Positions 1 to 61,790 of a stretch of DNA of 61,790 bases are shown here, piece by piece. Each line of letters opens with the position of its first letter. Position 1 is the stretch's first letter. The stretch is from positions 1 to 61,790 of the IMG/VR virus record IMGVR_UViG_3300050821_016472. The stretch is one strand, 5' to 3'. The translations under genes and the position numbers were made by a program. The notes below the pieces were generated by a model. The model was not told the origin of the DNA, searched no databases, and was given only the letters and a program-made list of their open reading frames with translations. The stretch is from a virus.

Positions 1-2
1 TG

Positions 3-161
3 TGCCGGCACCCCGACCTCAAGGTCAACGGGGGCGGGGGGCTCATGGTGCACCTGAACAACGGCATCTTCGCGCACGTGCACATCTGCGGCGCGCACGG
101 CCGGATCCGCCCGCTCCACTCGGCGATCCGGTGCGCCGGCCGGCGGCTCCGTGGGCTCTGA
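3..161 (+). CDS. Hypothetical protein, C-terminal fragment cut by window edge
   Basis: Only the last 52 residues are present, read in frame from the left edge to TGA at 159-161. A Cys-His pair near the edge and HICGAHG further on suggest a small zinc-binding fold like several neighbours. Its stop lies inside the start of the next gene, so the two are probably translated in a coupled way. I do not recognise the family. Confidence 0.6.
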   Translation, partial: CRHPDLKVNGGGGLMVHLNNGIFAHVHICGAHGRIRPLHSAIRCAGRRLRGL

Positions 162-801
162 GCGCTTCACGTACCCGCCCTTCTCGCGAGAGGAGCAGGA
201 GGCGACGCAGGCGTGGGCGTGGGCGCAGACGTGGTGCCGGGCGCAGATCTGCATCAAGGACCGGCTCACCGAGTGCGGGTTCCGCATGCACGTGCGCGGG
301 CCCTACACGATCCCGCTTTGCAAGACGCACGGTGCGATCCAGGACCCGCTTGTCGCCTTCCGGTTCTACCGGCTCGTCCTCCGCGCGCTCAACGCGCCGG
401 GCGCCACCCCGCTCGATCGCCGGCTCCTCGCCGAGCCCGTCGATGTGCGTCGACGGGTCCTCAAGCGGTGGCTCGCGTCGTACCGCAAGGAGCTCCGGCA
501 CGAGATGCGGGTCGGGGTCGTCGAGTGGATCGCTCGGCGGCGCCTCGAGCTCGCGGGGGGCGCGCGGCCGGTGTGCCCGGGGTGCGGGTGCGGCGAGGGC
601 GCGGTGTGCCGGATCACCTTCCCCGGCGGCGAGGGGGTGTGCGCGCCCGCGGGCTCGGTGCCGGGGCACCGCGTCTGCTCGGGCTGCGTGACCGCGCACG
701 GCGCCGGCGAGGGCGTTGAGATCGAGATACCACTCGGGCGCTACGGGGCGCGCAATGCGCCGCCGGGGCCCTTCACCGTACCGAAAGGGCTCGGGGCATG
801 A
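151..801 (+). CDS. Hypothetical protein with Cys-rich C-terminal half
   Basis: 216 residues from GTG at 151, overlapping the preceding stop. The first half is rich in Trp, Arg and charged helices. The second half holds CPGCGCGEGAVC (about residue 142) and VCSGC (about residue 175), two Cys pairs spaced like a zinc ribbon. This kind of short Cys4 module is common in phage accessory proteins that bind nucleic acid or protein, but no specific family is recognised. The next gene starts with ATGA overlapping this stop. Confidence 0.75.
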   Translation: MGSERFTYPPFSREEQEATQAWAWAQTWCRAQICIKDRLTECGFRMHVRGPYTIPLCKTHGAIQDPLVAFRFYRLVLRALNAPGATPLDRRLLAEPVDVRRRVLKRWLASYRKELRHEMRVGVVEWIARRRLELAGGARPVCPGCGCGEGAVCRITFPGGEGVCAPAGSVPGHRVCSGCVTAHGAGEGVEIEIPLGRYGARNAPPGPFTVPKGLGA

Positions 802-1106
802 GAGAGACGAAGGGCAGCGGCCCGGCAAAGGTGGTGAGGATCGTGCTCGTCGAGCGGCACGCGCGGGCGGGGCAGTACGCGGGGCTCGCGCTCTACGCGC
901 GCGCGATGTGGGCGGACAACCGGCGGGCCGAGATCAAGATGTGGGCGGCCGCCGGTGCGCCCGTGGACCTCGAGCGCGTGCCGGAAAGCATGCGCACGCG
1001 TTCTCGGTCGCTCGCCTCGTGCCGTGACCCGATGCTCGCGCAGGAGTGGGCGTGGGCGCAGTGGGACGAGTACCGCGCGGACGTCGAGGCGGCGCTCGCA
1101 CCATGA
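798..1106 (+). CDS. Small hypothetical protein
   Basis: 102 residues, ATG at 798 overlapping the previous stop by four bases. It is basic and helical; a QEWAWAQWDEY stretch near the C-terminus resembles the TQAWAWAQTW stretch near the start of the upstream protein, so the two may share a short motif or a distant origin. No known family is recognised. The end overlaps the next ATGA start. Confidence 0.7.
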   Translation: MRETKGSGPAKVVRIVLVERHARAGQYAGLALYARAMWADNRRAEIKMWAAAGAPVDLERVPESMRTRSRSLASCRDPMLAQEWAWAQWDEYRADVEAALAP

Positions 1107-1294
1107 GGGTCGTCGAGTGCATCTGCGACGGGTGCGGCAAGGGCGGCAAGTGCCGGGCGAACGCGCCGGCGCCGCCCGGGTGGTACTACGTCGAGGCCGC
1201 GATCTCCGACCCCATGAACGAGGGCGGCCTCACCGTGTGCTCCGAGGCCTGCAAGCGGCGGCTGACATGGCGCCGCGTGCGGCGGCGGGCATAG
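1103..1294 (+). CDS. Small zinc-ribbon-like protein
   Basis: 63 residues, ATG at 1103 in an ATGA overlap with the previous stop; longer in-frame extensions upstream were not chosen because coupling favours this start. CICDGCGKGGKC near the N-terminus and CSEACKRR near the C-terminus give two Cys clusters typical of a treble-clef or zinc-ribbon fold. It is the last gene of the first short plus-strand run. Binding partner unknown. Confidence 0.75.
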   Translation: MRVVECICDGCGKGGKCRANAPAPPGWYYVEAAISDPMNEGGLTVCSEACKRRLTWRRVRRRA

Positions 1295-1369
1295 GCGACC
1301 CCGCCCGGCTCGAACGCCGGCGCGCGCGTACGCGCGAAGCTCGTCGAGCGGGGTCGGGGCCACCCTACG

Positions 1370-1684
1370 TCAGCGCGGGGGCCAGCGCCACTTGCCGGCC
1401 TCGGGGCTGCCGCTCGCGCTCTTCTCGACGGCGGTGCGCCACACGGTGGCGCGGGGGTTCACGGCGTCGCGCTCCTGGTTGCTGAGGAGCACCATGTCGA
1501 GCGGGCCGTCCACCATGACCGCGAGCTGCGCGACCTCGCCCACGTGGCGGATCACGAGGGCGGGCCGCTCGATGATGCCGCCGGCGACGGGGTTCTTGAA
1601 CCCGTAGAGCACCACGCGCCCCGCGGAAACCTGCGGCTCCGGCGGTGCCGCGGGCGCTTGCTGGGGCAGGGGCGGGGTGGCCAT
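1370..1684 (-). CDS. Small hypothetical protein on the opposite strand
   Basis: 104 residues read leftward from ATG at 1684; a longer upstream reading frame exists but has no plausible composition. After a Pro/Ala/Gln-rich N-terminal 20 residues comes a compact, probably beta-rich domain with GRVVLYGFKN and RPALVIRHVG. No Shine-Dalgarno sequence is seen. Instead TAGCCT lies seven bases before the ATG, the leaderless-type arrangement found across this genome. It is divergent from the gene at 1733. Function not recognised. Confidence 0.65.
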   Translation of the reverse strand: MATPPLPQQAPAAPPEPQVSAGRVVLYGFKNPVAGGIIERPALVIRHVGEVAQLAVMVDGPLDMVLLSNQERDAVNPRATVWRTAVEKSASGSPEAGKWRWPPR

Positions 1685-1691
1685 GCGCGCA

Positions 1692-1697
1692 AGGCTA
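1692..1697 (-). promoter_or_regulatory. Leaderless-type -10 element (TAGCCT) for the minus-strand gene
   Basis: On the minus strand TAGCCT is followed by seven bases and then ATG at 1684. It is back to back with the plus-strand copy at 1719-1724. Confidence 0.55.
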
Positions 1698-1718
1698 GCG
1701 CGCGCCGCGGGCTCGGGA

Positions 1719-1724
1719 TAGCCT
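1719..1724 (+). promoter_or_regulatory. Leaderless-type -10 element (TAGCCT)
   Basis: TAGCCT, then eight bases, then GTG at 1733. The same hexamer drives the divergent gene, so 1685-1732 is a compact divergent promoter region. Confidence 0.55.
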
Positions 1725-1732
1725 CGGGCGCT

Positions 1733-1987
1733 GTGCGAGTAGCCGTCGCCCCGCGCCGTACGCCCGCACCCCCATGCGTAGGGTGCGGCGCGGCGGCGGG
1801 GGAGCACTGCCGGCTCGAGTGCGAGGCGCTCGAGGAGGACGCGCCCGCGCGCGCCGGGGATTATCCCCAAAGTGCCCCAACGCTCCCACCGCCGCGGCCT
1901 CAACGTCACGTAACCATTCGGGTCCGCCGGGTGGGAATTGTTCCCAGATTGCCCCATAGGCCGATCGCCCTCGAGCGCGGGCGTTGA
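1733..1987 (+). CDS. Small Cys-rich protein
   Basis: 84 residues from GTG at 1733, chosen because a -10-like TAGCCT lies eight bases upstream and because the following CVGCGAAAGEHCRLEC is a convincing four-Cys module like those in other small phage proteins. The C-terminal third is Pro/Arg-rich and less convincing; a small sequencing error or an early end is possible. Function unknown. Confidence 0.5.
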   Translation: MRVAVAPRRTPAPPCVGCGAAAGEHCRLECEALEEDAPARAGDYPQSAPTLPPPRPQRHVTIRVRRVGIVPRLPHRPIALERGR

Positions 1988-1988
1988 C

Positions 1989-2171
1989 GTGCTGGCCTTG
2001 GCGCTCGCCTTCGCGATCGCCCCTCGAGCGCCACCCGACCCGCCGGTGTGGCGGCTGGTCAACCGGCCCGAGCTGCACATCGGCGCCCGCCCGGCCGCGC
2101 TCGTGACCTCGGACGGCCCCGAGATCGCCGTCGGCGCGTCGGTGCAGGTCACGCTGCGGACGCCCTGGTGA
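1989..2171 (+). CDS. Short hypothetical protein, weakly supported
   Basis: 60 residues from GTG at 1989, one base after the stop of the previous gene. The N-terminal dozen residues are hydrophobic and could be a membrane or signal segment. The rest (ELHIGARPAALVTSDGPEI) looks like real beta-forming protein sequence. An in-frame ATG at 1938 would overlap the previous gene by 50 bases. No family recognised. Confidence 0.4.
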   Translation: MLALALAFAIAPRAPPDPPVWRLVNRPELHIGARPAALVTSDGPEIAVGASVQVTLRTPW

Positions 2172-2172
2172 C

Positions 2173-2181
2173 TGCTACGAT
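2173..2181 (+). promoter_or_regulatory. Extended -10 (TGCTACGAT), leaderless type
   Basis: TG at 2173, TACGAT at 2176-2181, seven bases, then ATG at 2189. No ribosome-binding site fits between them. Confidence 0.55.
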
Positions 2182-2188
2182 TGTGGGC

Positions 2189-2965
2189 ATGTGGAACGCG
2201 GCGGCGCGCAAGCCATACGGCGGGGTATACCCGTGCAAGCTCATCACGGTCACCGGCGTCCGGGCGTACTACCGGACCTTCTGGCACGTGGGCGCGGTCA
2301 AGGCGATCACGCCGTGCAACGAATGCGCGGGCGGCCACATCGAGGTCGGGGACTACACCGAGCGCTGCCCGAACAACTTCGGCGGGGGCACCGTGGGGGA
2401 CACCCACGAGGGCACGCGCTTGCTCGAGGACGTGCATGACCTCGAGGTCTGGGGCCGGTGGGACGACGTGCAGCCCACGGGGCCGGACGACCCGCGGTGG
2501 CCGAGCGTGTGCGATCACTGCGGCGCGCTCGCGCCGGCGGGCACGGCGGGGCCCTACAAGGTCGGGGACCGCCACGCCGACGTGACGCGGGTGGTGAACG
2601 TGACGCGGCTCTACTCAAACCCCTCGGGGGCGTACGAGGTCGGGGACCTCGTTTACCTCCCGTGCAACCGCGCGAAGGGCGACGGGTGCCCGTACTGGGA
2701 CAACTGCACCGGCCGCCACCTCCACGCCGTGCTCCCGAACGGTCACCTCTGGGACATCGACTCGCGCGCGAACAACTGCACGCTCCGCAACGACCGCACC
2801 CACCGGTGCTGGACGCAAGAGGGCGATCCCGCCGTGCACCTCACCGTCGGCAAACGCGGCCCCACGTGCGCCGCCGGCGCCGGCTCCATCCAGCACGGCG
2901 ACTACCACGGCTTCGTGGACGGGCACGTCATCTCGCCGAACCGCGGGCAGGGCCGCCGGCCGTGA
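2189..2965 (+). CDS. Hypothetical multi-cysteine phage protein
   Basis: 258 residues from ATG at 2189; the frame is open further upstream but the ATG sits seven bases behind a TGCTACGAT promoter-like element. Cys pairs occur as PCNEC, VCDHC and further single Cys/His residues (CPYWDNCTGRHLH), so two or more zinc sites are likely. Alternating hydrophobic strands suggest a beta-rich protein. Similar Cys-rich proteins are widespread in phage accessory regions without assigned function. Confidence 0.7.
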   Translation: MWNAAARKPYGGVYPCKLITVTGVRAYYRTFWHVGAVKAITPCNECAGGHIEVGDYTERCPNNFGGGTVGDTHEGTRLLEDVHDLEVWGRWDDVQPTGPDDPRWPSVCDHCGALAPAGTAGPYKVGDRHADVTRVVNVTRLYSNPSGAYEVGDLVYLPCNRAKGDGCPYWDNCTGRHLHAVLPNGHLWDIDSRANNCTLRNDRTHRCWTQEGDPAVHLTVGKRGPTCAAGAGSIQHGDYHGFVDGHVISPNRGQGRRP

Positions 2966-3237
2966 ACCCCGTCCGCCCCTTGTGGTGGCGGGTGCCCTTC
3001 GTCCCCAAGGAGTGCCTCCCCGATGACCGCGCGCTCGCGGTCACGCACGCCAGCCTCGACGCCCTGCTCTCACGCCCCGTGCGTGGTAGAGCGCCCCCAT
3101 GCAGCGCGCCCGCGCCCTCTTGCGCCTCCTTACCGACCGCTTCCCCCCCGAGCCCCGTCACGTCCACTCCCTCGCCCTCGGGGATGACGGGCGCCTCCTC
3201 GTCCGGCTCAACCTCCCCGACGGGTGGCTCGACGTAG
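2962..3237 (+). CDS. Possible small protein overlapping the next gene
   Basis: GTG at 2962 overlaps the previous stop in the usual GTGA way. The first 45 residues (VNPVRPLWWRVPFVPKECLP and on) look natural. The remainder is Ser/Pro-rich low-complexity sequence and runs 139 bases into the gene at 3099. Either the stop has been lost by a frame change or only the N-terminal part is meaningful. Confidence 0.3.
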   Translation: MNPVRPLWWRVPFVPKECLPDDRALAVTHASLDALLSRPVRGRAPPCSAPAPSCASLPTASPPSPVTSTPSPSGMTGASSSGSTSPTGGST

Positions 3238-3365
3238 TGCTCGACGAGGCGGACTTGCTCCTCGGGACGGCGGAGCTCGTCCTCGCCATCGTGGACGTCG
3301 TGGAAGCGCGCCGGCCCGTCAACGCCGTGTCACCACCGCCTATCTCCGAGCCCCGCCCCCGTTGA
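3099..3365 (+). CDS. Small acidic hypothetical protein
   Basis: 88 residues from ATG at 3099, with an imperfect -10-like TAGAGC six bases upstream. Composition is mixed alpha/beta with a strongly acidic middle (DVVLDEADLLLGTAEL). It ends 30 bases before the endonuclease gene. No family is recognised. Confidence 0.6.
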   Translation: MQRARALLRLLTDRFPPEPRHVHSLALGDDGRLLVRLNLPDGWLDVVLDEADLLLGTAELVLAIVDVVEARRPVNAVSPPPISEPRPR

Positions 3366-3383
3366 CGCCAAGTTGACGGCGCT

Positions 3384-3389
3384 TACTGT
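3384..3389 (+). promoter_or_regulatory. Leaderless-type -10 element (TACTGT)
   Basis: TACTGT, six bases, then ATG at 3396 of the endonuclease gene. TTGAC occurs upstream (3373-3377) but is too close to serve as a standard -35. Confidence 0.5.
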
Positions 3390-3395
3390 CCGTCC

Positions 3396-3818
3396 ATGTC
3401 GGACGGGTTCTGGCTCGAGATTGAAGAGAGCGGGCACGAGCTCCGAGATGCATGGGCGGCCGGTGTTTTTGACGGCGAGGGTTCCGTCTACCTCGAACGG
3501 AATTGCGGTGGCTACCGGATGACCGTCTCGATCGTTCAAAGCGCGCCGCGCGGGGCGCCGCCACCCCTCATGCTCTCGACATTGCGTGACGAGCACGGGG
3601 GCTCGCTCACCAAGGGCGAGCGCCCGAAAAAGACTACGCACCGGCAGATCTGGCGCTGGGTCGTGAGCGCAAGGAAAGCCGAACGGTTCCTCAACCGCAT
3701 CGTGCCCCATGTCGTGGCGAAGCTCCCCCAAGTGCGACTAGCGCTGCGTTCGCGTTCATTGCCCCGGCGTGACCTCGGCGCCGTTTGCCTTGAGCTTCGT
3801 CGGCTCAAGAAGCTCTGA
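3396..3818 (+). CDS. LAGLIDADG-family homing endonuclease
   Basis: 140 residues from ATG at 3396. The segment AWAAGVFDGEGSVYL (about residues 19-33) is the LAGLIDADG helix with the acidic residue and GEGS turn, followed by a beta strand as in the family. There is one motif, so it would act as a homodimer to cut an asymmetric or pseudo-palindromic site and promote spread of its own gene. It has its own promoter-like element and lies free-standing, not visibly inside an intron or intein. The lower GC and less CTC-biased codons of its middle hint at separate acquisition. Confidence 0.75.
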   Translation: MSDGFWLEIEESGHELRDAWAAGVFDGEGSVYLERNCGGYRMTVSIVQSAPRGAPPPLMLSTLRDEHGGSLTKGERPKKTTHRQIWRWVVSARKAERFLNRIVPHVVAKLPQVRLALRSRSLPRRDLGAVCLELRRLKKL

Positions 3819-4002
3819 AGGCCACCCCTGGGCCACTCGCAAGCACGCGAGACCGCTCCGCTTTGCCGGTGCCGTGGCCTACGCTCGCCGCCCCGCGTCC
3901 CCGGTAGTCCACCCGAGCGTCCCCGCCGCGCCCTCGTAACCGCCTCGATCCCGGCCCGAGCGTCCCCTGTGGCCTTGCAGCGTGGCCGGCGGCGGTGGCA
4001 CC

Positions 4003-4956
4003 ATGGCCACCATGCCCACGCCCAGCGAAAAACCGAAGCTTTTCCTGCCCCAGGAGCAGTGGCACGTGCTGCTAGACGCCTACCGGCGAGAGCCCGGGAA
4101 CCACACGGCGGCTGCTCGGACGGCCGCGTGTGACCGGAAAACTGCTCGCAAGTTGTGGGAGCACGGCGACGCGCGCAACCCGTGGTCCGCCCGGCCGATC
4201 CGCGAGGTGCTCCTCGGCGAGCGGCAGGCGGCGAGCGCGCGGGCGGCGGCGGCGGCGGCCATGGCGGCGGCGCCGGCGACGAGCGACGAGGTGCGGCGCT
4301 CGCGCGAGGCCGCGATCGAGATCATGGCCGAGGAGGCGAAGCTCCTCCGGTACGCCCGCACCAACGCGCAGGCGCTCCTCGACCTCACGACGATCCTCTC
4401 GGCCACGGCGATCAAGCTCGCCAAGCGGGTGGAGGTCACCCTCGAGAGCGAAGAGTTCCTCAAGGGCATGACGCTCGCGCAGGCGCTGCTCACCCTCAAC
4501 CGGGTCGCCGGCATCGTGCAAAAGGGCATCTACGTCGCGCAAAGCGTGACGGGCCTCGAGCGCGACGTCTTCGGGCCGCCCGAGGAGCGCGCGGGGCGCG
4601 GGGCGCCGGGCAAGCGGAAGATCACGAACGAGGAGGCGCTCGAGTCCCTCGCGCGCGCGGCGAACACCGCGAACTTGCTGAAGGAACGCGGCATGCGGAT
4701 CCTCCAAGGCGGCAAGGCGGGGGGGCCGACGTTGGTGGTGGGCGAGACCGGCACCGACCCGCGGGTGGGGGCGGACACTTTGGTGCACGGGGCGGACACG
4801 AACGGGGTGGCAAAAGGGGAAGCGATCGAGCCCGATGACACACCGGCCGGCGGTCCGTATGAGCCCAACGGGCTGGACGCCGAGCCCGAGGAGGCGGAGG
4901 ATGAACCCGCCGAGAGCGAGCCCCCGCCGCCATGGGGGCGCAACGGCGAGGGGTGA
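4003..4956 (+). CDS. HTH protein, candidate small terminase subunit
   Basis: 317 residues from ATG at 4003 (ATG at 4012 and an upstream GTG are alternatives). Residues about 20-50 form a helix-turn-helix-like segment (AAARTAACDRKTARKLWEHG) followed by long charged helices and an acidic, Pro-rich tail. DNA-binding domain plus helical oligomerisation region plus acidic tail is the layout of terminase small subunits, and the large subunit is 2.3 kb downstream. That role is inferred from layout and position; a general DNA-binding role is possible. Confidence 0.5.
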   Translation: MATMPTPSEKPKLFLPQEQWHVLLDAYRREPGNHTAAARTAACDRKTARKLWEHGDARNPWSARPIREVLLGERQAASARAAAAAAMAAAPATSDEVRRSREAAIEIMAEEAKLLRYARTNAQALLDLTTILSATAIKLAKRVEVTLESEEFLKGMTLAQALLTLNRVAGIVQKGIYVAQSVTGLERDVFGPPEERAGRGAPGKRKITNEEALESLARAANTANLLKERGMRILQGGKAGGPTLVVGETGTDPRVGADTLVHGADTNGVAKGEAIEPDDTPAGGPYEPNGLDAEPEEAEDEPAESEPPPPWGRNGEG

Positions 4957-4959
4957 ACC

Positions 4960-5199
4960 ATGGGCGAGGTGCTGCAGATCGGGGATAGCGTCTCGGTGGA
5001 TGGGGTGAAGTACCCGGTGAAGTTCATCACGAGCCCCGATCGCGGGCTCGTGGACATGGGCTCGGGCACGCTCGCCGTCGTCGTCTACACGGCGGAGGGC
5101 TGGGATTGGTCCCCCTACCCCGCCACGCTCGAGGAGACCGCGTTCATTGAGGGGCAGCCCGACTACGGGACGACGGTGGTGAAGGTCACCGAGCCGTGA
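4960..5199 (+). CDS. Small hypothetical beta-rich protein
   Basis: 79 residues, ATG three bases after the previous stop. Strand-like repeats (LQIGDSVSVDGVKYPVKFIT, GTLAVVVYTAEGW) suggest a small SH3-like or beta-barrel fold. The tail overlaps the next start (GTGA). No family recognised. Confidence 0.7.
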   Translation: MGEVLQIGDSVSVDGVKYPVKFITSPDRGLVDMGSGTLAVVVYTAEGWDWSPYPATLEETAFIEGQPDYGTTVVKVTEP

Positions 5200-5360
5200 A
5201 GCCCTGCGCAGGAAAGCGGGTGTACGGCTCGTTCGGGGCGGCCACCCGCGCCGCCCGCTCGACCGCGCGTCACCGCCGCGCGGGGCATGGCTCGAGGCTC
5301 CACGCCTACCGCTGCGAGGACTGCCGGGGGTGGCACGTCGGCTCGACGTGGTGCTCGTGA
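5196..5360 (+). CDS. Small zinc-ribbon protein
   Basis: 54 residues from GTG at 5196, overlapping stops on both sides by four bases. The layout KPCAGKRVYGS, basic middle, YRCEDCRGWHVGS, then STWCS at the end matches a small phage zinc-ribbon type in which a CxxC pair with GWH follows a run of Arg and His. Likely nucleic-acid binding, but the target is unknown. Confidence 0.75.
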   Translation: MKPCAGKRVYGSFGAATRAARSTARHRRAGHGSRLHAYRCEDCRGWHVGSTWCS

Positions 5361-5611
5361 AGAGCCTCGTCGGCGCGATCCCGGCGCTCCAGCTCGTGTG
5401 GTTCCTCACGCAACCGCGCGCGGCCGGGCGCGCCGAGACGCTCACCATCCGGGGCAGCGCCAAGGGCGGCGCCGTGCCCACGCACTACCGCCTGCGCGCC
5501 GTCTTTTGCCCGGCGTGCGGGCGGCACCGCACCGAGGCGGTGGACGCGCAGCTCGAGTGGCCCGCCTCGATCCCGCACGAGGGCTGCCCCGACGGGATGA
5601 TGATCGGGTGA
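5357..5611 (+). CDS. Small hypothetical protein with one Cys pair
   Basis: 84 residues from GTG at 5357 (GTGA overlap). A hydrophobic N-terminus (LVGAIPALQLVWFLTQ) precedes a beta-rich part with VFCPACGRHR and a later single Cys (HEGC), a plausible zinc site. Part of the tightly coupled run 4960-5820. Confidence 0.65.
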   Translation: MKSLVGAIPALQLVWFLTQPRAAGRAETLTIRGSAKGGAVPTHYRLRAVFCPACGRHRTEAVDAQLEWPASIPHEGCPDGMMIG

Positions 5612-5820
5612 GCAACCGCAGCGCATTCCATGTCCTCGAGATCGTCTCGGACCTGATCGAGGGCGGCTGTCATTCACGACGCACCGTGGCGAGGGCGTTT
5701 CACGTTTCCCTCCCCACGGCCGACCGGTGGCTCGCCGCCATCGCCAAGGAGATCCCAGGCGTTACGCGGCGCAAGGTGGGCCGCACCACGTGGTACGAAC
5801 GTCTGCGTGAGCAGCGTTAG
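5608..5820 (+). CDS. Small helix-turn-helix DNA-binding protein
   Basis: 70 residues from GTG at 5608 (GTGA overlap). Residues 5-55 read as a winged-helix or HTH domain: LEIVSDLIEGG, then SRRTVARAFHVSLPTADRWL as the turn and recognition helix, then a strand pair GVTRRKVGRTTWYERL. This is the layout of small transcriptional regulators. Its targets are unknown; the inverted-repeat promoter at 5903-5929 lies just downstream. Confidence 0.7.
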   Translation: MSNRSAFHVLEIVSDLIEGGCHSRRTVARAFHVSLPTADRWLAAIAKEIPGVTRRKVGRTTWYERLREQR

Positions 5821-5902
5821 AGAGACGTGGCGGGTCCTCCGGTGGCACTTCACCCGGCTCGAGGTGGTGCTGCTCGCGACCCTCACCGCGGGGCGGTGGC
5901 TT

Positions 5903-5925
5903 ACACGGGCCGCGCGCTGGTGTTA
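5903..5925 (+). repeat. 23-bp element repeated at 34511-34533
   Basis: 21 of 23 bases match the copy after the DUF932-like gene. It is an imperfect dyad (ACAC ... GTGT arms around a GC core) and leads straight into the extended -10 at 5921-5929, so it may be an operator. Confidence 0.5.
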
Positions 5926-5929
5926 CGCT
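5921..5929 (+). promoter_or_regulatory. Extended -10 (TGTTACGCT), leaderless type
   Basis: TG at 5921, TACGCT at 5924-5929, seven bases, then ATG at 5937. It overlaps the end of the dyad repeat at 5903-5925. Confidence 0.55.
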
Positions 5930-5936
5930 CGGGCGC

Positions 5937-6290
5937 ATGGGGCCCTTCGGTCACGTCGAATCCAACCGCATCGCCTACATCGTCGAGACGATCACGAGCG
6001 GGCTAAACCTCGGGGGCTTCGACTTCCGGGAGTTCACGAGGTCGAGCCAGGCGTTCATCGGCAACCCGTGGGCAAAGCCCTCGAGTCAAAACGCGCACGT
6101 GCACTCGGTGCCGCACCGCCTCGCCCGCCACCCGGCGCTCCGGATGAGGGTCCGCTCGGGGTACAAGCTCGCCTCGCCGCTGCACGAGCACGACGCCGCG
6201 CCGGCTCTCGCTGACCGCGACCACAAGCCGGGCAACGTACCGCGCACCCGCGAGCACGTGCCCCTCCGATCGCGGCCGGGGGCCCGGTGA
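5937..6290 (+). CDS. Hypothetical protein
   Basis: 117 residues from ATG at 5937, preceded at seven bases by a TGTTACGCT element. The N-terminal half is well ordered by composition (IAYIVETITSGLNLGGFDFR) and the C-terminal half is His/Arg-rich. It starts a coupled series that runs without a gap into the large terminase gene. A short upstream reading frame starting at GTG 5807 with a hydrophobic segment overlaps it and is not counted as a gene. Confidence 0.65.
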   Translation: MGPFGHVESNRIAYIVETITSGLNLGGFDFREFTRSSQAFIGNPWAKPSSQNAHVHSVPHRLARHPALRMRVRSGYKLASPLHEHDAAPALADRDHKPGNVPRTREHVPLRSRPGAR

Positions 6291-6526
6291 AAGAGGGAAC
6301 AAGCAACAGCGTCCCGCCCGCCCTCGAGTACCGCCTCGCACGCGAGAGCGACATGCCCGAGCCCGAGCGCTTCGAGATCACCGCCGGCGAGCAGCTCCTC
6401 ATGCCGTGCGGGAGCTACGCTGCCGCTCGCGCCGCGCTCGAGGCCGCGGCGCCGAAGCCGTACCCCGAGCCGCGCAACCGCCGCGAGAAGCGCAAGGCCG
6501 CCGCCGAGGCGAGGAGACGCCGGTGA
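6287..6526 (+). CDS. Small basic hypothetical protein
   Basis: 79 residues from GTG at 6287 (GTGA overlap). FEITAGEQLLMPCGSYAAAR looks like a small ordered segment; the last 30 residues are strongly basic (RREKRKAAAEARRRR). Function unknown. Confidence 0.6.
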   Translation: MKEGTSNSVPPALEYRLARESDMPEPERFEITAGEQLLMPCGSYAAARAALEAAAPKPYPEPRNRREKRKAAAEARRRR

Positions 6527-6801
6527 CCGCCTCGACGAAGCTGCGGCTCGCCTTCGTGTGCAACGGCACCGCGTGCGCGTGGTGGACCTTCCACGACCGC
6601 GCGATCGGCTCGTGGACGATGGCGCGGTGGGATGCCGCCTGCACCGCCGCCATGCTGCTCATGTTCGCGATCGAGTGGCGCCGCCCCACCGAGCGCCTCG
6701 ACCGGCGAGACCGGTTCTTCATCGGCTGGGTGGTGTTCGCTGCGACGCTGCACGTGCTGGCGAGCGAGCGGTTCCTTTCGCTCGTGGGGTACCACCCTTG
6801 A
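6523..6801 (+). CDS. Small membrane protein
   Basis: 92 residues from GTG at 6523 (GTGA overlap). Two hydrophobic segments, about residues 38-50 (AACTAAMLLMFAIEW) and 67-83 (FFIGWVVFAATLHVLA), with a very basic loop between them (RRPTERLDRRDR), suggest a two-pass inner-membrane protein with the loop inside. It could be holin-like by size, but no lysin is nearby, so no role is assigned. Confidence 0.6.
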   Translation: MTASTKLRLAFVCNGTACAWWTFHDRAIGSWTMARWDAACTAAMLLMFAIEWRRPTERLDRRDRFFIGWVVFAATLHVLASERFLSLVGYHP

Positions 6802-7013
6802 ACCGCTTCGCGTTGCGCTGGGACGAAGCCCGCGCCGAGTACGTGTGGCCCGGGCGCCCCCTCGCCGACGGGTGCGCCGATCCCAAGTGTGTCGCGCGCG
6901 CCGGCGGCCCTCGGCGTGCTCGCCGGATCCGTGATGCGCTCCGCGGCTCGCGCATGCCGCGGGCGTGTCGGCGCCACGCGATCCACATCCGCGCCGGGTG
7001 GTGCTTCCCGTGA
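6798..7013 (+). CDS. Small Arg-rich protein
   Basis: 71 residues from TTG at 6798, the start overlapping the previous stop as TTGA. It has ADPKC, then a basic stretch, and single Cys and His residues (RACRRHAIHIRAGWCFP) near the end, a possible zinc site. A TTG start in a TTGA overlap is used repeatedly in this genome. Confidence 0.55.
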   Translation: MNRFALRWDEARAEYVWPGRPLADGCADPKCVARAGGPRRARRIRDALRGSRMPRACRRHAIHIRAGWCFP

Positions 7014-7237
7014 GCCGAGCCCGCCGCGCCGTCACGCCGTGCAAGCACACGCCCGCCGGCGGCGGCATGGGCGGGGGGCACGTGCGCCTGTTCGCCTTCT
7101 CGTACTACGACCTCGCGGCCCTCCTCGACACGACGCCGGCGGCGGTGCGCACCCTCGTCGCCTCGGGGCGGCTCGATCCCACCTCACTCGACTCGGTTTG
7201 CCGCGCGTGGGCGCGGCGGCTCAAGCTGGTCGCATGA
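7010..7237 (+). CDS. Small HTH-like protein
   Basis: 75 residues from GTG at 7010 (GTGA overlap). YYDLAALLDTTPAAVRTLVA (about residues 32-51) reads as a helix-turn-helix of the MerR/excisionase or sigma-region type. It lies directly before the large terminase gene and overlaps its start; a small DNA-binding protein at this place could alternatively be the terminase small subunit. Too short to decide. Confidence 0.6.
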   Translation: MSRARRAVTPCKHTPAGGGMGGGHVRLFAFSYYDLAALLDTTPAAVRTLVASGRLDPTSLDSVCRAWARRLKLVA

Positions 7238-8916
7238 GCGCCGCGGTCTCTCTCCACCTCAGCGAGGAGGCGCTCGACGACGCGCAGCGGTGGCTCGAGG
7301 ACGAGATCGAGCTCGCGCGCACCGACCCCGCGCTCTTTTGCGGCCACGTGCTCCGCCACGATCGGACGGGCAAGCCGATCACGATGGCCACCATGCACGA
7401 CGAATGGCACGGGCTCATGTCCGCCTACTCGCGGCTGATCCTGTGGTCACACGTCGAGGGGGGGAAGACGACGCAGCTCACCGGGCGCCTCGCCTGGGAG
7501 ATCGGCCGCGACACGCACAAGCGGTTCGCGATCGTGGGGATCTCGCAGGGCGCGGCCTCGAAGATCCTCGTCTCGGTGCAGAAGTACCTCGAGAGCGAGC
7601 AGTTCAAGGAGGTCTTCCCCGAGGTCAAGCCGGGGCCGTTGTGGACGAAGACCGCGTTCACCGTGAAGCGGAACGTCTACTCGAAGGACCCCACGCTCCA
7701 AGCCGTGGGCGCTCGAGGCCACATCGTCGGGGCCCGGCTCGACGGCGTCATCCTCGACGACGTCATCGACCACCAGAGCACGCGCACGCCCGAGCAGCGG
7801 CGCGAGACGCTCGTCTGGTACCTCTCGGAGATCGTCGGCCGGCTTACCGAGGACGCCTTCGTGTGGGTGGTCGGGAACGCCTACTACTCGGACGACTTCA
7901 TGCACGAGCTGGCGCTCAAGCACGGGTTCCGGTGGGCGCGCTACCCGGTCGCCAACGACCAGGGCGAGCCGAACTTCCCCGGCGAGTGGACGAAGGAGCG
8001 GATCCGGAAAAAGGAGGACGAGCTCGGGGGCAAGGGCTCGCCCGAGGCGAAGCGCCAGCTCTATTGCGTGCCGCGCTCGGACGAGTCCTCGCGGGTGCAG
8101 CAAGCGTGGATCGATGCGTGTCTCGCGCGCGGCGAGGGGCTCGGCATGCCCGGCCGCATCTCGCCCGAGCGCCTCGCCGAGCTCTCGGTGCCCCTCGACC
8201 CCGAGCGCCCCGAGGCCGGCTACATCCCGGCGACCACGCACACGGGCGTGGACATCGGCGTCGGCAAGGGGAAGAAGCACGCGAAGACCGTGCGCTTCAC
8301 GCTCCTACGCTACCCGACGGGGGACATGCGCGTGGTGGGGCTCGAGGCCGGCCGGTGGTCCGCGCCCGAGATCGTGTCGGGCATCCTCGCCGACCAAGAG
8401 CGGTTCAACAGCCTCGTCGCGGTGGAGAGCAACGGCGCGCAGAAGTTCCTCATCGACAACGCGCGCGAGGAGGACAAGGGCGCCGAGATGACCGTCCTCC
8501 CGCACAATACGGGCTCGAACAAGAACAACCCCGTGCTGGGCCTCGAGAGCGTCTTCGCCGACCTCGCGCGTCAAAGGTTCATAATCCCGAGCGTGCGCAC
8601 CGAGGGCGGCCGCCTCATCGGGGCCACGCCCGAGATCCGCGAGTGGATCCAGGGGATGCTTGACTACAGCCCCGACGCGCACACCTCGGACTTCCTCATG
8701 GCGTGCTGGATCGCGCGTGAGAACGCCCGGCTCGTGCACGTGGGCCACGAGCTGACGAACGTCGACGTCAAGGTGCTCGGGGCCAAGGTCCGCAACCACA
8801 CCGAGGAGACGGCGCTCGAGGACGATGACCTCGCCGCGTGGGCGCCGATCCTCCAAAGCCGGCGCAAGCGAGACACGCGCGACGCACCGCGGCTCGGCCG
8901 CGCTCGGAGGGAGTGA
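7234..8916 (+). CDS. terL: Terminase large subunit (packaging ATPase and nuclease)
   Basis: 560 residues from ATG at 7234 (ATGA overlap). The motor cuts concatemeric DNA and pumps it into the prohead through the portal. An ATPase-type N-half has WSHVEGGKTT at residues 71-80 as a degenerate Walker A and DGVILDDVID at about 170-179 as Walker B. The C-half has an RNase H-like nuclease pattern, with an acidic strand in HTGVDIG, a Glu in LVAVESNG and an Asp in HTSDFLMAC. The length is usual for the family. Walker A lacks the typical GKS/T placement after a small residue loop, a known variation among large terminases. Confidence 0.85.
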   Translation: MSAAVSLHLSEEALDDAQRWLEDEIELARTDPALFCGHVLRHDRTGKPITMATMHDEWHGLMSAYSRLILWSHVEGGKTTQLTGRLAWEIGRDTHKRFAIVGISQGAASKILVSVQKYLESEQFKEVFPEVKPGPLWTKTAFTVKRNVYSKDPTLQAVGARGHIVGARLDGVILDDVIDHQSTRTPEQRRETLVWYLSEIVGRLTEDAFVWVVGNAYYSDDFMHELALKHGFRWARYPVANDQGEPNFPGEWTKERIRKKEDELGGKGSPEAKRQLYCVPRSDESSRVQQAWIDACLARGEGLGMPGRISPERLAELSVPLDPERPEAGYIPATTHTGVDIGVGKGKKHAKTVRFTLLRYPTGDMRVVGLEAGRWSAPEIVSGILADQERFNSLVAVESNGAQKFLIDNAREEDKGAEMTVLPHNTGSNKNNPVLGLESVFADLARQRFIIPSVRTEGGRLIGATPEIREWIQGMLDYSPDAHTSDFLMACWIARENARLVHVGHELTNVDVKVLGAKVRNHTEETALEDDDLAAWAPILQSRRKRDTRDAPRLGRARRE

Positions 8917-9134
8917 TGGAGATCCAGGTCAACGGCCGCTTCCACCACATCGAGAAGCGGACGCTCACGTACACGGACGTCGTGGGGATCGCCGGGTGCC
9001 TCGGCTTCGACCACGTGGAGGTGCGGTGGCGCCCGTACGAGGCGCGCGCCGCCGCAAAGGGCGGGGAGCTCAAGCCCGGCGAGAGCGTGACCGCGGCGCC
9101 CGACATGGTCTTCTTCGTCCGCCGCCGGCTCTGA
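8916..9134 (+). CDS. Ubiquitin-like beta-grasp protein (multi-ubiquitin type)
   Basis: 72 residues from ATG at 8916, overlapping the terminase stop by one base. MEIQVNGRFHHIEK forms a first beta hairpin, TYTDVVGIAGC the helix, VEVRWRPYE a strand, then GELKPGESVTAAPDMVFFV. That last pattern (Gly-x-Leu-x-Pro-Gly-x-Ser-Val ... Asp-x-Met-Val-Phe) is how I remember bacterial multi-ubiquitin domains, which accompany E1- and E2-like enzymes. The protein is a single domain and ends RRRL without a terminal Gly, so processing or conjugation is doubtful. No E1, E2 or JAB peptidase gene is in the window. Assignment is from motif memory. Confidence 0.55.
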   Translation: MEIQVNGRFHHIEKRTLTYTDVVGIAGCLGFDHVEVRWRPYEARAAAKGGELKPGESVTAAPDMVFFVRRRL

Positions 9135-9216
9135 CGCGCGGAAGAGACGCGGGCTCGGACCCCGCCACCCGGGCGGCCCCCACGGGGTGACACGCGGCGC
9201 CGACGGCGTGGGGCCG

Positions 9217-9245
9217 TTGCCCGGCTATGACGCCTGCGTTATACG
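9217..9245 (+). promoter_or_regulatory. Sigma-70-like promoter, leaderless type
   Basis: TTGCCC at 9217-9222, 17-base spacer, TATACG at 9240-9245, seven bases, then ATG at 9253. A close sequence copy lies at 13941-13969. It sits in the 118-base gap after the ubiquitin-like gene. Confidence 0.6.
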
Positions 9246-9252
9246 TGGCGGC

Positions 9253-10320
9253 ATGCCCAACGACCCGATCCCCACCGACCCCGAAGCGGTACTCACCGTC
9301 CTCGCCGCTCTATTCGGCAGCCCACCGATCCGAGAGCAAACCGCCATCTACATCCGCCGCGTCCTCGACGGGGCCACGGCCCTCCATGACGCACAGACCT
9401 TCAACGCCAAGCTCCGCGAGGCCGCCGGCGCGAGCCCCGACGCACCGCTCGTCGAGTACGTGCGCTCTCTCCGTGCGAAGGCCGACGTGTTCGACCGGCA
9501 CGAGACGCCCGACGGCGGCATGTCGAACGAGTGGACGGTGAGTAAAGGCGCGCTCGAGAACGCCCTCGGCGCCACAACCAGCCTTAGCGCCGTCGAGCTG
9601 CTCAAGAAGGTCCGAGAGGCGGCGGCGATCGCGGGCACGCTCACCCACGCGCTGGGCTACACCCCGCACACGGAGACGCTCGTGGCGATCGGTGACGAGC
9701 ACGCGGCCCTCGAAGCGTTGATCAAGGTGCTCGGCGGCAGGCTCGAGGACGAGACGACCGTGGCCGCGGCTGCGCGGCTCTGCTCGGACTTCGTGGCGAG
9801 CAACGGCGCCGAGGAGCGGAAGCGGCTACGCGAGCTGCTCGCGGTGGTGGGCACCCCGTATGGAACGCTCGGGACGCTCGAGGCGCTGAGCGACGGGCAA
9901 CGCCGGGCGGTGGCACTCTCGGCCGAGGCCGCGGGCTTTCGCGACGCGCTCCAGGGCGCGCTCGGGGACGACCACGCGGTCTTCGACGGCGACGCACCGA
10001 CCCCGCTCGACGTGGTGGGGGCGCTCGCGCGCATGGTGGACGAGAGCGAGCGCAAGGCGGCGGCGGCAAGCCGCGAGGCCGACCGGCTCAAGTCGCACAT
10101 CGACTTCTTCGAGGAGTTCAAGGCGCTCGCCGAGCGGTTGAACGCCGAGGCGTTCACCAAGGCGCAGCAGCTCGAGGGGCGCGAGACCGAGCTACTCGAG
10201 GCGGGTGCACGCCTCCGGCGGGACGCGCGCAACGCCCTCCGCGCCTACACCCGCAAGGGGTACTCGCGTTCGCAAAAGATGGTCGCGCTCAACTCGCTAA
10301 AGCTGATGCTCGAGGGCTGA
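9253..10320 (+). CDS. Hypothetical protein with C-terminal coiled coil
   Basis: 355 residues from ATG at 9253, seven bases after a good promoter. The N-terminal 280 residues are alpha-helical with a repeated Leu/Ala pattern. Residues about 270-345 (DESERKAAAASREADRLKSH and following) form a strongly charged heptad pattern, a likely coiled coil. It heads a run of short coupled genes reaching 13584. No family recognised. Confidence 0.7.
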   Translation: MPNDPIPTDPEAVLTVLAALFGSPPIREQTAIYIRRVLDGATALHDAQTFNAKLREAAGASPDAPLVEYVRSLRAKADVFDRHETPDGGMSNEWTVSKGALENALGATTSLSAVELLKKVREAAAIAGTLTHALGYTPHTETLVAIGDEHAALEALIKVLGGRLEDETTVAAAARLCSDFVASNGAEERKRLRELLAVVGTPYGTLGTLEALSDGQRRAVALSAEAAGFRDALQGALGDDHAVFDGDAPTPLDVVGALARMVDESERKAAAASREADRLKSHIDFFEEFKALAERLNAEAFTKAQQLEGRETELLEAGARLRRDARNALRAYTRKGYSRSQKMVALNSLKLMLEG

Positions 10321-10322
10321 CC

Positions 10323-10475
10323 ATGGACGTCACCAAGGACACGCGCACGATCTGGGAGTTAGCCTGCGCCGTGATCGACGCATGGAAGGACTCGATGAGG
10401 TGGACGGCGCTTTGCCGTTGCGGGCACCTCGAGCAGGCCGCCGAGGAAGTGCGGCGAGAGAAGGCGCCGCGGTGA
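10323..10475 (+). CDS. Very small helical protein
   Basis: 50 residues from ATG at 10323, two bases after the previous stop. The sequence MDVTKDTRTIWELACAVIDA is amphipathic helix, followed by TALCRCGHLEQAAEE with a close Cys pair. Both boundaries are set by neighbours (GTGA overlap at its end), which supports it despite its size. Confidence 0.55.
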   Translation: MDVTKDTRTIWELACAVIDAWKDSMRWTALCRCGHLEQAAEEVRREKAPR

Positions 10476-10705
10476 GCTACCTCGCTCGCCAAGCGGCCGC
10501 CCTCACCGACCTCGCGCTCGGGATGGAGATCCTCTACTTCCCCGGCGACGAGTACATCCCCGCGCGCGCGGTGCACGGGATCATCACCTCGCTCATGGAG
10601 ATCCAGGGCTCGGTGCAAGCGCCGTTTATCCCGGTGCGCCTCGACTCGATGGCGCTCCCCGTCCGCATCTTCGCGAGCCGGGCGTGCTGGATCATCGGCT
10701 CATGA
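10472..10705 (+). CDS. Small hypothetical protein
   Basis: 77 residues from GTG at 10472 (GTGA overlap). Mixed helix and strand, hydrophobic core pattern (LTDLALGMEILYFPGDEYIP). The end overlaps the ATGA start of the next gene. Unknown function. Confidence 0.6.
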   Translation: MSYLARQAAALTDLALGMEILYFPGDEYIPARAVHGIITSLMEIQGSVQAPFIPVRLDSMALPVRIFASRACWIIGS

Positions 10706-10917
10706 GGCGCGCCGAGGGGGAACGGAAGCGCCTCGAGCTGACGCTCGCCCGCATGCGCTCGACGCTCGACGCCCTCGAGACAACGATCCGCATGAAGGCC
10801 GGCGTCACGCCGCAAGACGCCGAGACGATCTCGCACGCGGCCGCGGACCTCGCCGCGGTGATCTCGCGGCTCTGGGCGTACGAGAACGCCGAGCGCGACG
10901 CCGGGGGGAAGCCTTGA
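10702..10917 (+). CDS. Small coiled-coil protein
   Basis: 71 residues from ATG at 10702 (ATGA overlap). Almost entirely helical with heptad spacing (LELTLARMRSTLDALETTI), suggesting a short coiled-coil dimer. The end overlaps the next TTGA start. Confidence 0.6.
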   Translation: MRRAEGERKRLELTLARMRSTLDALETTIRMKAGVTPQDAETISHAAADLAAVISRLWAYENAERDAGGKP

Positions 10918-11321
10918 GCCTCCTCGGCGTGGATGACGGCGGCATCGGCTCGCTCCGCCGGGTGATCATGCAGCACGTATACTGGTACCCGGCGCTCGCA
11001 CGGACGCGGGTGGCGACCTTCCTCGAGACCACGGGCCACCGGTGGGTCGCCGTCTTCACCGCGAGCGACGGCCGCAAGCACGAGGCGGAGCTCCTCATCG
11101 AAGAGATCCTCGACGTTGGGGATCCCGACCGGTGGGCCCGCGAGGTTGTCCGGTACGTGGCCGCGTTGTGGTACCCGATCCGCTTGCAAGGGCGCATCGG
11201 AACGCGCGATCGTCTCGAGCCCCACCCGGTGCACGGCGAGCCCCGCCCGCGCCGGTGGCACCCTCTCACTACCTTTCGCATCGGCCGCCACGAGCGGCCA
11301 AGGAGCCCCATCCATGAGTAA
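10914..11321 (+). CDS. Hypothetical protein
   Basis: 135 residues from TTG at 10914 (TTGA overlap). Central strand-helix pattern (WVAVFTASDGRKHEAELLIE), with a basic Pro/His-rich end. Its last bases overlap the start of the glycosyltransferase gene, whose ribosome-binding site AGGAG lies inside it. No family recognised. Confidence 0.6.
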   Translation: MSLLGVDDGGIGSLRRVIMQHVYWYPALARTRVATFLETTGHRWVAVFTASDGRKHEAELLIEEILDVGDPDRWAREVVRYVAALWYPIRLQGRIGTRDRLEPHPVHGEPRPRRWHPLTTFRIGRHERPRSPIHE

Positions 11322-12534
11322 GCGCAAGCCCAGCCGCCCCGGGCGCAACCATAAGGACCGCCCCGTGACCTACTCGGACGGCCGCCCCAAGGTCATCGCC
11401 GTCATCATGGCGGGCAACGCCGAGAGCACGATCGAGCGCGCGGTGCGCTCGGTGGCGCAGTGGGTGGACCGGATCTTCATCCTCGACACGGGGATCACCG
11501 ACGCCACCCTCATCAAGGCGCGCGCGGCCGCGGCCCACGTGCCGCTCCAGACGCGCCGGTGGGCGTGGCGCAACGACTTCGGCGCCGGCCGCAACGCGGC
11601 GCTCCACGAGGCCGCCAAGGGGGCGCCGCCGGGCGCGTGGCTCCTCATCCTCGACACGGACGAGTGGTACACGTGGCTCCCCCCGATGGCGCCGAGCGTC
11701 CTCGCCGCGACGCTCGGCGGCGCCGCGCCCGAGACCGACGCCTTCCTCGTGCCCCACTTCTCGGGCTCGTACGTGCAACCGCGGTTCGTGCGCGCGTCCT
11801 CGGTGCTCGACGGCAAGGCGAAGTTCAGCGGCGCGGTGCACGAGGCCATGAGCCACAACCACGCGGCGCAGCGCACGCTCGCCGGTCTCGTGGCCTTCAA
11901 CGACGAGGCGAAGACCCCGGTGCAGTCGCTCAAGAAGTGGCGCCGAGACCTCAAGATCCTCGAGCCCTTTTGCCGCAAGAACCCCGAGGCACAGCGCGAG
12001 CGCTACTACCTCGGGCAAACGCACGAGTGCCTCGGTGACCTCGCCAAGCCCACCGACGAGGCCAAGGCGGCGCACCACTACACCCTGGCCGCGGCGGCAT
12101 ACACGCTCGCGGCGCGCGGCACGGGGTGGGGCGAGGAGGGCGCGTGGGCGGCGTACAAGGCGGCCGTCCTCACGTCGAACCCGCTCGGCCGCCAGCCCAC
12201 GCGAGAGGAGCGCTTGACCGCTCGCGCGATCGCGGTCGCGGGCCTCGAGCGCTACCCGATCGCCGAGCTCGCGTGGCTCGCGGGGTACGAAAGCTTCTAC
12301 CTCGGCCTGCCCGCCGAGGCGCTCGCCTTCGCCCGCATGGCGATCGCCACCGGCCTCGCCGAGCAAGACGGGGCGGATCTCTACGGCCGCACCTCGTTCA
12401 AGGACGTACGCATGCTCTGGGAGAAGCCGTACGAGCTTGCGGCGTACGCCGCCGACAAGCTCAAGAACCCCGGGCTCGCCACCTACTACCGCGAGAAGGC
12501 GAAGGCGGCGCTCACCGCGCGCGGGGGGGTATGA
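11314..12534 (+). CDS. Family 2-type glycosyltransferase with helical repeat tail
   Basis: 406 residues from ATG at 11314 with AGGAG at 11301-11305. The start PKVIAVIMAGNAESTIERAV is the nucleotide-sugar strand and helix of GT-A enzymes, and LLILDTDEWY (about residue 109) carries the DxD metal-binding motif. A GAVHEAM segment (about 170) matches the late family motif. Residues about 225-400 are Ala/Tyr/Leu-rich helix pairs resembling TPR repeats. It would transfer a sugar to a protein, DNA or polysaccharide acceptor; phages use such enzymes to modify host surface, their DNA or their virions. Acceptor unknown. Confidence 0.8.
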   Translation: MSKRKPSRPGRNHKDRPVTYSDGRPKVIAVIMAGNAESTIERAVRSVAQWVDRIFILDTGITDATLIKARAAAAHVPLQTRRWAWRNDFGAGRNAALHEAAKGAPPGAWLLILDTDEWYTWLPPMAPSVLAATLGGAAPETDAFLVPHFSGSYVQPRFVRASSVLDGKAKFSGAVHEAMSHNHAAQRTLAGLVAFNDEAKTPVQSLKKWRRDLKILEPFCRKNPEAQRERYYLGQTHECLGDLAKPTDEAKAAHHYTLAAAAYTLAARGTGWGEEGAWAAYKAAVLTSNPLGRQPTREERLTARAIAVAGLERYPIAELAWLAGYESFYLGLPAEALAFARMAIATGLAEQDGADLYGRTSFKDVRMLWEKPYELAAYAADKLKNPGLATYYREKAKAALTARGGV

Positions 12535-13040
12535 GCAAGCTGGTCTGGCGCCGGCGCCTGCGGAAGCAACCGCTCGCGCCGGCGCACCTCTTCATCGACG
12601 ACGATCCGCAGTGCCGGCTCGCCGCGATCCCCGGTGGCTCACCGAGCGGCTACGGGGAGGACCGGCCGATCACGCACTTCGGGCCGCCGGTCACCGACGC
12701 GCCCCCCCACGGGATCCCGCGCTCGGCGTGCGGCTTTTGCCGGAAGGTGTTCCTCGAGCGCACCCGGCCCTCGAGCGACATCGCCAAGGCGATCTTCGGG
12801 CTCACCTACGCGCAGCGGAAGCGGTTCGACCTCCTCGCCGCCGGCATGGACCACCGCATGAGCGACCGCGTGCGGGACGCGCTCGCCGAGGCCGGCCTCG
12901 TCCAGGTCACGAGCCGCGTGCTACCCGGCCGGCTCCCGGTCACGGTCAAGGAGCCGTTTGTGCCGATACACGTCCACATGGTCTGGTGCGAGGTCTGCGC
13001 GTGGGAGATCGGGCCCGACCGGGCCCCTGACGGAGGGTGA
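12531..13040 (+). CDS. Hypothetical protein with two Cys pairs
   Basis: 169 residues from ATG at 12531 (ATGA overlap). ACGFCRK at about residue 65 and WCEVCAWEIG near residue 155 bracket a helical segment with MSDRVRDALAEAGLV, so the Cys pairs may close one zinc site across the domain. Unknown role. Confidence 0.65.
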   Translation: MSKLVWRRRLRKQPLAPAHLFIDDDPQCRLAAIPGGSPSGYGEDRPITHFGPPVTDAPPHGIPRSACGFCRKVFLERTRPSSDIAKAIFGLTYAQRKRFDLLAAGMDHRMSDRVRDALAEAGLVQVTSRVLPGRLPVTVKEPFVPIHVHMVWCEVCAWEIGPDRAPDGG

Positions 13041-13042
13041 CG

Positions 13043-13294
13043 ATGCCGGGAAAGCGTAGGATCGCGATCGTCTTCGAGAGCACGGACGACGAGCCCTTGG
13101 GAAAGGGCGAGGGCTTCGGGTTCAGCGTCCACATGGAAGGGCACGACTCGGATCGGATGAAACGCCCCGACGAGGAACTCGACGGCGTGGAGTGGTGGGC
13201 GCGGCGTACCCTCCAGCTCGTGGTGGGCGCCCTCCGGCGGGGCGGCGCGGTGGCGAGCGAGAAGCCGCGCAAGCCGAGCGGGGGCCAAGGGTGA
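13043..13294 (+). CDS. Small hypothetical protein
   Basis: 83 residues from ATG at 13043, which has GGAGG at 13033-13037. GTG at 13037 (GTGA overlap) is the alternative start. Beta-strand beginning (RIAIVFESTDDE) and a basic tail. It ends in a GTGA overlap with the next gene. Confidence 0.6.
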   Translation: MPGKRRIAIVFESTDDEPLGKGEGFGFSVHMEGHDSDRMKRPDEELDGVEWWARRTLQLVVGALRRGGAVASEKPRKPSGGQG

Positions 13295-13584
13295 GCAAGC
13301 CACCGGGTGAAGGGCTCGAGGCGCTCCGGCGTGCGTTCGACCAGGGCCGGTGCTTCCAATGTGGGGGCCCGCTCTTCATCGTCCCCCTCGTCGATCTCGG
13401 GAAGCACGACGGGCGGCCGAGCGTCTACATCGGCCGAGAGCACGAGTACGACGCGAAACGTTGCCTGGTCTGCGAGACCCCGGTAGTCGTCCACAAGGAC
13501 GGCTCGCTCGCCTTCCTTGGTGACGGGGTGCACACCATGTTCTTCGCTCGAGTCCACCGCGCCGGCGAACCGACCGTCCAATGA
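13291..13584 (+). CDS. Small zinc-ribbon-like protein
   Basis: 97 residues from GTG at 13291 (GTGA overlap). CFQCGG at about 27-32 and CLVCET at about 57-62 make a two-pair zinc ribbon with about 25 residues between the pairs. The C-terminal part is beta-rich. It ends in an ATGA overlap. Confidence 0.7.
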   Translation: MSKPPGEGLEALRRAFDQGRCFQCGGPLFIVPLVDLGKHDGRPSVYIGREHEYDAKRCLVCETPVVVHKDGSLAFLGDGVHTMFFARVHRAGEPTVQ

Positions 13585-14099
13585 TCGGGCATTGCCGCAC
13601 CGCCCGGTGCACCCCCGCGAGCCGCGCTCGGGCCGCGGAGGTGTGCTCGTGCCCATGCGCCGGGTGCGTGCAGGCGGTGGGGACGCGCGCGGCGCGGATC
13701 TCGCGCTCACTCGCCACCGCCCACAAGGCGCGCACGATCGCCCGGGCGGGGCTCGGCCGGCTCGTGAGGTGGCCGCGCGAGCGGTGGGCCCGGCAGGAGG
13801 CGAGCCTCGTACACATCCGCTCGTCGCGCTTCCCCTCGCAGTGCTTGTGCGGCGCCGAGGTGCACCCGGACGCCGTCACGGTGGAGGCGCCGCCGCCGGG
13901 CCTCGTGTGCCTCCGCTGCGCCGCCCACCCCGCCGCAGCGTTGCCGGGGTATGACGGAAGCGTTATAGCTCGCGCATGCCCAAGTCCTTCATCGTCGCCC
14001 GCACCGAACGCTGCAACATCCCCCGGCCTCGCCTCGAGCTCCCGGATGAAGGCGAGCCCCACCTCGCCACCCCTCATGCGATCCGCACGTACGCGCTGA
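13581..14099 (+). CDS. Cys-rich protein with doubtful C-terminus
   Basis: 172 residues from ATG at 13581 (ATGA overlap). The first 120 residues look real, with RTARCTP, CSCPCAGC and later QCLCGAEV and VCLRCAAHP, two or three zinc-binding clusters. From about residue 130 the frame runs 124 bases into the next gene and becomes Ser/Pro-rich. The real stop may have been lost by a frame change; the promoter of the next gene lies inside this tail. Confidence 0.5.
   Translation: MIGHCRTARCTPASRARAAEVCSCPCAGCVQAVGTRAARISRSLATAHKARTIARAGLGRLVRWPRERWARQEASLVHIRSSRFPSQCLCGAEVHPDAVTVEAPPPGLVCLRCAAHPAAALPGYDGSVIARACPSPSSSPAPNAATSPGLASSSRMKASPTSPPLMRSARTR
13941..13969 (+). promoter_or_regulatory. Sigma-70-like promoter, leaderless type
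   Basis: TTGCCG at 13941-13946, 17-base spacer, TATAGC at 13964-13969, six bases, ATG at 13976. About 25 of 31 bases match the promoter at 9217, including TATGACG in the spacer. Confidence 0.6.
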
Positions 14100-14215
14100 C
14101 CATCGCGTCGTTCGACGACCCCGACGGCGTCACGCTCGTCGTCTCCAAGGACACCTTCGAGATCCACCACCTCGGCGAGGAGGTCACGTTCGCGATCGTC
14201 GGGGTGCAAAAGTGA
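13976..14215 (+). CDS. Small hypothetical protein
   Basis: 79 residues from ATG at 13976, six bases after TATAGC. Beta-rich in the second half (DGVTLVVSKDTFEIHHLGEE). It heads the coupled run 13976-17938. Unknown function. Confidence 0.65.
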   Translation: MPKSFIVARTERCNIPRPRLELPDEGEPHLATPHAIRTYALTIASFDDPDGVTLVVSKDTFEIHHLGEEVTFAIVGVQK

Positions 14216-15417
14216 GCACCCTCCGCGACGAGGAGCGCGCGCGCTACGTCAACCCGTACCGCCTCGCCGCTCGGTGCTCGTGCGTGCCGGACACGGGCCC
14301 CGAGCCGAGCGATGAGCCGCACCCCGACTGCGAGCTCCATGGTCAATGGGCCGAGGAGAAGCGCGGCACCCCGCTCGAGGGGACGAGCGCCGCCCCGCCG
14401 TGGGTGCCCGCCGTTGTGGACGGGCTCGCGGCCTTGCTCCCCGACGAGCCCGAGTGGCGGGCGTTCCTCATTCCCTACACGCTCCGGTGGTGCCACGAGG
14501 GCGAGCCCGTCATGCGCGCCGAGATGGCGCTCACCTACGCCGGCCTGCTCCCGTACGACGGGCGCGCGGGGAAGCTTCAAGAGTGGCTCGACGCCATGCG
14601 CCGGGCTCGGCGCGGGCGCACGCGGGCGGCGACGCGGCTCGACCACTTCGAGCCCGCGCGCGTCCGCCGGCGGTACGAAGACCCGCACCCGCGCACGTGG
14701 GGGGCACTCAACGCCGAGCTGATCATCGCCGAGATGCGATGTGAGACGCTCGAGGACGCCGGCGCGCAGCACCGTGCCGAGGCGAAGGAGGCGAGCGAAT
14801 GGTACGCGCGGTGCGCGGCCGCGTGCGGCATCGAGCACCAAACGGACACGGTGAGCTACCCCGGCCCGATCGAGGCGGTCGAGGAGCAGATCCGCATGGG
14901 GGCGCGCGCTCTCTCGAACGAGTACGAGACGGCGCAGATCGTCGAGCAATACCGGAACGCGCTCACCCGGATCGCGTGCATGACGAAGCACCCGAGCAAC
15001 GCCGCCACCATGGAGGCCGAGGCGCGCCGCGTCCTCAACGGTACGCCGAGCCCCGCCGGCGAGATCGTCTGCAAGTGCGAGGTGCTCAGCGCCGACGAGG
15101 GGGGCGGCACGGACCCTCGCTCGTGCCCCGAGCACGGCTACACCGAGGGGAAAAACCACGGGGCCGCGATCGCGATCCGGGCGACGTGCACCCTCGCCGC
15201 CGCCGCGGTGACGCGCCGGCTCGCCATGCCCCACACCGACGACGCCGGCGAGCACCTCCGCGCGGTGCGAGACGAGATCCTCCGGCTCGAGAAGAACCTC
15301 GGCGAGACCGCGCCCGTCACCCCGAACAACGCCGGCGACGTGCTCGAGGTCACGATCACCGAGCCCTTCACCGGGCAAGCAACGGTCAGCGTCGGGCGGT
15401 CGGGTGACCGGTCGTGA
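14212..15417 (+). CDS. Large hypothetical protein with repeated Cys-His module
   Basis: 401 residues from GTG at 14212 (GTGA overlap). A module CSCVPD ... DCELHG near residues 23-45 recurs as CKCEVLS ... CPEHGY near 285-310, so a small zinc site may be duplicated. Between them are long charged helices (residues 100-280). No family is recognised; it is the largest gene of this run. Confidence 0.65.
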   Translation: MSTLRDEERARYVNPYRLAARCSCVPDTGPEPSDEPHPDCELHGQWAEEKRGTPLEGTSAAPPWVPAVVDGLAALLPDEPEWRAFLIPYTLRWCHEGEPVMRAEMALTYAGLLPYDGRAGKLQEWLDAMRRARRGRTRAATRLDHFEPARVRRRYEDPHPRTWGALNAELIIAEMRCETLEDAGAQHRAEAKEASEWYARCAAACGIEHQTDTVSYPGPIEAVEEQIRMGARALSNEYETAQIVEQYRNALTRIACMTKHPSNAATMEAEARRVLNGTPSPAGEIVCKCEVLSADEGGGTDPRSCPEHGYTEGKNHGAAIAIRATCTLAAAAVTRRLAMPHTDDAGEHLRAVRDEILRLEKNLGETAPVTPNNAGDVLEVTITEPFTGQATVSVGRSGDRS

Positions 15418-15902
15418 GCACGCCGGCGATGTTCGCGGCGGGCACCACCGTCCCCGTCGAGCGCTCGCGCGCCGAGGTCGAGCGCATCCTCGTGCGCTAC
15501 GGGGCGAGCGCCTTCTCGTCCTCGTGGGATGCCCGCCGGGCCACGGTCGGCTTCGCGTTCAAGCGGTGGCACGTGCGGTTCGATCTCGAGTACCCCGACC
15601 CCGGTGAGCGCCGCTTCACGCATGCGGCCGGCCGGTACCAGCCGAGGTCGAAGGCCGACGCCGCGCGCGCGTACGACGCCGAGCTGCGCCGCCTTTGGCG
15701 CTCGCTCGCGATCCTCTTGAAGGCCAAGCTCGACTGCGTGACCAGCGGCGTCACCACCTTCGAGAAGGAGTTCCTCGCGGCGCTCGTCATCCCGGGCACG
15801 AATGAGACGGTCGCCGAGCTGGCGATCCCGCAGCTTACGGCGGCCCGCGACAACGGCTCGCGCACCACCACCCCGCTACTTTCGGCACCGGAGGCACCAT
15901 GA
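15414..15902 (+). CDS. Conserved phage protein (unknown function)
   Basis: 162 residues from GTG at 15414 (GTGA overlap). TTVPVERSRAEVERILVRYG at the start, then FAFKRWHVRFDL, a basic helix RRLWRSLAILLKAKLDCV and TFEKEFLAALVIPG form a pattern I have seen in many actinophage and mycobacteriophage proteins of about 150 residues with no known function. The domain is alpha/beta and ends in a low-complexity tail. Confidence 0.7.
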   Translation: MSTPAMFAAGTTVPVERSRAEVERILVRYGASAFSSSWDARRATVGFAFKRWHVRFDLEYPDPGERRFTHAAGRYQPRSKADAARAYDAELRRLWRSLAILLKAKLDCVTSGVTTFEKEFLAALVIPGTNETVAELAIPQLTAARDNGSRTTTPLLSAPEAP

Positions 15903-16429
15903 GCACGCCACGAGGTTTCCCGCCCCCCATGACCGCCCCCCACACCTTCCACCAGCTCCACGCGACGGCCGTCGACATGTGGATCCGCTCGCACGCGCGC
16001 CGGATCCGTATCCAGGTCTACGACCCACGGCGCGAGGGGCGCGAGGCCGCGCTCAGGAACTTCGAGGGCACGATCGCCGTCCGCGCGATCGAGAAGTGGT
16101 GTGAGAGCGCCGAGCTCCTCGGCTACGTGGGGCCGCTCGAGGCGATCTCGCTCGGGCTCTTCGAGCACGACTTCATCCTCCGGCTCACGTGGCAAGCGCC
16201 CGACCCGCGCTCGCCTCAAACCGCGGTGATCGCCGAGGTGATGGAGACCTTGATCCCGTACCACCAGATCGTGAATGACGCCTCCCAGAAGGACCAAGCG
16301 GACCGCTTGAGCGAGTGCCTCCTCGTCATGGTGGGGCGGCTCCACGAGCACATCACCAAGAAGACCCTGCGCGTGGACGGCCGGCTCGCGCTCAAGCAGG
16401 CGGACTCGCAGGCGGACACGGTACCGTGA
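15899..16429 (+). CDS. Hypothetical protein
   Basis: 176 residues from ATG at 15899 (ATGA overlap). Mostly helical, with a conserved-looking centre (GYVGPLEAISLGLFEHDFIL). The C-terminal 50 residues form long polar helices. No family recognised. Confidence 0.65.
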   Translation: MSTPRGFPPPMTAPHTFHQLHATAVDMWIRSHARRIRIQVYDPRREGREAALRNFEGTIAVRAIEKWCESAELLGYVGPLEAISLGLFEHDFILRLTWQAPDPRSPQTAVIAEVMETLIPYHQIVNDASQKDQADRLSECLLVMVGRLHEHITKKTLRVDGRLALKQADSQADTVP

Positions 16430-16863
16430 GCCCGCGCCTCAACGCCGACGCGGTGGCCTACATGCTCGACCCCGGGCGCCGCGTGACCGACGCCGACGGG
16501 CCCGGGGAGGACGAGGGCGACCCCTGGCGCCGCAAGCTCGCCGGCGCGCTCATGCGCCAGGCGCGCGACGGGCTCGTCGCCGAGGCGGCCGCCCTCGAGC
16601 GCGTCTCGGCCCTCGAGCCGATCGCCGCCGACCTCGCCACGCGGTACCGCCACGCCGCGCGCCGGCTCATGCCCGAGCGCGCGATCGCGACCGACGCCCT
16701 CCGCCGCATGGCCGAGAACCTCATCGCCGCGCGCCGGTGGCACCGCGAGACCGGTGAGAACGAACGCTTCATGGCGTGGACGTACCTGCGCGCGGCCGCC
16801 GATGCGTGGGCGATCCGCGTGCGCGTCGAGCGCACGATGCGCGCGTACGGGTGGCTCGAGTGA
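16426..16863 (+). CDS. Helical hypothetical protein
   Basis: 145 residues from GTG at 16426 (GTGA overlap). Acidic N-terminus followed by four or five Arg/Ala-rich helices (RHAARRLMPERAIATDALRR). Could bind nucleic acid, but no family is recognised. Confidence 0.6.
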   Translation: MSPRLNADAVAYMLDPGRRVTDADGPGEDEGDPWRRKLAGALMRQARDGLVAEAAALERVSALEPIAADLATRYRHAARRLMPERAIATDALRRMAENLIAARRWHRETGENERFMAWTYLRAAADAWAIRVRVERTMRAYGWLE

Positions 16864-17084
16864 GCCGCCACGGCCCGCGCACGAGCGGCCACGGCTCCAC
16901 GCGCCTTCCCCCCGAGTACCGCGAGCGGCTCAAGAGGTACTTCATCGCCACCGGCACCGTGCGCGCGGTGGCCACCCTCGAGACCGCCGAGACCACGATC
17001 CGCCGCTTGATCGACCCCTACGCGCTCATCCCACCCGGCACGGTCGAGCGCGTGCGCAAGATCATCGACGAGCGGGTCCCGTGA
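16860..17084 (+). CDS. Small HTH-like protein
   Basis: 74 residues from GTG at 16860 (GTGA overlap). LKRYFIATGTVRAVATLETA then ETTIRRLID reads as an HTH of the resolvase or small-regulator type, where the second segment would be the recognition helix. Target unknown. Confidence 0.6.
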   Translation: MSRHGPRTSGHGSTRLPPEYRERLKRYFIATGTVRAVATLETAETTIRRLIDPYALIPPGTVERVRKIIDERVP

Positions 17085-17314
17085 GCCATTGCCCCGCGTG
17101 CAACGGCCCGCGCCGCGAGCACCCGAGCGTCACTATCCGGGCGCTCGAGGGGCACGAGGTGGCGCTCACCGTTTGCGCGTGCGGGGCCATGATCCGCGGG
17201 GGGCGCGTGATCGCGCGCCTAGAGACCGAAGGCTCCACCGTCACTATCCGGGCGGTCGGGATGCAGCCCAAGCACCCCGCCGCGCCCCCTTGCAAGAGGT
17301 GCCCCCCACGATGA
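17081..17314 (+). CDS. Small Cys-rich protein
   Basis: 77 residues from GTG at 17081 (GTGA overlap). HCPACNGPR at the start, VCACGAMI in the middle and CKRCPPR at the end give six Cys in three pairs, probably zinc ligands around a small beta domain (SVTIRALEGHEVALTV; a similar STVTIRAVG follows). Function unknown. Confidence 0.7.
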   Translation: MSHCPACNGPRREHPSVTIRALEGHEVALTVCACGAMIRGGRVIARLETEGSTVTIRAVGMQPKHPAAPPCKRCPPR

Positions 17315-17348
17315 AACCCTCGCTCTGTACTACCGGCCCGCGCGTCTC

Positions 17349-17579
17349 GTGCACTACGAAGCCGAGCGCCCCGCCGGCCGCCCGCAGATGGGGGCGCCCG
17401 GTGGCGTGACGATGTGCGGCACCAAGTTCGTCCCGCGCGGCGGCACGTGGTCGCGTGACCCGCGCCTCGCGCGTCACGGCGCCTGGGGCTCATGCGCGGA
17501 ATGTCTCGGCGCGCTCGCCGAGAAGCTGGGTCTCCCGGTAAGCTCCCCGGCGTCCCCCACACCACGGAGCACACCATGA
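17349..17579 (+). CDS. Small protein with zinc-site pattern
   Basis: 76 residues from GTG at 17349. VHYEAER, then TMCGTKF and CAECLGAL, matches a frequent small phage protein type in which a Cys and a CxxC pair frame a short TRDP-like stretch (here SRDPRLARHG). A 32-codon ORF at 17311 in another frame overlaps the start and was not chosen. The stop overlaps the next ATGA. Confidence 0.6.
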   Translation: MHYEAERPAGRPQMGAPGGVTMCGTKFVPRGGTWSRDPRLARHGAWGSCAECLGALAEKLGLPVSSPASPTPRSTP

Positions 17580-17938
17580 GCGAGTTCAAGATCAGCCAGG
17601 CCGACCTCACCAAAGTCCTCGGCATGCGGCCGGGCCAGGGCTTCCACATCGAGGCCACCGGCGCCGAGCACCCCCGCGGCAGCGACGGGCCTCGGCAGGT
17701 AGCCCTCACCGCCCTCCTCCGCCGCGAGCGCGATGGCGTCTCGATCGTGAACCTCGACGTCAAGCGCGAGCCGCGCCCGGCGTACGAGGAAGACCTCGAG
17801 CGCGCGACCACGCCCTCGCCGGTGAGCACGGCCCCGTCCACGCCCGAGGCAAAGGCCGCCGCGCGTCAGGTCGTCATCCGGCCGCCGGCGAAGCCGCCGG
17901 CCCGCGTCGCGCCGCCGAGCGAGAGCGAAGAGGGCTGA
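17576..17938 (+). CDS. Hypothetical protein with disordered tail
   Basis: 120 residues from ATG at 17576 (ATGA overlap; GGAG at 17565-17568). The first 65 residues look folded (ISQADLTKVLGMRPGQGFHI), the rest is Pro/Ala/charged and probably disordered. A TAAGCT with promoter spacing lies at 17539-17544. Last gene of the run. Confidence 0.6.
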   Translation: MSEFKISQADLTKVLGMRPGQGFHIEATGAEHPRGSDGPRQVALTALLRRERDGVSIVNLDVKREPRPAYEEDLERATTPSPVSTAPSTPEAKAAARQVVIRPPAKPPARVAPPSESEEG

Positions 17939-18015
17939 CCGCGGTGGGGCTCGCCGACCCCGCCGAGCCCTGCGGTTGGGCGAGCTGCGCCGTGTGCGCG
18001 CCGCGCAAGACCGCC

Positions 18016-18207
18016 TCACCGGAAACGGATGGGGCGGTCAAGCCCGGTCAGCAGCCCGAAGCCTTGAGCGAGCCACACCAGCACCGCGAGGATCACCACG
18101 ACATCGAGGATCAAACGGATCTTCGGATCGAGGGGGATGACCGCGTGCACGAGGTAGAGCAGCACCCCGACCACGATGAGCACGAAGACGACGCCGAGGA
18201 TGGTCAT
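18016..18207 (-). CDS. Small membrane protein, Thivi_2564-like
   Basis: 63 residues read leftward from ATG at 18207. Two hydrophobic segments (ILGVVFVLIVVGVLLYLVHAV and LILDVVVILAVLVWLAQGFG) are joined by IPLDPKIR, a polar turn characteristic of the small Thivi_2564-type membrane family found in bacteria and phages. The N-terminus has no further signal. It stands alone on the minus strand in a plus-strand region, flanked by about 75 bases on each side. Role unknown. Confidence 0.7.
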   Translation of the reverse strand: MTILGVVFVLIVVGVLLYLVHAVIPLDPKIRLILDVVVILAVLVWLAQGFGLLTGLDRPIRFR

Positions 18208-18280
18208 GGTGGCCCCCTACGGTGCAGCGATCGTGCCCCCCCGTAACCGCAACGCGCCCCGCCCAGGGCAAGGAGAGACC

Positions 18281-19189
18281 ATGACGAGCCCCACCGTGAC
18301 CGCCGCTCAAGCCCCCACCAACGACGACGACGCCGTCTTTCACGACGCGGCGTGGCACCGCACCCGTCTCGGTGATCTCCTTTCGCGGTGGAAGGGGGGC
18401 GCCCCCCATGCGCCGACGTCCGATGACGTGGGCTCGGCCATCCTCGACGCGATCGGTGACCTCGTGATCGAGGTGCCGCCGGCGAGCCCCGGCGCGCCGA
18501 TCGCCGTGCACGAGATGGAGCGCGAGATGCTCCAAGCCGCGAGCGATCTCGAGGAGGTGCTCGGCATGCCTCGCAGCGGGGGGCAGCACTCGCTCATGGA
18601 TCTCATCGGGCTCGTCGCCGAACGCCTTGCCCCGACGCGCACCGCCTTCATCGCCCGGCACGGCACCTCGCCGGTCGAAGCGTTGCCGCGGCCGGGGGTT
18701 GTCGACGCCGGTCCGTTCGCGAAGATGCACGGCGAGCTCGCGGACGCTCTCGGCTTCTCACCGCAGGTTGCGTGGGACACGATGCTCCACGAGGTGCGGG
18801 GCGCGCGTGAGTCGCTCACCGCGGCGATGGTCGGCTACATGGCGCCGGGGCTCGTCACGCGGGTCAACGCGCTCGCCGACGCGACGAACGCAGTGCGGAT
18901 CCACCTGATGAACGCGCTCGGTGCGGGCCCCGATCAATATGCCGAGACCACGCTCGTGCAGCTCGCCTCGCTCGTGCGCGATCGCCTCGGTGACACGCGC
19001 GCGCGCTCGAGGGCCTGGCACGACGCCTATCGCGCGGCGCGCGGCGCGCTCGCCGATGTCATCGCCGGCGACGCAAACCGGCGCTCGCACTATGCCACCG
19101 CGGCCAAGAACGAAGAGATCGCGAACGCGCAGCTCGGGCGCTTCGCCGTGGATCTCGACGAGAAGACCCGCGGCGTCGATCCGGCCTGA
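18281..19189 (+). CDS. Helical hypothetical protein
   Basis: 302 residues from ATG at 18281 with AAGGAGAG at 18270-18277, one of the few genes in this part with a classical ribosome-binding site. Helical almost throughout, rich in Ala/Leu/Arg, with no motif I can name. TACGGT (about 60 bases upstream) could be its -10 with a leader. Starts the coupled run to 19739. Confidence 0.7.
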   Translation: MTSPTVTAAQAPTNDDDAVFHDAAWHRTRLGDLLSRWKGGAPHAPTSDDVGSAILDAIGDLVIEVPPASPGAPIAVHEMEREMLQAASDLEEVLGMPRSGGQHSLMDLIGLVAERLAPTRTAFIARHGTSPVEALPRPGVVDAGPFAKMHGELADALGFSPQVAWDTMLHEVRGARESLTAAMVGYMAPGLVTRVNALADATNAVRIHLMNALGAGPDQYAETTLVQLASLVRDRLGDTRARSRAWHDAYRAARGALADVIAGDANRRSHYATAAKNEEIANAQLGRFAVDLDEKTRGVDPA

Positions 19190-19488
19190 TGGCGGCCACG
19201 AAGATCGAGCGGGGCTACCTCAAGGACCCCGGCATCTCGTACGGCCGCTTCCGCCCCTTGAACCGCATGGACGGCAAGGCGATCGTCTACGACCCGGAGC
19301 TCCCCCTCGGCCAGCGGACCGTGGGGGGGCGAGTCTTCGACACGTTCGAGGCCGCCGACGGGTACGCTCGCGAGTGCTACGCGCAGCCCCCACCATGCCC
19401 CGCCGCAAGCCCCGCCGCCCCGCCCTCGCCACCGCCCGGCCCCGCGAGCCCGAGCCCGACCCCATCGTCCAAGACCTCCCCCCCATGA
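19189..19488 (+). CDS. Small protein with Pro-rich tail
   Basis: 99 residues from ATG at 19189, one base overlap with the previous stop. Residues 1-65 look folded (GYLKDPGISYGRFRPLNRMD, then FDTFEAADGYARECY); the last 35 are Pro/Ser-rich. The stop overlaps the next ATGA. Confidence 0.6.
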   Translation: MAATKIERGYLKDPGISYGRFRPLNRMDGKAIVYDPELPLGQRTVGGRVFDTFEAADGYARECYAQPPPCPAASPAAPPSPPPGPASPSPTPSSKTSPP

Positions 19489-19739
19489 CGCGCTGCCCGC
19501 ACTGCGCCCACGCACTCGAGCACCTCTCGGACGAGACGGGGAAGCCACCCGAGCCGGGGGACTTCATCCTTTGCACATGGTGCCAGGGGGTGGGCGAGTT
19601 CGGCGCCGACGGCGAGCTCGTGGCCCGCACGTGGCGCGAGCTGACCGACCTCTCGGAGATCTACCCCGAGGATCCGACGCTTTACGATCTCCTCTCGGCG
19701 CGGCACGCGCTCGTCGCGGACAAGGTGCCCCCGAGCTGA
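19485..19739 (+). CDS. Small zinc-ribbon protein
   Basis: 84 residues from ATG at 19485 (ATGA overlap), preferred over an in-frame ATG at 19395 that would overlap 94 bases. CPHCAHALEHL near the start and CTWCQGVGEF about 30 residues later form a two-pair ribbon. The last part has DPTLYDLLSARHALV, a helix. Function unknown. Confidence 0.65.
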   Translation: MTRCPHCAHALEHLSDETGKPPEPGDFILCTWCQGVGEFGADGELVARTWRELTDLSEIYPEDPTLYDLLSARHALVADKVPPS

Positions 19740-19790
19740 AGCTTGACCGCCTCAGCCGGCGGGGAGACGCTCGCGCTTGAGGGCCCGAGC

Positions 19791-20492
19791 ATGACCACGA
19801 CGACGTTCGATCTCTTCGTGGACCCGCTACCGCCGCCGGCGCAGGCGCTCGCGGCCGTCCCCGCCTCGGTGACCGCGTTCACCCAGATCCTCACGCTCTC
19901 CAAGACCTCGCCGATCTTCAAGGTGGTCTTCGCGCAAACGCGCTCCGATCGGGACATCCACCAGTTCTCGGTGTTCTTCACCGACGGCCGGCAATGGTCG
20001 GACTCGGTGGAGCTCCTCCCCGGCGACCCCGCATACGAGGGCGGTGCGCCGATCGCGGGTAGCCCGAGCATCACCCGGCAATCGCAGGGCGACACCTTCA
20101 CCGCGACCGAGTGGCGTGCGGTGGAGCAGATCGCGCTCTCGCTCTTGGCCATGCACAACGCGCTCGGCGAGCCGAGCCTCATCCAGTTCTCGTTCGCCAC
20201 GGGCAGCACCCAGGTGGTGCTCGACGCGGCCCCGGTCACGGCGACGCACGCGGTGGGGACGCTCGGCGTCAACTGGATCAGCCCCGGCGTCGGGCACCAA
20301 GACTGGATCGGGCTCTTCGCCGCGGGCACACCGAACACCGCCTACCTCGCCTATCAGTTCGTCCCCGACGGCGAGACCTTGGGCTCCGCATCCTTCGCGA
20401 CGCCCACCGCGCCGGGCACGTACGAGTTCCGGTATCTGCCCGCGAACGGGTATACGAGCGTCGCGGTGAGCGCCCCCGTCGTTGTGAGCTGA
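19791..20492 (+). CDS. Putative structural protein with C-terminal beta-sandwich
   Basis: 233 residues from ATG at 19791 (TTG at 19743 is possible). The N-terminal part holds PIFKVVFAQTR and TRQSQGDTF, beta-rich. The C-terminal 90 residues (WISPGVGHQDWIGLFAAGTP, then YEFRYLPANGYTSVAVS) match the SKICH-like or immunoglobulin-like sandwich often seen in phage and secreted proteins. Such domains bind carbohydrate or protein partners. It could be a virion accessory protein; position before the fibre genes fits, but this is inference. Confidence 0.55.
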   Translation: MTTTTFDLFVDPLPPPAQALAAVPASVTAFTQILTLSKTSPIFKVVFAQTRSDRDIHQFSVFFTDGRQWSDSVELLPGDPAYEGGAPIAGSPSITRQSQGDTFTATEWRAVEQIALSLLAMHNALGEPSLIQFSFATGSTQVVLDAAPVTATHAVGTLGVNWISPGVGHQDWIGLFAAGTPNTAYLAYQFVPDGETLGSASFATPTAPGTYEFRYLPANGYTSVAVSAPVVVS

Positions 20493-20529
20493 TGACGGGA
20501 TAACGCGAGGGTGATAGCACTCGTCCGTT

Positions 20530-21648
20530 ATGGACGTCCGCACCACCATCGCCGGCAACGAACGCCGTTGCCCTCAGTGCACGAAGTGGAAGCTCTGGCC
20601 CGCGCTCTTCATCGGACGCCGCGGCCGCCCCGTGAACCGCTGCCAGGTCTGTCAGGCGCGCTACGCGGGCTGGGGCTCGCTCTCGCTCGAGGAGCGCACG
20701 GCGCGCCGCGCGGCGCACGAGGTGCCGATCCCCGGCGCCGGCGGCGTGCGCGTGCGGTGGACGCCGGTGACGCACAACGTGAAGACCGGGCCGATCCCGG
20801 TGAGCGTGACCGACCGCGACTCGTGCCCCACCTCGTGCTCGTACCGCGGCGCGGGGTGCTACGCCGAGGAGTCAAACCACACGCGGCTGCACTGGGGCCG
20901 CACGGCCGAGCGCGGGCTCGAGTGGCCCGCGTTCCTCCGCAAGGTGCGCGCGCTGCCGCGGGGGCAACTGTGGCGGCACAACGAAGCCGGCGACCTCCCC
21001 GGGCCCGGCGACGTGATCGACGCTTCGCTCCTTGCCGGGCTCGCGCGAGCGAACGAGGCCGCCGGCGCGCGCGGCTTCACGTTCACGCACAAGCCGCTGA
21101 CGCATGCGAACGAGGCCGCGATCCGCCACGCGATCGCGCACCGCTTCGCGATCAACCTATCGGCCGACACGATCGCCGAGGCGGACGCGCTCGTGGCGCG
21201 GGGCGTCGCGCCGGTCGCCGTTGTCGTACCCGCCGACCACCCCGCGCGCGCGACACGTACCCCAGCCGGTAGTACGCTTGTGGTGTGCACCGCCCAAACG
21301 AACGAGGGGATGACTTGCGAGCGGTGCCGGCTCTGCGCGGTGCTCGGGCGCAAGAGCATCATCGCGTTCCGTGCACACGGCCTCCGCCACGAGCTCGCAA
21401 GCTCGATCGCTCGAGGCGAGGAGGAGCCCCATGAAGTACGCGGCGTTCGTGATCCTCTTGATCCTCGGCGAGGTGCTCTTGCGGCTCTACCTCTCGCGCC
21501 GGCGAGCGGTGGCAAAGCACGCCGTGTACTGCCCGTTCTGCCACAAGGCGCGGACGCTGCTCGGCCCCACGGCGGGCATGTGGCCGCGCAAGGGCGTGTC
21601 GGTGCCCGAGGTGCCGTGCGAGCCCTGCCGTCAGGAACTCCGCGGTAA
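20530..21648 (+). CDS. Phage protein with radical-SAM-like Cys motif (DUF7227-like)
   Basis: 372-codon frame from ATG at 20530. CPQCTKWK and CQVCQARY at the start form a zinc ribbon. Then DSCPTSCSYRGAGCYAE and HTRLHW match a widespread actinophage-type family of unknown function (DUF7227-like, from memory) whose CxxxC...C spacing recalls iron-sulfur proteins. A second cluster ECRLC-like (CERCRLCAVLGRKSIIAFRAHG) ends the recognisable part near residue 285. The last 75 codons overlap the gene at 21431 in another frame and look unnatural, so the true end is probably near 21430. Confidence 0.6.
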   Translation: MDVRTTIAGNERRCPQCTKWKLWPALFIGRRGRPVNRCQVCQARYAGWGSLSLEERTARRAAHEVPIPGAGGVRVRWTPVTHNVKTGPIPVSVTDRDSCPTSCSYRGAGCYAEESNHTRLHWGRTAERGLEWPAFLRKVRALPRGQLWRHNEAGDLPGPGDVIDASLLAGLARANEAAGARGFTFTHKPLTHANEAAIRHAIAHRFAINLSADTIAEADALVARGVAPVAVVVPADHPARATRTPAGSTLVVCTAQTNEGMTCERCRLCAVLGRKSIIAFRAHGLRHELASSIARGEEEPHEVRGVRDPLDPRRGALAALPLAPASGGKARRVLPVLPQGADAARPHGGHVAAQGRVGARGAVRALPSGTPR

Positions 21649-21745
21649 GGTCATCAACGCCGCGCGCGCGCCGATCTGGGCCGACGGCCCTGCGCCGCCG
21701 AAGAGCGGGCGCTACCTCAACGGCGCCGCTCATGGCCGCGAGTAG
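21431..21745 (+). CDS. Membrane-anchored zinc-ribbon-like protein
   Basis: 104 residues from ATG at 21431 with GGAGGAG at 21419-21425. The hydrophobic N-terminus (AAFVILLILGEVLLRLYLS) is a single membrane segment or signal anchor, followed by YCPFCHKARTL and PCEPCRQEL, a CxxC...CxxC ribbon. It lies inside the tail of the previous frame. The stop region overlaps the ATG at 21732. Confidence 0.65.
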   Translation: MKYAAFVILLILGEVLLRLYLSRRRAVAKHAVYCPFCHKARTLLGPTAGMWPRKGVSVPEVPCEPCRQELRGKVINAARAPIWADGPAPPKSGRYLNGAAHGRE

Positions 21746-21926
21746 CCGCGCGCCGGCGACGATCGCCGAGCGCGTGGCCCACGGGTGGACGGGCAACCGT
21801 CACCGAGACCTCCTCGCTTTCGCGCTCGCCGAGCTGCCCGAGGCGGACGCGGAATGGGACCGCGAGGCGGCGCGGCGGTACGAGCGAGGCCAGCTCGCGA
21901 AGCGTCTCGGCTATCGGCGCACGTAG
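21732..21926 (+). CDS. Small hypothetical protein
   Basis: 64 residues from ATG at 21732, overlapping the previous gene by 14 bases. Helical, with AERVAHGWTGNRHRDLLAFA and a basic end. No family recognised. Confidence 0.55.
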   Translation: MAASSRAPATIAERVAHGWTGNRHRDLLAFALAELPEADAEWDREAARRYERGQLAKRLGYRRT

Positions 21927-21934
21927 CGGTGCGA

Positions 21935-21940
21935 TAACCT
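21935..21940 (+). promoter_or_regulatory. Leaderless-type -10 element (TAACCT)
   Basis: TAACCT, seven bases, GTG at 21948. It heads the fibre module and is 9 bases after the previous stop. Confidence 0.5.
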
Positions 21941-21947
21941 CGTCGGT

Positions 21948-22217
21948 GTGAGTGACGAAGACATCACCCCGACGCGCCCGTCACGCACGATGCAGATCTT
22001 GAGAGAGGCGTGCGAGCAGCTCCTCGAGCGCCTGCACGCCATCAAGGATCCCGACGGGATCACGAAAGAGCTGCGCGCCGAGTGCGAGCGGCGCCTCGCG
22101 ATCTTCGCGGGGTGGAACGAGAACCCGCCCGGCGCCGGCGAGGTCGCACGAGTGCATGCGGAATCGTTCACGTTCTACCGCCGCGCGATCCTCTACCTCG
22201 ACGGCAAGGGAGTCTGA
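21948..22217 (+). CDS. Small helical protein
   Basis: 89 residues from GTG at 21948, seven bases after TAACCT. Helical with an amphipathic core (LREACEQLLERLHAIKDP). First gene of the fibre operon; a role in fibre assembly is possible from position only. Confidence 0.6.
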   Translation: MSDEDITPTRPSRTMQILREACEQLLERLHAIKDPDGITKELRAECERRLAIFAGWNENPPGAGEVARVHAESFTFYRRAILYLDGKGV

Positions 22218-22219
22218 CC

Positions 22220-22606
22220 ATGGCCGCGAAACCGTACCGCCGGAACCTCGTGATCCGCCAAGGCGCGGCGCAAGGCTTCCTCTTCGTCGTCCGCGACATC
22301 AACGGCTCGCCGATCGTGCTCTCGGGCTGGGGCGCGCGCGCGATGATCCGAGGTGCGTACGCGGATCTCGTCCCCCTCGTGACGCTCGGCCTGGGCACCG
22401 GGCTCGCCGTCGTGAACGACCCCACCTCGAGCACGCTGAGCGGCCTCCAGGTGCAGCTCTCGTCCACGCAGGCGACCACGGTGGCGACGAGCGGGATCGG
22501 CAAGGGCGTCTGGGATCTATGGCTCGACCCGAGCGGTACACCCGACGGGAGCTCGTTCATGCTGATCAAAGGGGAGGTCGTCGTTGAGCCGACCGCGACG
22601 CGATGA
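22220..22606 (+). CDS. Tail or baseplate accessory protein, BppU-N-like
   Basis: 128 residues from ATG at 22220, three bases after the previous stop. [20 protein letters not shown], then [15 protein letters not shown], and [12 protein letters not shown] at the end form the pattern of small beta-sandwich proteins found before receptor-binding or fibre genes (resembling the N-terminal domain of upper baseplate proteins). It probably links fibres to the virion or helps them assemble. The next gene overlaps by four bases. Confidence 0.6.
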
Positions 22607-25530
22607 GCCAAGCCGAAGCCGTAGTCGTTGAGCTGGTCGTCGGCCCCACCGGTGCAACCGGCGGCACCGGCGCGGCGGGGAACACGGGCGCCACCGGCGC
22701 CGCGGGCGCGACGGGGGGCACGGGCCCGGTCGGGCCGCCGGGGCCGACGGGTGCCGTGGGTGGCCCGGGTGCGGTCGGTGGTCTCGGCCCTACCGGCCCC
22801 GCCGGCGCAACCGGTGCGACGGGTGGTACGGGCGCGGCGGGTGACGTCGGCCCTACGGGTGCGACCGGCGCGATGGGGCCGGCGGGTCCGACGGGCTCGG
22901 CGGGTCCGACCGGCGCCGCGGGCTCGGCGGGTGTGACCGGGCCGCAAGGCGCGACCGGCGCCACGGGCGGCACGGGTGCAACGGGGGCGACCGGCTCGGC
23001 CGGCCCCGCGGGCGCTACGGGGGCGGCAGGCGCGACCGGCAGCGCGGGGGTGGCGGGTGGCACCGGTGCGACCGGCGCGGCCGGCAGCGCGGGGCCCACG
23101 GGGCCCACGGGGCCAAGCGGTGCCACGGGCGCGACCGGCGCCGCCGGCGGTGTGGGGCCGACCGGTGCGGCGGGGGCGACCGGTGCGACCGGCACCGCCG
23201 GCGTCACCGGGGCGACCGGCGGGACGGGACCGACGGGCGCTCAAGGTGCGACCGGCGTGGCGGGCCCCACGGGTGCCACGGGCTCGGCGGGCACCGACGG
23301 CGCTCAAGGCGTCACCGGCCCGACGGGCGCCACGGGCGCGCAGGGCACACCGGGCGCGGTGGGCGCAACCGGCGCCACCGGCAACGTCGGCCCCGGGGGC
23401 AACGTCGGCGCGACCGGCGGCACCGGCCCGCAGGGGAATACCGGCCCCACCGGCCCCCAAGGCTTGCCCGGCATCCCGGGGCCGCAGGGCCCCGCGGGCT
23501 CGGGTGGCAGCGGTGGCGGCGGCACGGGCCCCACCGGCGCTCAGGGGAACACCGGCCCGACCGGTGCGACCGGCGCAACGGGCACGGCGGGCACGAACGG
23601 CTCGACGGGCGCAACGGGTGCAACCGGTGCGACGGGATCCGGTGGCTCGGCGAACACCGAAGAGAAGGAACCGGTCGATCTCTTCATCGGCGGCGGCCTC
23701 GCCGCGCTCGCGCCCTTCTCGGCGGCGGGCGTGACGATCCAGCCGCCCGGGTGCCTCTGGGTCAATGACCCCTTCACCGACACCACGCAGACACGCTTTA
23801 CAATCGTCAAGGACTCGACGGTCACGGTCACGAGCACGAGCGGCGAGATCACCGTCGTCAACGTCGGGCTCGACGCGAACACGTGGATCTCGGAAGGGCA
23901 GGCGTTGCCCGCGCTCAATGCATGCGTCTCGGTCGAGATCCTCGCCGCGAGCAACTCCGGGGGGACGCCCGTTTACGAGGATTACTCGGTCGGCTTCGGT
24001 GAAACCGGCACGCTCGCGAACTCGGGGTACGGGTTCTTCGCGTGCTGGTCAAAGCAAGCCGGCAACGTGCACTTCCAGGTCTTCAACGGCTCCAACCAGA
24101 ACAACCTCGCGAGCGTCTCGGTCGCGTGGGTGGCGCCGTTCTTCCTCGGCATGTCGATGGTCGCGGGCTCACTTTGCTGTTGGTACAAGAAGCTCGTCAC
24201 CGACCCGTGGACGTTCATCACGAGTTACGACGCCTCGAGCCTCTTCGAGCCGCGAGCGCACGGCTCGTACGTGATGAGCCAGTGGCACGGGATGATCCAC
24301 ACGGCGAGCAAGGCATTCTCGACGGGCGGACCATCGACCACCGTGAGCTTCACGAACCTCAAGATCGGGCTCTTCGGCGCGTGCGGTATGCGCGACATCG
24401 CCGTCGTGACGAACCCCGCGGGCACGCCGATCAACCCGAGCGGCGACGTCGTCTACCTGACCACGAGCCTGCTCGACGAGCGCGCCGCCGGCTTCATGGG
24501 GCTCATGTCCTACGACCTCACGTCGCGGACGCTCACGATGCTCGGCTCGTTCTGGAACAACCGCATCACGCCAAGCGGCACGAGCGCGGCGCCGTCGATC
24601 ACCCTCGCGGGCACGTTCGGCGTCACCAACGGATCGGCGGTGGTCTCAACGACGAGCAACCTCGTCGGCGGTAACGGTCTGATCGCGGCGGTATACCCCG
24701 GCGCCGTCGTGGACTTTGGCGCGCAGTCGCTCACGCCCTACGTCGTGCAATCGGTGGGATCGAGCTCGATCACGCTGACCGCGGTGTACACGGGCACGAC
24801 GAACGGCGCGACGACCGCGCGGCTCGGCGTGGTGCAAGACGACGACGCGGGGCAGTTGATCGACAACCAAGATGGGACGTTCCACTTCCTCGCAACGACA
24901 TGGGGCAACCAGGGCACGCAGACCGGCAACATCCACATCTCGCACAAGCTCGAAACGGTCTTGAACCTATACTCGGGCGGCAACGTCATCACGCAGGCGA
25001 AGACCTTCTCGCTCCCGAACCCCACGGGCGCCGGCGAGTACGATCCGAACATGGTGCTCGTCTCGGGCACATGGTACCTCGCGGTCGCCTCGGGTACGGT
25101 CTCGCAAGCGGGCAACCCGAGCCAGGTCTTCCCGTTCCTCGCGAGCAGCACCGACCTCGTCACGTGGAGCGAGGTGGGGCGCGACCCGGCGACGAGCTTC
25201 CAAGGCGAGGGCTCGCGCACCGTGTTCCTCGCGGGGCAGCATTGGTTCCTTTGGTCGAGCTGGCCGCCGAGCGTGTACTCGCTCCCGGACACGTACCCCG
25301 AGCTGCCCGGCTACCGAGACTGCAACGTCTACGACATCACCATGACGAAGCGAGGGAACTTCCTGATCCCGCAGTACCAGAACGACACGTACCCGCCGCA
25401 CCCGATGATCATCCCGCACGGGCACTTCGCGCACCTGATCACCTTCGACGGCGCCAAGTTCAATAACGTCGCGGACACGAACGGGAACCTCCGGCACTAC
25501 CGCGCCGATCGGTACCGGGCCTGGCAGTAG
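22603..25530 (+). CDS. Collagen-like tail fibre with beta-propeller-like tip
   Basis: 975 residues from ATG at 22603 (ATGA overlap). A short N-terminus ([11 protein letters not shown]) leads into about 110 Gly-X-Y triplets (residues about 13-345), mostly GAT, GPT and GAA, which would form a trimeric triple helix. Residues about 350-580 are a beta-rich stalk. The last 390 residues contain [19 protein letters not shown] and a later [14 protein letters not shown], hallmarks of blades in GH43/GH32-type propellers, so the tip probably binds or cleaves a host glycan. Catalytic acids were not confirmed. Receptor-binding fibre is the likely role. Confidence 0.75.
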
Positions 25531-25557
25531 CTCGCTCGCGACGGCCCACGGGCTCGG

Positions 25558-25566
25558 TGATAGCGT
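25558..25566 (+). promoter_or_regulatory. Extended -10 (TGATAGCGT), leaderless type
   Basis: TGATAGCGT, six bases, then ATG at 25573 of the second collagen-like fibre. Confidence 0.55.
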
Positions 25567-25572
25567 TGCCGC

Positions 25573-27942
25573 ATGTCGTTCGGCTTCGAGGATCCCGAGC
25601 ACGTAGTCATCGAGCTCGTGGTCGGGCCCACGGGCGCGACGGGTGGCACCGGCGCCGCGGGTAACACCGGGGCGACCGGCGCCGCCGGTGCGACGGGTGG
25701 CACCGGGCCGGTAGGCCCACCCGGCCCGACCGGCGCGGCCGGTGGCCCCGGCGCGCAAGGCAACCCCGGCGCGCCCGGCCCCACCGGCGTGCAAGGTAAC
25801 GCGGGCCCCACCGGGGCCACGGGGAACACCGGCGCGACGGGCGCAACGGGTGCTCAAGGGAACACCGGGCCGACCGGCGCGCAAGGTGTCGCGGGTGCGG
25901 CGGGCACCGCGGGCACCGCCGGCGCGACGGGATCGACCGGCGCGACGGGTGCGACGGGTGCGCTCGGCCCCACGGGGGCGACGGGATCGACCGGTGCTAC
26001 GGGCGTCGGTGTGACCGGGCCCACCGGTGCGACGGGTGCTGCGGGCGTGGACGGTGCGGCGGGGGCAACCGGCGCCATCGGTGCCGCGGGCTCGGCCGGC
26101 GCCACCGGGCCGACCGGTGCGACTGGTGCCGCGGGTACGGCGGGGGCGACGGGTGCCGCGGGTGCCAACGGCACGAACGGGGCAACGGGCGCCGCGGGCC
26201 CTACCGGCGCGACAGGCGCGGCGGGGCCGACGGGGGCCACGGGTGCCCAAGGCGTGACCGGCGCGGCCGGCGTGACCGGCGCCACGGGCGCGGCGGGGCC
26301 CTCGGGTGCCACGGGGGGAACCGGCGCCACCGGCGCGCAAGGGCCGGCCGGCGGCACGGGGCCGATCGGTGGCGTGGGTGCGACCGGGCCCGGGGGTGCC
26401 ACCGGGGCAACGGGTGCGGCGGGGGCGGCCGGGGGTACCGGTGCAACCGGGCCGACCGGGCCGCAAGGTGCAACGGGCGCGGCGGGCCTCAACGGCGCGA
26501 CGGGCGGGATCGGCCCCACCGGCGCGGCCGGCGCCACCGGCCCCACCGGGGCAACCGGCGCTCAGGGCGTGCAAGGTGCGGCCGGCGCCACGGGTGCGAC
26601 CGGGAACGTGGGGCCCGCCGGTGACCTCGGCGCAACCGGCGCCACGGGGCCGCAAGGTGCCACGGGCCCGCAAGGCAACGTCGGCCCCACGGGGAACACG
26701 GGCGCGCAAGGGATCCCCGGTGCCTTTGCCGGCATCGGGAACACCGGTGCAACGGGCGCTCTCGGCCCGGTCGGCCCGACGGGTCCGATCGGCCCCACCG
26801 GCGCCACCGGGGCGACGGGGGCCACCGGGGCTCAAGGGATCACAGGCCCGACCGGGGCAACGGGTGCGACCGGCGCTCAGGGCATCACCGGCCCCACCGG
26901 CGCCACGGGTACCGCGGGGACGAACGGGACCAACGGGGCAACCGGCGCAACGGGGTCCACCGGCGCGACCGGCGGTACGGGCCCCACCGGTGCGACGGGG
27001 CCAACGGGCGCGACGGGCTCGCAGGGGATCACAGGGCCCACCGGCGCCACGGGCGCAACGGGGCCGGGCGGCGCGGGCTCGATCGGGCCGTACGGTGGGG
27101 CCGCGACGTTCTCGTATACGTTCGACACGGGCACGAGCAACGCGGACCCGGGCTCGGGGAAGCTGCGCGTGAACAACGCGACCGAGAACACGTCGACGGC
27201 GGTCTACGTGAGCAAGACCGACGCGAACTCGGCGACTCTCACGAACGCCCTCGCGCAGTTCGACGCGAGCACCTCGACGCTCAAGGGCTATATCCGGCTC
27301 GTCAAGGTCTCGGATACCACGCAATTCATCCTCTTCTCGATCTCGAGCCGCACCGATCACACCGCGTACACCGAGCTCGCGGTCACCGAGATCACGTCGA
27401 ACACGGCGAGCCCCTTCGTTGCGAGCGACGCGATCCTCATGGCGTTCGATCGGAACGGAGACCTCGGGCCCACGGGGGCAACCGGCGCGACCGGCACGGC
27501 GGGATCGAACGGGGCGACGGGCGCAACGGGTGCAACCGGCGCCACCGGTACGAACGGATCGAACGGCGCCACCGGTGCGACCGGGGCAACGGGTGCGACC
27601 GGTGCCACCGGGGCCACCGGCGCAAGCGGGTCGTTCGTCGGTGGCTCGACGCAGACCACGGGCACAACGAACCTCGCCGTCGGCGCGACTTACAACCGCG
27701 CGAACGCCACCGGTGCGCAATGCGTCTACCAGCTCCCTGCGAGCGACTCGGACGGCGCCCCCCACCAGATTGCGCTCATCGGCGGGACGTTCGGGTACAA
27801 GGTCACGCCCCCCACCGGGTGGTCGCTGATCAACCCGAACACCGGCGCCACGCTCGCGGCGAACGCCTCGTACACCTCGACGACGATCGAGGCGTACACG
27901 TGGGTCGCCGACACGACAGACACGCTTTACATCCCGTTCTAA
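25573..27942 (+). CDS. Collagen-like fibre protein, paralogue of preceding gene
   Basis: 789 residues from ATG at 25573. After a short N-terminus ([10 protein letters not shown]) the first 45 residues of collagen triplets are nearly identical to the preceding fibre. The triplet region spans residues about 17-500, is followed by a beta domain (about 505-630), a second short collagen stretch (631-687) and a C-terminal beta domain of about 100 residues. Triplets use Thr heavily in third position. Likely a second, longer fibre or an alternative fibre; it lacks the propeller tip. Confidence 0.75.
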
Positions 27943-27951
27943 GGAGCCCCG

Positions 27952-29133
27952 ATGGACCTCAAGAAGTACACGCCCGCCTCCGCGCTCGCCGCGCTCGTGC
28001 TCGCGGTGGTCTCGCTCGTCTTGAGCCTCGGGCCCCACGCCTCGGGCGCACCACCGCTCGGCAAGGTCGGCAACCGTGCGAACCCCACCGGCACCGGCTT
28101 CGTCCACCAGACCGGCGGCGTCGCCGACACGGCGGCCCTCTCGGCGGCCTCGGTGGGGACCGCCGCCGGGCGCGCCTCGAGCGCGGGCGCGAGCACGCTC
28201 TTCGCCGGCACGGACAACGCGGAGCTTTCGATCGACGACCCCACCGCGTCGGCATGGCGGAACTTCGGGATTACCCGTCAGCTCGTGAAGCCCCCGCTCG
28301 CGAGCTCGTACACGATCGCCGGCACCGTGGGCGTCCTCCAGCGCGGTGACTCGTTCCTTGCGATGTGCCCCGACGGCGGCGGTAACGGGAACATGGGGCT
28401 CCAATCTCAGACGCTCTCCACGAGCACGTTCTGGATGGTCACCCTCGTCGCGCAGTGGGCGCCGTACTTCACGCATACGCAATATCCGGACTTCGGGCTC
28501 TGCGTGAGCACGGGCACCACCACGAGCGACACGGCGTATTGCCTGTCGAGCTGGTTGAACAACGGCACCCCGGGGATGCACAACCAGACCGAGCACCCCG
28601 GCGCGGGGCGGATCACTCTCGGTTACGAGCAAAGCGCGGTCTTCAACCAGTTCGCCGGCGGGAACGGGCTCAACTGGTTTCGGTTCCTCATGGACGGGAC
28701 CGACCTGCACGAGCAGTGGTCGAACAACGGCATCGTTTGGTCCGACTACGAAACGATCGCGGCCCCGAGCTCGCTGCTCTACTACGGCTGGACCATGGGC
28801 TCGCCGGGGGGCGGGAACGGTCAGAGCTTCGCGGTCATCTATGAAAACAACTACTCGACGAGCCCGAACGTCACCTCGGCCACGGTCTCGACGTGCACCA
28901 CCTCGGGCAACCCCACCACGATCACGACGCAGGCCGCCCACAACTTCATCAGCGGGGACACGGTGGCGATCCACGGCAGCACCGGGAACACCGCGATCAA
29001 TACCGGCACGGGGAACGACCTCTCGGGCGGCTGGGGAATCAAGGTCACGGGCTCGACGACGTTCCAGGTCTCGGCGACCGGCAACGGGAGCTGCACGAGC
29101 GGCAACGGGACGATCGTGATGCTCTCGCGCTAG
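27952..29133 (+). CDS. Putative exported or virion beta-rich protein
   Basis: 393 residues from ATG at 27952 with AAGGAG at 27941-27946. Residues 9-28 (SALAALVLAVVSLVLSLGPH) form a hydrophobic segment after a short basic start, a signal peptide or signal anchor. The rest is beta-rich with many Thr, Gly, Asn and Ser, like virion or secreted adhesin domains. The C-terminal domain (FISGDTVAIHGSTGNTAINT) resembles phage fibre modules. It ends convergently with the minus-strand gene at 29130, the stops overlapping. Confidence 0.6.
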   Translation: MDLKKYTPASALAALVLAVVSLVLSLGPHASGAPPLGKVGNRANPTGTGFVHQTGGVADTAALSAASVGTAAGRASSAGASTLFAGTDNAELSIDDPTASAWRNFGITRQLVKPPLASSYTIAGTVGVLQRGDSFLAMCPDGGGNGNMGLQSQTLSTSTFWMVTLVAQWAPYFTHTQYPDFGLCVSTGTTTSDTAYCLSSWLNNGTPGMHNQTEHPGAGRITLGYEQSAVFNQFAGGNGLNWFRFLMDGTDLHEQWSNNGIVWSDYETIAAPSSLLYYGWTMGSPGGGNGQSFAVIYENNYSTSPNVTSATVSTCTTSGNPTTITTQAAHNFISGDTVAIHGSTGNTAINTGTGNDLSGGWGIKVTGSTTFQVSATGNGSCTSGNGTIVMLSR

Positions 29134-29582
29134 TTGGGCCGGAAGCCCGCGAGCGCCGCCACGATCACCGCGCCGCGGATCTCGAGGCGGTCGAGCGTGT
29201 GGCCCACCGCCTCGCGCACCACCTTGCGCACGTAGCGGCGCGCATGGCGGGGGTAGCGCTTCACGCACGCCTCCTCCACCACGAGCCGGATCGACTCGAG
29301 GGTCGAGGGGCTCGGCGCGTGCCCGGCGAACGGCGCGACCGCGCGCTTGATGACCTCGTGCAGCGCGCGCTCCTCGCGCCACACGGGGTCGGGCTTGCTC
29401 GCCTCGGCCACGAGGAGCGAGAGCTCGCCCGAGCGCACGCGCCCGGTCACGATCTCGATCGCGCGCTCGAGGGTCGTCTCGCGATCGATGCGGCGGCGCT
29501 CGATGTAGGACTTGAGGACTCGGAACGCGAGCGGATCGCGTACGAGCTCGCGGAGGGCGGTGTACGGGTCGGCGGCGCTCAT
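29130..29582 (-). CDS. Hypothetical helical protein
   Basis: 150 residues read leftward from ATG at 29582. Helical and charged throughout (LRELVRDPLAFRVLKSYIER), with a basic C-terminal third rich in Arg and His. On the minus strand TATAAC lies nine bases upstream of the ATG, again without a ribosome-binding site. It is convergent with the fibre module, overlapping its last stop by four bases. Confidence 0.6.
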   Translation of the reverse strand: MSAADPYTALRELVRDPLAFRVLKSYIERRRIDRETTLERAIEIVTGRVRSGELSLLVAEASKPDPVWREERALHEVIKRAVAPFAGHAPSPSTLESIRLVVEEACVKRYPRHARRYVRKVVREAVGHTLDRLEIRGAVIVAALAGFRPN

Positions 29583-29591
29583 GACCCCGCC

Positions 29592-29597
29592 GTTATA
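29592..29597 (-). promoter_or_regulatory. -10-like element (TATAAC), leaderless type
   Basis: On the minus strand TATAAC is followed by nine bases and ATG at 29582. Confidence 0.5.
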
Positions 29598-29608
29598 CCC
29601 CGGAACGA

Positions 29609-29643
29609 CGAAGCCCGCCCGGCTTGCGCCGTGCGGGCCTTCG
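29609..29643. terminator. GC hairpin between two minus-strand genes
   Basis: A ten-pair inverted repeat (CGAAGCCCGC against GCGGGCCTTCG, one bulged base) with a 14-base loop. It follows the lipoprotein gene in the direction of transcription and has no T-run. Confidence 0.5.
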
Positions 29644-29662
29644 TGTGCGAGTGGTGTAGCGG

Positions 29663-30373
29663 TCAGCCGGGGTGCACGCAAGTGATGACGGCGGAGACGT
29701 TCACGGCGTGGCTCTGTGCGGTGCCGTTGCTCGCGGCGCAGACGCGGCACTGGTAGGCGTTCGCCGGCGGTTGCTTCTGACCGAGCGAGTTCTGCACGAG
29801 GGGCGAGGGGAGCGCCTGGCCGAGGAACTCGCCGTACGTGGCGAGCGTGTTCGCGTCCCAGATGCACGAGCCCCCGAGCATGATGTCGCCGGCGGTGCAG
29901 CTCGCGGTGGCGAAGCCGCACGTGACCTCGCCCGCGGAGCTCGTGGTCGAGAAGAACGAGCCCGGGCCGGGGGCATAGATCTGGTAGACGCTCGAGGCCG
30001 AGAGCCCGGGGCCCTGGGGGCCAACGGGGCCGGCGGGGCCTTGCGGGCCGACCGGGCCTTGCGCGCCCTCACCACCCGCGGGGCCAACGGGGCCGGCGGG
30101 GCCTTGCACGCCCGGGATCCCCTGCGGGCCGACCGGGCCCGGTGCACCCGTGGCGCCCGGCGCGCCGGCGGGGCCCTGCGTGCCGTCAACGCCGGCGGCA
30201 CCCGTGGGCCCCATCGGGCCCGCCGAGCCGTCAGCGCCCGGCGTGGTGCCGGTGCCGCACGGCGTGACCGAGCCGGTGGGCGCCGGCCCCGTGATCGTAC
30301 CCGTACCCGCCGGCGTACCGCCGCACGCCATGAGCCCGCACACCACAATCGCCGCCGCGAGCACCTTGATCAT
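29663..30373 (-). CDS. Collagen-like lipoprotein
   Basis: 236 residues read leftward from ATG at 30373, with GGAGG eight bases upstream. [19 protein letters not shown] is a lipoprotein signal with lipobox LMAC, Cys17 being the lipidated residue. Residues about 50-125 are Gly-X-Y triplets, and the C-terminal 110 residues hold six or more Cys, probably disulfides. It would sit on the cell envelope of the infected host. Its promoter carries the same operator-like element as the HNH operon, so it may be expressed in the lysogen as a moron. Superinfection exclusion or receptor masking are guesses. Confidence 0.7.
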
Positions 30374-30414
30374 CGAGTCACCCTCCTCGCCGCGTCCCCG
30401 CGGCATGTCGATGC

Positions 30415-30420
30415 TGTATA
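30415..30420 (-). promoter_or_regulatory. -10-like element (TATACA) of lipoprotein promoter
   Basis: Minus-strand TATACA, 13 bases downstream of the operator-like element at 30434-30453, which covers the -35 position. Confidence 0.5.
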
Positions 30421-30433
30421 GCGCGAACGGTCA

Positions 30434-30453
30434 TGGCGCCAGTATTGGCGCTA
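30434..30453. promoter_or_regulatory. Operator-like element, copy 1
   Basis: 20 bp: palindrome TGGCGCCA, four bases, then TGGCGCTA. 17 of 20 bases match copy 2 at 33050-33069. It precedes the lipoprotein promoter. Confidence 0.55.
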
Positions 30454-30484
30454 CGGTACAACCGAAGATCGGTAGCCGGTCCGC

Positions 30485-30844
30485 CTACCTGATGAGCAGC
30501 ATCAGCAGCCCGGCATCGTCATGGGCGCGCCTGCCGTGACGCCCCTTCGCAACCATATCCCGCTGGTTGTCCGCCTGCGATCCCTCGAAAAGGTGCTCGC
30601 GGCGAACGCACGGCGGGTTGTCGCAATGGTGGAGACCTTGCGGGCTCGGCCACCGCCCCTCGGCGAGGAAGAACGCGACGCAATGAGCGAGGCGACGGCG
30701 GCCATCCACCCGGATCGAGCCGTAGCCAAGCGAGCCTTGTGTCGCGCCGGTCCACTCGTGGCTGGGCCCGAGCTCGGGGCGGTGCGCGGGGATCGGTCCG
30801 TTGAGGTTGACGCGCAAAGCGAAGCGCTCGGCGAGCGGCTTCAA
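30485..30844 (-). CDS. HNH endonuclease
   Basis: 119 residues from TTG at 30844, in a TTGA overlap with the upstream gene. [20 protein letters not shown] (residues about 70-89) is the HNH core, with a His-His pair, CxxxxC zinc ligands, the central Asn/Asp and the third His in REHLFEG. An N-terminal WTGA region with GYGSI is the usual substrate-facing strand. Free-standing HNH nucleases in phages act as homing endonucleases or packaging helpers. It is 60 percent alike to the one at 32585. Confidence 0.8.
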
Positions 30845-31050
30845 TTCGCGCTCGCGTGACGCGAACGCTCGGGGCCGATTGGCCGCAGGTCTCGGCTCAT
30901 GTCGCCGCCGGCGACGAGCGCCGGGTCGAGGTGGGGGACCTCGGCGAGGATGCGCGAGGGTGACCAGCCCTCGGCGAGTAGGAGGCGCACGCGCGCGGCA
31001 CGCTCACGCGGCGGCGCCTCGGTCAGGACGTCACGATGATCGGTTCGCAT
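30841..31050 (-). CDS. Small HTH-like protein
   Basis: 69 residues read leftward from ATG at 31050, overlapping the regulator gene by 20 bases. ERAARVRLLLAEGWSPSRIL is helix-turn-helix-like. Small DNA-binding proteins that follow a repressor gene often modulate it, but the function is not established here. Confidence 0.55.
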   Translation of the reverse strand: MRTDHRDVLTEAPPRERAARVRLLLAEGWSPSRILAEVPHLDPALVAGGDMSRDLRPIGPERSRHASAN

Positions 31051-31321
31051 GGCCTCTCTCCTTCCGCTTTTTGCGGCGCTTCTCGAACTCCCGGTACCCC
31101 TTGGCGACGTTCGGGTAGAGGAGCGCCGCGAGCGTGAGCCCGAGCCGCTCGGCAATGCGCCCGAGCGTTGCCTCGGCGAGGGGGCGCCCCCGTTCCCACT
31201 TCACCACCGCGGGCTGCGTCACACCGCAGACCTTCGCGAACTCGTCTTGCGTGAGACCACGCGCGGATCGAACGTCGCGGATGACTTGAGAGAAGAACGA
31301 GGTTGTCTCACCGTCGGGCAT
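31031..31321 (-). CDS. Cro/CI-type (XRE) transcriptional regulator
   Basis: 96 residues read leftward from ATG at 31321. Residues about 12-60 are a classic five-helix HTH of the lambda-repressor type, with RSARGLTQDEFAKVCGVTQP, then VVKWERGRPLAEATLGRIAE. The basic tail (RRKKRKERGHAN) may aid DNA binding. No peptidase domain, so it resembles Cro or a small repressor. It has its own leaderless-type promoter. The TGGCGCC elements at 30434 and 33050 are its possible targets; this is inference. Confidence 0.8.
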   Translation of the reverse strand: MPDGETTSFFSQVIRDVRSARGLTQDEFAKVCGVTQPAVVKWERGRPLAEATLGRIAERLGLTLAALLYPNVAKGYREFEKRRKKRKERGHANRSS

Positions 31322-31327
31322 GGCTGC

Positions 31328-31333
31328 ACCATA
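31328..31333 (-). promoter_or_regulatory. Leaderless-type -10 (TATGGT) of regulator gene
   Basis: Minus-strand TATGGT, six bases, ATG at 31321. It lies in the 32-base gap after the gene at 31354. Confidence 0.55.
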
Positions 31334-31353
31334 ACCCGTGCGTCATTCCGAAG

Positions 31354-31770
31354 CTACCGCGTGCGCGCGCTCGCGTGCTCGAGGGTAGAGCCGCACACGC
31401 AGTCGCGCGCCTCGACCGCGCCGTCGATCTCGTCCGTGCGGGTGTAACGGACCGGGCGCGCGGCCCACTCCTCGGCCGTGTACGCGCACCCGCACCGGCA
31501 CCCCTTGATCAGCTTGCGGCGGATGAGTGCCTCGGTCGCGTCGAAGTAGCGCACGAGGGTGCGCTCGAGGGACGTGAAGCTGACCTCGGGCTCGAGGAGC
31601 TCGCGGCACTCGAGGGCGCGCACGGTGAGCGCGGCGGCCCGGCGCGAGCTCGAGGCGAGCACCACGAGGTCGGGCGTGTCGGTTGTGCTCTCGAAGTAGT
31701 CGAGCAGGGTCAGCTCGAGGGCGGTGAACGCGGGGACGGCGGTGGTTCGGCGTGACGTGGTGGCGGTCAT
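31354..31770 (-). CDS. Hypothetical Cys-containing protein
   Basis: 138 residues read leftward from ATG at 31770 with AGGAG eight bases upstream; a longer frame upstream is rejected. Helical N-half (FTALELTLLDYFESTTDT and a similar FTSLERTLVRYFDAT), which looks like an internal repeat of about 55 residues, then KGCRCGCAY and DCVCGS, a zinc-ribbon-like end. Unknown function. Confidence 0.65.
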   Translation of the reverse strand: MTATTSRRTTAVPAFTALELTLLDYFESTTDTPDLVVLASSSRRAAALTVRALECRELLEPEVSFTSLERTLVRYFDATEALIRRKLIKGCRCGCAYTAEEWAARPVRYTRTDEIDGAVEARDCVCGSTLEHASARTR

Positions 31771-31825
31771 GGTGTGGGGCTCCTTGCCGTGGAAGGGACG
31801 GATCGAGGTGCGGGGCCTTGAGGGC

Positions 31826-32080
31826 TCAAGACCAGAAAGCTTCGGCGCGCGGATCCCACGACGTGGGCGAGTCGGGGACGCACGTGGGGCAGTGCAAGCA
31901 GGGATCGGCCGGCGTGCACCACTCGCGCTCGGGATCGGGGAACGCGGTGGCCACCACCCACATCGCGGCGGTGAGGTGCGCGGTCGGGTCGCTCTCGAGG
32001 AGCTCGCCCGAGGCCCAGTGGTTGGCGAGGACATCGAGCGCGGCGGCGCCGATGAGCAGCTCGACGAGCGCGGCGATCAA
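31826..32080 (-). CDS. Small hypothetical protein
   Basis: 84 residues from TTG at 32080 (TTGA overlap). Hydrophobic start (IAALVELLIGAAALDVL), then a segment with CTPADPCLHCPTC near the C-terminus, four Cys that could bind zinc. Third or fourth gene of the minus-strand operon. Confidence 0.55.
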   Translation of the reverse strand: MIAALVELLIGAAALDVLANHWASGELLESDPTAHLTAAMWVVATAFPDPEREWCTPADPCLHCPTCVPDSPTSWDPRAEAFWS

Positions 32081-32256
32081 GACGCCACCTCGTACCGCAC
32101 GACGATCTGGTAAGCGCCCACGTCTTCGAGCTTCGCCTGCGCGCGCTGCACGGCGGCGGGGAGGCCCTCGGCGCTCGCGCGCACGGTCTTCGTCTTCCGG
32201 ATCGCGCCGCGCCGCGGGACCTCGACGGTGTAGTGGATCTCGGCGAGGGTGCTCAT
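32077..32256 (-). CDS. Small beta-rich protein
   Basis: 59 residues read leftward from ATG at 32256 (ATGA-type overlap with the upstream gene). EIHYTVEVPRRGAIRKTKTV and the following helix and strand suggest a compact alpha/beta domain. Unknown function. Confidence 0.55.
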   Translation of the reverse strand: MSTLAEIHYTVEVPRRGAIRKTKTVRASAEGLPAAVQRAQAKLEDVGAYQIVVRYEVAS

Positions 32257-32588
32257 CGGCGCTCCTCGCTCACGCGCACGATCGCGCCGTTGACCGCGGC
32301 GCGCAGCTCGCGCGCGAGGGTGTCGCCATGGACCGCGATCCGCACGCGGGGGGCGCCGTTGGCGTGGAGGCGATCGCCCCGCTGCCCCGGCGGCTCGACG
32401 CCGATCGACTCGACGCGGAGGTCGCGGGGGTGGTGGAGGCCGGCCTCGAGCAAGTGCACCGCGAGGTGGTAGCACCACGCCCACGCCTCGACGGGCGAGC
32501 GGCACCCGCGGGGCTCCACCGCGTACGCGACCGTACGATCCTCGCCGAGGATGCTCCCCGAGACCGGCACGAGCACCGCGCCGATCAC
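32253..32588 (-). CDS. Hypothetical protein
   Basis: 111 residues from GTG at 32588 (GTGA overlap with the HNH gene). Beta-rich (VIGAVLVPVSGSILGEDRTV), with a central helix AWAWCYHLAVHLLEAG and a strand-rich end. No family recognised. Confidence 0.6.
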   Translation of the reverse strand: MIGAVLVPVSGSILGEDRTVAYAVEPRGCRSPVEAWAWCYHLAVHLLEAGLHHPRDLRVESIGVEPPGQRGDRLHANGAPRVRIAVHGDTLARELRAAVNGAIVRVSEERR

Positions 32589-33001
32589 GGGCTCACCCGC
32601 GCGGAGCGGTGCCGCCCCTTGGCAACCATGTCGCGCATGTTGTCGAGAGTCGTGCCTTCGAAGAGATGCGAGCGCCGCACACAGGGGCGGTTGTCGCAAT
32701 GGTGGCAAGCGTTAGGAACGGGCCACCGCCCTTCGGCGATGAAGAAAGCGACTCGGTGTGCGCGCCTCGTGCGGCCACCAAGACCGAACTGACCGTACTC
32801 GCCTGGGCGAGCTGACCGAAAGATGTGGCATGGGCCCAACTCGGGGCGATGTGCCGGAATCGGGCCGTTGAGATCGACGAACGCCGCGAAGCGCTCGGCG
32901 AGGATCCGAGTGCGTCGCGGTTTTGGTGGGGGCGGTGGCGTAGCGAGCTGTTGCCCGATCGCCGAGGCAAAAACGTTCCAAGTGCGCGCCATGCTCATCA
33001 T
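32585..33001 (-). CDS. HNH endonuclease, paralogue of the one at 30485
   Basis: 138 residues read leftward from ATG at 33001 (ATG at 32998 also possible); AGGAGG lies five bases upstream. CHHCDNRPCVRRSHLFEGTT holds the HNH core with the same His, Asn and Cys ligands as the other copy. The 35-residue N-terminal Pro/Arg extension is unique to this copy. It heads the minus-strand operon; the two copies flank the island, which suggests duplication or repeated homing. Confidence 0.8.
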   Translation of the reverse strand: MMSMARTWNVFASAIGQQLATPPPPPKPRRTRILAERFAAFVDLNGPIPAHRPELGPCHIFRSARPGEYGQFGLGGRTRRAHRVAFFIAEGRWPVPNACHHCDNRPCVRRSHLFEGTTLDNMRDMVAKGRHRSARVSP

Positions 33002-33029
33002 TCAAACCTCCTGCGGTTGCCGTGACTTG

Positions 33030-33035
33030 AGCCTA
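33030..33035 (-). promoter_or_regulatory. -10-like element (TAGGCT) of the HNH operon
   Basis: Minus-strand TAGGCT, 14 bases downstream of the operator-like element at 33050-33069, with a 28-base leader and a strong ribosome-binding site. Confidence 0.5.
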
Positions 33036-33049
33036 GCGGAACAATCGTG

Positions 33050-33069
33050 TGGCGCCAGTTGCGGCGCTA
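33050..33069. promoter_or_regulatory. Operator-like element, copy 2
   Basis: 20 bp: TGGCGCCA, four bases, CGGCGCTA. On the plus strand its end merges with TACGAT (33068-33073), a possible -10 for the DUF932-like gene. A binding protein could control both directions. Confidence 0.55.
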
Positions 33070-33094
33070 CGATGTTGCGGTCAAGCTATCCGAA

Positions 33095-33109
33095 GCGCCA
33101 AGGTGGCGC
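33095..33109. promoter_or_regulatory. Short dyad in the leader of the DUF932-like gene
   Basis: GCGCCA, three bases, TGGCGC: a perfect inverted repeat with the same TGGCGC core as the operator-like elements. Confidence 0.4.
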
Positions 33110-33122
33110 GAGAGGAGCCGAG

Positions 33123-34511
33123 ATGGAAAACTCAATCGTTACCGGTGAGGACATGAGCTACGTGGACTTCGTTGAGGGCCGGCACACGGCCGCGCCCGCG
33201 CCCATCGCGGCGCCGGTGGCCCCCTCTCTGCTCGAGGCCACGCACCAAGCGGCGGCCATTGCGAGCGCAGAGATCGAGGTGCTCGGCGACCCGGCGCGCG
33301 CGGCCTTCGAGGCTGGTCACGCGGCCGCGGCCGCCCGGATCAACCGCGGCCACGGCATGCGGATCGAGGCGCCGGTCGAGGCGCTGCCGGCCCTCCCCGT
33401 GCGGATCGAGGCGCCCACCCCCGAGGCCGGGAAGTACCTCGCGATCCTCGAGCGGCGGATCGCCGAGGGCACGCAGCGCGCGGCGGCGGTCATGCGCGGG
33501 ATCGAGTCCTCGGTCCCCACTGACCGGATCGCGAAGCTCGGCGCGGTCAAGTGGGAGCCCACGGCGGGCAACCGCGGGATCGTGGCGAACGTCGGCGGTG
33601 ACGTGCTCACCCCCACCGACTACGCGATCGGCCAGATCGCCGAGCGCGCGGGCGTGCCCGGCCCGTACCTCCGCGGCCTGCTCGAGGCGGCCGCCCCCGG
33701 CGCCGAGCCCGCCCCCTCGTGGAAGCGCGAGCTCGCGGCCGAGATCCTGACCCGCCACTACACGCACCACGAGGGCCGCGCGCTCGTGCGCTCGGTGGGG
33801 AACTCGCTGCGCGGGTGGCTCTCGGACTCGTACCGCCGGCTCGACTCGCGGCCCTTGCTCGAGGCCATGGTCACCGAGGCCGACAAGCACGGCGCCCTCC
33901 CGTACGACGGTCACGCCACGGAGACCCGCGTGGCGATCAAGATGATCCTGCCCCGCGTGGTGGAGCCGATCCCGGGCGAATACATGATCGTGGGCGCCGA
34001 GTGGTCGAACAGCGACTACGGGAACGGCACCCACGGCGTCCGCGTCTTCGCCGTGCGCGTGGTGTGCCTCAACGGCATGACGAACGAGAACCTGCTCAAG
34101 CAAGTCCACCTGGGCAAGCGGCTCGGCGATGACACCATGCTCAGCGACCGCACGCTGCGGCTCGACACGGCGACGAGCGCCTCGGCCCTCCGAGACGTGG
34201 TGCGGGGCGCCTTCGGCCCGGCGCGCACCGAGAACCTCATGAAGCAGATCACCACCGCGGCCGCCGCGCCCTTCGCGAGCGCGCAGATCCGCGCCGCGCT
34301 CAAGAGCCTCCCCAAGACCACCACCAAGGCGGTCATCGACGCCTTCGAGAGCGGTGACGTCATCAACCTCCCCGCCGGCGAGAACGCCTGGCGCGCCTCG
34401 AACGCGATCTCGTGGATCGCCCGCCACGAGGAGGACGCCGAGCGCCGGCTCGACCTCGAGCGGCTCGCCGGCTCGGTCATGCCCGCCGCCCCCAAGGCGC
34501 CCTCCGCGTAA
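33123..34511 (+). CDS. DUF932-like phage/plasmid protein
   Basis: 462 residues from ATG at 33123 with GAGGAG 5 bases upstream. The central part (about 150-400) carries the pattern of the phage/plasmid DUF932 group: LTPTDYAIGQIAERAGVPGP, LRGWLSDSYRRLDSRPLLEA, and WSNSDYGNGTHGVRVFAVRV with CLNGM. This group occurs on phages and plasmids and has no settled biochemical role. N-terminal 110 residues are Ala/Pro-rich. It stands alone between a regulatory region and a strong hairpin, so it is probably a separately controlled single-gene unit. Confidence 0.75.
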   Translation: MENSIVTGEDMSYVDFVEGRHTAAPAPIAAPVAPSLLEATHQAAAIASAEIEVLGDPARAAFEAGHAAAAARINRGHGMRIEAPVEALPALPVRIEAPTPEAGKYLAILERRIAEGTQRAAAVMRGIESSVPTDRIAKLGAVKWEPTAGNRGIVANVGGDVLTPTDYAIGQIAERAGVPGPYLRGLLEAAAPGAEPAPSWKRELAAEILTRHYTHHEGRALVRSVGNSLRGWLSDSYRRLDSRPLLEAMVTEADKHGALPYDGHATETRVAIKMILPRVVEPIPGEYMIVGAEWSNSDYGNGTHGVRVFAVRVVCLNGMTNENLLKQVHLGKRLGDDTMLSDRTLRLDTATSASALRDVVRGAFGPARTENLMKQITTAAAAPFASAQIRAALKSLPKTTTKAVIDAFESGDVINLPAGENAWRASNAISWIARHEEDAERRLDLERLAGSVMPAAPKAPSA

Positions 34512-34533
34512 CACCGGCCGCGCGCTGGTGTAA
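34511..34533 (+). repeat. 23-bp element repeated at 5903-5925
   Basis: 21 of 23 bases match the first copy. ACACC and GGTGT arms make it a near dyad. It begins on the stop codon of the DUF932-like gene and is followed by the hairpin at 34532. Confidence 0.5.
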
Positions 34534-34562
34534 GGCCGGACCCGGGTGACCGGGCCGGCCTT
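34532..34562 (+). terminator. Strong GC hairpin after the DUF932-like gene
   Basis: AAGGCCGG and CCCGG pair with CCGGG and CCGGCCTT: 13 base pairs, one bulged A, GTGA loop. No T-run, so it is a terminator-like or processing hairpin. Confidence 0.55.
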
Positions 34563-34582
34563 GGGCGTTCAGGAGGCCCGCA

Positions 34583-34900
34583 ATGGCAAAGGATCTCGAG
34601 GAACGGCTGGAGGCGGCGCTCAAGAGCGCGGACAAGGACAAGGCGAAGCAGGGTAAGGCGGCGCGAGCGCTGCACGGGTGGCTCACCTCGGACCCCGGGC
34701 GCGCGAGCGACCACGTGCTCTCGGCGATCGCGCAGGGGCGCGGTCACCTCCCCACGGTGGCGAAGAACCTCGGGATCGGCGAGCGCACGCTCGATCGGAT
34801 CTTGAAGGACCACCCGGCCTTCGCCAAGGTGGCGGGCGACATGCGCGAGGCGGCGAAGAGCGTTGAGGTTGCGCGGCGCGAGGCGGGAGGTGAGCGGTGA
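34583..34900 (+). CDS. Small HTH protein
   Basis: 105 residues from ATG at 34583 with AGGAGG seven bases upstream. A basic helical N-terminus (KSADKDKAKQGKAARALHGW) precedes GHLPTVAKNLGIGERTLDRI, a helix-turn-helix, near residues 53-72. It overlaps the next gene and opens the late structural region; it may regulate it or be the small terminase, which cannot be decided from sequence. Confidence 0.65.
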   Translation: MAKDLEERLEAALKSADKDKAKQGKAARALHGWLTSDPGRASDHVLSAIAQGRGHLPTVAKNLGIGERTLDRILKDHPAFAKVAGDMREAAKSVEVARREAGGER

Positions 34901-35412
34901 GCGACCATCAAGCGGGCCTCGTCACCCTTCCCCCCGCGCTCCAGGCGCTCGTCACCGAGGCGGCCGAGAAGCTCACCGAGGGCGCCAAGTGCTGCCCCGG
35001 GCACACGCTCGAGGCGCTGATCGAGCACGGCTGCCGCGCGATCCTCGGGCGCACGCCGCCGGAGCTCGATCGGCCGATCGCCTCGCTCACCGTGCGCGAG
35101 CTCGGGGCGGCGCTCGGGCAACCCGACATCGCCGCCGCGCGCGAGGCGGTCGATCGCTCGGTGCTCGCGCAGCAAGCGGCCGCGCAAGAGGCCGGCCGGA
35201 TCCTGCGAGACCTCAAGGCGATCTCCCCCGCGCTCTCCTACGTGCGCCTGAAGACCGCCGACGAGCTGCGCGCGTTCATCGAGGGGGCGGCGGTGGCACT
35301 CGAGACGCCACGCTTCCCCCTCGTCGTGATCAGCGCCTGGGTCACGAGCGACGAGGGCGAGGCGGGCTCGTACGCGCCGGGCCCCACGCTCGTCACCAAG
35401 GACGCCAACTGA
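34897..35412 (+). CDS. Hypothetical protein
   Basis: 171 residues from GTG at 34897 (GTGA overlap). Helical N-half with one CCPGH site, a central helical part (QAAAQEAGRILRDLKAISPA) and a beta strand pair (RFPLVVISAWVTSD) toward the end. No family recognised. Confidence 0.65.
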   Translation: MSDHQAGLVTLPPALQALVTEAAEKLTEGAKCCPGHTLEALIEHGCRAILGRTPPELDRPIASLTVRELGAALGQPDIAAAREAVDRSVLAQQAAAQEAGRILRDLKAISPALSYVRLKTADELRAFIEGAAVALETPRFPLVVISAWVTSDEGEAGSYAPGPTLVTKDAN

Positions 35413-35855
35413 TGAGCGCCACCGAGCCGTCCCCCCCGCCGGTCTTCTGCCCCCACGCCGACGCGATCGCGCCGGTGGGGGCGGCCGAGATCACCCTCGA
35501 CGACCTCGATCACAAGCACGCCACCGTCGGCCCGCTGCTCTTTTGCTTCCGGTGCGGGGCGAAGGGCTGGATCTTCGCCGGCGCCGTTGTGGCCTCGCTC
35601 GGGCACGTGGTCAGCGCGGCCACGTGGGCCGAGAGCTTCCGCGTCGCGCGTGACGCGATGACGCGCCACCTCGGCGGGCTACGGCCGGAGCCGAAGCTCG
35701 CACGGTGCCCCGAGTGCGAGCAGATCTTCCCCGAGGCCCCCGCGGGCAAGGCGCCGCACGAGTGGCTCTGCGGGCCGGAGCATTACGTGACGAGCGTCGA
35801 CGGCGCGACCACCCGCTATGCCCCCGGCGAGCCCACCACGGTCACCGAGCGCTGA
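35412..35855 (+). CDS. Cys-rich hypothetical protein
   Basis: 147 residues from ATG at 35412, one base overlap with the previous stop. FCPHADA, FCFRCGAKGW and RCPECEQIFP give three possible zinc sites around a helix (SLGHVVSAATWAESFRVARD). Function unknown; last gene before the head module. Confidence 0.65.
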   Translation: MSATEPSPPPVFCPHADAIAPVGAAEITLDDLDHKHATVGPLLFCFRCGAKGWIFAGAVVASLGHVVSAATWAESFRVARDAMTRHLGGLRPEPKLARCPECEQIFPEAPAGKAPHEWLCGPEHYVTSVDGATTRYAPGEPTTVTER

Positions 35856-35878
35856 ACCGAGACGAGCCCCCGGCCGGG

Positions 35879-35887
35879 TGATACGGT
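35879..35887 (+). promoter_or_regulatory. Extended -10 (TGATACGGT), leaderless type
   Basis: TGATACGGT, seven bases, ATG at 35895. Entry point of the head module. Confidence 0.6.
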
Positions 35888-35894
35888 CGGGGGC

Positions 35895-36203
35895 ATGGAA
35901 ACCCAGCACCTCTCGCTCAACATCGACCCCTCCGCTGGTGGGGGCGCCCCCTCGTTCGACATCTCGGACTGCTACCGCGTGACCTTCCAAGTGAGCGGGA
36001 TCACCTCGAGCGCGCTCTTCCTCGAAGCCACCCTCGACGGCACCACGTGGGCCACGATCAAGACCCCGCTGGCGAACGGGATCTTCACCCTCGACTCGAT
36101 CCAGGCCGGGCTCGCGGTGAAGCAAGTGCGGGCGCACACCACCACGATCAGCGGCGGCGAGACGCCCGTCGTCTTCATGCTCGCCCAGCGCCTCGGGTTC
36201 TGA
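35895..36203 (+). CDS. Small beta-sandwich protein, virion-associated by position
   Basis: 102 residues from ATG at 35895. Alternating strands (YRVTFQVSGITSSALFLEAT, then TWATIKTPLANGIFTLDSIQ) suggest a small beta sandwich similar to phage decoration or adaptor-type proteins. It is placed directly before the portal gene. Role inferred only. Confidence 0.6.
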   Translation: METQHLSLNIDPSAGGGAPSFDISDCYRVTFQVSGITSSALFLEATLDGTTWATIKTPLANGIFTLDSIQAGLAVKQVRAHTTTISGGETPVVFMLAQRLGF

Positions 36204-36230
36204 GCGCGCGACCGACGGCGGCGAGTGCGA

Positions 36231-36236
36231 TAAGCT
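36231..36236 (+). promoter_or_regulatory. Leaderless-type -10 (TAAGCT)
   Basis: TAAGCT, seven bases, ATG at 36244 of the portal gene. Confidence 0.55.
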
Positions 36237-36243
36237 CCGCGGC

Positions 36244-38283
36244 ATGGACGCGAAGGCCCTCCGCGAGAAGGTAGAGTCACTCCTCGCCGACGCCGGCAAG
36301 CGCGCCGGCGCCTTCGAGCGCGGCGAGAACCTCCCGCCGTACCTCATGCCCCAGGGGGCGCACGCACTCGACCGCGACGAGGTGCTCTCGGTGCCGGTGG
36401 CCAAGGCGGGCTTCGGCGGCGCGATCGGGGACGGTGCCGCCTCGAGCCTCGACGTGCAGGGCACCAACGCCCTCCCCAGCTCCGATGACGTCCACACGCT
36501 CTTCACGATGGCGGGGGCGCTCTTCCCCCCGTACGACCCCGAGGTGCTCTCGAGTCTCCTCGAGCACTCGAACGCGCTGCGGCCCAACGTGGACGCCTAC
36601 AAGACGAACGTCGACGGCTTCGGTCACCAGCTCGAGGCGATCTTCGACCCCGACGATCCCAAGGTGGACGAGCAGGTCGCCGACGCGCTCTACCTCGATC
36701 GGCTCGAGGAGGCGGAGTCACGCGGCGAGCTGACCGCGCCGTTCCCCACCCCCGACGAGGTGGCGGCGAAGAAGAAAGAGATCCTCGCGCTCGCCCGTCT
36801 TGAGCGCGCGAAGGTCGAGACGTTCACGGACCATTGCGCCGGCGACATCTCGTTCAAGGAGCTCCGGCGCCGCATGCGCGAGGATCTCGAGGTGACCGGT
36901 AACTCGTACTGGGAGGTCGTGCGCAACGGCGAGAAGAAGATCGCCGGCTTCCACCTCGTGCCCTCGTACTCGATGCGGCTCGCCCCGATCGAGCACGTGC
37001 TCCACGAGGTCAAGACGCCGCGCAAGGTCTCGCCGATCCGCTACGCCGACGTGCGGGTCAAGAAGCGTTTCCGCCGCTACATCCAGATCGTCCTCGACCG
37101 CATCGTCTACTTCAAGGAGTTCGGCGACCCGCGGGTCATCTCGAAGCGCACGGGGCGCGTGTTCGCGAATGAGGACGAGCTCGTGCGCTCGGCGCAGCAC
37201 GACGGGCCCGCCACCGAGATCATCCACTTCCGCGTGTGGTCACCGCGCTCGCCGTACGGGATCCCGCGGTGGATCGGGAACCTCCTCTCGGTGCTCGGCT
37301 CGCGCGCGAGCGAGGAAGTGAACTTCCTCTACTTCGACAATAAGGCCGTCCCCCCCCTCGCCCTCCTCGTCTCGGGCGGCAAGCTGGCCGCCGGCGCGCA
37401 AGACCGGATCGAGAGCTACATCGCCGACAACATCCGGGGGAAAGAGAACTTCCACAAGATCCTCTGCATCGAGGCCGAGAGCGCGAAGGCGGGCAAGGGC
37501 CCCGCGCAAGTCGAGACCGGGAAGGTCCGCCTCGAGCTCGTGCCGCTCCGCGACGCGCAGCAAGACGACGCGCTCTTCCAGGTCTACGACCAGAACAACC
37601 AGGACAAGATCGGCCAGTCGTTCCGCGTGCCTCGTCTCCTCCGCGGTGACACCCGAGACTTCAACCGCGCCACCGCCGAGGCCGCGCTCGAGTACGCCGA
37701 GACCCAGGTGTTCCAAGGCGAGCGCGAGGCGTTCGACGACATGATCAACCGCCTGATCTTCGCCGCGCTCGGCGTGCGGTTCTGGCGCTTCAAGTCGAAC
37801 TCGCCGGTCAACCGCGACCCGATGGATCTCGTGAAGATCCTCGACGTGCTCTGCGCGCGCGGCGTGCTCACCGCGGGCGAGGCGCGCGAGGTGGCGGCCG
37901 ACATCTTGAACAAGCGGATCGCCAAGGTGGACGCCGACTGGACGCGGCAGCCGATGGTCATGACGACCGCCGGCATGATCTCGGAGCCCGACGGCTCGAT
38001 CCTCGAGCCCGGTGCGGCCGCGGGCGGTGGCCCCATCGCCGGCGCGCTCCCCGCGGGCCCGCCCGCCCCCGACGGCACGCCCACCCCGAACCCCGCGCTC
38101 CGAGACCTCACCGCCGTCACCGGCCGCCTGATCGCGCTGCGCGACGGCATGCGCAAGCGCTCGCAGGCGCCGTACGCGGCATCGCTCCGCAAGGCCACCG
38201 AGGAGGAAACGACGATCACGCTCGAGGTCCCGAAAGACGTGCTCGACTCGTGGGTCGTGCGCGACGATGCGGCGGCTGAGTGA
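36244..38283 (+). CDS. Portal protein (PBSX type)
   Basis: 679 residues from ATG at 36244. Portal proteins form the dodecameric ring at one head vertex through which DNA is packaged and ejected and to which the neck attaches. LRPNVDAYKTNVDGFGHQLE, GNSYWEVVRNGEKKIAGFHL and SPYGIPRWIGNLLSVLGS are the conserved segments of the PBSX-type portal family. The C-terminal 100 residues are Pro/Ala-rich and then basic. It is longer than most (450-550), with extra N- and C-terminal parts. The head-morphogenesis gene overlaps its end by 17 bases. Confidence 0.85.
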   Translation: MDAKALREKVESLLADAGKRAGAFERGENLPPYLMPQGAHALDRDEVLSVPVAKAGFGGAIGDGAASSLDVQGTNALPSSDDVHTLFTMAGALFPPYDPEVLSSLLEHSNALRPNVDAYKTNVDGFGHQLEAIFDPDDPKVDEQVADALYLDRLEEAESRGELTAPFPTPDEVAAKKKEILALARLERAKVETFTDHCAGDISFKELRRRMREDLEVTGNSYWEVVRNGEKKIAGFHLVPSYSMRLAPIEHVLHEVKTPRKVSPIRYADVRVKKRFRRYIQIVLDRIVYFKEFGDPRVISKRTGRVFANEDELVRSAQHDGPATEIIHFRVWSPRSPYGIPRWIGNLLSVLGSRASEEVNFLYFDNKAVPPLALLVSGGKLAAGAQDRIESYIADNIRGKENFHKILCIEAESAKAGKGPAQVETGKVRLELVPLRDAQQDDALFQVYDQNNQDKIGQSFRVPRLLRGDTRDFNRATAEAALEYAETQVFQGEREAFDDMINRLIFAALGVRFWRFKSNSPVNRDPMDLVKILDVLCARGVLTAGEAREVAADILNKRIAKVDADWTRQPMVMTTAGMISEPDGSILEPGAAAGGGPIAGALPAGPPAPDGTPTPNPALRDLTAVTGRLIALRDGMRKRSQAPYAASLRKATEEETTITLEVPKDVLDSWVVRDDAAAE

Positions 38284-39337
38284 TGACTGGCGCTACCTCG
38301 CTCGGGGCGAGGTAGCGGTCGGGGACCTGCTCGAGGGCGTGGGCATCGAGAAGGCGGTGCCCGGCGCCGGCGTCCTCACCCGCGCGGGCTTCGACGGCGT
38401 GGTGCGGCGGCTCGTGGGGAAGCTCACCCACGTCACCGGCAAGGCCGACGCGGCCGCGCTGCGGCGCGCGGCAAAGCTCCTCGACCGCCGGTGGGACGGG
38501 CTCACCGCCGCCGAGCGCGATCGCGTGATCGGCGCGGCCGCGCAGGGCTTCCTCGCCGTGCCGAAGCTCGTGATCCCCAAGGTGGAGACGATCCTCCGCG
38601 GCGACCTCACCTCGGTCGTCGAGGCCACCAAGGCCGCCGTCGGGGAGCGGCACGGGCTCGCGATCACCGCGGATCTGAACACGCAAGACGCCAAGGTCGT
38701 GGACTTCGCGGCCTCGAGCCAAGGCAGCTACATCACCGATCAATACGGCGTCCGCGCTACCGCGTACGAGCAGCGCGCGCGCGACATCGTGGCCGACGGT
38801 CTCGACAAGGGGCTCGGGCGCGCCGACATCGCCGACATGCTCCGTGACGAGCTGACGAGCCCCATGCTCGGGCGCGCGGCCTCGTACTGGGATCAGGTGG
38901 CGTCGATACATGTCGCCCGAGCACGCTCCTACGGGCAGCTCTCGGGGTACACCGAGGCCGGCATCGAACGCTTCGTCAACAGCGCCGCGCTCGACGAAGT
39001 GACGTGCGTGATCTGCCGGTTCATGAACGGCCGAGAGTTCGAGGTCGAGACCTCGATCGACCGGTTCCACGAGGTGGAGGCGAGCGGCGATCCGTACGCG
39101 GTGACCGAGCGCCAGCCGTTCGTGAAGGTGGGCCGCACCGAGGACGGCGACCGGTTCCTCTATGCCGAGAGCGGGGGCGAGGTGCACCACATCGCCGACG
39201 TGATCGACGACGCCACGGGCGAGCGCGACGAGGAGGGGCGGTACGGGCGCGCGGCGAGCGAGGGGAAGCTCGCCGCGATCGGCGTCACCGAGGCGCCGTT
39301 CCACGGCCGGTGCCGGTGCACCACCGAGCCCGTGTGA
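38267..39337 (+). CDS. Mu F-like head morphogenesis protein
   Basis: 356 residues from ATG at 38267, overlapping the portal gene. The C-terminal domain has HVARARSYGQLSGYTEAGIE, LDEVTCVICRFMNGREF and PFHGRCRCTTEP, the signature of the Mu gpF/SPP1 gp7 family (two CxxC pairs and HxRCRC). These minor head proteins sit near the portal and help prohead assembly or DNA ejection. The last stop is shared with a leaderless promoter for the next gene. Confidence 0.85.
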   Translation: MRRLSDDWRYLARGEVAVGDLLEGVGIEKAVPGAGVLTRAGFDGVVRRLVGKLTHVTGKADAAALRRAAKLLDRRWDGLTAAERDRVIGAAAQGFLAVPKLVIPKVETILRGDLTSVVEATKAAVGERHGLAITADLNTQDAKVVDFAASSQGSYITDQYGVRATAYEQRARDIVADGLDKGLGRADIADMLRDELTSPMLGRAASYWDQVASIHVARARSYGQLSGYTEAGIERFVNSAALDEVTCVICRFMNGREFEVETSIDRFHEVEASGDPYAVTERQPFVKVGRTEDGDRFLYAESGGEVHHIADVIDDATGERDEEGRYGRAASEGKLAAIGVTEAPFHGRCRCTTEPV

Positions 39338-39343
39338 TAGCCT
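39335..39343 (+). promoter_or_regulatory. Extended -10 (TGATAGCCT) built on a stop codon
   Basis: The TGA stop of the Mu F-like gene is the TGA of TGATAGCCT; seven bases later ATG at 39351. Confidence 0.6.
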
Positions 39344-39350
39344 CGGCGGC

Positions 39351-39686
39351 ATGAAGCGCCCCACGCTCAAGGCTTCGATCCTCTCGGTCATGATCCTCGG
39401 CGGCGCCGGCCTCGGCCTCGCCTGCCACCTCGCGCTCCCGATCCTCGGCGGCCCTACGCAAGAGACCACCGAGACGCCATGCGACGACGGCACGTGGTGC
39501 CCGAACGCCTACCCGCTCTGCCCCGTAGCCGCCGGCGGGCACTGCGAGGCGAACGATCAGCCGGGCGAGGTAGTGGAGCTCGCGCGCGTGAGCGACGCCG
39601 GCGACGCCGGGCTGCACCACGTGCGGCGCCAAGGCCCGCTGCCGCACCGCCACGGCGACGGGGGTGCGGCTCATCCCCGCGACTGA
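39351..39686 (+). CDS. Putative lipoprotein or secreted Cys-rich protein
   Basis: 111 residues from ATG at 39351. MKRPTLK then ILSVMILGGAGLGLACHLAL is a signal peptide with a lipobox-like GLAC at residues 22-25. The mature part has CDDGTWCPNAYPLCPVAAGG, four Cys in a small disulfide or zinc pattern, and a His/Arg-rich end. Inserted among head genes under its own promoter, it resembles a moron. No spanin partner is seen. Confidence 0.6.
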   Translation: MKRPTLKASILSVMILGGAGLGLACHLALPILGGPTQETTETPCDDGTWCPNAYPLCPVAAGGHCEANDQPGEVVELARVSDAGDAGLHHVRRQGPLPHRHGDGGAAHPRD

Positions 39687-39692
39687 TACCGT
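39684..39692 (+). promoter_or_regulatory. Extended -10 (TGATACCGT) built on a stop codon
   Basis: TGA stop of the previous gene plus TACCGT, six bases, ATG at 39699. Confidence 0.6.
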
Positions 39693-39698
39693 GAGGGC

Positions 39699-40010
39699 AT
39701 GACTCGCCCGGTCACGACCTCGAGCCCCCTCGTCGATCTGCTCAACTCCAAGGCGGATCTCCAGAAGGTCACCGCCGACGTGCACGACCTCGTCGCGGTC
39801 AGCTTCGTCACGCACCCGATGAACCACCGCACCGAAGCCGAGGTCCGCCGGCGCGGCGAGTACGTCATCAAGACCTTCAAGATGCTCCGCGCCGAGAAGG
39901 GCTTCTCACAATCTCGGGCGCTCGCGACGCTCCCCTTCGCGCTCAAAGCGTTCCTCAACGGGGAGCCGTGGGAGCCGCCGAAGGAGCGCCTTTACCGCTC
40001 GGCGGGGTGA
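39699..40010 (+). CDS. Small helical protein
   Basis: 103 residues from ATG at 39699. Helical (LVDLLNSKADLQKVTADVHD), with a basic centre and an Ala/Leu helix near the end. Unknown function; leads into the InPase-domain gene three bases later. Confidence 0.6.
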   Translation: MTRPVTTSSPLVDLLNSKADLQKVTADVHDLVAVSFVTHPMNHRTEAEVRRRGEYVIKTFKMLRAEKGFSQSRALATLPFALKAFLNGEPWEPPKERLYRSAG

Positions 40011-40013
40011 CGC

Positions 40014-41405
40014 ATGCCGGTCCACGAGGTCGAAGGGGGCTACCGCTGGGGCAACCACGGCAAGGTGTACGCGAGCCGTGAGGACGCGGTGCGCCAAGGC
40101 GCAGCCGCGCATGCCGCCGGTTACAGCGAGAAGGGGGACGCCTTCGGCCCCGCCGCGTTCTCGGAGACCGTGAACGGCAGCGGTGGCGCGCCGCCGCGCG
40201 AGAAGGACCCCACGTACCCCGACGAGCCTACGGCCGAGAGCGAGGACTGGCGCACGCAGGGGGACGGCCGGATCCTCGCGAGCGCGACGCCCGACTACGA
40301 ACGCGCGCTCGCCACCCTCCGCACGCGGCTCGCGAAGCGCTCGGTGCTCGAGGTCATCCACCGCCGCTTCGATCGCCTACTCAAGGGCGAGGGCGCGACG
40401 TACAAGCTCGACTTCGCCGGCGTGCCCCTCGTCATCGATCGCCCCAAGGGCTTCGTGCAAGAGGGCAAACGGCCCGACGGCTCAACGTGGCAGCGCGTCT
40501 ACCAGTACGACTATGGCTTCTTCCCCGAGACCGAGGGGGGTGACGGCGAAGGGATTGACGTCTACATCGGGCCCGATGCCGAGGCGGAGCACACGTACTG
40601 GATCGCGCAGCACACCTTCGGCACGCCGCCGGCGTTCGACGAGTGGAAGGTCTTCTTGGGCTTCCCGAGTGCGGCGCGGGCCGAGCTCGCGTTCCGTCTC
40701 CACGGCCCAGCCGAGATCATGGGCTCGACGTATGCGGTACCGTTCGCGGTCGTCCGCTCGCTCCTCGGGCATGACCCGCGCGGCGCGCTCGGCGCCGAGA
40801 AGCTCCTCGGTGCGATGCGCAAGGTGGGCTCCCCCGACATGCGCGAGAGCGGCCGGCTTGGCGCGCCCTTCCCGGCGCCCGATCAGTGGAACGACACGGC
40901 CCCCGGGAGCCCCGAGGCGCCGCCCGGCCCCGAGGGGACGATCGCGGCGATGCGCGCGCGGCTCGCGGCGATGAACGCGGGGTACGCCGCCGAGGCGGGC
41001 CTCGTGCGGGCGGCCGACATTGCCGGTGGGGACTTCGAGGGCGAGGTCGCGAAGGCCGGCGAGGGGGGCGACGCCGCGGCCGAGAGCGTGGGCGAGCACG
41101 CCCGCGAGGCCGCCGAGCGGATCGGGGAGCTCGGCGAGGGGGGGCACAAGAAGCCCGAGGGTCACGGCGGCAAAAAGCCGAAGGGGCACGCGGCCCACGG
41201 CGAGAAAAAGCCGGCGGCGCACGCGGGTCACGGCGGCGGCGGCGGCGGCGAGAAGAAGCCCGAGCACGAGGGCGGCAAGGGGAAGGGCAAGGCGAAGCCC
41301 AAGGGCGGCGGCGGTGGTGACGGGCGCTCGCGTGACGATCACGGGCGCTTCGCCTCCAAGGCGGCGAAGGCGTTCGCGGCTTTGCGAGCCGTCGCCCCTC
41401 GGTGA
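40014..41405 (+). CDS. Head-region protein with inorganic-pyrophosphatase-like domain
   Basis: 463 residues from ATG at 40014. Residues 5-40 (GGYRWGNHGKVYASREDAVR and on) form a small domain common near phage proteases. Residues about 130-240 (VIDRPKGFVQEG, YDYGFFPETEGGDGEGIDVY, WKVFLGFPSAARAELAF) match the InPase domain of polyvalent proteins in phages and mobile elements. The C-terminal 100 residues are Lys/His/Gly-rich repeats ending in RSRDDHGRFASK. A minor head or ejected protein acting in the host is plausible; enzymatic activity is unproven. Confidence 0.65.
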   Translation: MPVHEVEGGYRWGNHGKVYASREDAVRQGAAAHAAGYSEKGDAFGPAAFSETVNGSGGAPPREKDPTYPDEPTAESEDWRTQGDGRILASATPDYERALATLRTRLAKRSVLEVIHRRFDRLLKGEGATYKLDFAGVPLVIDRPKGFVQEGKRPDGSTWQRVYQYDYGFFPETEGGDGEGIDVYIGPDAEAEHTYWIAQHTFGTPPAFDEWKVFLGFPSAARAELAFRLHGPAEIMGSTYAVPFAVVRSLLGHDPRGALGAEKLLGAMRKVGSPDMRESGRLGAPFPAPDQWNDTAPGSPEAPPGPEGTIAAMRARLAAMNAGYAAEAGLVRAADIAGGDFEGEVAKAGEGGDAAAESVGEHAREAAERIGELGEGGHKKPEGHGGKKPKGHAAHGEKKPAAHAGHGGGGGGEKKPEHEGGKGKGKAKPKGGGGGDGRSRDDHGRFASKAAKAFAALRAVAPR

Positions 41406-41431
41406 TAGGGATAGGGGCGGAGGCGACGACG

Positions 41432-43042
41432 ATGCCCGACCCGAAGAAACACCCGCCGGCGAACGACAAGCGCACCAAGGTCACCAAGGCGCCCGGCATC
41501 TCGTTCAGCCAGCTCCAAGGTCTCGTCGAGGCGGCGGTGAAGGACGCGATCGCGCCGGGGTGGAACGGGCCCAACTACCAGGGGCCCTACTGCTACGTGC
41601 GGGACATGTTCGACGACTACGCCGTCGTCACCTACGACGGCGATCTCTGGAAGGTCGGTTACGCTTACGCCAACGGCGCCGTCGCTCTCGTCGGTCAGCC
41701 GACCAAGGTGATCGAGACGTACGTCGACGCCGCTACGCCCCCCGCCGCCACCCCTACCGCAACGGAGACGACCATGGCCACGAAGACGGCGACAACCCCG
41801 ACCACGAAGACCGCGCCCGCGCCCGCCGCGAAGCCCCCCGTCGCGAAGGTCGTAAAGGCCGACGATCCCGGTGCGGCCGCGCCCGACGGCACCTCGAGTG
41901 CCGGCGACGAGAGCACGCTCGGCGGTGACGGCGCCGACATCGTCATGCTCGCGAGCCAGCGCCTCAACGACATCACCGACGCGATCGACGCGGGCGGCGG
42001 CCTCCTCACCGCCGACCTCAAGGAAGCGGTCGATGGCGTGGTCGCGCTGCTCGAGGCGGTGGCGCCCGACACGGACGACGGCGACGAGAACGGCATCGCG
42101 GCCGAGACCGAGGGCACGCCCGAGCCCATGAGCGCGAGCGAGAAGGCGATGAAGGAAACGGTGAAACGCCGCACCGCGCAGTCCAAGGCGTACATCAAGC
42201 GCGTCGCGAAGATGATCCGCGCGTGCAAGGCCGAGAAGGATCCCGAGAAGGTGAAGGCCGCCAAGGCCGACATCGCGAAGGCGCTCGAGTACGGCGCCGA
42301 GGCGTTCGGGAATGAGACGGGCTGGATGAACGGGAGCTCGGGCGAGACGATCCCCGAGTTCACCGACCCCGCGCAGGTCAAACCCGAGGAGGTCGCGACG
42401 CCGGCGCCCGCGAACCCGCGCGGTCAGTACGCCGAGGATCCCAACTACCAGGGCGCGCCGGCCCCGGGCTCGACGAGCGTGTCGGGCACGCCCGAGTTCA
42501 CCGAGAAGCTCGACTCGCTCCGCAAGCGCCTCGGCAAGCCCGCGGGCGCGCCGGCGCCGGTCGCGAAGGGCATGGGCGGCGCGCACGCGGCCTGGGGCCC
42601 GGCATACCTCGCCACGCTCCCCGACGCCTGCTTCCTCCAGGTGGAGCCCGGCGTGCTCAAGGACGCCGCCGGCCGTTCGAACCTCGTGCAGGCGGGGGGC
42701 TCGGCCTTCCGCCACTACGCGGTGAAGGACATCGACGGCAAACTCTCGGGCCCGCAGATCCGGAAGGCGCTCCTTGAGATCCCGATGGCGGGGCTCGAGA
42801 AGGACATGAAGGCGTCGCTGATCAAGCAGGCCGAAGCGCTCCTCAAGACCGTCGAGGCGCAAGAGGCGAGCGCGGTGAGCAAGAGCGCGCGCGACGACCA
42901 CGGGTGGCCGACCGACATGAACGATCCGGACTTCGTGGCGGGCGTCGCCAAGGGCGTCCCCGCGTTCGGCTACGACGCTCTCGCGCCCAAGGCGGCGGAG
43001 CTCAAGAAGGCGGAAGACGCCGCGGCGGCGACGGGCAAGTGA
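41432..43042 (+). CDS. Hypothetical protein of the head-maturation region
   Basis: 536 residues from ATG at 41432 with GGAGG at 41418-41422; GTG at 41402 is a less likely start. An N-terminal domain contains YCYVRDMFDDYAVVTYDGDL, a compact beta fold. The rest alternates Ala/Thr/Pro-rich linkers with helical segments (AKMIRACKAEKDPEKVKAAK) and a C-terminal DDHGWPTDMNDPDFV. It may be a scaffolding or protease-associated protein by position before the protease. Confidence 0.65.
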   Translation: MPDPKKHPPANDKRTKVTKAPGISFSQLQGLVEAAVKDAIAPGWNGPNYQGPYCYVRDMFDDYAVVTYDGDLWKVGYAYANGAVALVGQPTKVIETYVDAATPPAATPTATETTMATKTATTPTTKTAPAPAAKPPVAKVVKADDPGAAAPDGTSSAGDESTLGGDGADIVMLASQRLNDITDAIDAGGGLLTADLKEAVDGVVALLEAVAPDTDDGDENGIAAETEGTPEPMSASEKAMKETVKRRTAQSKAYIKRVAKMIRACKAEKDPEKVKAAKADIAKALEYGAEAFGNETGWMNGSSGETIPEFTDPAQVKPEEVATPAPANPRGQYAEDPNYQGAPAPGSTSVSGTPEFTEKLDSLRKRLGKPAGAPAPVAKGMGGAHAAWGPAYLATLPDACFLQVEPGVLKDAAGRSNLVQAGGSAFRHYAVKDIDGKLSGPQIRKALLEIPMAGLEKDMKASLIKQAEALLKTVEAQEASAVSKSARDDHGWPTDMNDPDFVAGVAKGVPAFGYDALAPKAAELKKAEDAAAATGK

Positions 43043-43893
43043 ACGCGAAAGCCCCTCGCTTCCCCCCGCGTTTCGCGAGCGGCGCGGACGGCGAGGGGCT
43101 TTACGAGATCGCGTTCTCGGGGGGCGCCGAGGTCAACGACGCGGCCTCGCTGCGCAAGCGGGCCGCGGTGCTCGACGCGGTCGAGCGCGCCGCCGGTGGC
43201 CTCCCGATCGTCACGGCGGACGGCGAGCACCCGCTCGAGGAGCTGACGCGGCTCGCGAAGAACCTCGTGCGCTCGCGCGGTGAGCACGTGCTCTCGGTGC
43301 TCGAGGTCCCCGGTGCCGCCACCGCGCTCGAGAAGGGCGGCGCGCACGTGTGGCGCGTGCCCGGTGCCGAGTACGTGGTGTTCGCGAGCAAGGCGCCGCC
43401 CGAGTACGTCGCGGGCCTCGAGCCGCTCTCCAAGCACGCCGACTTCCCGAAGCCCGCGGTGCGGCCGCTCCGTCTCGTGCGCAAGGACGACACGCCCGAT
43501 CCCGGCGAGGTGCTGCCCGATAAGCAGCTCGTCTACGGCATCGTCCTCGAGCCCGAGGTGCAGGACTCGCAAGGCGATATCTACTCGGCCGACGAGATCG
43601 AGAGTGCGTGTCACCTGTACCTGGAGAACTTCCAGCAGGTCGGTCACATGCACCAGACCATGCTCTCGTCGGACACGGCGAGAGTGGTCGAGAGCTACGT
43701 CGCGCCGGTGGACTTCACCATGGGCGGGCAGGCGGTGAAGGCCGGTACGTGGATCCTCGTCATCCACGTTTTGAACGAGGATCTCTGGGCCCAGATCAAG
43801 GGCGGGGAGCTTACCGGGCTATCGATTGGCGGGTGGGCACAGCGGGTCCCGACCGGGGGCGGCGCCGAGGCAACCGCCCCGTCACCCGGCTGA
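43039..43893 (+). CDS. Prohead protease, XkdF-like
   Basis: 284 residues from GTG at 43039 (GTGA overlap). The C-terminal half shows QLVYGIVLEPEVQDSQGDIY, a long helix with HLYLENFQQVGHMHQTML, VESYVAPVDFTMGG and WILVIHVLNEDLW, ending ELTGLSIGGWAQR, which is the pattern of the phage serine protease XkdF family. It would process head proteins during maturation. The N-terminal 120 residues are less conserved. Confidence 0.75.
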   Translation: MNAKAPRFPPRFASGADGEGLYEIAFSGGAEVNDAASLRKRAAVLDAVERAAGGLPIVTADGEHPLEELTRLAKNLVRSRGEHVLSVLEVPGAATALEKGGAHVWRVPGAEYVVFASKAPPEYVAGLEPLSKHADFPKPAVRPLRLVRKDDTPDPGEVLPDKQLVYGIVLEPEVQDSQGDIYSADEIESACHLYLENFQQVGHMHQTMLSSDTARVVESYVAPVDFTMGGQAVKAGTWILVIHVLNEDLWAQIKGGELTGLSIGGWAQRVPTGGGAEATAPSPG

Positions 43894-43919
43894 GACCCCA
43901 TTGACCGCGCAATCCGCGC

Positions 43920-43928
43920 TGATACCGT
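43920..43928 (+). promoter_or_regulatory. Extended -10 (TGATACCGT), leaderless type
   Basis: TGATACCGT, six bases, GTG at 43935. Confidence 0.6.
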
Positions 43929-43934
43929 GACGGT

Positions 43935-45035
43935 GTGCCCACCGATCAGACACCCGGCGAAGAGGAGCTATCCCCGACGCACCGGCTCTTCGGGATCTTC
44001 GTCAAGGAGGTCTCGCTGGTGGATCGCGCGGCGAACAAGCGCAAGTTCCTCGTAACGAAGCGAGACCCCATGCCCAAGGCGAACGTCACGAAGGCCGCGA
44101 CCCCGAAGACGCCGGCCGCGAAGACCGCCGCACCGGCCGCCGTCGCGAAGGGCCCCGAGCAAGGTGCGGCCGAGACCGCGGGCGACACGGCCGGGCAGAC
44201 GCCGGGCGGTGGCCCGGACGGCGCGGGCGCGCCGGCGCAGAGCGGCGCCCCCGCCGAGGGCGCGCTCCCCGCCATGCAACCGCAGGCGAAAGACCAGCTC
44301 CTCTCGGCGATCACCGGCCTCGCGAGCAAGCTCGTGGACGTGGCCGACATGGTGAAGGACGCGCCCACCGACGAGAAGGCCACCGGCCCCGCGGTGCCCG
44401 AGAGCGTCCTCGGCTCGCTCAAGGAGATCGGCACCGCCCTCCAGGGCATGCTCGCTCAGTACGCCGGCGGCGGTGACGCTTCGGCGGAGGGCGCGGCACC
44501 GGCCGAGGCCGCGAAGGATCTCGACGGCGTCACCGAGAACGGCGGCGTGACCGCGCAGGGGACGCAAAAGGCGAAGGACCCCGAGCCGGGCAAGGACGAA
44601 GAGGCCGTCGAGAAGGCCGGCCGCAAGATGGCGAAGGAGAGGCTCAACCGGCTCTCCCAGATCCTCTCGGCCCTCTCGGGCATCTACCGCGAGCTGAACG
44701 CGGACAAGACGGCAAAGGGCGCGACGGCGCCGGTCACCAAGAACGCCAAGGTGGAAGCGGGCGAGGTCGTCGAGCTCGCGAAGGCGGACCTCGACACCAT
44801 GCTGCTCACCGTGGACGAGGCCGCGCGGCGCATCGAGGCGGCCGAGGCCCAGGTGAAGAAGCTCACCGCGGACAACGCGGAGCTTCGCAAGAGCGTCGGC
44901 GCACCGAACTCGGTGGGGCCGGGCGAGATCGCAAAGGCGCGCTCCTCGAGCGCGACGGTCGCGTGGCCGCTCGACATGAACGCGCCGGTGAAAAAGACGC
45001 CAGACTTCGGTAGTGCGGCCGCTCGGCGGCAGTGA
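43935..45035 (+). CDS. Probable scaffold or protease-linked protein
   Basis: 366 residues from GTG at 43935, six bases after TGATACCGT. The start has FGIFVKEVSLVDRAANKRKF, a segment often found where XkdF-type proteases and scaffolds meet. The middle is Ala/Gly/Pro-rich, then long charged helices (VEKAGRKMAKERLNRLSQIL) and a C-terminal coiled coil (EAAEAQVKKLTADNAELRKS). Helical, coiled-coil, placed just before the major capsid gene: the scaffolding role is likely but inferred. Confidence 0.65.
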   Translation: MPTDQTPGEEELSPTHRLFGIFVKEVSLVDRAANKRKFLVTKRDPMPKANVTKAATPKTPAAKTAAPAAVAKGPEQGAAETAGDTAGQTPGGGPDGAGAPAQSGAPAEGALPAMQPQAKDQLLSAITGLASKLVDVADMVKDAPTDEKATGPAVPESVLGSLKEIGTALQGMLAQYAGGGDASAEGAAPAEAAKDLDGVTENGGVTAQGTQKAKDPEPGKDEEAVEKAGRKMAKERLNRLSQILSALSGIYRELNADKTAKGATAPVTKNAKVEAGEVVELAKADLDTMLLTVDEAARRIEAAEAQVKKLTADNAELRKSVGAPNSVGPGEIAKARSSSATVAWPLDMNAPVKKTPDFGSAAARRQ

Positions 45036-45073
45036 ACTAGAACTCGACCGCGAGCAGAAAGGGTCCTTTCCCA

Positions 45074-46033
45074 ATGAGCACGAACGGCTTCCTCCCGAAC
45101 CTGACCTTCCTCCAGAAGGCAGACCTCGCCCTCTCGGACCTCACGAGCGGCGGCGGCATTCTCCAGCCGGAGACCGCGCAGAAGTTCATGAGGATTCTCA
45201 TCGACGAGAGCGTCGTGATGAAGCTCGCGACGGTGGTCCCGATGAAGTCCTACAAGATGGAAGTTCCGAAGATCCGGTTCGCCGGCCGGATCCTCCGCGC
45301 CGGGCAGGTGGGCGTCGCGCTCGCCGCCGGTGACCGGTCGAAGCCGAACACCACGAACGTGGAGCTCGACGCGGCGCTCTTCAAGGCCGAGGTCAGGCTC
45401 CCGAACGAGGTGCTCGAGGACAATATCGAGCGCGATCAGCTCAAGCAGACGATCATGCAACTGATGGGTGAAGCCATCAGCCGCGACATGGACGAGGTTG
45501 TGGTCCAGGGCGACCCCGCCTCGAGCGACCCGTTCCTCGCGAACCTCCCCGCCGGCGGGATGCTCGTGCAGAGCACCTCGCACGTCGTGGACGCGCAGAC
45601 GCAGACGCTCAACAAGAACGTCCTGAAGTCGCAGCTCAAGACCATGCCGACGCCGTTCCTCCGGAACTCGTCGATGCTGAAGTACCTCACGCACAACTAT
45701 GCGGAGATCGACTTCCGCGACACGATCGCGAGCCGGCAGACGCCGGGCGGTGACTCGTACCTCCTCGAGAGCGGCGAGGCGAGCTACTCGGGCATCCCCG
45801 TCGTGAAGGTGCCGCTCTTCCCGACGAACCTCGGCTCGGGCACCAACTGCACTGACGTCGTCCTCACGGACCCGAAGAACGTGACCGTCGGTATCTGGCG
45901 GGAGATCCGCATGGAAACCGACAAGGACGTGTCGGCCGGCGTGGTCATCATCGTCGCGAGCCTCCGCTTCGACATGCGCTACGCCGAGGAAACGGCGGTC
46001 GTGAAGGCGATCAACGTCAAGGTGAGCGGCTGA
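45074..46033 (+). CDS. Major capsid protein (HK97 fold)
   Basis: 319 residues from ATG at 45074. It forms the icosahedral shell. [20 protein letters not shown] at the N-terminus, the spine-type helix [20 protein letters not shown], then [20 protein letters not shown] and the late [20 protein letters not shown] are the usual segments of HK97-type capsid proteins in phages with XkdF-type proteases. The gene is isolated by short gaps with a GC hairpin behind it, suited to high-level expression. Confidence 0.85.
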
Positions 46034-46058
46034 CCGTAGGTCGGCCCGGATGACTGAA

Positions 46059-46077
46059 GGGGCGGCCGCGCCGCCCC
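46059..46077 (+). terminator. GC hairpin after the major capsid gene
   Basis: GGGGCGGC, CGC loop, GCCGCCCC: eight perfect pairs, no T-run. Probably limits read-through or protects the capsid mRNA end. Confidence 0.55.
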
Positions 46078-46104
46078 GTAACCCTCGAGTAGGAGCAGAC
46101 GAAC

Positions 46105-46455
46105 ATGAGCCTCGGCACCATGACTCTCATCGACGAGGCGGGGATCGTTCCGTCCGCGCCCACGTTCAAGGATCTCATCCAGTTCGCGGGCGACGGCGCG
46201 TACCCCTCGGGCGGCACCGCGGGCTTCGCGGCGCTCATCACCGCGCTCACGAAGCGCGGCGCGGGTGCCGGCGGGGGGACCGTGGACATCATCGAAGTCG
46301 CCGGGCAGGACTGCGGCGGCTACGTGGTCACGTACGAGAAGGCGACCGACAAGCTCAAGGTGTGGGTCGTCGGCTCCGGCGCCGGCCCGCTCGTCGAGAA
46401 CACGACGGCGAACCTCTCGGGCGTCACGTTCAACGTCCTCGTCACGTACCAGTGA
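46105..46455 (+). CDS. Small head protein, possible decoration protein
   Basis: 116 residues from ATG at 46105 with AGGAG at 46092-46096. Beta-rich with Gly (GAGGGTVDIIEVAGQDCGGY), one Cys. Located immediately after the major capsid gene where decoration or head-stabilising proteins usually are. Not assigned to a known family. Confidence 0.6.
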   Translation: MSLGTMTLIDEAGIVPSAPTFKDLIQFAGDGAYPSGGTAGFAALITALTKRGAGAGGGTVDIIEVAGQDCGGYVVTYEKATDKLKVWVVGSGAGPLVENTTANLSGVTFNVLVTYQ

Positions 46456-46505
46456 CCTCGGGTCACGCTCACCCGTAGCCGTCAACCACTCGAGGATCCC
46501 GCACC

Positions 46506-47351
46506 ATGACGACCGCCCCCAACGCTTTCGGCATCGACGACGAGTTCGGCGTCGGTGGCATCGGCCTCGCACCCGACGGGGCCTCGGGGGCAAGCTCGAC
46601 CCCTCAGGCCCCGCCCTTCACGAACGCGGCGAACGCGCGCGACTTGTTCCGCGCGATCCTCGGTTCGAAGTGGGTGTACGGGTACGCCAACAGCACCGCG
46701 CTCACCGCGAGCAAAGCGGTCAACCGGCAGGATGGGCAAGAGGTCCGCAAGCTCGACGACTACACGAGCTGGATCTGGAAGGCCGCAGACACCACGGCGG
46801 CGGACGCGAACCACATCGCGCCGACCGACGTGCTCTCGGGCCCCGGCCGGTGGGTGAGCTCGACGTTCATCAACGAAGCGACGTTCGCGAACGCCACCGA
46901 CTCCACGGCGGGCCTCATGAGCGCCGCCGACAAGACGAAGCTCGACTCGGGCTACGTGATCCAGAAGCTCACGGTGGACGTCCCGCTCGCGACCATCCAG
47001 GCGCAAACCACGGGCGTCGCCTTCAACGTGGGCGCGGCGCTCCCGACGAACGCCCGGCTCCACGGGGCCGACATCAACGTCCTGACCGCGCTCTCGGGTG
47101 GATCGGCGGCATCGGCCACCGCGTCGCTCCAGGGCGGCTCGGACGCGGCGGGCTCGATCATCGCGGCCACCTCGGTCTTCACCGGCGCCTCGCCCGTCAT
47201 CGCGGTCACCGGCTCGAACCCGTACTCGAACCGGTCGGCCCAGCAGCTCAAGATGACGATCACGGGCGACGGTACGCACGCGCTCAGCACGCTCACCGCC
47301 GGTCACCTCTCGGTGGACATCTACTACGGCGTCGCCGCCGACGCGCTCTAA
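46506..47351 (+). CDS. Head-associated protein with fibre-type motif
   Basis: 281 residues from ATG at 46506. Residues about 135-150 (STAGLMSAADKTKLDSGYVI) are the short motif seen in many phage fibre and head-fibre proteins, where it forms the base of a trimeric C-terminal domain. The C-terminal 130 residues are beta-rich. Its place after the capsid genes favours a head fibre or decoration protein rather than a tail fibre. A strong terminator follows. Confidence 0.6.
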   Translation: MTTAPNAFGIDDEFGVGGIGLAPDGASGASSTPQAPPFTNAANARDLFRAILGSKWVYGYANSTALTASKAVNRQDGQEVRKLDDYTSWIWKAADTTAADANHIAPTDVLSGPGRWVSSTFINEATFANATDSTAGLMSAADKTKLDSGYVIQKLTVDVPLATIQAQTTGVAFNVGAALPTNARLHGADINVLTALSGGSAASATASLQGGSDAAGSIIAATSVFTGASPVIAVTGSNPYSNRSAQQLKMTITGDGTHALSTLTAGHLSVDIYYGVAADAL

Positions 47352-47370
47352 GCCATAATGCGCGAGTGAT

Positions 47371-47410
47371 GGGGCCCGGCCGCCGCGAGGTGACCGGGCC
47401 CTTTCCTTTT
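47371..47410 (+). terminator. Rho-independent-type terminator
   Basis: GGGCCCGG at 47372-47379 pairs with CCGGGCCC at 47394-47401; TTTCCTTTT follows. The clearest intrinsic terminator in the window. Confidence 0.75.
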
Positions 47411-47471
47411 GCGGGCTCGCGGGGCATGCTCAGCGCGCGGCCCCACCTCGGGGCCGAGGAGCGTAACCCCC

Positions 47472-47996
47472 ATGGCAGCTACGAAGCAGACGGGCACCGG
47501 GAAGACGGGTACGGCGGCGAGCCGCAAGATGGACGCCCTCGTCAAGGACGCGGAGGCGAACAAGAAGACGCTGGTGCGGCTCAAGCCGCACAACCCCAAG
47601 AAGGGGGCGTGGATGCGGAAGTACACCGCGTTCGGCGTGCTCTTCGAGGTGGACAAGGGCTGGTATCAGGTGGACGAGCACGTGGCGAAGTACCTCAAGA
47701 CCGTCCATGCGAAGCCGGACGATCCCGACTGCGCGACGATGGCCTTCGACGTCGTATCGCCGGCCGAGGCGCAGAAGATCGCCGAGCGTGAGACCGACCT
47801 CGCGCTCGAGGAGGGCCGCCCGGTCCCCCGCGGCGCGCGCAAGGTGATCCCGCGCGACGTGACCACGGGGACGGACATGGGGCCCAAGCCCGAGAACATG
47901 CCGCCCAAGGGCTTCGACTTGAGCCGTGACGACCTCGGGATCCCGCGGCGGGCACCGGAGCCGCGCGAGCGCTCCATGCGCGCGGCGGACGAGTAA
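47472..47996 (+). CDS. Hypothetical protein of the neck/head region
   Basis: 174 residues from ATG at 47472 with GGAG at 47459-47462. Basic N-terminus, then FGVLFEVDKGWYQVDEHVAK, a beta segment, then a helix and a charged, probably disordered C-terminal part. Between capsid and connector genes such proteins are often small head-completion factors; unproven here. Confidence 0.6.
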   Translation: MAATKQTGTGKTGTAASRKMDALVKDAEANKKTLVRLKPHNPKKGAWMRKYTAFGVLFEVDKGWYQVDEHVAKYLKTVHAKPDDPDCATMAFDVVSPAEAQKIAERETDLALEEGRPVPRGARKVIPRDVTTGTDMGPKPENMPPKGFDLSRDDLGIPRRAPEPRERSMRAADE

Positions 47997-48050
47997 GGGC
48001 TACCCAAAGGAGGGAAGGCGCGCCGTACCCTCGTAAAGACACGGGCTCCA

Positions 48051-48079
48051 CCCCGGCACCGGACGAGGATCCGGTGCGG
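48051..48079 (+). terminator. Hairpin in the 216-base gap
   Basis: CCCCGGCACCGG pairs with CCGGTGCGGGG: 11 pairs, one bulge, eight-base loop, no T-run. Confidence 0.5.
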
Positions 48080-48118
48080 GGCGTAACCGGCCCGCCACCG
48101 CCCCTCAGACGTGGGGGG

Positions 48119-48168
48119 CTTCGGCGGGCGACAAGGAGCCAAGCCCGGCCCGGGGACCCCGCCGAAGC
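48119..48168. repeat. Perfect 11-bp inverted repeat in the gap
   Basis: GCTTCGGCGGG (48119-48129) and CCCGCCGAAGC (48158-48168) with a 28-base GC-rich loop. Noncoding context. Confidence 0.6.
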
Positions 48169-48196
48169 GCCACGGCGGGCCCGGGGCGGCACTTCC

Positions 48197-48205
48197 TGAT
48201 AGGCT
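48197..48205 (+). promoter_or_regulatory. Extended -10 (TGATAGGCT), leaderless type
   Basis: TGATAGGCT, seven bases, GTG at 48213. It drives the connector genes after the structured gap. Confidence 0.6.
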
Positions 48206-48212
48206 CGGGGGC

Positions 48213-49346
48213 GTGCAAGTCGCGATCGGCGTGAACGACACGAGCTCGGCGGCGAACCCGCTGATCGACATCTGGTTGCAGATGGCGACCGCCGTCGACG
48301 ACGACAATACGGGCACCGTGCTCTCGATGCTCACCGACCCCGAGGCGCTCTCGTTCGTCCTCCAAGTCGAGGAAGAGAGCGGGGCGATGGTCACGGTGCA
48401 GACGCACACGTGCGACGTCGTGAACGACCAGATCGCGGACCCGCTCACCGGCTCGCTCCAGCCCGGGCACTACGCCGCCGCGTTCTCGCCCGCCACCACG
48501 ACGACGCCGATCGCCCCGGGCTCGAGGTGCTCCATCACGTGGTCGTGGACGATGCCGAACGGCTCGCAGGGGAAGATGACCCGCGAGTTCGACGTGCTCC
48601 CCAACGTGCCCCCGGGCTTCGGGTGGGGCTACTGCACGCCGAGCGATCTGCGGCGCGAGGGGTTCTCGCCGAGGCGGTGTGACGACCGCCGGCTCTTGCG
48701 GTTGATCCGCCAGCAGAGCCAGTACATCGACCGCGTGACCGGGCGCTTCTTCGAGCCGCGCTACCAAGTGCAGACCGTCAACGGATCGGGCGGCCGCGCC
48801 GTGCTCCTCGGCGACCCGATCATCGCGCTCCAGCTCGTCACGCTCGGCAACCCCGTCGTGAATACCATCGGGCCCGAGAGCCTCCGGATCTTCAACCGGC
48901 ACATCACCGCGGGCGTCACGAGTCCCGACGACCGCGACAACCCCAAGATCGAGTTCGTGCATTACCGCGACATCTTCGGGCGGCAGCGCTCGGCCTCGAT
49001 CGACTCGCCCCTCTTCGGCGTTCCCTTCCGCGATCTCTTCTTCCCCGGTGGCGTCCAAAACGTGAACGTCACCGCGCTCTTCGGGTACACGGACCCGGAC
49101 CGCAGCGCCACCGGGTGCACGCCCGACATGATCCGTCACGCGACGATGCTGCTCGTGGCGCGCGAGGCCGCCAAGCTCTCAAGTGACGACCGAGACGACC
49201 GCAAGCGGCACCGCCTCACGAGCGAGGGCACGCGCGATCAGCGGTACACACTGCAAGAGAGCACCGAGGGCGCCTTCACCGGTGACCGCGAGATCGACGA
49301 CATCTTGCTGATGTTCATGCGGCCGCCGAGGATCTCGAGCCCGTGA
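48213..49346 (+). CDS. Head-tail connector/adaptor protein
   Basis: 377 residues from GTG at 48213. The N-terminal 130 residues are an immunoglobulin-like or beta-sandwich domain. From about residue 135, GYCTPSDLRREGFSPRRCDD and LLRLIRQQSQYIDRVTGRFF, with the late helix MIRHATMLLVAREAAKLSSD, form the helical connector pattern of gp6/gp15-type adaptors that sit under the portal. The fused beta domain is an unusual addition. Confidence 0.7.
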   Translation: MQVAIGVNDTSSAANPLIDIWLQMATAVDDDNTGTVLSMLTDPEALSFVLQVEEESGAMVTVQTHTCDVVNDQIADPLTGSLQPGHYAAAFSPATTTTPIAPGSRCSITWSWTMPNGSQGKMTREFDVLPNVPPGFGWGYCTPSDLRREGFSPRRCDDRRLLRLIRQQSQYIDRVTGRFFEPRYQVQTVNGSGGRAVLLGDPIIALQLVTLGNPVVNTIGPESLRIFNRHITAGVTSPDDRDNPKIEFVHYRDIFGRQRSASIDSPLFGVPFRDLFFPGGVQNVNVTALFGYTDPDRSATGCTPDMIRHATMLLVAREAAKLSSDDRDDRKRHRLTSEGTRDQRYTLQESTEGAFTGDREIDDILLMFMRPPRISSP

Positions 49347-49834
49347 GAGTCCGGCTTGTCCGTCCGCTCACCATCGCGCTGCGTCAGCTCGACACCACGA
49401 GGACGAAGGCGGCGGGCGCATACGACTCGGAGTTCGGCATGATCAAGACGACGAAGGATGCGCGCGGCAACCGCGTGTCCGAGCGCGTCGAGGGCCCCGA
49501 GATCCGCATCCCGGGGCAGGTCGAGGATCAGACTTGGTACGGGCTGCGGATGTTTGCCATGGGCAACTCACCCGAGAGCAAGCTCGCGATCGTCTTCTCG
49601 TACCGGACGCTCGAGGAGTGCGGGTTCGTGGACGAGACGACCAAGCAACCTCTGCTCAACGTGAACGATCGGCTCGTGGCGATCTACTCGCCGGAGGGGG
49701 AGCTCGTGCTCATGGTGCGCCCGCCCGGCCTTTATGCCGTCGAGGTGCGCCCCGCCGTGCTCTCGCTCTCGGGCAAGCCCGGGATCGTCATCATGCGCTT
49801 CAACGATCGCGCGCTGACGGAGGCGCCCGCGTAG
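49343..49834 (+). CDS. Head closure or stopper-like protein
   Basis: 163 residues from GTG at 49343 (GTGA overlap). Beta-rich (GQVEDQTWYGLRMFAMGNSP; IYSPEGELVLMVRPPGLYAV). The gene order connector, this gene, tail completion protein, terminator is the same as in many phages, where this place holds the stopper. No direct signature seen. Confidence 0.55.
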   Translation: MRVRLVRPLTIALRQLDTTRTKAAGAYDSEFGMIKTTKDARGNRVSERVEGPEIRIPGQVEDQTWYGLRMFAMGNSPESKLAIVFSYRTLEECGFVDETTKQPLLNVNDRLVAIYSPEGELVLMVRPPGLYAVEVRPAVLSLSGKPGIVIMRFNDRALTEAPA

Positions 49835-50490
49835 TGCTCGTCCTCAAGCTCGACGACCCCGCGGCGTGGGCGAAGGCGCGCGAGGTGCTCGCCGAGGGTG
49901 AGAACCTCGACCACTACTTCCAGCAAGCGGTGCTCGCGGAGCTCCAGTACCTCCGGAAGAAGATCCTCGAAGGCTTCCGCACCGAGGCGCCGGCGGGCCG
50001 CAAGTGGGCGCCGCTCTCGCCGATCACGCTCGCCGTCCGCTCGTGGGCCGGCTTCAAGGGCACCAAGATCCTGACGGTCACGCGGGATCTCATGGGCTCG
50101 ATCACCGTGATCCCGGTGGCCGACGAGCTCGGGGGCTTCGTCGGTGTGGCGCGCTCGGCGGCGCGCAAGGACGGGAAGAGCAACGTCAACCTGGCCGAGC
50201 TGCACGAGAAGGGCGCCACGTTCCGCGAGAGCGTGACCGCGGCGCAGCGGCGGTTCCTCTTCGCCGCGCTCGCCGCCGCCGGCGTCGATACGAGCGCCCC
50301 CCCCGCCGGCAAGGCCCCGGGGACGGGCACGAGCATCGAGATCCGCATCCCGCCCCGGCCGTTCCTCAGCCCGATCTTCGAGACGTACGCGAAGCCCGAG
50401 GACGTCGCGCGCTCGGTGCTCGCTCGCGTCTGCAAGCAGATGAAAAACGCCCTCGGGACGCCCGAGGGGGGCGCGCGGCCGCGCGAGTGA
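49834..50490 (+). CDS. Phage virion morphogenesis (tail completion) protein
   Basis: 218 residues from GTG at 49834, one base overlap with the stop. ILEGFRTEAPAGRKWAPLSP, GTKILTVTRDLMGSITVIPV and RRFLFAAL and PPRPFLSPIF are the landmarks of the Mu gpG/P2 gpS-type tail completion family (PF05069). These proteins finish the tail or head end before joining. Length is slightly over the usual. Its TGA stop forms part of the next promoter. Confidence 0.75.
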   Translation: MLVLKLDDPAAWAKAREVLAEGENLDHYFQQAVLAELQYLRKKILEGFRTEAPAGRKWAPLSPITLAVRSWAGFKGTKILTVTRDLMGSITVIPVADELGGFVGVARSAARKDGKSNVNLAELHEKGATFRESVTAAQRRFLFAALAAAGVDTSAPPAGKAPGTGTSIEIRIPPRPFLSPIFETYAKPEDVARSVLARVCKQMKNALGTPEGGARPRE

Positions 50491-50496
50491 TACCCT
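50488..50496 (+). promoter_or_regulatory. Extended -10 (TGATACCCT) built on a stop codon
   Basis: TGA stop of the tail completion gene plus TACCCT, seven bases, GTG at 50504. Confidence 0.6.
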
Positions 50497-50503
50497 CCCG
50501 GGG

Positions 50504-51556
50504 GTGAGCGTCACGATCTCGAGCGTGAGCCCCACGGCGGGCCACACGGGCGGCAAAACGATCGTCGAGATCGACGGCACCGGCTTCGTCGTCCCCGCCA
50601 CGCCCCCGCCCGATCCCGTCACCGGGCTCACCCCCGTCGCGCCGCCGAGCATGGCGGTCTTCTTCGGCAACGTGCCGGCGCTCATGGTCAGCGTCGTCAA
50701 CGCGACCACCATCCTCGCCGTCGCCCCCCCCACCGCGCCCACCGCGGATAGCAACGGGATCCCGCAGCTCGCCACCACCGTCGCGATCTCGGTGATGCCG
50801 CTCGACGGCTCGGGCAACCCGATCCCGGGCCAGGGGGCGACGCTCGCCGCCGCCTACACGTTCCAGCTTCCCGACCTTACGATCGAGAGCGACCTGACCC
50901 GCGTGATCCGGACATGGATCGGGCTCGTGCGGGCTCAGGTCACCCCGAACTTCTCGTGGCCCAAGAGCACCGACTTCGACCAGGCGACGGGTGACTTCCT
51001 CTCGCTCGTGGACCTACCTCGGCTCCCCGGGCTCGTGATCGCTGACGCGACGCTCCGCACGAATGACTTCTACTCGCTGCGCGCCCCCGTGGACGTGGAC
51101 AACGGCGACGGCACCTTCACCACCAAGGCGCCCCCGGACACGGTGGACATTGTGATGACGATCGTGGGCGTCACCAACGACCCCACGGAGCTCCTCAACC
51201 TCACCGCGGCGTTCAAGCGGTTCCTCCACAAGAACCCGTCGCTCGTCATGGTGCGAGACCCGTCGAACCTCGCGCTCGGGAGCGTGCAATACGAGCTGGC
51301 CTGGTGGGAAGGGAAGGAGGTCAAGGTGACCTCGGCGGCGAACGCGAACAACCTCTCGCACTTCGCATACGACGTGGCGATCGTCGGCTTCGACATCGAG
51401 GACATGCCGGGCCTCCCCGCCGGCGGGCCGGGCGACACGAGCCGCGCCCACGAGGCGACGGTGGACCTCACCAGCGAGGCCGAGACGATCAACGTGCTGC
51501 CCTCGCTCGTCCTCCCCTTCACCCCACCGAGCCCCCCGACTTCTCAGGGTGATTGA
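50504..51556 (+). CDS. Tail terminator-like protein with N-terminal IPT/TIG domain
   Basis: 350 residues from GTG at 50504. Residues 1-115 (ISSVSPTAGHTGGKTIVEID, GTGF, then MAVFFGNVPALMVSVVNATT) are an IPT/TIG immunoglobulin-like domain. Residues about 125-300 have a mixed alpha/beta fold with LNLTAAFKRFLHKNPSLVMV that fits tail terminator or neck proteins by position just before the sheath. Ig-like additions on virion proteins often mediate weak binding to host surfaces. The tail-terminator part is inference. Confidence 0.6.
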   Translation: MSVTISSVSPTAGHTGGKTIVEIDGTGFVVPATPPPDPVTGLTPVAPPSMAVFFGNVPALMVSVVNATTILAVAPPTAPTADSNGIPQLATTVAISVMPLDGSGNPIPGQGATLAAAYTFQLPDLTIESDLTRVIRTWIGLVRAQVTPNFSWPKSTDFDQATGDFLSLVDLPRLPGLVIADATLRTNDFYSLRAPVDVDNGDGTFTTKAPPDTVDIVMTIVGVTNDPTELLNLTAAFKRFLHKNPSLVMVRDPSNLALGSVQYELAWWEGKEVKVTSAANANNLSHFAYDVAIVGFDIEDMPGLPAGGPGDTSRAHEATVDLTSEAETINVLPSLVLPFTPPSPPTSQGD

Positions 51557-51571
51557 AACTCGGCTCCCCCC

Positions 51572-51580
51572 TGATACCCT
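51572..51580 (+). promoter_or_regulatory. Extended -10 (TGATACCCT)
   Basis: TGATACCCT nine bases before an in-frame ATG at 51590 and 42 bases before the preferred GTG at 51623. Confidence 0.5.
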
Positions 51581-51622
51581 CGCGGGTAGATGCCCGGCGC
51601 CCCCGGGCCCTCGGAGGCACCC

Positions 51623-52162
51623 GTGACCGTTACCCTCGAGAACCGATCACCTCGCCGGAAGATCTTCCACCTCACCCACGACCACGCCTGCTCCGGTGCG
51701 TCGTGCTCGTGCGCGCGGGTGGTCGTGGGGGTACAGGACCACAACCCCAAGACCGGCGTGAAGAGTCTCCGAGCGCTCCGCCGGCGGCTCCCGGGCTCGA
51801 TCACCCTCCTCGCTCGAGGTCACGAGGGGGCGAAGGTCTCGGGGCTCCCGGAGACGATCCTCGCCGACGCCGAGGTGGCCAAGGCGATCCGCGCGAAGCA
51901 GATCGCGTGGGCGGCCGATGACGAGGGGGGGAGCAAGAAGGTCGCGGCTCACCACCCGCACGCCGCGGGGAAGCTCGCGGCGCAGGCCGCCGCGCAGGCC
52001 GCCGCCGAGGCGCACGAGGCGTCGATCGACCACGAGGCCGAGCGCACCGAGAAGGCGCAGGCCCATGCGGCCGAGCAAGAAAAGCTGGTCCCGAGACTCC
52101 TGGGGCCCGACGAGACGAAACCCGGCGGCACCACCTCCGGCTCCAAGAAGGCGGAGGGCTGA
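51623..52162 (+). CDS. Hypothetical tail-region protein
   Basis: 179 residues from GTG at 51623, chosen for GGAGG at 51613-51617; the in-frame ATG at 51590 is close behind a -10 and could be a leaderless alternative. TVTLENRSPRRKIFHLTHDH is a strand-rich start with CSGASCSCAR, a possible metal site. The last 60 residues are Ala/Glu-rich helix. Upstream of the sheath gene; unknown role. Confidence 0.6.
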   Translation: MTVTLENRSPRRKIFHLTHDHACSGASCSCARVVVGVQDHNPKTGVKSLRALRRRLPGSITLLARGHEGAKVSGLPETILADAEVAKAIRAKQIAWAADDEGGSKKVAAHHPHAAGKLAAQAAAQAAAEAHEASIDHEAERTEKAQAHAAEQEKLVPRLLGPDETKPGGTTSGSKKAEG

Positions 52163-52165
52163 TCC

Positions 52166-54424
52166 ATGACCACCGACATGCTGGCCTCGGGTACGAACAT
52201 CATCGAGGACACCCCGCAGTCGATCACGATCAACCCGACGCCGACGGCGATCTACGGTCTCGTCGGTCTCGCGCTCAAGGGCCCCGTGGACAAGGCGGTG
52301 CTCTGCAACGGGCCCGACGAGTTCGAACAGACCTTCGGCAGCTTCGACGCCAACGGCGACGGGCTCCTCGTCGTCAAAGGGTTCTTCGACAATGGCGGCA
52401 CCGAGCTGCACTTCGTGCGGACGGTCCACCACACGGACCCCACCGATCCGACCACGAAGACAAGCGCCGCAGCCTCGCTCACGCTCGACACGAACCTCAC
52501 CGCGGCCGGCCCCGGCTCCGTCTCGAGCGCGAACCCCGCGCCGTGGGCGGTCTCCACGGGGCAAACGCTCGTCGTCCAGATCGACGGCGCCACCTCGTAC
52601 ACCACCACGTTCACCGGCGCGGCCGCGTTCGTGGACTCGGCCACCGGCACCTTCGCGCTCACCAACGGGTGGACGCTGCTCGTGGGCATGGACGGCTACG
52701 CGAGCGGCGCCGCGCAGACGATCACCTTCGCCACCGGGAACTTCGTGAGCATCGGCGCCGCTACGGCGGCCGAGGTGGCCGCGGTCGTGAACGCGCAGCT
52801 CATTGGCGGCTTCGCGACCGTCGTGTCGAACAAGGTCCGGATCTTCTCGGACACGGTGGGCTCGGCGAGCCGGGTGATCTTCACCGGTGGCACCGCAGAG
52901 AGCGCGCTCGGCTACACCAACGGCACGACGGCGGGCTCGGGCAACTGCGCGAACCTCGGCGCCGTGCAGAGCTCGGAGGCGATCTCGCTCCTCAACGCGG
53001 CGTCCTCGGGCACGTACGCGGCGACGTACGCGGCGAGCAAGCTGACGATCACGGGCACGCTCGCCGGCGCGAGCCATAGCGTGCTCATGACCACGGGCGG
53101 GACCGCCTCGAGCGAGTTCGGTTTCGACCACGCCACGCATAGCGGGACGAACGCCGCGGTTGCCGCGACCCTCGTGGTCACGTGCACCGACGGGACGTAC
53201 GGCAACGCGATCGCGGTCATCATCTCGGCGGCAACGAACGGCGCGAGCGGGTGGTTCAAGCTCGTGTACTCGCAGGCCGGGATCGCCCTCGAGACGTGGG
53301 ACAACCTGAACATGATTGTCGGGGACCCGCGCTACTGCCTCACCGTGGTCAACGACCCGAACACGGGCTCGCACATCGCGACGCTGACCGACCTCCTCGC
53401 CGCGGGGAACAATACGCCGGCGCAGGGTACGTTCGGCCCGATGACGGGCGGCCTCGATGGGCTCGCGGGCCTCGGGGACAACGACTACGTCGGCGGCACC
53501 GGGGCGAACGGCGACGTCGGCCTCCGCGCGCTCGACGCCGTGCGCCAGCTCCGGCTGGTGAGCCTCCCCGAGCGGCCCACCGCGGTCGCCGCGAACGGGA
53601 TCGTCACCTATTGCGAGGTGTACCGCAACGGCTTCTGTTTCGGGATCATTGACCCGCCGCAGGGGCTCTCGGCGCAAGGGATCGTCAACTACATCCAGAA
53701 CACGGCGGCGCTGACGAACCTCTCGGAGCGGGTGGCGGCGTACTGGCCAAACATCCTCATCTCGAACCCGGCGCCGGCCGTGTACGGGACGGGCACCACG
53801 ATCGTCTGCCCGCCCTCGGGGCACATCGCGGGGCGCATGGCGAAGACGGACGCGGCGACGCCCAACGGTGTCTTCGATCCGCCGGCGGGCGTGGACAATG
53901 GCTCGCTCCTCTCGATCGCGGGCGTCGAGATGCCCGAGGTGCTCAAGAAGTCGAAGCGCGACATCGTCTTCCCCGCGCTCATCAACCCGATCTCGAAGGA
54001 GACGGGCACGCCCTACTTCCTCGACGGCGCGCGCACGCTCAAGAACACCGGCAACTGGCCGACGATCGGCGAGCGGCGCGGGATCATCTTCGTCGAGGCG
54101 AGCCTCGTGGAGAGCCTCGTGGCGCTGCGGCACCGCAACATCAACGACCGCCTGCTCAAGGAGGGCGCGGACGCGGTGGAGGAGTTCCTCGACCTCCCCA
54201 CCAAGGCCGGCAAGCTGGCGAGCACCGACCCGTCGCAGGCGTTCCTCGTGGACTTCGGCAAGGGCTTGAACACCGCGGCAACGAACAAGGCCCGCACCGT
54301 ATGGGGCCGCGTCGCGATCGCCACGAGCGAGCCGGCCGAGTTCATCAATCTCATCATCGCGCCCGACCTTCGCCTGCTCGACGCCGAGCTCGCGGCCCTC
54401 GCAACGCAGAACACGACGCCCTGA
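52166..54424 (+). CDS. Contractile tail sheath protein
   Basis: 752 residues from ATG at 52166, three bases after the previous stop. The start (IYGLVGLALKGPVDKAVLCN, then FFDNGGTELHFVRT) and the end (NPISKETGTPYFLDGARTLK, RGIIFVEASLVESLVALRHR, with VWGRVAIATSEPAEFINLII) are the two conserved parts of sheath proteins, which donate strands to neighbours in the contractile tube. Residues about 105-330 are a Thr/Gly-rich beta insertion, making this longer than minimal sheaths (about 350-480); such insertions face the outside. It defines a myovirus-type virion. Confidence 0.9.
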   Translation: MTTDMLASGTNIIEDTPQSITINPTPTAIYGLVGLALKGPVDKAVLCNGPDEFEQTFGSFDANGDGLLVVKGFFDNGGTELHFVRTVHHTDPTDPTTKTSAAASLTLDTNLTAAGPGSVSSANPAPWAVSTGQTLVVQIDGATSYTTTFTGAAAFVDSATGTFALTNGWTLLVGMDGYASGAAQTITFATGNFVSIGAATAAEVAAVVNAQLIGGFATVVSNKVRIFSDTVGSASRVIFTGGTAESALGYTNGTTAGSGNCANLGAVQSSEAISLLNAASSGTYAATYAASKLTITGTLAGASHSVLMTTGGTASSEFGFDHATHSGTNAAVAATLVVTCTDGTYGNAIAVIISAATNGASGWFKLVYSQAGIALETWDNLNMIVGDPRYCLTVVNDPNTGSHIATLTDLLAAGNNTPAQGTFGPMTGGLDGLAGLGDNDYVGGTGANGDVGLRALDAVRQLRLVSLPERPTAVAANGIVTYCEVYRNGFCFGIIDPPQGLSAQGIVNYIQNTAALTNLSERVAAYWPNILISNPAPAVYGTGTTIVCPPSGHIAGRMAKTDAATPNGVFDPPAGVDNGSLLSIAGVEMPEVLKKSKRDIVFPALINPISKETGTPYFLDGARTLKNTGNWPTIGERRGIIFVEASLVESLVALRHRNINDRLLKEGADAVEEFLDLPTKAGKLASTDPSQAFLVDFGKGLNTAATNKARTVWGRVAIATSEPAEFINLIIAPDLRLLDAELAALATQNTTP

Positions 54425-54465
54425 GGTCGTAACCGTCTCACGCACCGCGCCCCCTCGGAGGTCTC

Positions 54466-54945
54466 ATGTCGATCGTCGGTCAGCCCCGCAGCTACTTCAA
54501 AAAGTTCCTCTTCACCGTGGAGATCCCCGGTGTGGGCTTCGCCGGCTTCCAGAAGTGCTCGGAGCCCAAGAGCACGACCGAGGTGATCGAGCAGTGGGAG
54601 GGGGGCGCGATCGTCCCCGACCAGAGCCCGGGGCGGATGAAGTTCGAGGCGGTCACCCTCGAGCGCGGCGCGACCAAGGATCTCGATCTCTACGCCTGGT
54701 ATCTCCAGGTCAACGACGCGGCGGCGGGCACGGGCGCGATCGACGACAAGTATAAGAAGCGCGTCAACATCGTGCAGCGTGACCGCGACGGCTCGGTGCT
54801 CCGGAAGTGGGAGCTCAAGAAGGCTTGGCCGAGCGCGTACGGACCGGGCGATTGGGATAACACCGTGTCCGCGAATGGGATCGAGACGATGACGCTCACG
54901 TACCAGCTCGCCGAGCCGAACGACAAGCCCGCCGCGGCGGTGTGA
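54466..54945 (+). CDS. Tail tube protein (T4 gp19-like)
   Basis: 159 residues from ATG at 54466 with GGAGG at 54457-54461. SYFKKFLFTVEIPGVGFAGF, EVIEQWEGGAIVPDQSPGRM, LERGATKDLDLYAWYLQVND and VLRKWELKKAWPSAYGPGDW are the typical segments of the T4 gp19/CIS tube family, which stacks as hexameric rings inside the sheath. Length is normal. A hairpin follows. The stop forms part of the TGATAGCGT element. Confidence 0.9.
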   Translation: MSIVGQPRSYFKKFLFTVEIPGVGFAGFQKCSEPKSTTEVIEQWEGGAIVPDQSPGRMKFEAVTLERGATKDLDLYAWYLQVNDAAAGTGAIDDKYKKRVNIVQRDRDGSVLRKWELKKAWPSAYGPGDWDNTVSANGIETMTLTYQLAEPNDKPAAAV

Positions 54946-54951
54946 TAGCGT
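54943..54951 (+). promoter_or_regulatory. Extended -10 (TGATAGCGT) built on a stop codon
   Basis: TGA stop of the tube gene plus TAGCGT. Here a hairpin and ribosome-binding site follow, so the transcript would have a leader. Confidence 0.5.
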
Positions 54952-54959
54952 AGGGGTCA

Positions 54960-54983
54960 CCCCGCGCGAACCCACGCGCGGGG
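54960..54983 (+). terminator. Perfect GC hairpin after the tube gene
   Basis: CCCCGCGCG, six-base loop, CGCGCGGGG. It ends the tube mRNA or, for a transcript from 54943, forms its 5 prime end. Confidence 0.55.
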
Positions 54984-55002
54984 GCTACTCGGAGGCCCCA
55001 CG

Positions 55003-55884
55003 ATGATCATCACGCTTCCCTCTGGTCTCGCCGGCGAGGTCAGGGGGCTCAAGGTCAAGGAGCTGCAACGGCTCGCCGATCCCGCCCTCGCTCGAGGCGG
55101 TCGGAATATCGACATCATGCTCGGCATGCTCACCGCGATCACCGAGCCCGGCCCGTACAAGTGGGCCGTGGGCGAGCAGCCCGTGTGGGACCAAGTCCTC
55201 ACCGGCGACCGCTTCGCCGCGCTCCTCGACGTGCGGTGCGCCACGTGGGGCAGCGAGTACGCCTTCCGTGTGCAGTGCGAGGAGTGCAAGGAGGGGATCG
55301 ATTGGGAGCTCGACCTCCGCGACCTCCCCCGCAAGCTCTTTCCGAAGACCACGCTCACGCAGCTCGCCGAGGGCGGCAAGAACGAGTTCACGACCGAGGG
55401 GCCCGACGGCGAGCGCGTCTACTTCAAGCTCCTCAACGGCGCCGACGAGAAGGCGATCGAGAAGTTCCGCCGCGACAACGGCGCGCGGTGGGGCCTCGGT
55501 GACTCGCTCATGCGCCGGATCCTCCGCGTCGACGGGCTCGGTGAGGCGGGGCTCCGTGATTGGATCGACGAGATGGATGCGGGGCCCGCGCGCGAGCTCG
55601 CGAACCGCATGGACCTCGTGGACGGCGGCGTCGAGACCGACATCGAGGTCGTGTGCCCGCATTGCCGCTGGCAGCAATGGGTGGCGCTCCCTTTCGGCAA
55701 GACCTTCTTCGTCCCGGCGAAGCGCCGCGCGCCGACGACGACGGGGGGTGGCCCGAAGACGACGCCGCCGGCGACGCCGAGCCCGAGCAGCGCGGCGGGT
55801 GGCATGAAAGCGGGGGCGCTCCTGACGGAGATAGCGGGGGAGATGACCGGCGGCTCGTCCTTGCCGGCGAGTGCGACTGGCTGA
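55003..55884 (+). CDS. Tail assembly chaperone / T4 baseplate-type protein
   Basis: 293 residues from ATG at 55003 with GGAGG at 54991-54995. LPSGLAGEVRGLKVKELQRL, then LLDVRCATWGSEYAFRVQCE with ECKEG, and later VCPHCRWQQWVALPFGKTFF are the pattern of the T4 baseplate/gp26-type family (PF12322) with two CxxC pairs. In contractile tails this gene lies between tube and tape measure and acts as assembly chaperone on the tape measure. The C-terminal Pro/Thr-rich part runs over the -1 frame ORF ending at 56126. Confidence 0.7.
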   Translation: MIITLPSGLAGEVRGLKVKELQRLADPALARGGRNIDIMLGMLTAITEPGPYKWAVGEQPVWDQVLTGDRFAALLDVRCATWGSEYAFRVQCEECKEGIDWELDLRDLPRKLFPKTTLTQLAEGGKNEFTTEGPDGERVYFKLLNGADEKAIEKFRRDNGARWGLGDSLMRRILRVDGLGEAGLRDWIDEMDAGPARELANRMDLVDGGVETDIEVVCPHCRWQQWVALPFGKTFFVPAKRRAPTTTGGGPKTTPPATPSPSSAAGGMKAGALLTEIAGEMTGGSSLPASATG

Positions 55885-56126
55885 CGCCGATCGGGCCCGC
55901 AACGATCCCGGCCGCGTTGTGGCGCGGCTGGGACGACCGGGCCTTCACTCGGCTCGTACACGACCTTTCGTTCCAAGCGCACGGCGGCACCGGGCTCGCG
56001 CACGGCTACCTCGACATCCTCGAGATGGATGCGCGGCAGGCCTTCCGGTACGTGGAGCGGCTCCAGGACGCCCGTGACGCCACCGCCGCCGCCCTCAAGG
56101 CTGCAAGCACCCCGGCGACGCGGTAG
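55560..56126 (+). CDS. Second tail assembly chaperone part, probably made by -1 frameshift
   Basis: This frame has no good start of its own. Its coding-like part is the last 85 codons (from about 55870: CDWLTPIGPATIPAALWRGW, then LDILEMDARQAFRYVERLQD), which is well-formed helical protein. It lies in the -1 frame relative to the preceding gene, whose stop is at 55884, and precedes the tape measure gene, exactly the layout of gpG and gpGT in other phages. Runs of five G at 55813-55817 and 55836-55840 are possible slip sites. The region before about 55835 is a shadow. Its TAG stop starts the TAGGAT element of the next gene. Confidence 0.6.
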   Translation: MDRRDGCGARARAREPHGPRGRRRRDRHRGRVPALPLAAMGGAPFRQDLLRPGEAPRADDDGGWPEDDAAGDAEPEQRGGWHESGGAPDGDSGGDDRRLVLAGECDWLTPIGPATIPAALWRGWDDRAFTRLVHDLSFQAHGGTGLAHGYLDILEMDARQAFRYVERLQDARDATAAALKAASTPATR

Positions 56127-56129
56127 GAT
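56124..56129 (+). promoter_or_regulatory. Leaderless-type -10 (TAGGAT) built on a stop codon
   Basis: The TAG stop of the chaperone frame begins TAGGAT; six C bases, then GTG at 56136. Confidence 0.55.
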
Positions 56130-56135
56130 CCCCCC

Positions 56136-58472
56136 GTGCTGAACAACCTCGGCCTTGGGTTCGCGATCACCGCGAAGAACCTCGCCTCGGCGGTGTTCAA
56201 GGAGACCCAGGACGATCTCGGCAAGACCGAGGAGAAAAGCAAGGAGACCGGGAAAGCGTTCGAGGAGCTCGGCGAGAAGATGAAGACCGGCGGCGCGGTG
56301 GTGGCCGCCGCCGGCGGTGCCCTCCTCGCAACGCTCGCCCTCGGTGCCGTGAAGGCGCACGAGATCGGCGAGGCGCTCAAGCTGGTCGCCACCCGCGCCG
56401 ACGAGAGCGTGCTCCCGATCGAGAAGGTCAAGGAAAGCGTCCTCGCCCTCTCCAACCAGTACGGGACGAGCCAAACCGAGGAGGCGCGCGCCTTCTACGA
56501 CGCGATCGGGCTCGGGGCCACCACCGCCGCGAGCTCGCAGGCGCTCGTCACCGCCGCCACGCGGCTCGCGGTGGGCACGCAGACCGACCTGAAGAGCGCC
56601 ATGGACACCACCGCGCAGGCCGCGCGGGCGTTCGGCGTCCCCCTCGAGCGCGCCGGCGAGGTTGCCGACCAGCTCTTCGCCGCCTCGAGCCGGGGCGCGG
56701 GGTCGATCGGGGAGCTCGGCGAGGGTCTCATCCACCTCGGCCCCGCCGCGGCCTCTGCCGGGCTCACAACGCGCGATCTCCTCGGCACCATGACCGCCCT
56801 CGCCGAGCACGGCGTGCGCGGCCGCGCGGCGATGGCGGGGATGAAGGGGGTGCTCGAAGCCATCGCGGCGCCCACCGCGGAGGCGAAGGCCGAGGCGGCC
56901 GCCCTCGGGCTCACCCTCGACAAGGGGAAGATCGCGGCCATGGGCTTCGGCCCGTGGCTGGAGACGCTCGCGGCGAACTCGCACCTCACCGCCGACGCGA
57001 TGAAGAAGCTCGGCCTCGGGGGCGAGGCCGCGATCGCGGCGATGGCGCTCTTGAAGAACAAGGGCGGCGACACGATCGAGGCTATCAACCAGATCGGGGA
57101 CTCCTCGGGTGCCGCGGCCGACGCCGCCGAGCATATGACCGACGAGTTCAAGCGGTTCGGGGCGCTCAAGGACAACGCGCTCGCGGCCCTCGGTGAGGGG
57201 ATCCTCAAGCTCCTCGAGCCGCTCGTGCGCATGATGAACAACGCGCTCGAGTGGTTCACGGGGCTCGACGAGGGCACGCAAAGCCTGATCACGAGCGGGA
57301 TCGCGTTCACCGGCGTCACGCTCGTCCTCACCGGCGTCCTCATGGCCGCCTACGGCGCGTTCCTGCTCTTCGACACGGCCGCCGGCGCCGCCGCGCTCGC
57401 GATGGCGATCCTCGGCATCGAGATCTTCGCCATCGTGGGCGGCGCGCTCGCCGTCCTCGCGCTCGCCTGGTACGGCGTAAAGAAGGCATGGGACGCTGAC
57501 CTCGGCGGCATCAAAACCACGGTCACCGAGCTGTGGACGAAGCTCAAACTGGCCTGGGATGCGATCACGCAGCTCTTCTCGCAGGGCGGTTTCTCGGGCG
57601 CGGTGCGCGAGGAGCTCGACAAGGCGGGCAACGGGGGGATCAAAGGGTTCGCGATCTCGGTCTTCCTTTGGTTCAACCGGATCAAAGCGGCCTGGGAGGG
57701 CTTCTCGGGGGCGATCGGCGAGGCGTTCGACGCCGCCGCACCGATCTTCCACGAGCTGGGCGAGATCTTCTCGGAGCTCGCGGGCGCGTTCGGCTCGCTT
57801 TTCTCGGGCCCGAACAACCCAAAGGCCAACGCGGACGCTTTCCACGCGTTCGCCGAGGCCGGGAAGCTCGTGGGCAGCTCGGTCGCGGGCTTGCTCAAGC
57901 TCGTCCTCCTCCTCGTGCAGGTGGGGCTCGTGCCGCTCCGGCTCATTGTCGCCGCGCTGACGGGCGGCTGGGACGGGTTCAAGGAAGCGGCCCTCTCGTC
58001 CTTTAGCGGCGTCATCGCGGGCATGCTGGGGCTCGCCGCGAGCGCCGCCGGGATCGCCGACCACCTCGCCGGGATCTTCGGGAAAGACCTCGGGGCGAAG
58101 AAAGCGGTCGAGGAGTTCACCAAGGGGCTCGGGCTCGACGGCAAGGCGGGCACGGTCACCAAGAACGCCGGCGGCGGCCAGGTGGTGGGCTCGTTCGTGA
58201 ACACCCCCACCACCACGATCGGCCCCAACAGCCCCGCCGTCGTGGCCGCGGCGGCCGCGCGAGGGCGCCTCGAGAGCGGCTTGAAGGACCCCACCGCCGA
58301 CCAAGACAAGCGGCTCCTCCAAGCGATGCAGCCGGTGCTCCAAGCGCTGCGCGAGAACGGGAACCGACCCATCATCGTCCACATGGACGGCGAGAAGGTG
58401 GCCGAGCTGACCGCCGCCGGCGCCCGCCGCTCGGGCGACCGAGGCTTCGGGGCGCTCCCCTCGCCCGGCTGA
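56136..58472 (+). CDS. Tape measure protein
   Basis: 778 residues from GTG at 56136. It sets tail length and is ejected with DNA. The start LGFAITAKNLASAVFKETQD is the usual opening helix. Residues about 55-390 carry the phage tape-measure pattern (QYGTSQTEEARAFYDAIGLG, GVPLERAGEVADQLFAASSR, AAMAGMKGVLEAIAAPTAEA). Hydrophobic helices lie at about 385-445, and there are further ones near 580-650. At roughly 0.15 nm per residue the tail tube would be near 115 nm. The TGA stop is used by the next promoter. Confidence 0.85.
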   Translation: MLNNLGLGFAITAKNLASAVFKETQDDLGKTEEKSKETGKAFEELGEKMKTGGAVVAAAGGALLATLALGAVKAHEIGEALKLVATRADESVLPIEKVKESVLALSNQYGTSQTEEARAFYDAIGLGATTAASSQALVTAATRLAVGTQTDLKSAMDTTAQAARAFGVPLERAGEVADQLFAASSRGAGSIGELGEGLIHLGPAAASAGLTTRDLLGTMTALAEHGVRGRAAMAGMKGVLEAIAAPTAEAKAEAAALGLTLDKGKIAAMGFGPWLETLAANSHLTADAMKKLGLGGEAAIAAMALLKNKGGDTIEAINQIGDSSGAAADAAEHMTDEFKRFGALKDNALAALGEGILKLLEPLVRMMNNALEWFTGLDEGTQSLITSGIAFTGVTLVLTGVLMAAYGAFLLFDTAAGAAALAMAILGIEIFAIVGGALAVLALAWYGVKKAWDADLGGIKTTVTELWTKLKLAWDAITQLFSQGGFSGAVREELDKAGNGGIKGFAISVFLWFNRIKAAWEGFSGAIGEAFDAAAPIFHELGEIFSELAGAFGSLFSGPNNPKANADAFHAFAEAGKLVGSSVAGLLKLVLLLVQVGLVPLRLIVAALTGGWDGFKEAALSSFSGVIAGMLGLAASAAGIADHLAGIFGKDLGAKKAVEEFTKGLGLDGKAGTVTKNAGGGQVVGSFVNTPTTTIGPNSPAVVAAAAARGRLESGLKDPTADQDKRLLQAMQPVLQALRENGNRPIIVHMDGEKVAELTAAGARRSGDRGFGALPSPG

Positions 58473-58478
58473 TAGAGT
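58470..58478 (+). promoter_or_regulatory. Extended -10 (TGATAGAGT) built on a stop codon
   Basis: TGA stop of the tape measure gene plus TAGAGT, six bases, GTG at 58485. Confidence 0.6.
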
Positions 58479-58484
58479 AGGGCC

Positions 58485-59039
58485 GTGGTTCAAGAGCCCG
58501 ACCGCATGCACCTGGGCAACCTCGACACGGGCGAGACGCTCGAGGTCCAATACAACCCCACGGAGCTCAAGGAGGCGTTCGAGCCCGTTTACAATCGGCT
58601 CGCGATCGTGGGCATGAGCCACGAGCTTCTCCAGTACGCGAACACGAAGAACTTCCTGGTGGAGTTCATGCTCAAGTTCGACGCGGTGACGCGGTACCGC
58701 GGCGGCACGTACCCGCTCGACGACGCGCGGAAGTTCATCATGGCGCTCGGGTACTCGCGCCGCTCGAGTGCGAACGCCCTCCTCAGCAACGGCGCGCCCT
58801 CGAGCGTGGTCTTCATGTGGCCGAACCTCTACTCGCTCACGTGCAAGCTCACGAGCTTCGCCGGGGAGCACACCACCTTCGCGCAAGACGGGCGGAGCCT
58901 CCGGTACACCGTGCACCTGAAGCTCGAAGAGGTCCGCGACATGCGCCTTTGGTCCGAGGACGTGGCGGTGCAAGGGACCATCCGGGCGCCGGGGGTGCCG
59001 ATCGACCCGTACGACTCGACGCAGAACGGGGGCGGGTGA
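58485..59039 (+). CDS. CIS-tube-like baseplate protein
   Basis: 184 residues from GTG at 58485. LEVQYNPTELKEAFEPVYNR near the start, LVEFMLKFDAVTRYRG, and SVVFMWPNLYSLTCKLTSFA are the pattern of the contractile-injection-system tube-initiator family (similar to Afp7/Pvc7 or gp53/54-like proteins), often adjacent to a LysM-containing partner. It would cap the tube at the baseplate. The stop overlaps the next ATG. Confidence 0.7.
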   Translation: MVQEPDRMHLGNLDTGETLEVQYNPTELKEAFEPVYNRLAIVGMSHELLQYANTKNFLVEFMLKFDAVTRYRGGTYPLDDARKFIMALGYSRRSSANALLSNGAPSSVVFMWPNLYSLTCKLTSFAGEHTTFAQDGRSLRYTVHLKLEEVRDMRLWSEDVAVQGTIRAPGVPIDPYDSTQNGGG

Positions 59040-59380
59040 TGCCGCCGCGCCGTTACTCGCGTTACCAGTACTGCGTGGCCGCGCTCGACGCGAACGGGCG
59101 CCTGATCCTCTCGGATCCCGACCCGTTCCCGTTCGTCGCCCTCACCGACAACGTCGTGCACCCCGTGGTCACCGGCGACACGCTCTGGGGGCTCGCGCAT
59201 CTCTACTTCCAGCCGCTCGCGCGGCCCTCGGGGCTCTGGTGGATCATCGCTGACTTCCAGCCCACGCCGATCGTGGACCCCACGATCGCGCTGGAGGCGG
59301 GGCAGACGATCTACGTGCCGAGCGTGCGCACCGTTCTCGAGCAGATCTTCTCGGCGTCGCGCCAACAGACGGGGACGTGA
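59039..59380 (+). CDS. LysM-like baseplate protein
   Basis: 113 residues from ATG at 59039 (one base overlap). VHPVVTGDTLWGLAHLYFQP and the later GQTIYVPSVRTVLEQIFSAS match a LysM-type module as in baseplate wedge/gpX-like proteins of contractile tails. In CIS such proteins connect the tube initiator to the hub. The hydrophobic PSGLWWIIADFQPTPIVDP is typical. Confidence 0.7.
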   Translation: MPPRRYSRYQYCVAALDANGRLILSDPDPFPFVALTDNVVHPVVTGDTLWGLAHLYFQPLARPSGLWWIIADFQPTPIVDPTIALEAGQTIYVPSVRTVLEQIFSASRQQTGT

Positions 59381-59381
59381 C

Positions 59382-60605
59382 GTGCCCGATCGCGGCGCAC
59401 CGGTCTTCTACGTGTCGATCACCCAGCCGGGGCACTCGGCGGCGGTGCGGCTCGACGTGACCGACTCGGTGGTCTCGCTCGAGTTCGAGGACGACGAGTT
59501 CCTCGCGCAAAAGCTCTCGCTCACCGTGAACAACTACGACCTTTCGAACTTCGACCGGCCGATCTGGCGCAAGGGCGCGCTCCTCGCGGCCTCGTGGGGC
59601 TACGTCGGGGACACGACGCCCACGTACGAGGCGGTCATCCAGAACGTGAAGGGGTTCACGGTCCTCACCGTCGAGTCGATCGCGCGCTCGATCCTCATGC
59701 ACAAGGTGCAGAAGACCCGCAAGTGGACGGGCATGACCCGCTCGCAAGTGGTCACGATCGTCGCCGGCGAGAACGGCTACTCGGGCGATCAGCTCCACCT
59801 CTCGGACAGCAAGGTGGTGCTCCCCGCGATCCACCAAGTGCGCGAGACCGACGCCCAGCTCCTCCAACGCATGGCGCGCGCGGAGGGGTGGTACTTCCAT
59901 GTGGACTACGACGGGCTCCACTTCCACGAGCGCAAGCTCGCTCAAGCCCCGCTGCGCGAGTACACGTGGCACGGCGATCCCGGGCGCGGGGACATCCTCG
60001 CCATGCCCTCGATCGAGAACGACGTCACGGCGAAGCCCGCCTCGATCACGCTCGTCGGGCGTGACCCGCTCGGCAAGAAGGACTTCAAGGTCACCGCCGA
60101 CAATACGACGTCGCGCGAGAGCCTCGCGCCGGCGCTCGAGGTGATCGACACGGTCACCGGTGAGAGCACGTTCCAGCCGGCCTCGGGGCAGACGACCGTG
60201 GCGCCCACCTCGGAGCTGAACGAGGCCGCGGCACAGCGGAAGGCGGACGGGCAGTACCGCGACGTGCAGCTCACCGTGGTCAAGCTCACGCTCCCCGTCG
60301 TGGGCGACCCGCGCGTGCGCGCGAAGAGCATCGTCACGGTGAACGGGATCCGCTCGCTCTCGGGGAATTACTTCGCCGCCAAGGTGAAGGACTCGGTGAG
60401 CGCCTCGGGCTTCACGCAGACGCTCGCCCTCCGGCGTGACGGGCGCTCGGAGATCTTCCCCAAGGCGGCGGCGAACCCGGGCCAGGTGAACGAGAAGCAA
60501 CCGGCGACCGACACGGGTAAGCTGGAGCCGCTCGAGGTCGTGGACAAGGTGACGGGCGAAACGACGGTCACCTACCGCGACGCGCGCGGCCGCGGGCAGG
60601 AGTAA
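59382..60605 (+). CDS. Baseplate hub protein (gpD/T4 gp27-like)
   Basis: 407 residues from GTG at 59382. VSLEFEDDEFLAQKLSLTVN, IIQ-like IQNVKGFTVLTVESIARSI, and QVRETDAQLLQRMARAEGWY with FHVDYDGLHFHERKL are the strong landmarks of the late-control gpD/gp27 family. It forms the hub on which the spike sits and the tube starts. Tandem beta barrels are expected. The last 60 residues are a polar tail. Confidence 0.8.
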   Translation: MPDRGAPVFYVSITQPGHSAAVRLDVTDSVVSLEFEDDEFLAQKLSLTVNNYDLSNFDRPIWRKGALLAASWGYVGDTTPTYEAVIQNVKGFTVLTVESIARSILMHKVQKTRKWTGMTRSQVVTIVAGENGYSGDQLHLSDSKVVLPAIHQVRETDAQLLQRMARAEGWYFHVDYDGLHFHERKLAQAPLREYTWHGDPGRGDILAMPSIENDVTAKPASITLVGRDPLGKKDFKVTADNTTSRESLAPALEVIDTVTGESTFQPASGQTTVAPTSELNEAAAQRKADGQYRDVQLTVVKLTLPVVGDPRVRAKSIVTVNGIRSLSGNYFAAKVKDSVSASGFTQTLALRRDGRSEIFPKAAANPGQVNEKQPATDTGKLEPLEVVDKVTGETTVTYRDARGRGQE

Positions 60606-60607
60606 CC

Positions 60608-61171
60608 GTGTCGAGCGACCGAGAGCAGACCGACCCGCGCTACTACGGCCCCGAGATGGCGGTCGTCTCGGCCAACGCCGACCCGATCAAGCGCGGGCGC
60701 GTGAAGGTCCGGATCCCGGGGCTCCACGAGGAGACCGACTGGCTTTTCCCCTTCGGCGGGGGCGAGGCAAACCGCGGCACGTGGCGGATCCCCAAGGTCA
60801 ACGCGGACGTCGTGGTGTGGTTCCACCGCGGGGACCCGCACGGGCACGGCTGGTATATGCCGGGCAACTGGGGCACGGGCGAGGGGATGACCTTCATCGA
60901 CTCGAGCGTGAGCGCGGCCGACGCGCCGCTCATCACCGGGATCGAGGACGATCGGTACTACGCGGTCATCGACAACCGCCCGCACAAGCAACGGGTCGCG
61001 ATCGTGGACAAGGTCTCGGGGGACAAGATCGAGCTGGACGGCCGCCTCCGCCGAGGGAACATCATCGTCAGCGGCACGCTCACGCTCCAAGGCGGGCAAG
61101 TCCTGATCAACGGCGCGCGCGTGGTCATCAACGGGCGCCCGGTGGTGCCGTTCGGAGGGCCGATCGGATGA
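60608..61171 (+). CDS. Baseplate spike protein (gp5/VgrG-like)
   Basis: 187 residues from GTG at 60608, three bases after the hub stop. ADPIKRGRVKVRIPGLHEET is the OB-fold of gp5/VgrG spikes, followed by TWRIPKVNADVVVWFHRGDP. The C-terminal part (RRGNIIVSGTLTLQGGQVLI and on) has the short-strand repeat of a trimeric beta helix that pierces the outer membrane. No lysozyme domain. The end overlaps the next ATG. Confidence 0.8.
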   Translation: MSSDREQTDPRYYGPEMAVVSANADPIKRGRVKVRIPGLHEETDWLFPFGGGEANRGTWRIPKVNADVVVWFHRGDPHGHGWYMPGNWGTGEGMTFIDSSVSAADAPLITGIEDDRYYAVIDNRPHKQRVAIVDKVSGDKIELDGRLRRGNIIVSGTLTLQGGQVLINGARVVINGRPVVPFGGPIG

Positions 61172-61790
61172 GTAACTCGGGATGCGTCTCTCTCCGGCTG
61201 CCGTTCGGGATGGAGGTCGGGGGCTCGGCCCTCGCGACCCCGACGCTCACGTACGATCCCATGCGCGGGATGCTCTCGCAGTTCGCCGGCGTGCTCGCGC
61301 CGCTCATGCCGATCTTCAAGATCATCGGCTTCGCCAAGGACATCACCGACGCCCTCAAAGCGATCCCCGATTGCATCACGCAGCTCTCGCCGAAGCCGCT
61401 CGTGGACAAGCTCGCGAAGGTGGTGAGCGACATCGACGAGCTCCTCGGCGTGCTGCCGCCGCTCTCGGTGCCCAAGATGGTCCAAGACCTCTGCGGCGCC
61501 ATGATCACCTTCCTCACCGGGATCCAGTCGCAGATCGCCGGGCTCCAAGCGGCGGCGAGCTTCTCGGCGACTCTCGAGGTTGAGGCCGAGAACCTATTCA
61601 GCACCGACCCCGATGCGGCCGGGGAGCTGACCATGATCGTGGCCGCGCAGATCGGGGACACCACCACGATCGTCGCGAGCCTCGACGCGCAGTCGTGCTC
61701 GTTCAATACGCTCGCGGGCGCGATCAAAAACATCTGCGAGCTCGTGGGCTTGCCCGCACCGCCCCTCTTGCCGTGCTTCGGCGGGGCCTC
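61168..61790 (+). CDS. Baseplate-region protein, cut by the right edge
   Basis: 207 residues are present from ATG at 61168 (ATGA overlap); the frame is open to the edge. A hydrophobic helix (LMPIFKIIGFAKDITDALKA) lies near residue 50 and the rest is helical with a few Cys (DCITQL, DLCGAM, NICELV). Genes at this place follow the spike in contractile tails and build the baseplate; no family is recognised. The protein continues beyond the window. Confidence 0.6.
   Translation, partial: MSNSGCVSLRLPFGMEVGGSALATPTLTYDPMRGMLSQFAGVLAPLMPIFKIIGFAKDITDALKAIPDCITQLSPKPLVDKLAKVVSDIDELLGVLPPLSVPKMVQDLCGAMITFLTGIQSQIAGLQAAASFSATLEVEAENLFSTDPDAAGELTMIVAAQIGDTTTIVASLDAQSCSFNTLAGAIKNICELVGLPAPPLLPCFGGA

Follow-up and report, generated by a model that had tools for sequence, protein, structure and literature searches.

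A Multi_ubiq domain protein encoded directly behind the large terminase gene of a myovirus, a possible mimic of a host ubiquitin-like domain

The window, by which we mean the whole stretch of 61,790 bases that was analysed (IMG/VR record IMGVR_UViG_3300050821_016472, 70.8% GC), belongs to a contractile-tailed phage (myovirus), with genes for the portal at 36244 of the window, a minor head protein at 38267, the major capsid protein at 45074, the tail sheath at 52166 and the tail tube at 54466-54945. The phage genome is probably incomplete in this record, since open frames are interrupted at both ends, neither terminal repeats nor tRNAs are present, and the genes scanned in the 61.8 kb include none recognisable as a replication gene; a related record (G006) has a length of 109 kb. 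The gene of the large terminase subunit, terL, lies on the plus strand at 7234..8916 and encodes about 560 amino acids (PHROG 38 with E 9e-35, together with tblastn matches to phage terminases). Its start overlaps, by ATGA, the end of a small open reading frame of 90 amino acids (6965..7237, plus strand, taken from the ORF list and assigned to no family), which is a possible upstream member of the terL operon. Directly behind terL, on the same strand at 8916..9134, is the gene under study, herein called ubl, whose product of 72 amino acids, MEIQVNGRFHHIEKRTLTYTDVV...ELKPGESV...DMVFFVRRRL, is assigned by PF14452, AlphaFold2 and Foldseek to a single beta-grasp domain of the Multi_ubiq family, resembling the C-terminal domain of BubA.

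As the junction of the two genes shows, the terL stop codon TGA (8914-8916) and the ubl start codon ATG (8916-8918) share one base within a TGATG overlap (8914..8918, plus strand), and a GGAGG at 8906..8910 on the plus strand, within the end of terL and 5 nt ahead of the ubl ATG, is a strong and well-placed Shine-Dalgarno sequence as read from the sequence. Because the ATG overlaps the terL stop and the GGAGG lies five bases ahead of it, the two genes are probably translationally coupled. Read directly, the sequence bears out the coordinates, the length of 72 residues and the one-base overlap with the terminase gene that the preliminary description had given; of its wording that ubl is fused in operon to the terminase, the operon and the probable coupling hold, while a fusion does not, the two proteins being separate. 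The ubl frame is a genuine coding sequence: its GC contents at the three codon positions are 0.69/0.44/0.99 against 0.68/0.49/0.93 for genes of the same phage, and its codon score is 0.41 where other genes have 0.31 +/- 0.09 and the remaining five frames score at most 0.05. Further downstream comes a gene of about 355 amino acids (9253..10320, plus strand, from the ORF list), whose product has no Pfam family above the cut-off and no PHROG family. In the surroundings of the operon, a family 2 glycosyltransferase (PF00535, 30.9 bits) is encoded a few genes past it at 11314-12534, and upstream of terL a weak LAGLIDADG-like match at 3396-3818 (17 bits, below the cut-off) is a possible homing endonuclease.

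The protein, hereafter phage Ubl, is almost certainly a phage-encoded Multi_ubiq domain. In Pfam it matches Multi_ubiq (PF14452) at 31.4 bits against a cut-off of 24.5 (E 2.3e-7) over model positions 2-67, that is 66 of 69 positions; this is the sole Pfam family that matches it with E up to 10, and 8916-9134 gives the one match to PF14452 in the whole record. Single-sequence tblastn comparisons are weak, with E 0.02 for the huge phage LR756511, 0.6 for a Rhizobium plasmid multiubiquitin and 0.6 or more for plasmid multi-ubiquitins, and chance was therefore tested separately by a profile against shuffled sequences: a leave-one-out profile, made from 11 other Multi_ubiq domains with phage Ubl excluded, scores it at 38.2 bits, compared with 10.3 for the highest-scoring of 2000 shuffled versions. 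In hhalign against four bacterial C-terminal domains, the probability is 97 and E is 2.1e-11 over 69 columns. The multi-ubiquitin pattern noticed earlier in the letters is thus confirmed by the curated Pfam cut-off, the profile against shuffles and hhalign in agreement. Moreover, when phage Ubl is compared with multi-ubiquitins of three domains, identity is 34-35% for the C-terminal domain and 17-23% for the first and second, and among BubA-like domains phage Ubl is by sequence of the C-terminal-domain type. PADLOC, NCBIfam and PHROGs yielded zero matches to it; it also falls outside the ThiS/MoaD sulfur carriers, as it ends with RRRL, has no Gly-Gly and matches no profile of that family. No close relatives were detected by pattern scans of IMG/VR with the protein alone, with the alignment A3 or with the huge-phage copy, scans that reach just fairly close or motif-sharing relatives, and a candidate with a match of 43 amino acids (H6, MT836130) was dropped, its record having no PF14452 match. 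In a tree of the domains, both phage copies, that of the window and that of LR756511, sit on long branches, and the tree does not decide on a common origin.

The predicted structure agrees with this assignment. AlphaFold2 with a five-sequence alignment gives a beta-grasp fold at pLDDT 84.4 and pTM 0.73; phage Ubl was also refolded alone as a guard against circularity, and the model without alignment (pLDDT 79.4, pTM 0.65) keeps the order of strands and helix unchanged. In a Foldseek search of the PDB, the E. coli multi-ubiquitin 9cd2 comes top for both models at probability 1.00, with TM 0.80 for the model from the alignment and 0.65 for the one folded alone, the next matches being filaments of Citrobacter multi-ubiquitin, the complex 9ea8 of BubCD with BubA(155-229), and ThiS; the E-values of 0.002-0.007 are modest, as expected for 72 residues. 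Both models are thus closest to multi-ubiquitin structures of the BubA type, and the beta-grasp fold, so far read from the letters, passes the check by structure prediction; in BFVD no significant match to a viral protein structure was obtained. That the similarity is a coincidence in a small beta-rich protein is very improbable: although the query is short and the single-pair E-values are weak, Pfam, the leave-one-out profile, hhalign and the structure matches of the homologue-free model concur, and the leave-one-out profile and the alignment-free fold matches largely refute such a reading.

In bacteria, multi-ubiquitins belong to operons of type 6e, where one to three Ub-like repeats of 70-75 amino acids adjoin an E1-like gene (PMC1779556, Iyer 2006). 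Phage Ubl, one domain of 72 amino acids, is within this range, and single-domain members also occur in bacteria, with 98 (L177) and 85 amino acids (L005). Multi_ubiq is found above the cut-off in 13 of 398 Pseudomonadota genomes. An E1-like gene stands beside the multi-ubiquitin in 13 of the 14 distinct bacterial homologues examined, and in 11 of the 14 its frame starts ahead of the multi-ubiquitin stop codon; in G392 and G310 it was found close downstream when wider flanks were read, while in G245 a motif scan found no E1-like gene near the multi-ubiquitin. The partners are DUF6791-ThiF fusions or ThiF proteins, and for the one E1-like protein of a homologous operon that was tested against the PDB, a match to Citrobacter BubCD was obtained. 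At two loci (L005, L006) a pair of HTH and ImmA/IrrE proteins is located upstream, which looks like CapH+CapP, as we infer; in a survey of 544 Bub operons, DNA-damage-sensing immune regulators are common, with CapW or CapH+CapP at 219 of the 544 and CapK+CapS at others, and an immune role is suspected while protection against phages is not demonstrated (PMC13373217). A search of IMG/VR with an alignment of the canonical Multi_ubiq domains returned one contig (L266, IMGVR_UViG_3300021477_000244), which bears a complete bacterial-type multi-ubiquitin/E1-like operon and shows that this system itself travels on mobile elements; since the whole operon is present near a recombinase, it is ruled out as a lone phage copy. 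In this contig a small DUF6527-like protein is encoded after the operon and a tyrosine-recombinase-like gene lies a few kb away.

The C-terminus of phage Ubl merits particular attention. Canonical members extend about five residues past FNV with Ser as the last residue (RTGQS, TDKS and similar), and all of the 14 bacterial homologues end in Ser. Phage Ubl ends in ...VFFVRRRL, two residues shorter than the bacterial homologues and without the terminal Ser. A C-terminal Gly is missing as the preliminary description had it, yet this is not distinctive, because none of the 14 bacterial multi-ubiquitins has one either, and the Gly-less C-terminus was accordingly dropped as evidence for a decoy; the distinctive change is the loss of the Ser-ending tail. 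In the 61.8-kb record, profile searches gave no match to ThiF (PF00899), Prok-JAB (PF14464) or Prok-E2_B (PF14461), so that the reported lack of E1, E2 and JAB neighbours is true for this record, which is cut at both ends. A Pfam hit to E1_FCCH at 27952-29130 of the window is noise, with 15.6 bits against a cut-off of 29.5. Of what marks a Bub or type 6e operon, the adjacent E1-like gene, the JAB or E2-like component and the Ser-ending tail are all lacking from phage Ubl and its record. In comparison with BubA and the multi-ubiquitins (PF14452; PDB 9cd2, 9d59, 9d5b, 9ea8, 8u38), phage Ubl therefore has in common the profile match, the beta-grasp fold with the best TM of 0.80 to 9cd2, the resemblance to the C-terminal domain and, with some of them, the single domain, while it differs by adjoining terL, by having neither an adjacent E1-like gene nor an N-terminal extension, by the tail RRRL and by its long branch.

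How these features could fit together is best expressed by a reading inferred from homology, to which we give a probability of roughly 0.4: phage Ubl would imitate a Ubl domain of the host without being conjugatable itself, and would compete for the Bub enzymes. The myovirus would have captured the C-terminal Ubl domain of a bacterial multi-ubiquitin of the BubA type and coupled its expression to terL. As the isolated BubA C-terminal domain, BubA(155-229), has been solved in complex with BubCD (9ea8), a free domain of this type could be expected to dock on the host BubCD or DUF6791-ThiF protein at the site of the last Ubl domain; with its terminal residues replaced, it would dock without conjugation, the altered tail blocking activation or conjugation, and would thus act as a competitive, dominant-negative mimic. 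In a variant of this scheme, the single-domain protein might cap multi-ubiquitin filaments, because multi-ubiquitins form filaments (9d59, 9d5b) and the phage copy has one domain. The phage would be protected late in infection, when terL and the virion genes are expressed. A decoy role is plausible, and that the phage uses the mimic as a dominant-negative inhibitor of the Bub ubiquitination-like pathway may be put forward tentatively. In favour of such a mimic are the family and fold of phage Ubl, its C-terminal-domain type, the match of an E1-like protein from a homologous operon to BubCD, the RRRL tail, the lack of ThiF, Prok-JAB and Prok-E2_B in the record, and a sporadic presence that fits an accessory counter-defence gene, none of the roughly 125 loci and records of related phages having the domain. 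Against it, anti-defence genes often form clusters and belong to the early genes, whereas ubl adjoins terL; the record is incomplete, and an E1 of the phage itself could be encoded elsewhere as in LR756511; and no phage-blocking effect has been demonstrated for Bub operons (PMC13373217). The general statement that bacterial ubiquitin-like systems act against phages is right for Bil and CBASS, and for Bub operons such protection is not demonstrated (PMC13373217). In CBASS, the E1-E2-like Cap2 conjugates cGAS, and T4 Vs.4 is an antagonist of CBASS (PMC10097602). Phage Ubl would be like Vs.4 in being a phage protein directed against an immune pathway that includes ubiquitin-like conjugation, which for phage Ubl is a proposal; Vs.4 itself binds cGAMP and is no ubiquitin mimic (PMC10097602).

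If this reading is true, phage Ubl would to our knowledge be without precedent among viruses of bacteria as an inhibitor that mimics ubiquitin, as well as the first genetic hint of Bub operons acting against phages. A phage that carries just a Ubl of the enzyme-binding type, with its conjugation tail altered, is a testable sign of phages meeting the Bub pathway; the ubl gene makes the anti-phage role of Bub operons testable without settling the question, and its product is a possible tool for blocking the pathway.

Three other functions have to be weighed. Phage Ubl may be a captured fragment of a host gene that has taken on a private role, for example as a scaffold for another partner, or that has no role and is drifting, which is somewhat unlikely. 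It would suit such a history that phage Ubl has a very long branch in the tree of domains and is a single example, none of the collections searched having yielded a close relative; the open frame is intact, with phage-like codon usage, GC3 of 0.99 and a strong ribosome-binding site, and the core motifs are retained with a confident predicted fold, so the gene looks maintained.

It is unlikely, too, that phage Ubl is an active modifier that tags host or phage proteins after activation by an E1, whether one of the host or one that the phage encodes outside the sequenced part of its genome. This possibility is brought up by the one convincing match that tblastn with three queries found among 50,697 phage records, namely LR756511.1, a huge phage of 595 kb, where the C-terminal half of a 148-aa ORF (L008:4779-5225) is a Multi_ubiq domain at 24.6 bits against the cut-off of 24.5. 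About 210 kb from this gene (L265, 280616-282541), the same genome encodes an E1-like ThiF protein of 217 amino acids and a JAB protein of 158 amino acids with the full HxHP...SxxD motif, with two small ORFs between them, possibly a phage-borne conjugation system, and some phages may thus run a real conjugation pathway. As the window record is incomplete at both ends, the same could in principle hold there. However, RRRL replaces the Ser-ending tail of all 14 bacterial homologues, no ThiF, Prok-JAB or Prok-E2_B is present in the 61.8 kb, and the LR756511 copy retains a tail of canonical length (TGDA), which phage Ubl does not. The two copies are alike in being phage-encoded with one Multi_ubiq domain at 31-32% identity, while that of LR756511.1 differs by an N-terminal CxxC extension, its tail and its genomic position, and its genome, unlike the window record, encodes E1-like and JAB proteins. 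The altered tail and the lack of enzymes in the record argue for a different job than conjugation of the LR756511 type. As a second, divergent case, LR756511 suggests more than one way of acquiring such components among bacterial viruses.

It is distinctly unlikely that phage Ubl is a beta-grasp accessory of head assembly or DNA packaging, a partner of TerL, as the preliminary description had offered in its packaging adaptor. For this speak the one-base overlap with terL, with probable coupled translation, and the occurrence of beta-grasp proteins in tail assembly, such as lambda TAPI (PMC1779556). With the Ub-like domain of TAPI in lambda and T1, phage Ubl has in common that a beta-grasp is phage-encoded within an operon of virion genes; TAPI is ThiS/MoaD-related, with a C-terminal Gly and a JAB/NlpC partner (PMC1779556), whereas phage Ubl matches PF14452 alone, has no JAB partner and no PHROG match, and is neighboured by terL and an unassigned gene. 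Its homology, moreover, is to bacterial modifiers. As to its occurrence, the Multi_ubiq domain is found in none of the 80 loci around TerL homologues, a comparison set at 33-43% identity in which no truly close terL relatives were found, and in none of the 48 portal- or capsid-related viral records. The relatives with an 87-89% identical capsid protein are fragments ending short of terL. The related phages covered therefore do not keep the gene beside their homologous TerL genes, which disfavours a packaging adaptor, and with some 125 loci and records devoid of the domain a packaging role is unlikely; for the same reason ubl was probably inserted behind terL as an accessory gene rather than being a constant member of the packaging module.

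Several minor observations were made on these phages. Among the related TerL genes, several (G018, G020, G028, G033, G039) have open frames of about 900-1040 amino acids, and in one of them (G018, L098) a LAGLIDADG/Hom_end insert of 356 amino acids, which ends with HN, interrupts TerL at the Walker A motif and is intein-like. The close relatives G002, G003 and G004 (L116, L118, L120) carry a tandem pair of tail-tube homologues in place of the single one of the window phage. In the window, a DUF7227 protein (239.7 bits), also matched by PHROG 2554 and having a Cys-rich N-terminal segment, is encoded at 20530-21648, and two adjacent genes at 22603-27942 encode long collagen-like proteins of Gly-X-Thr repeats, with an N-terminal segment common to both.
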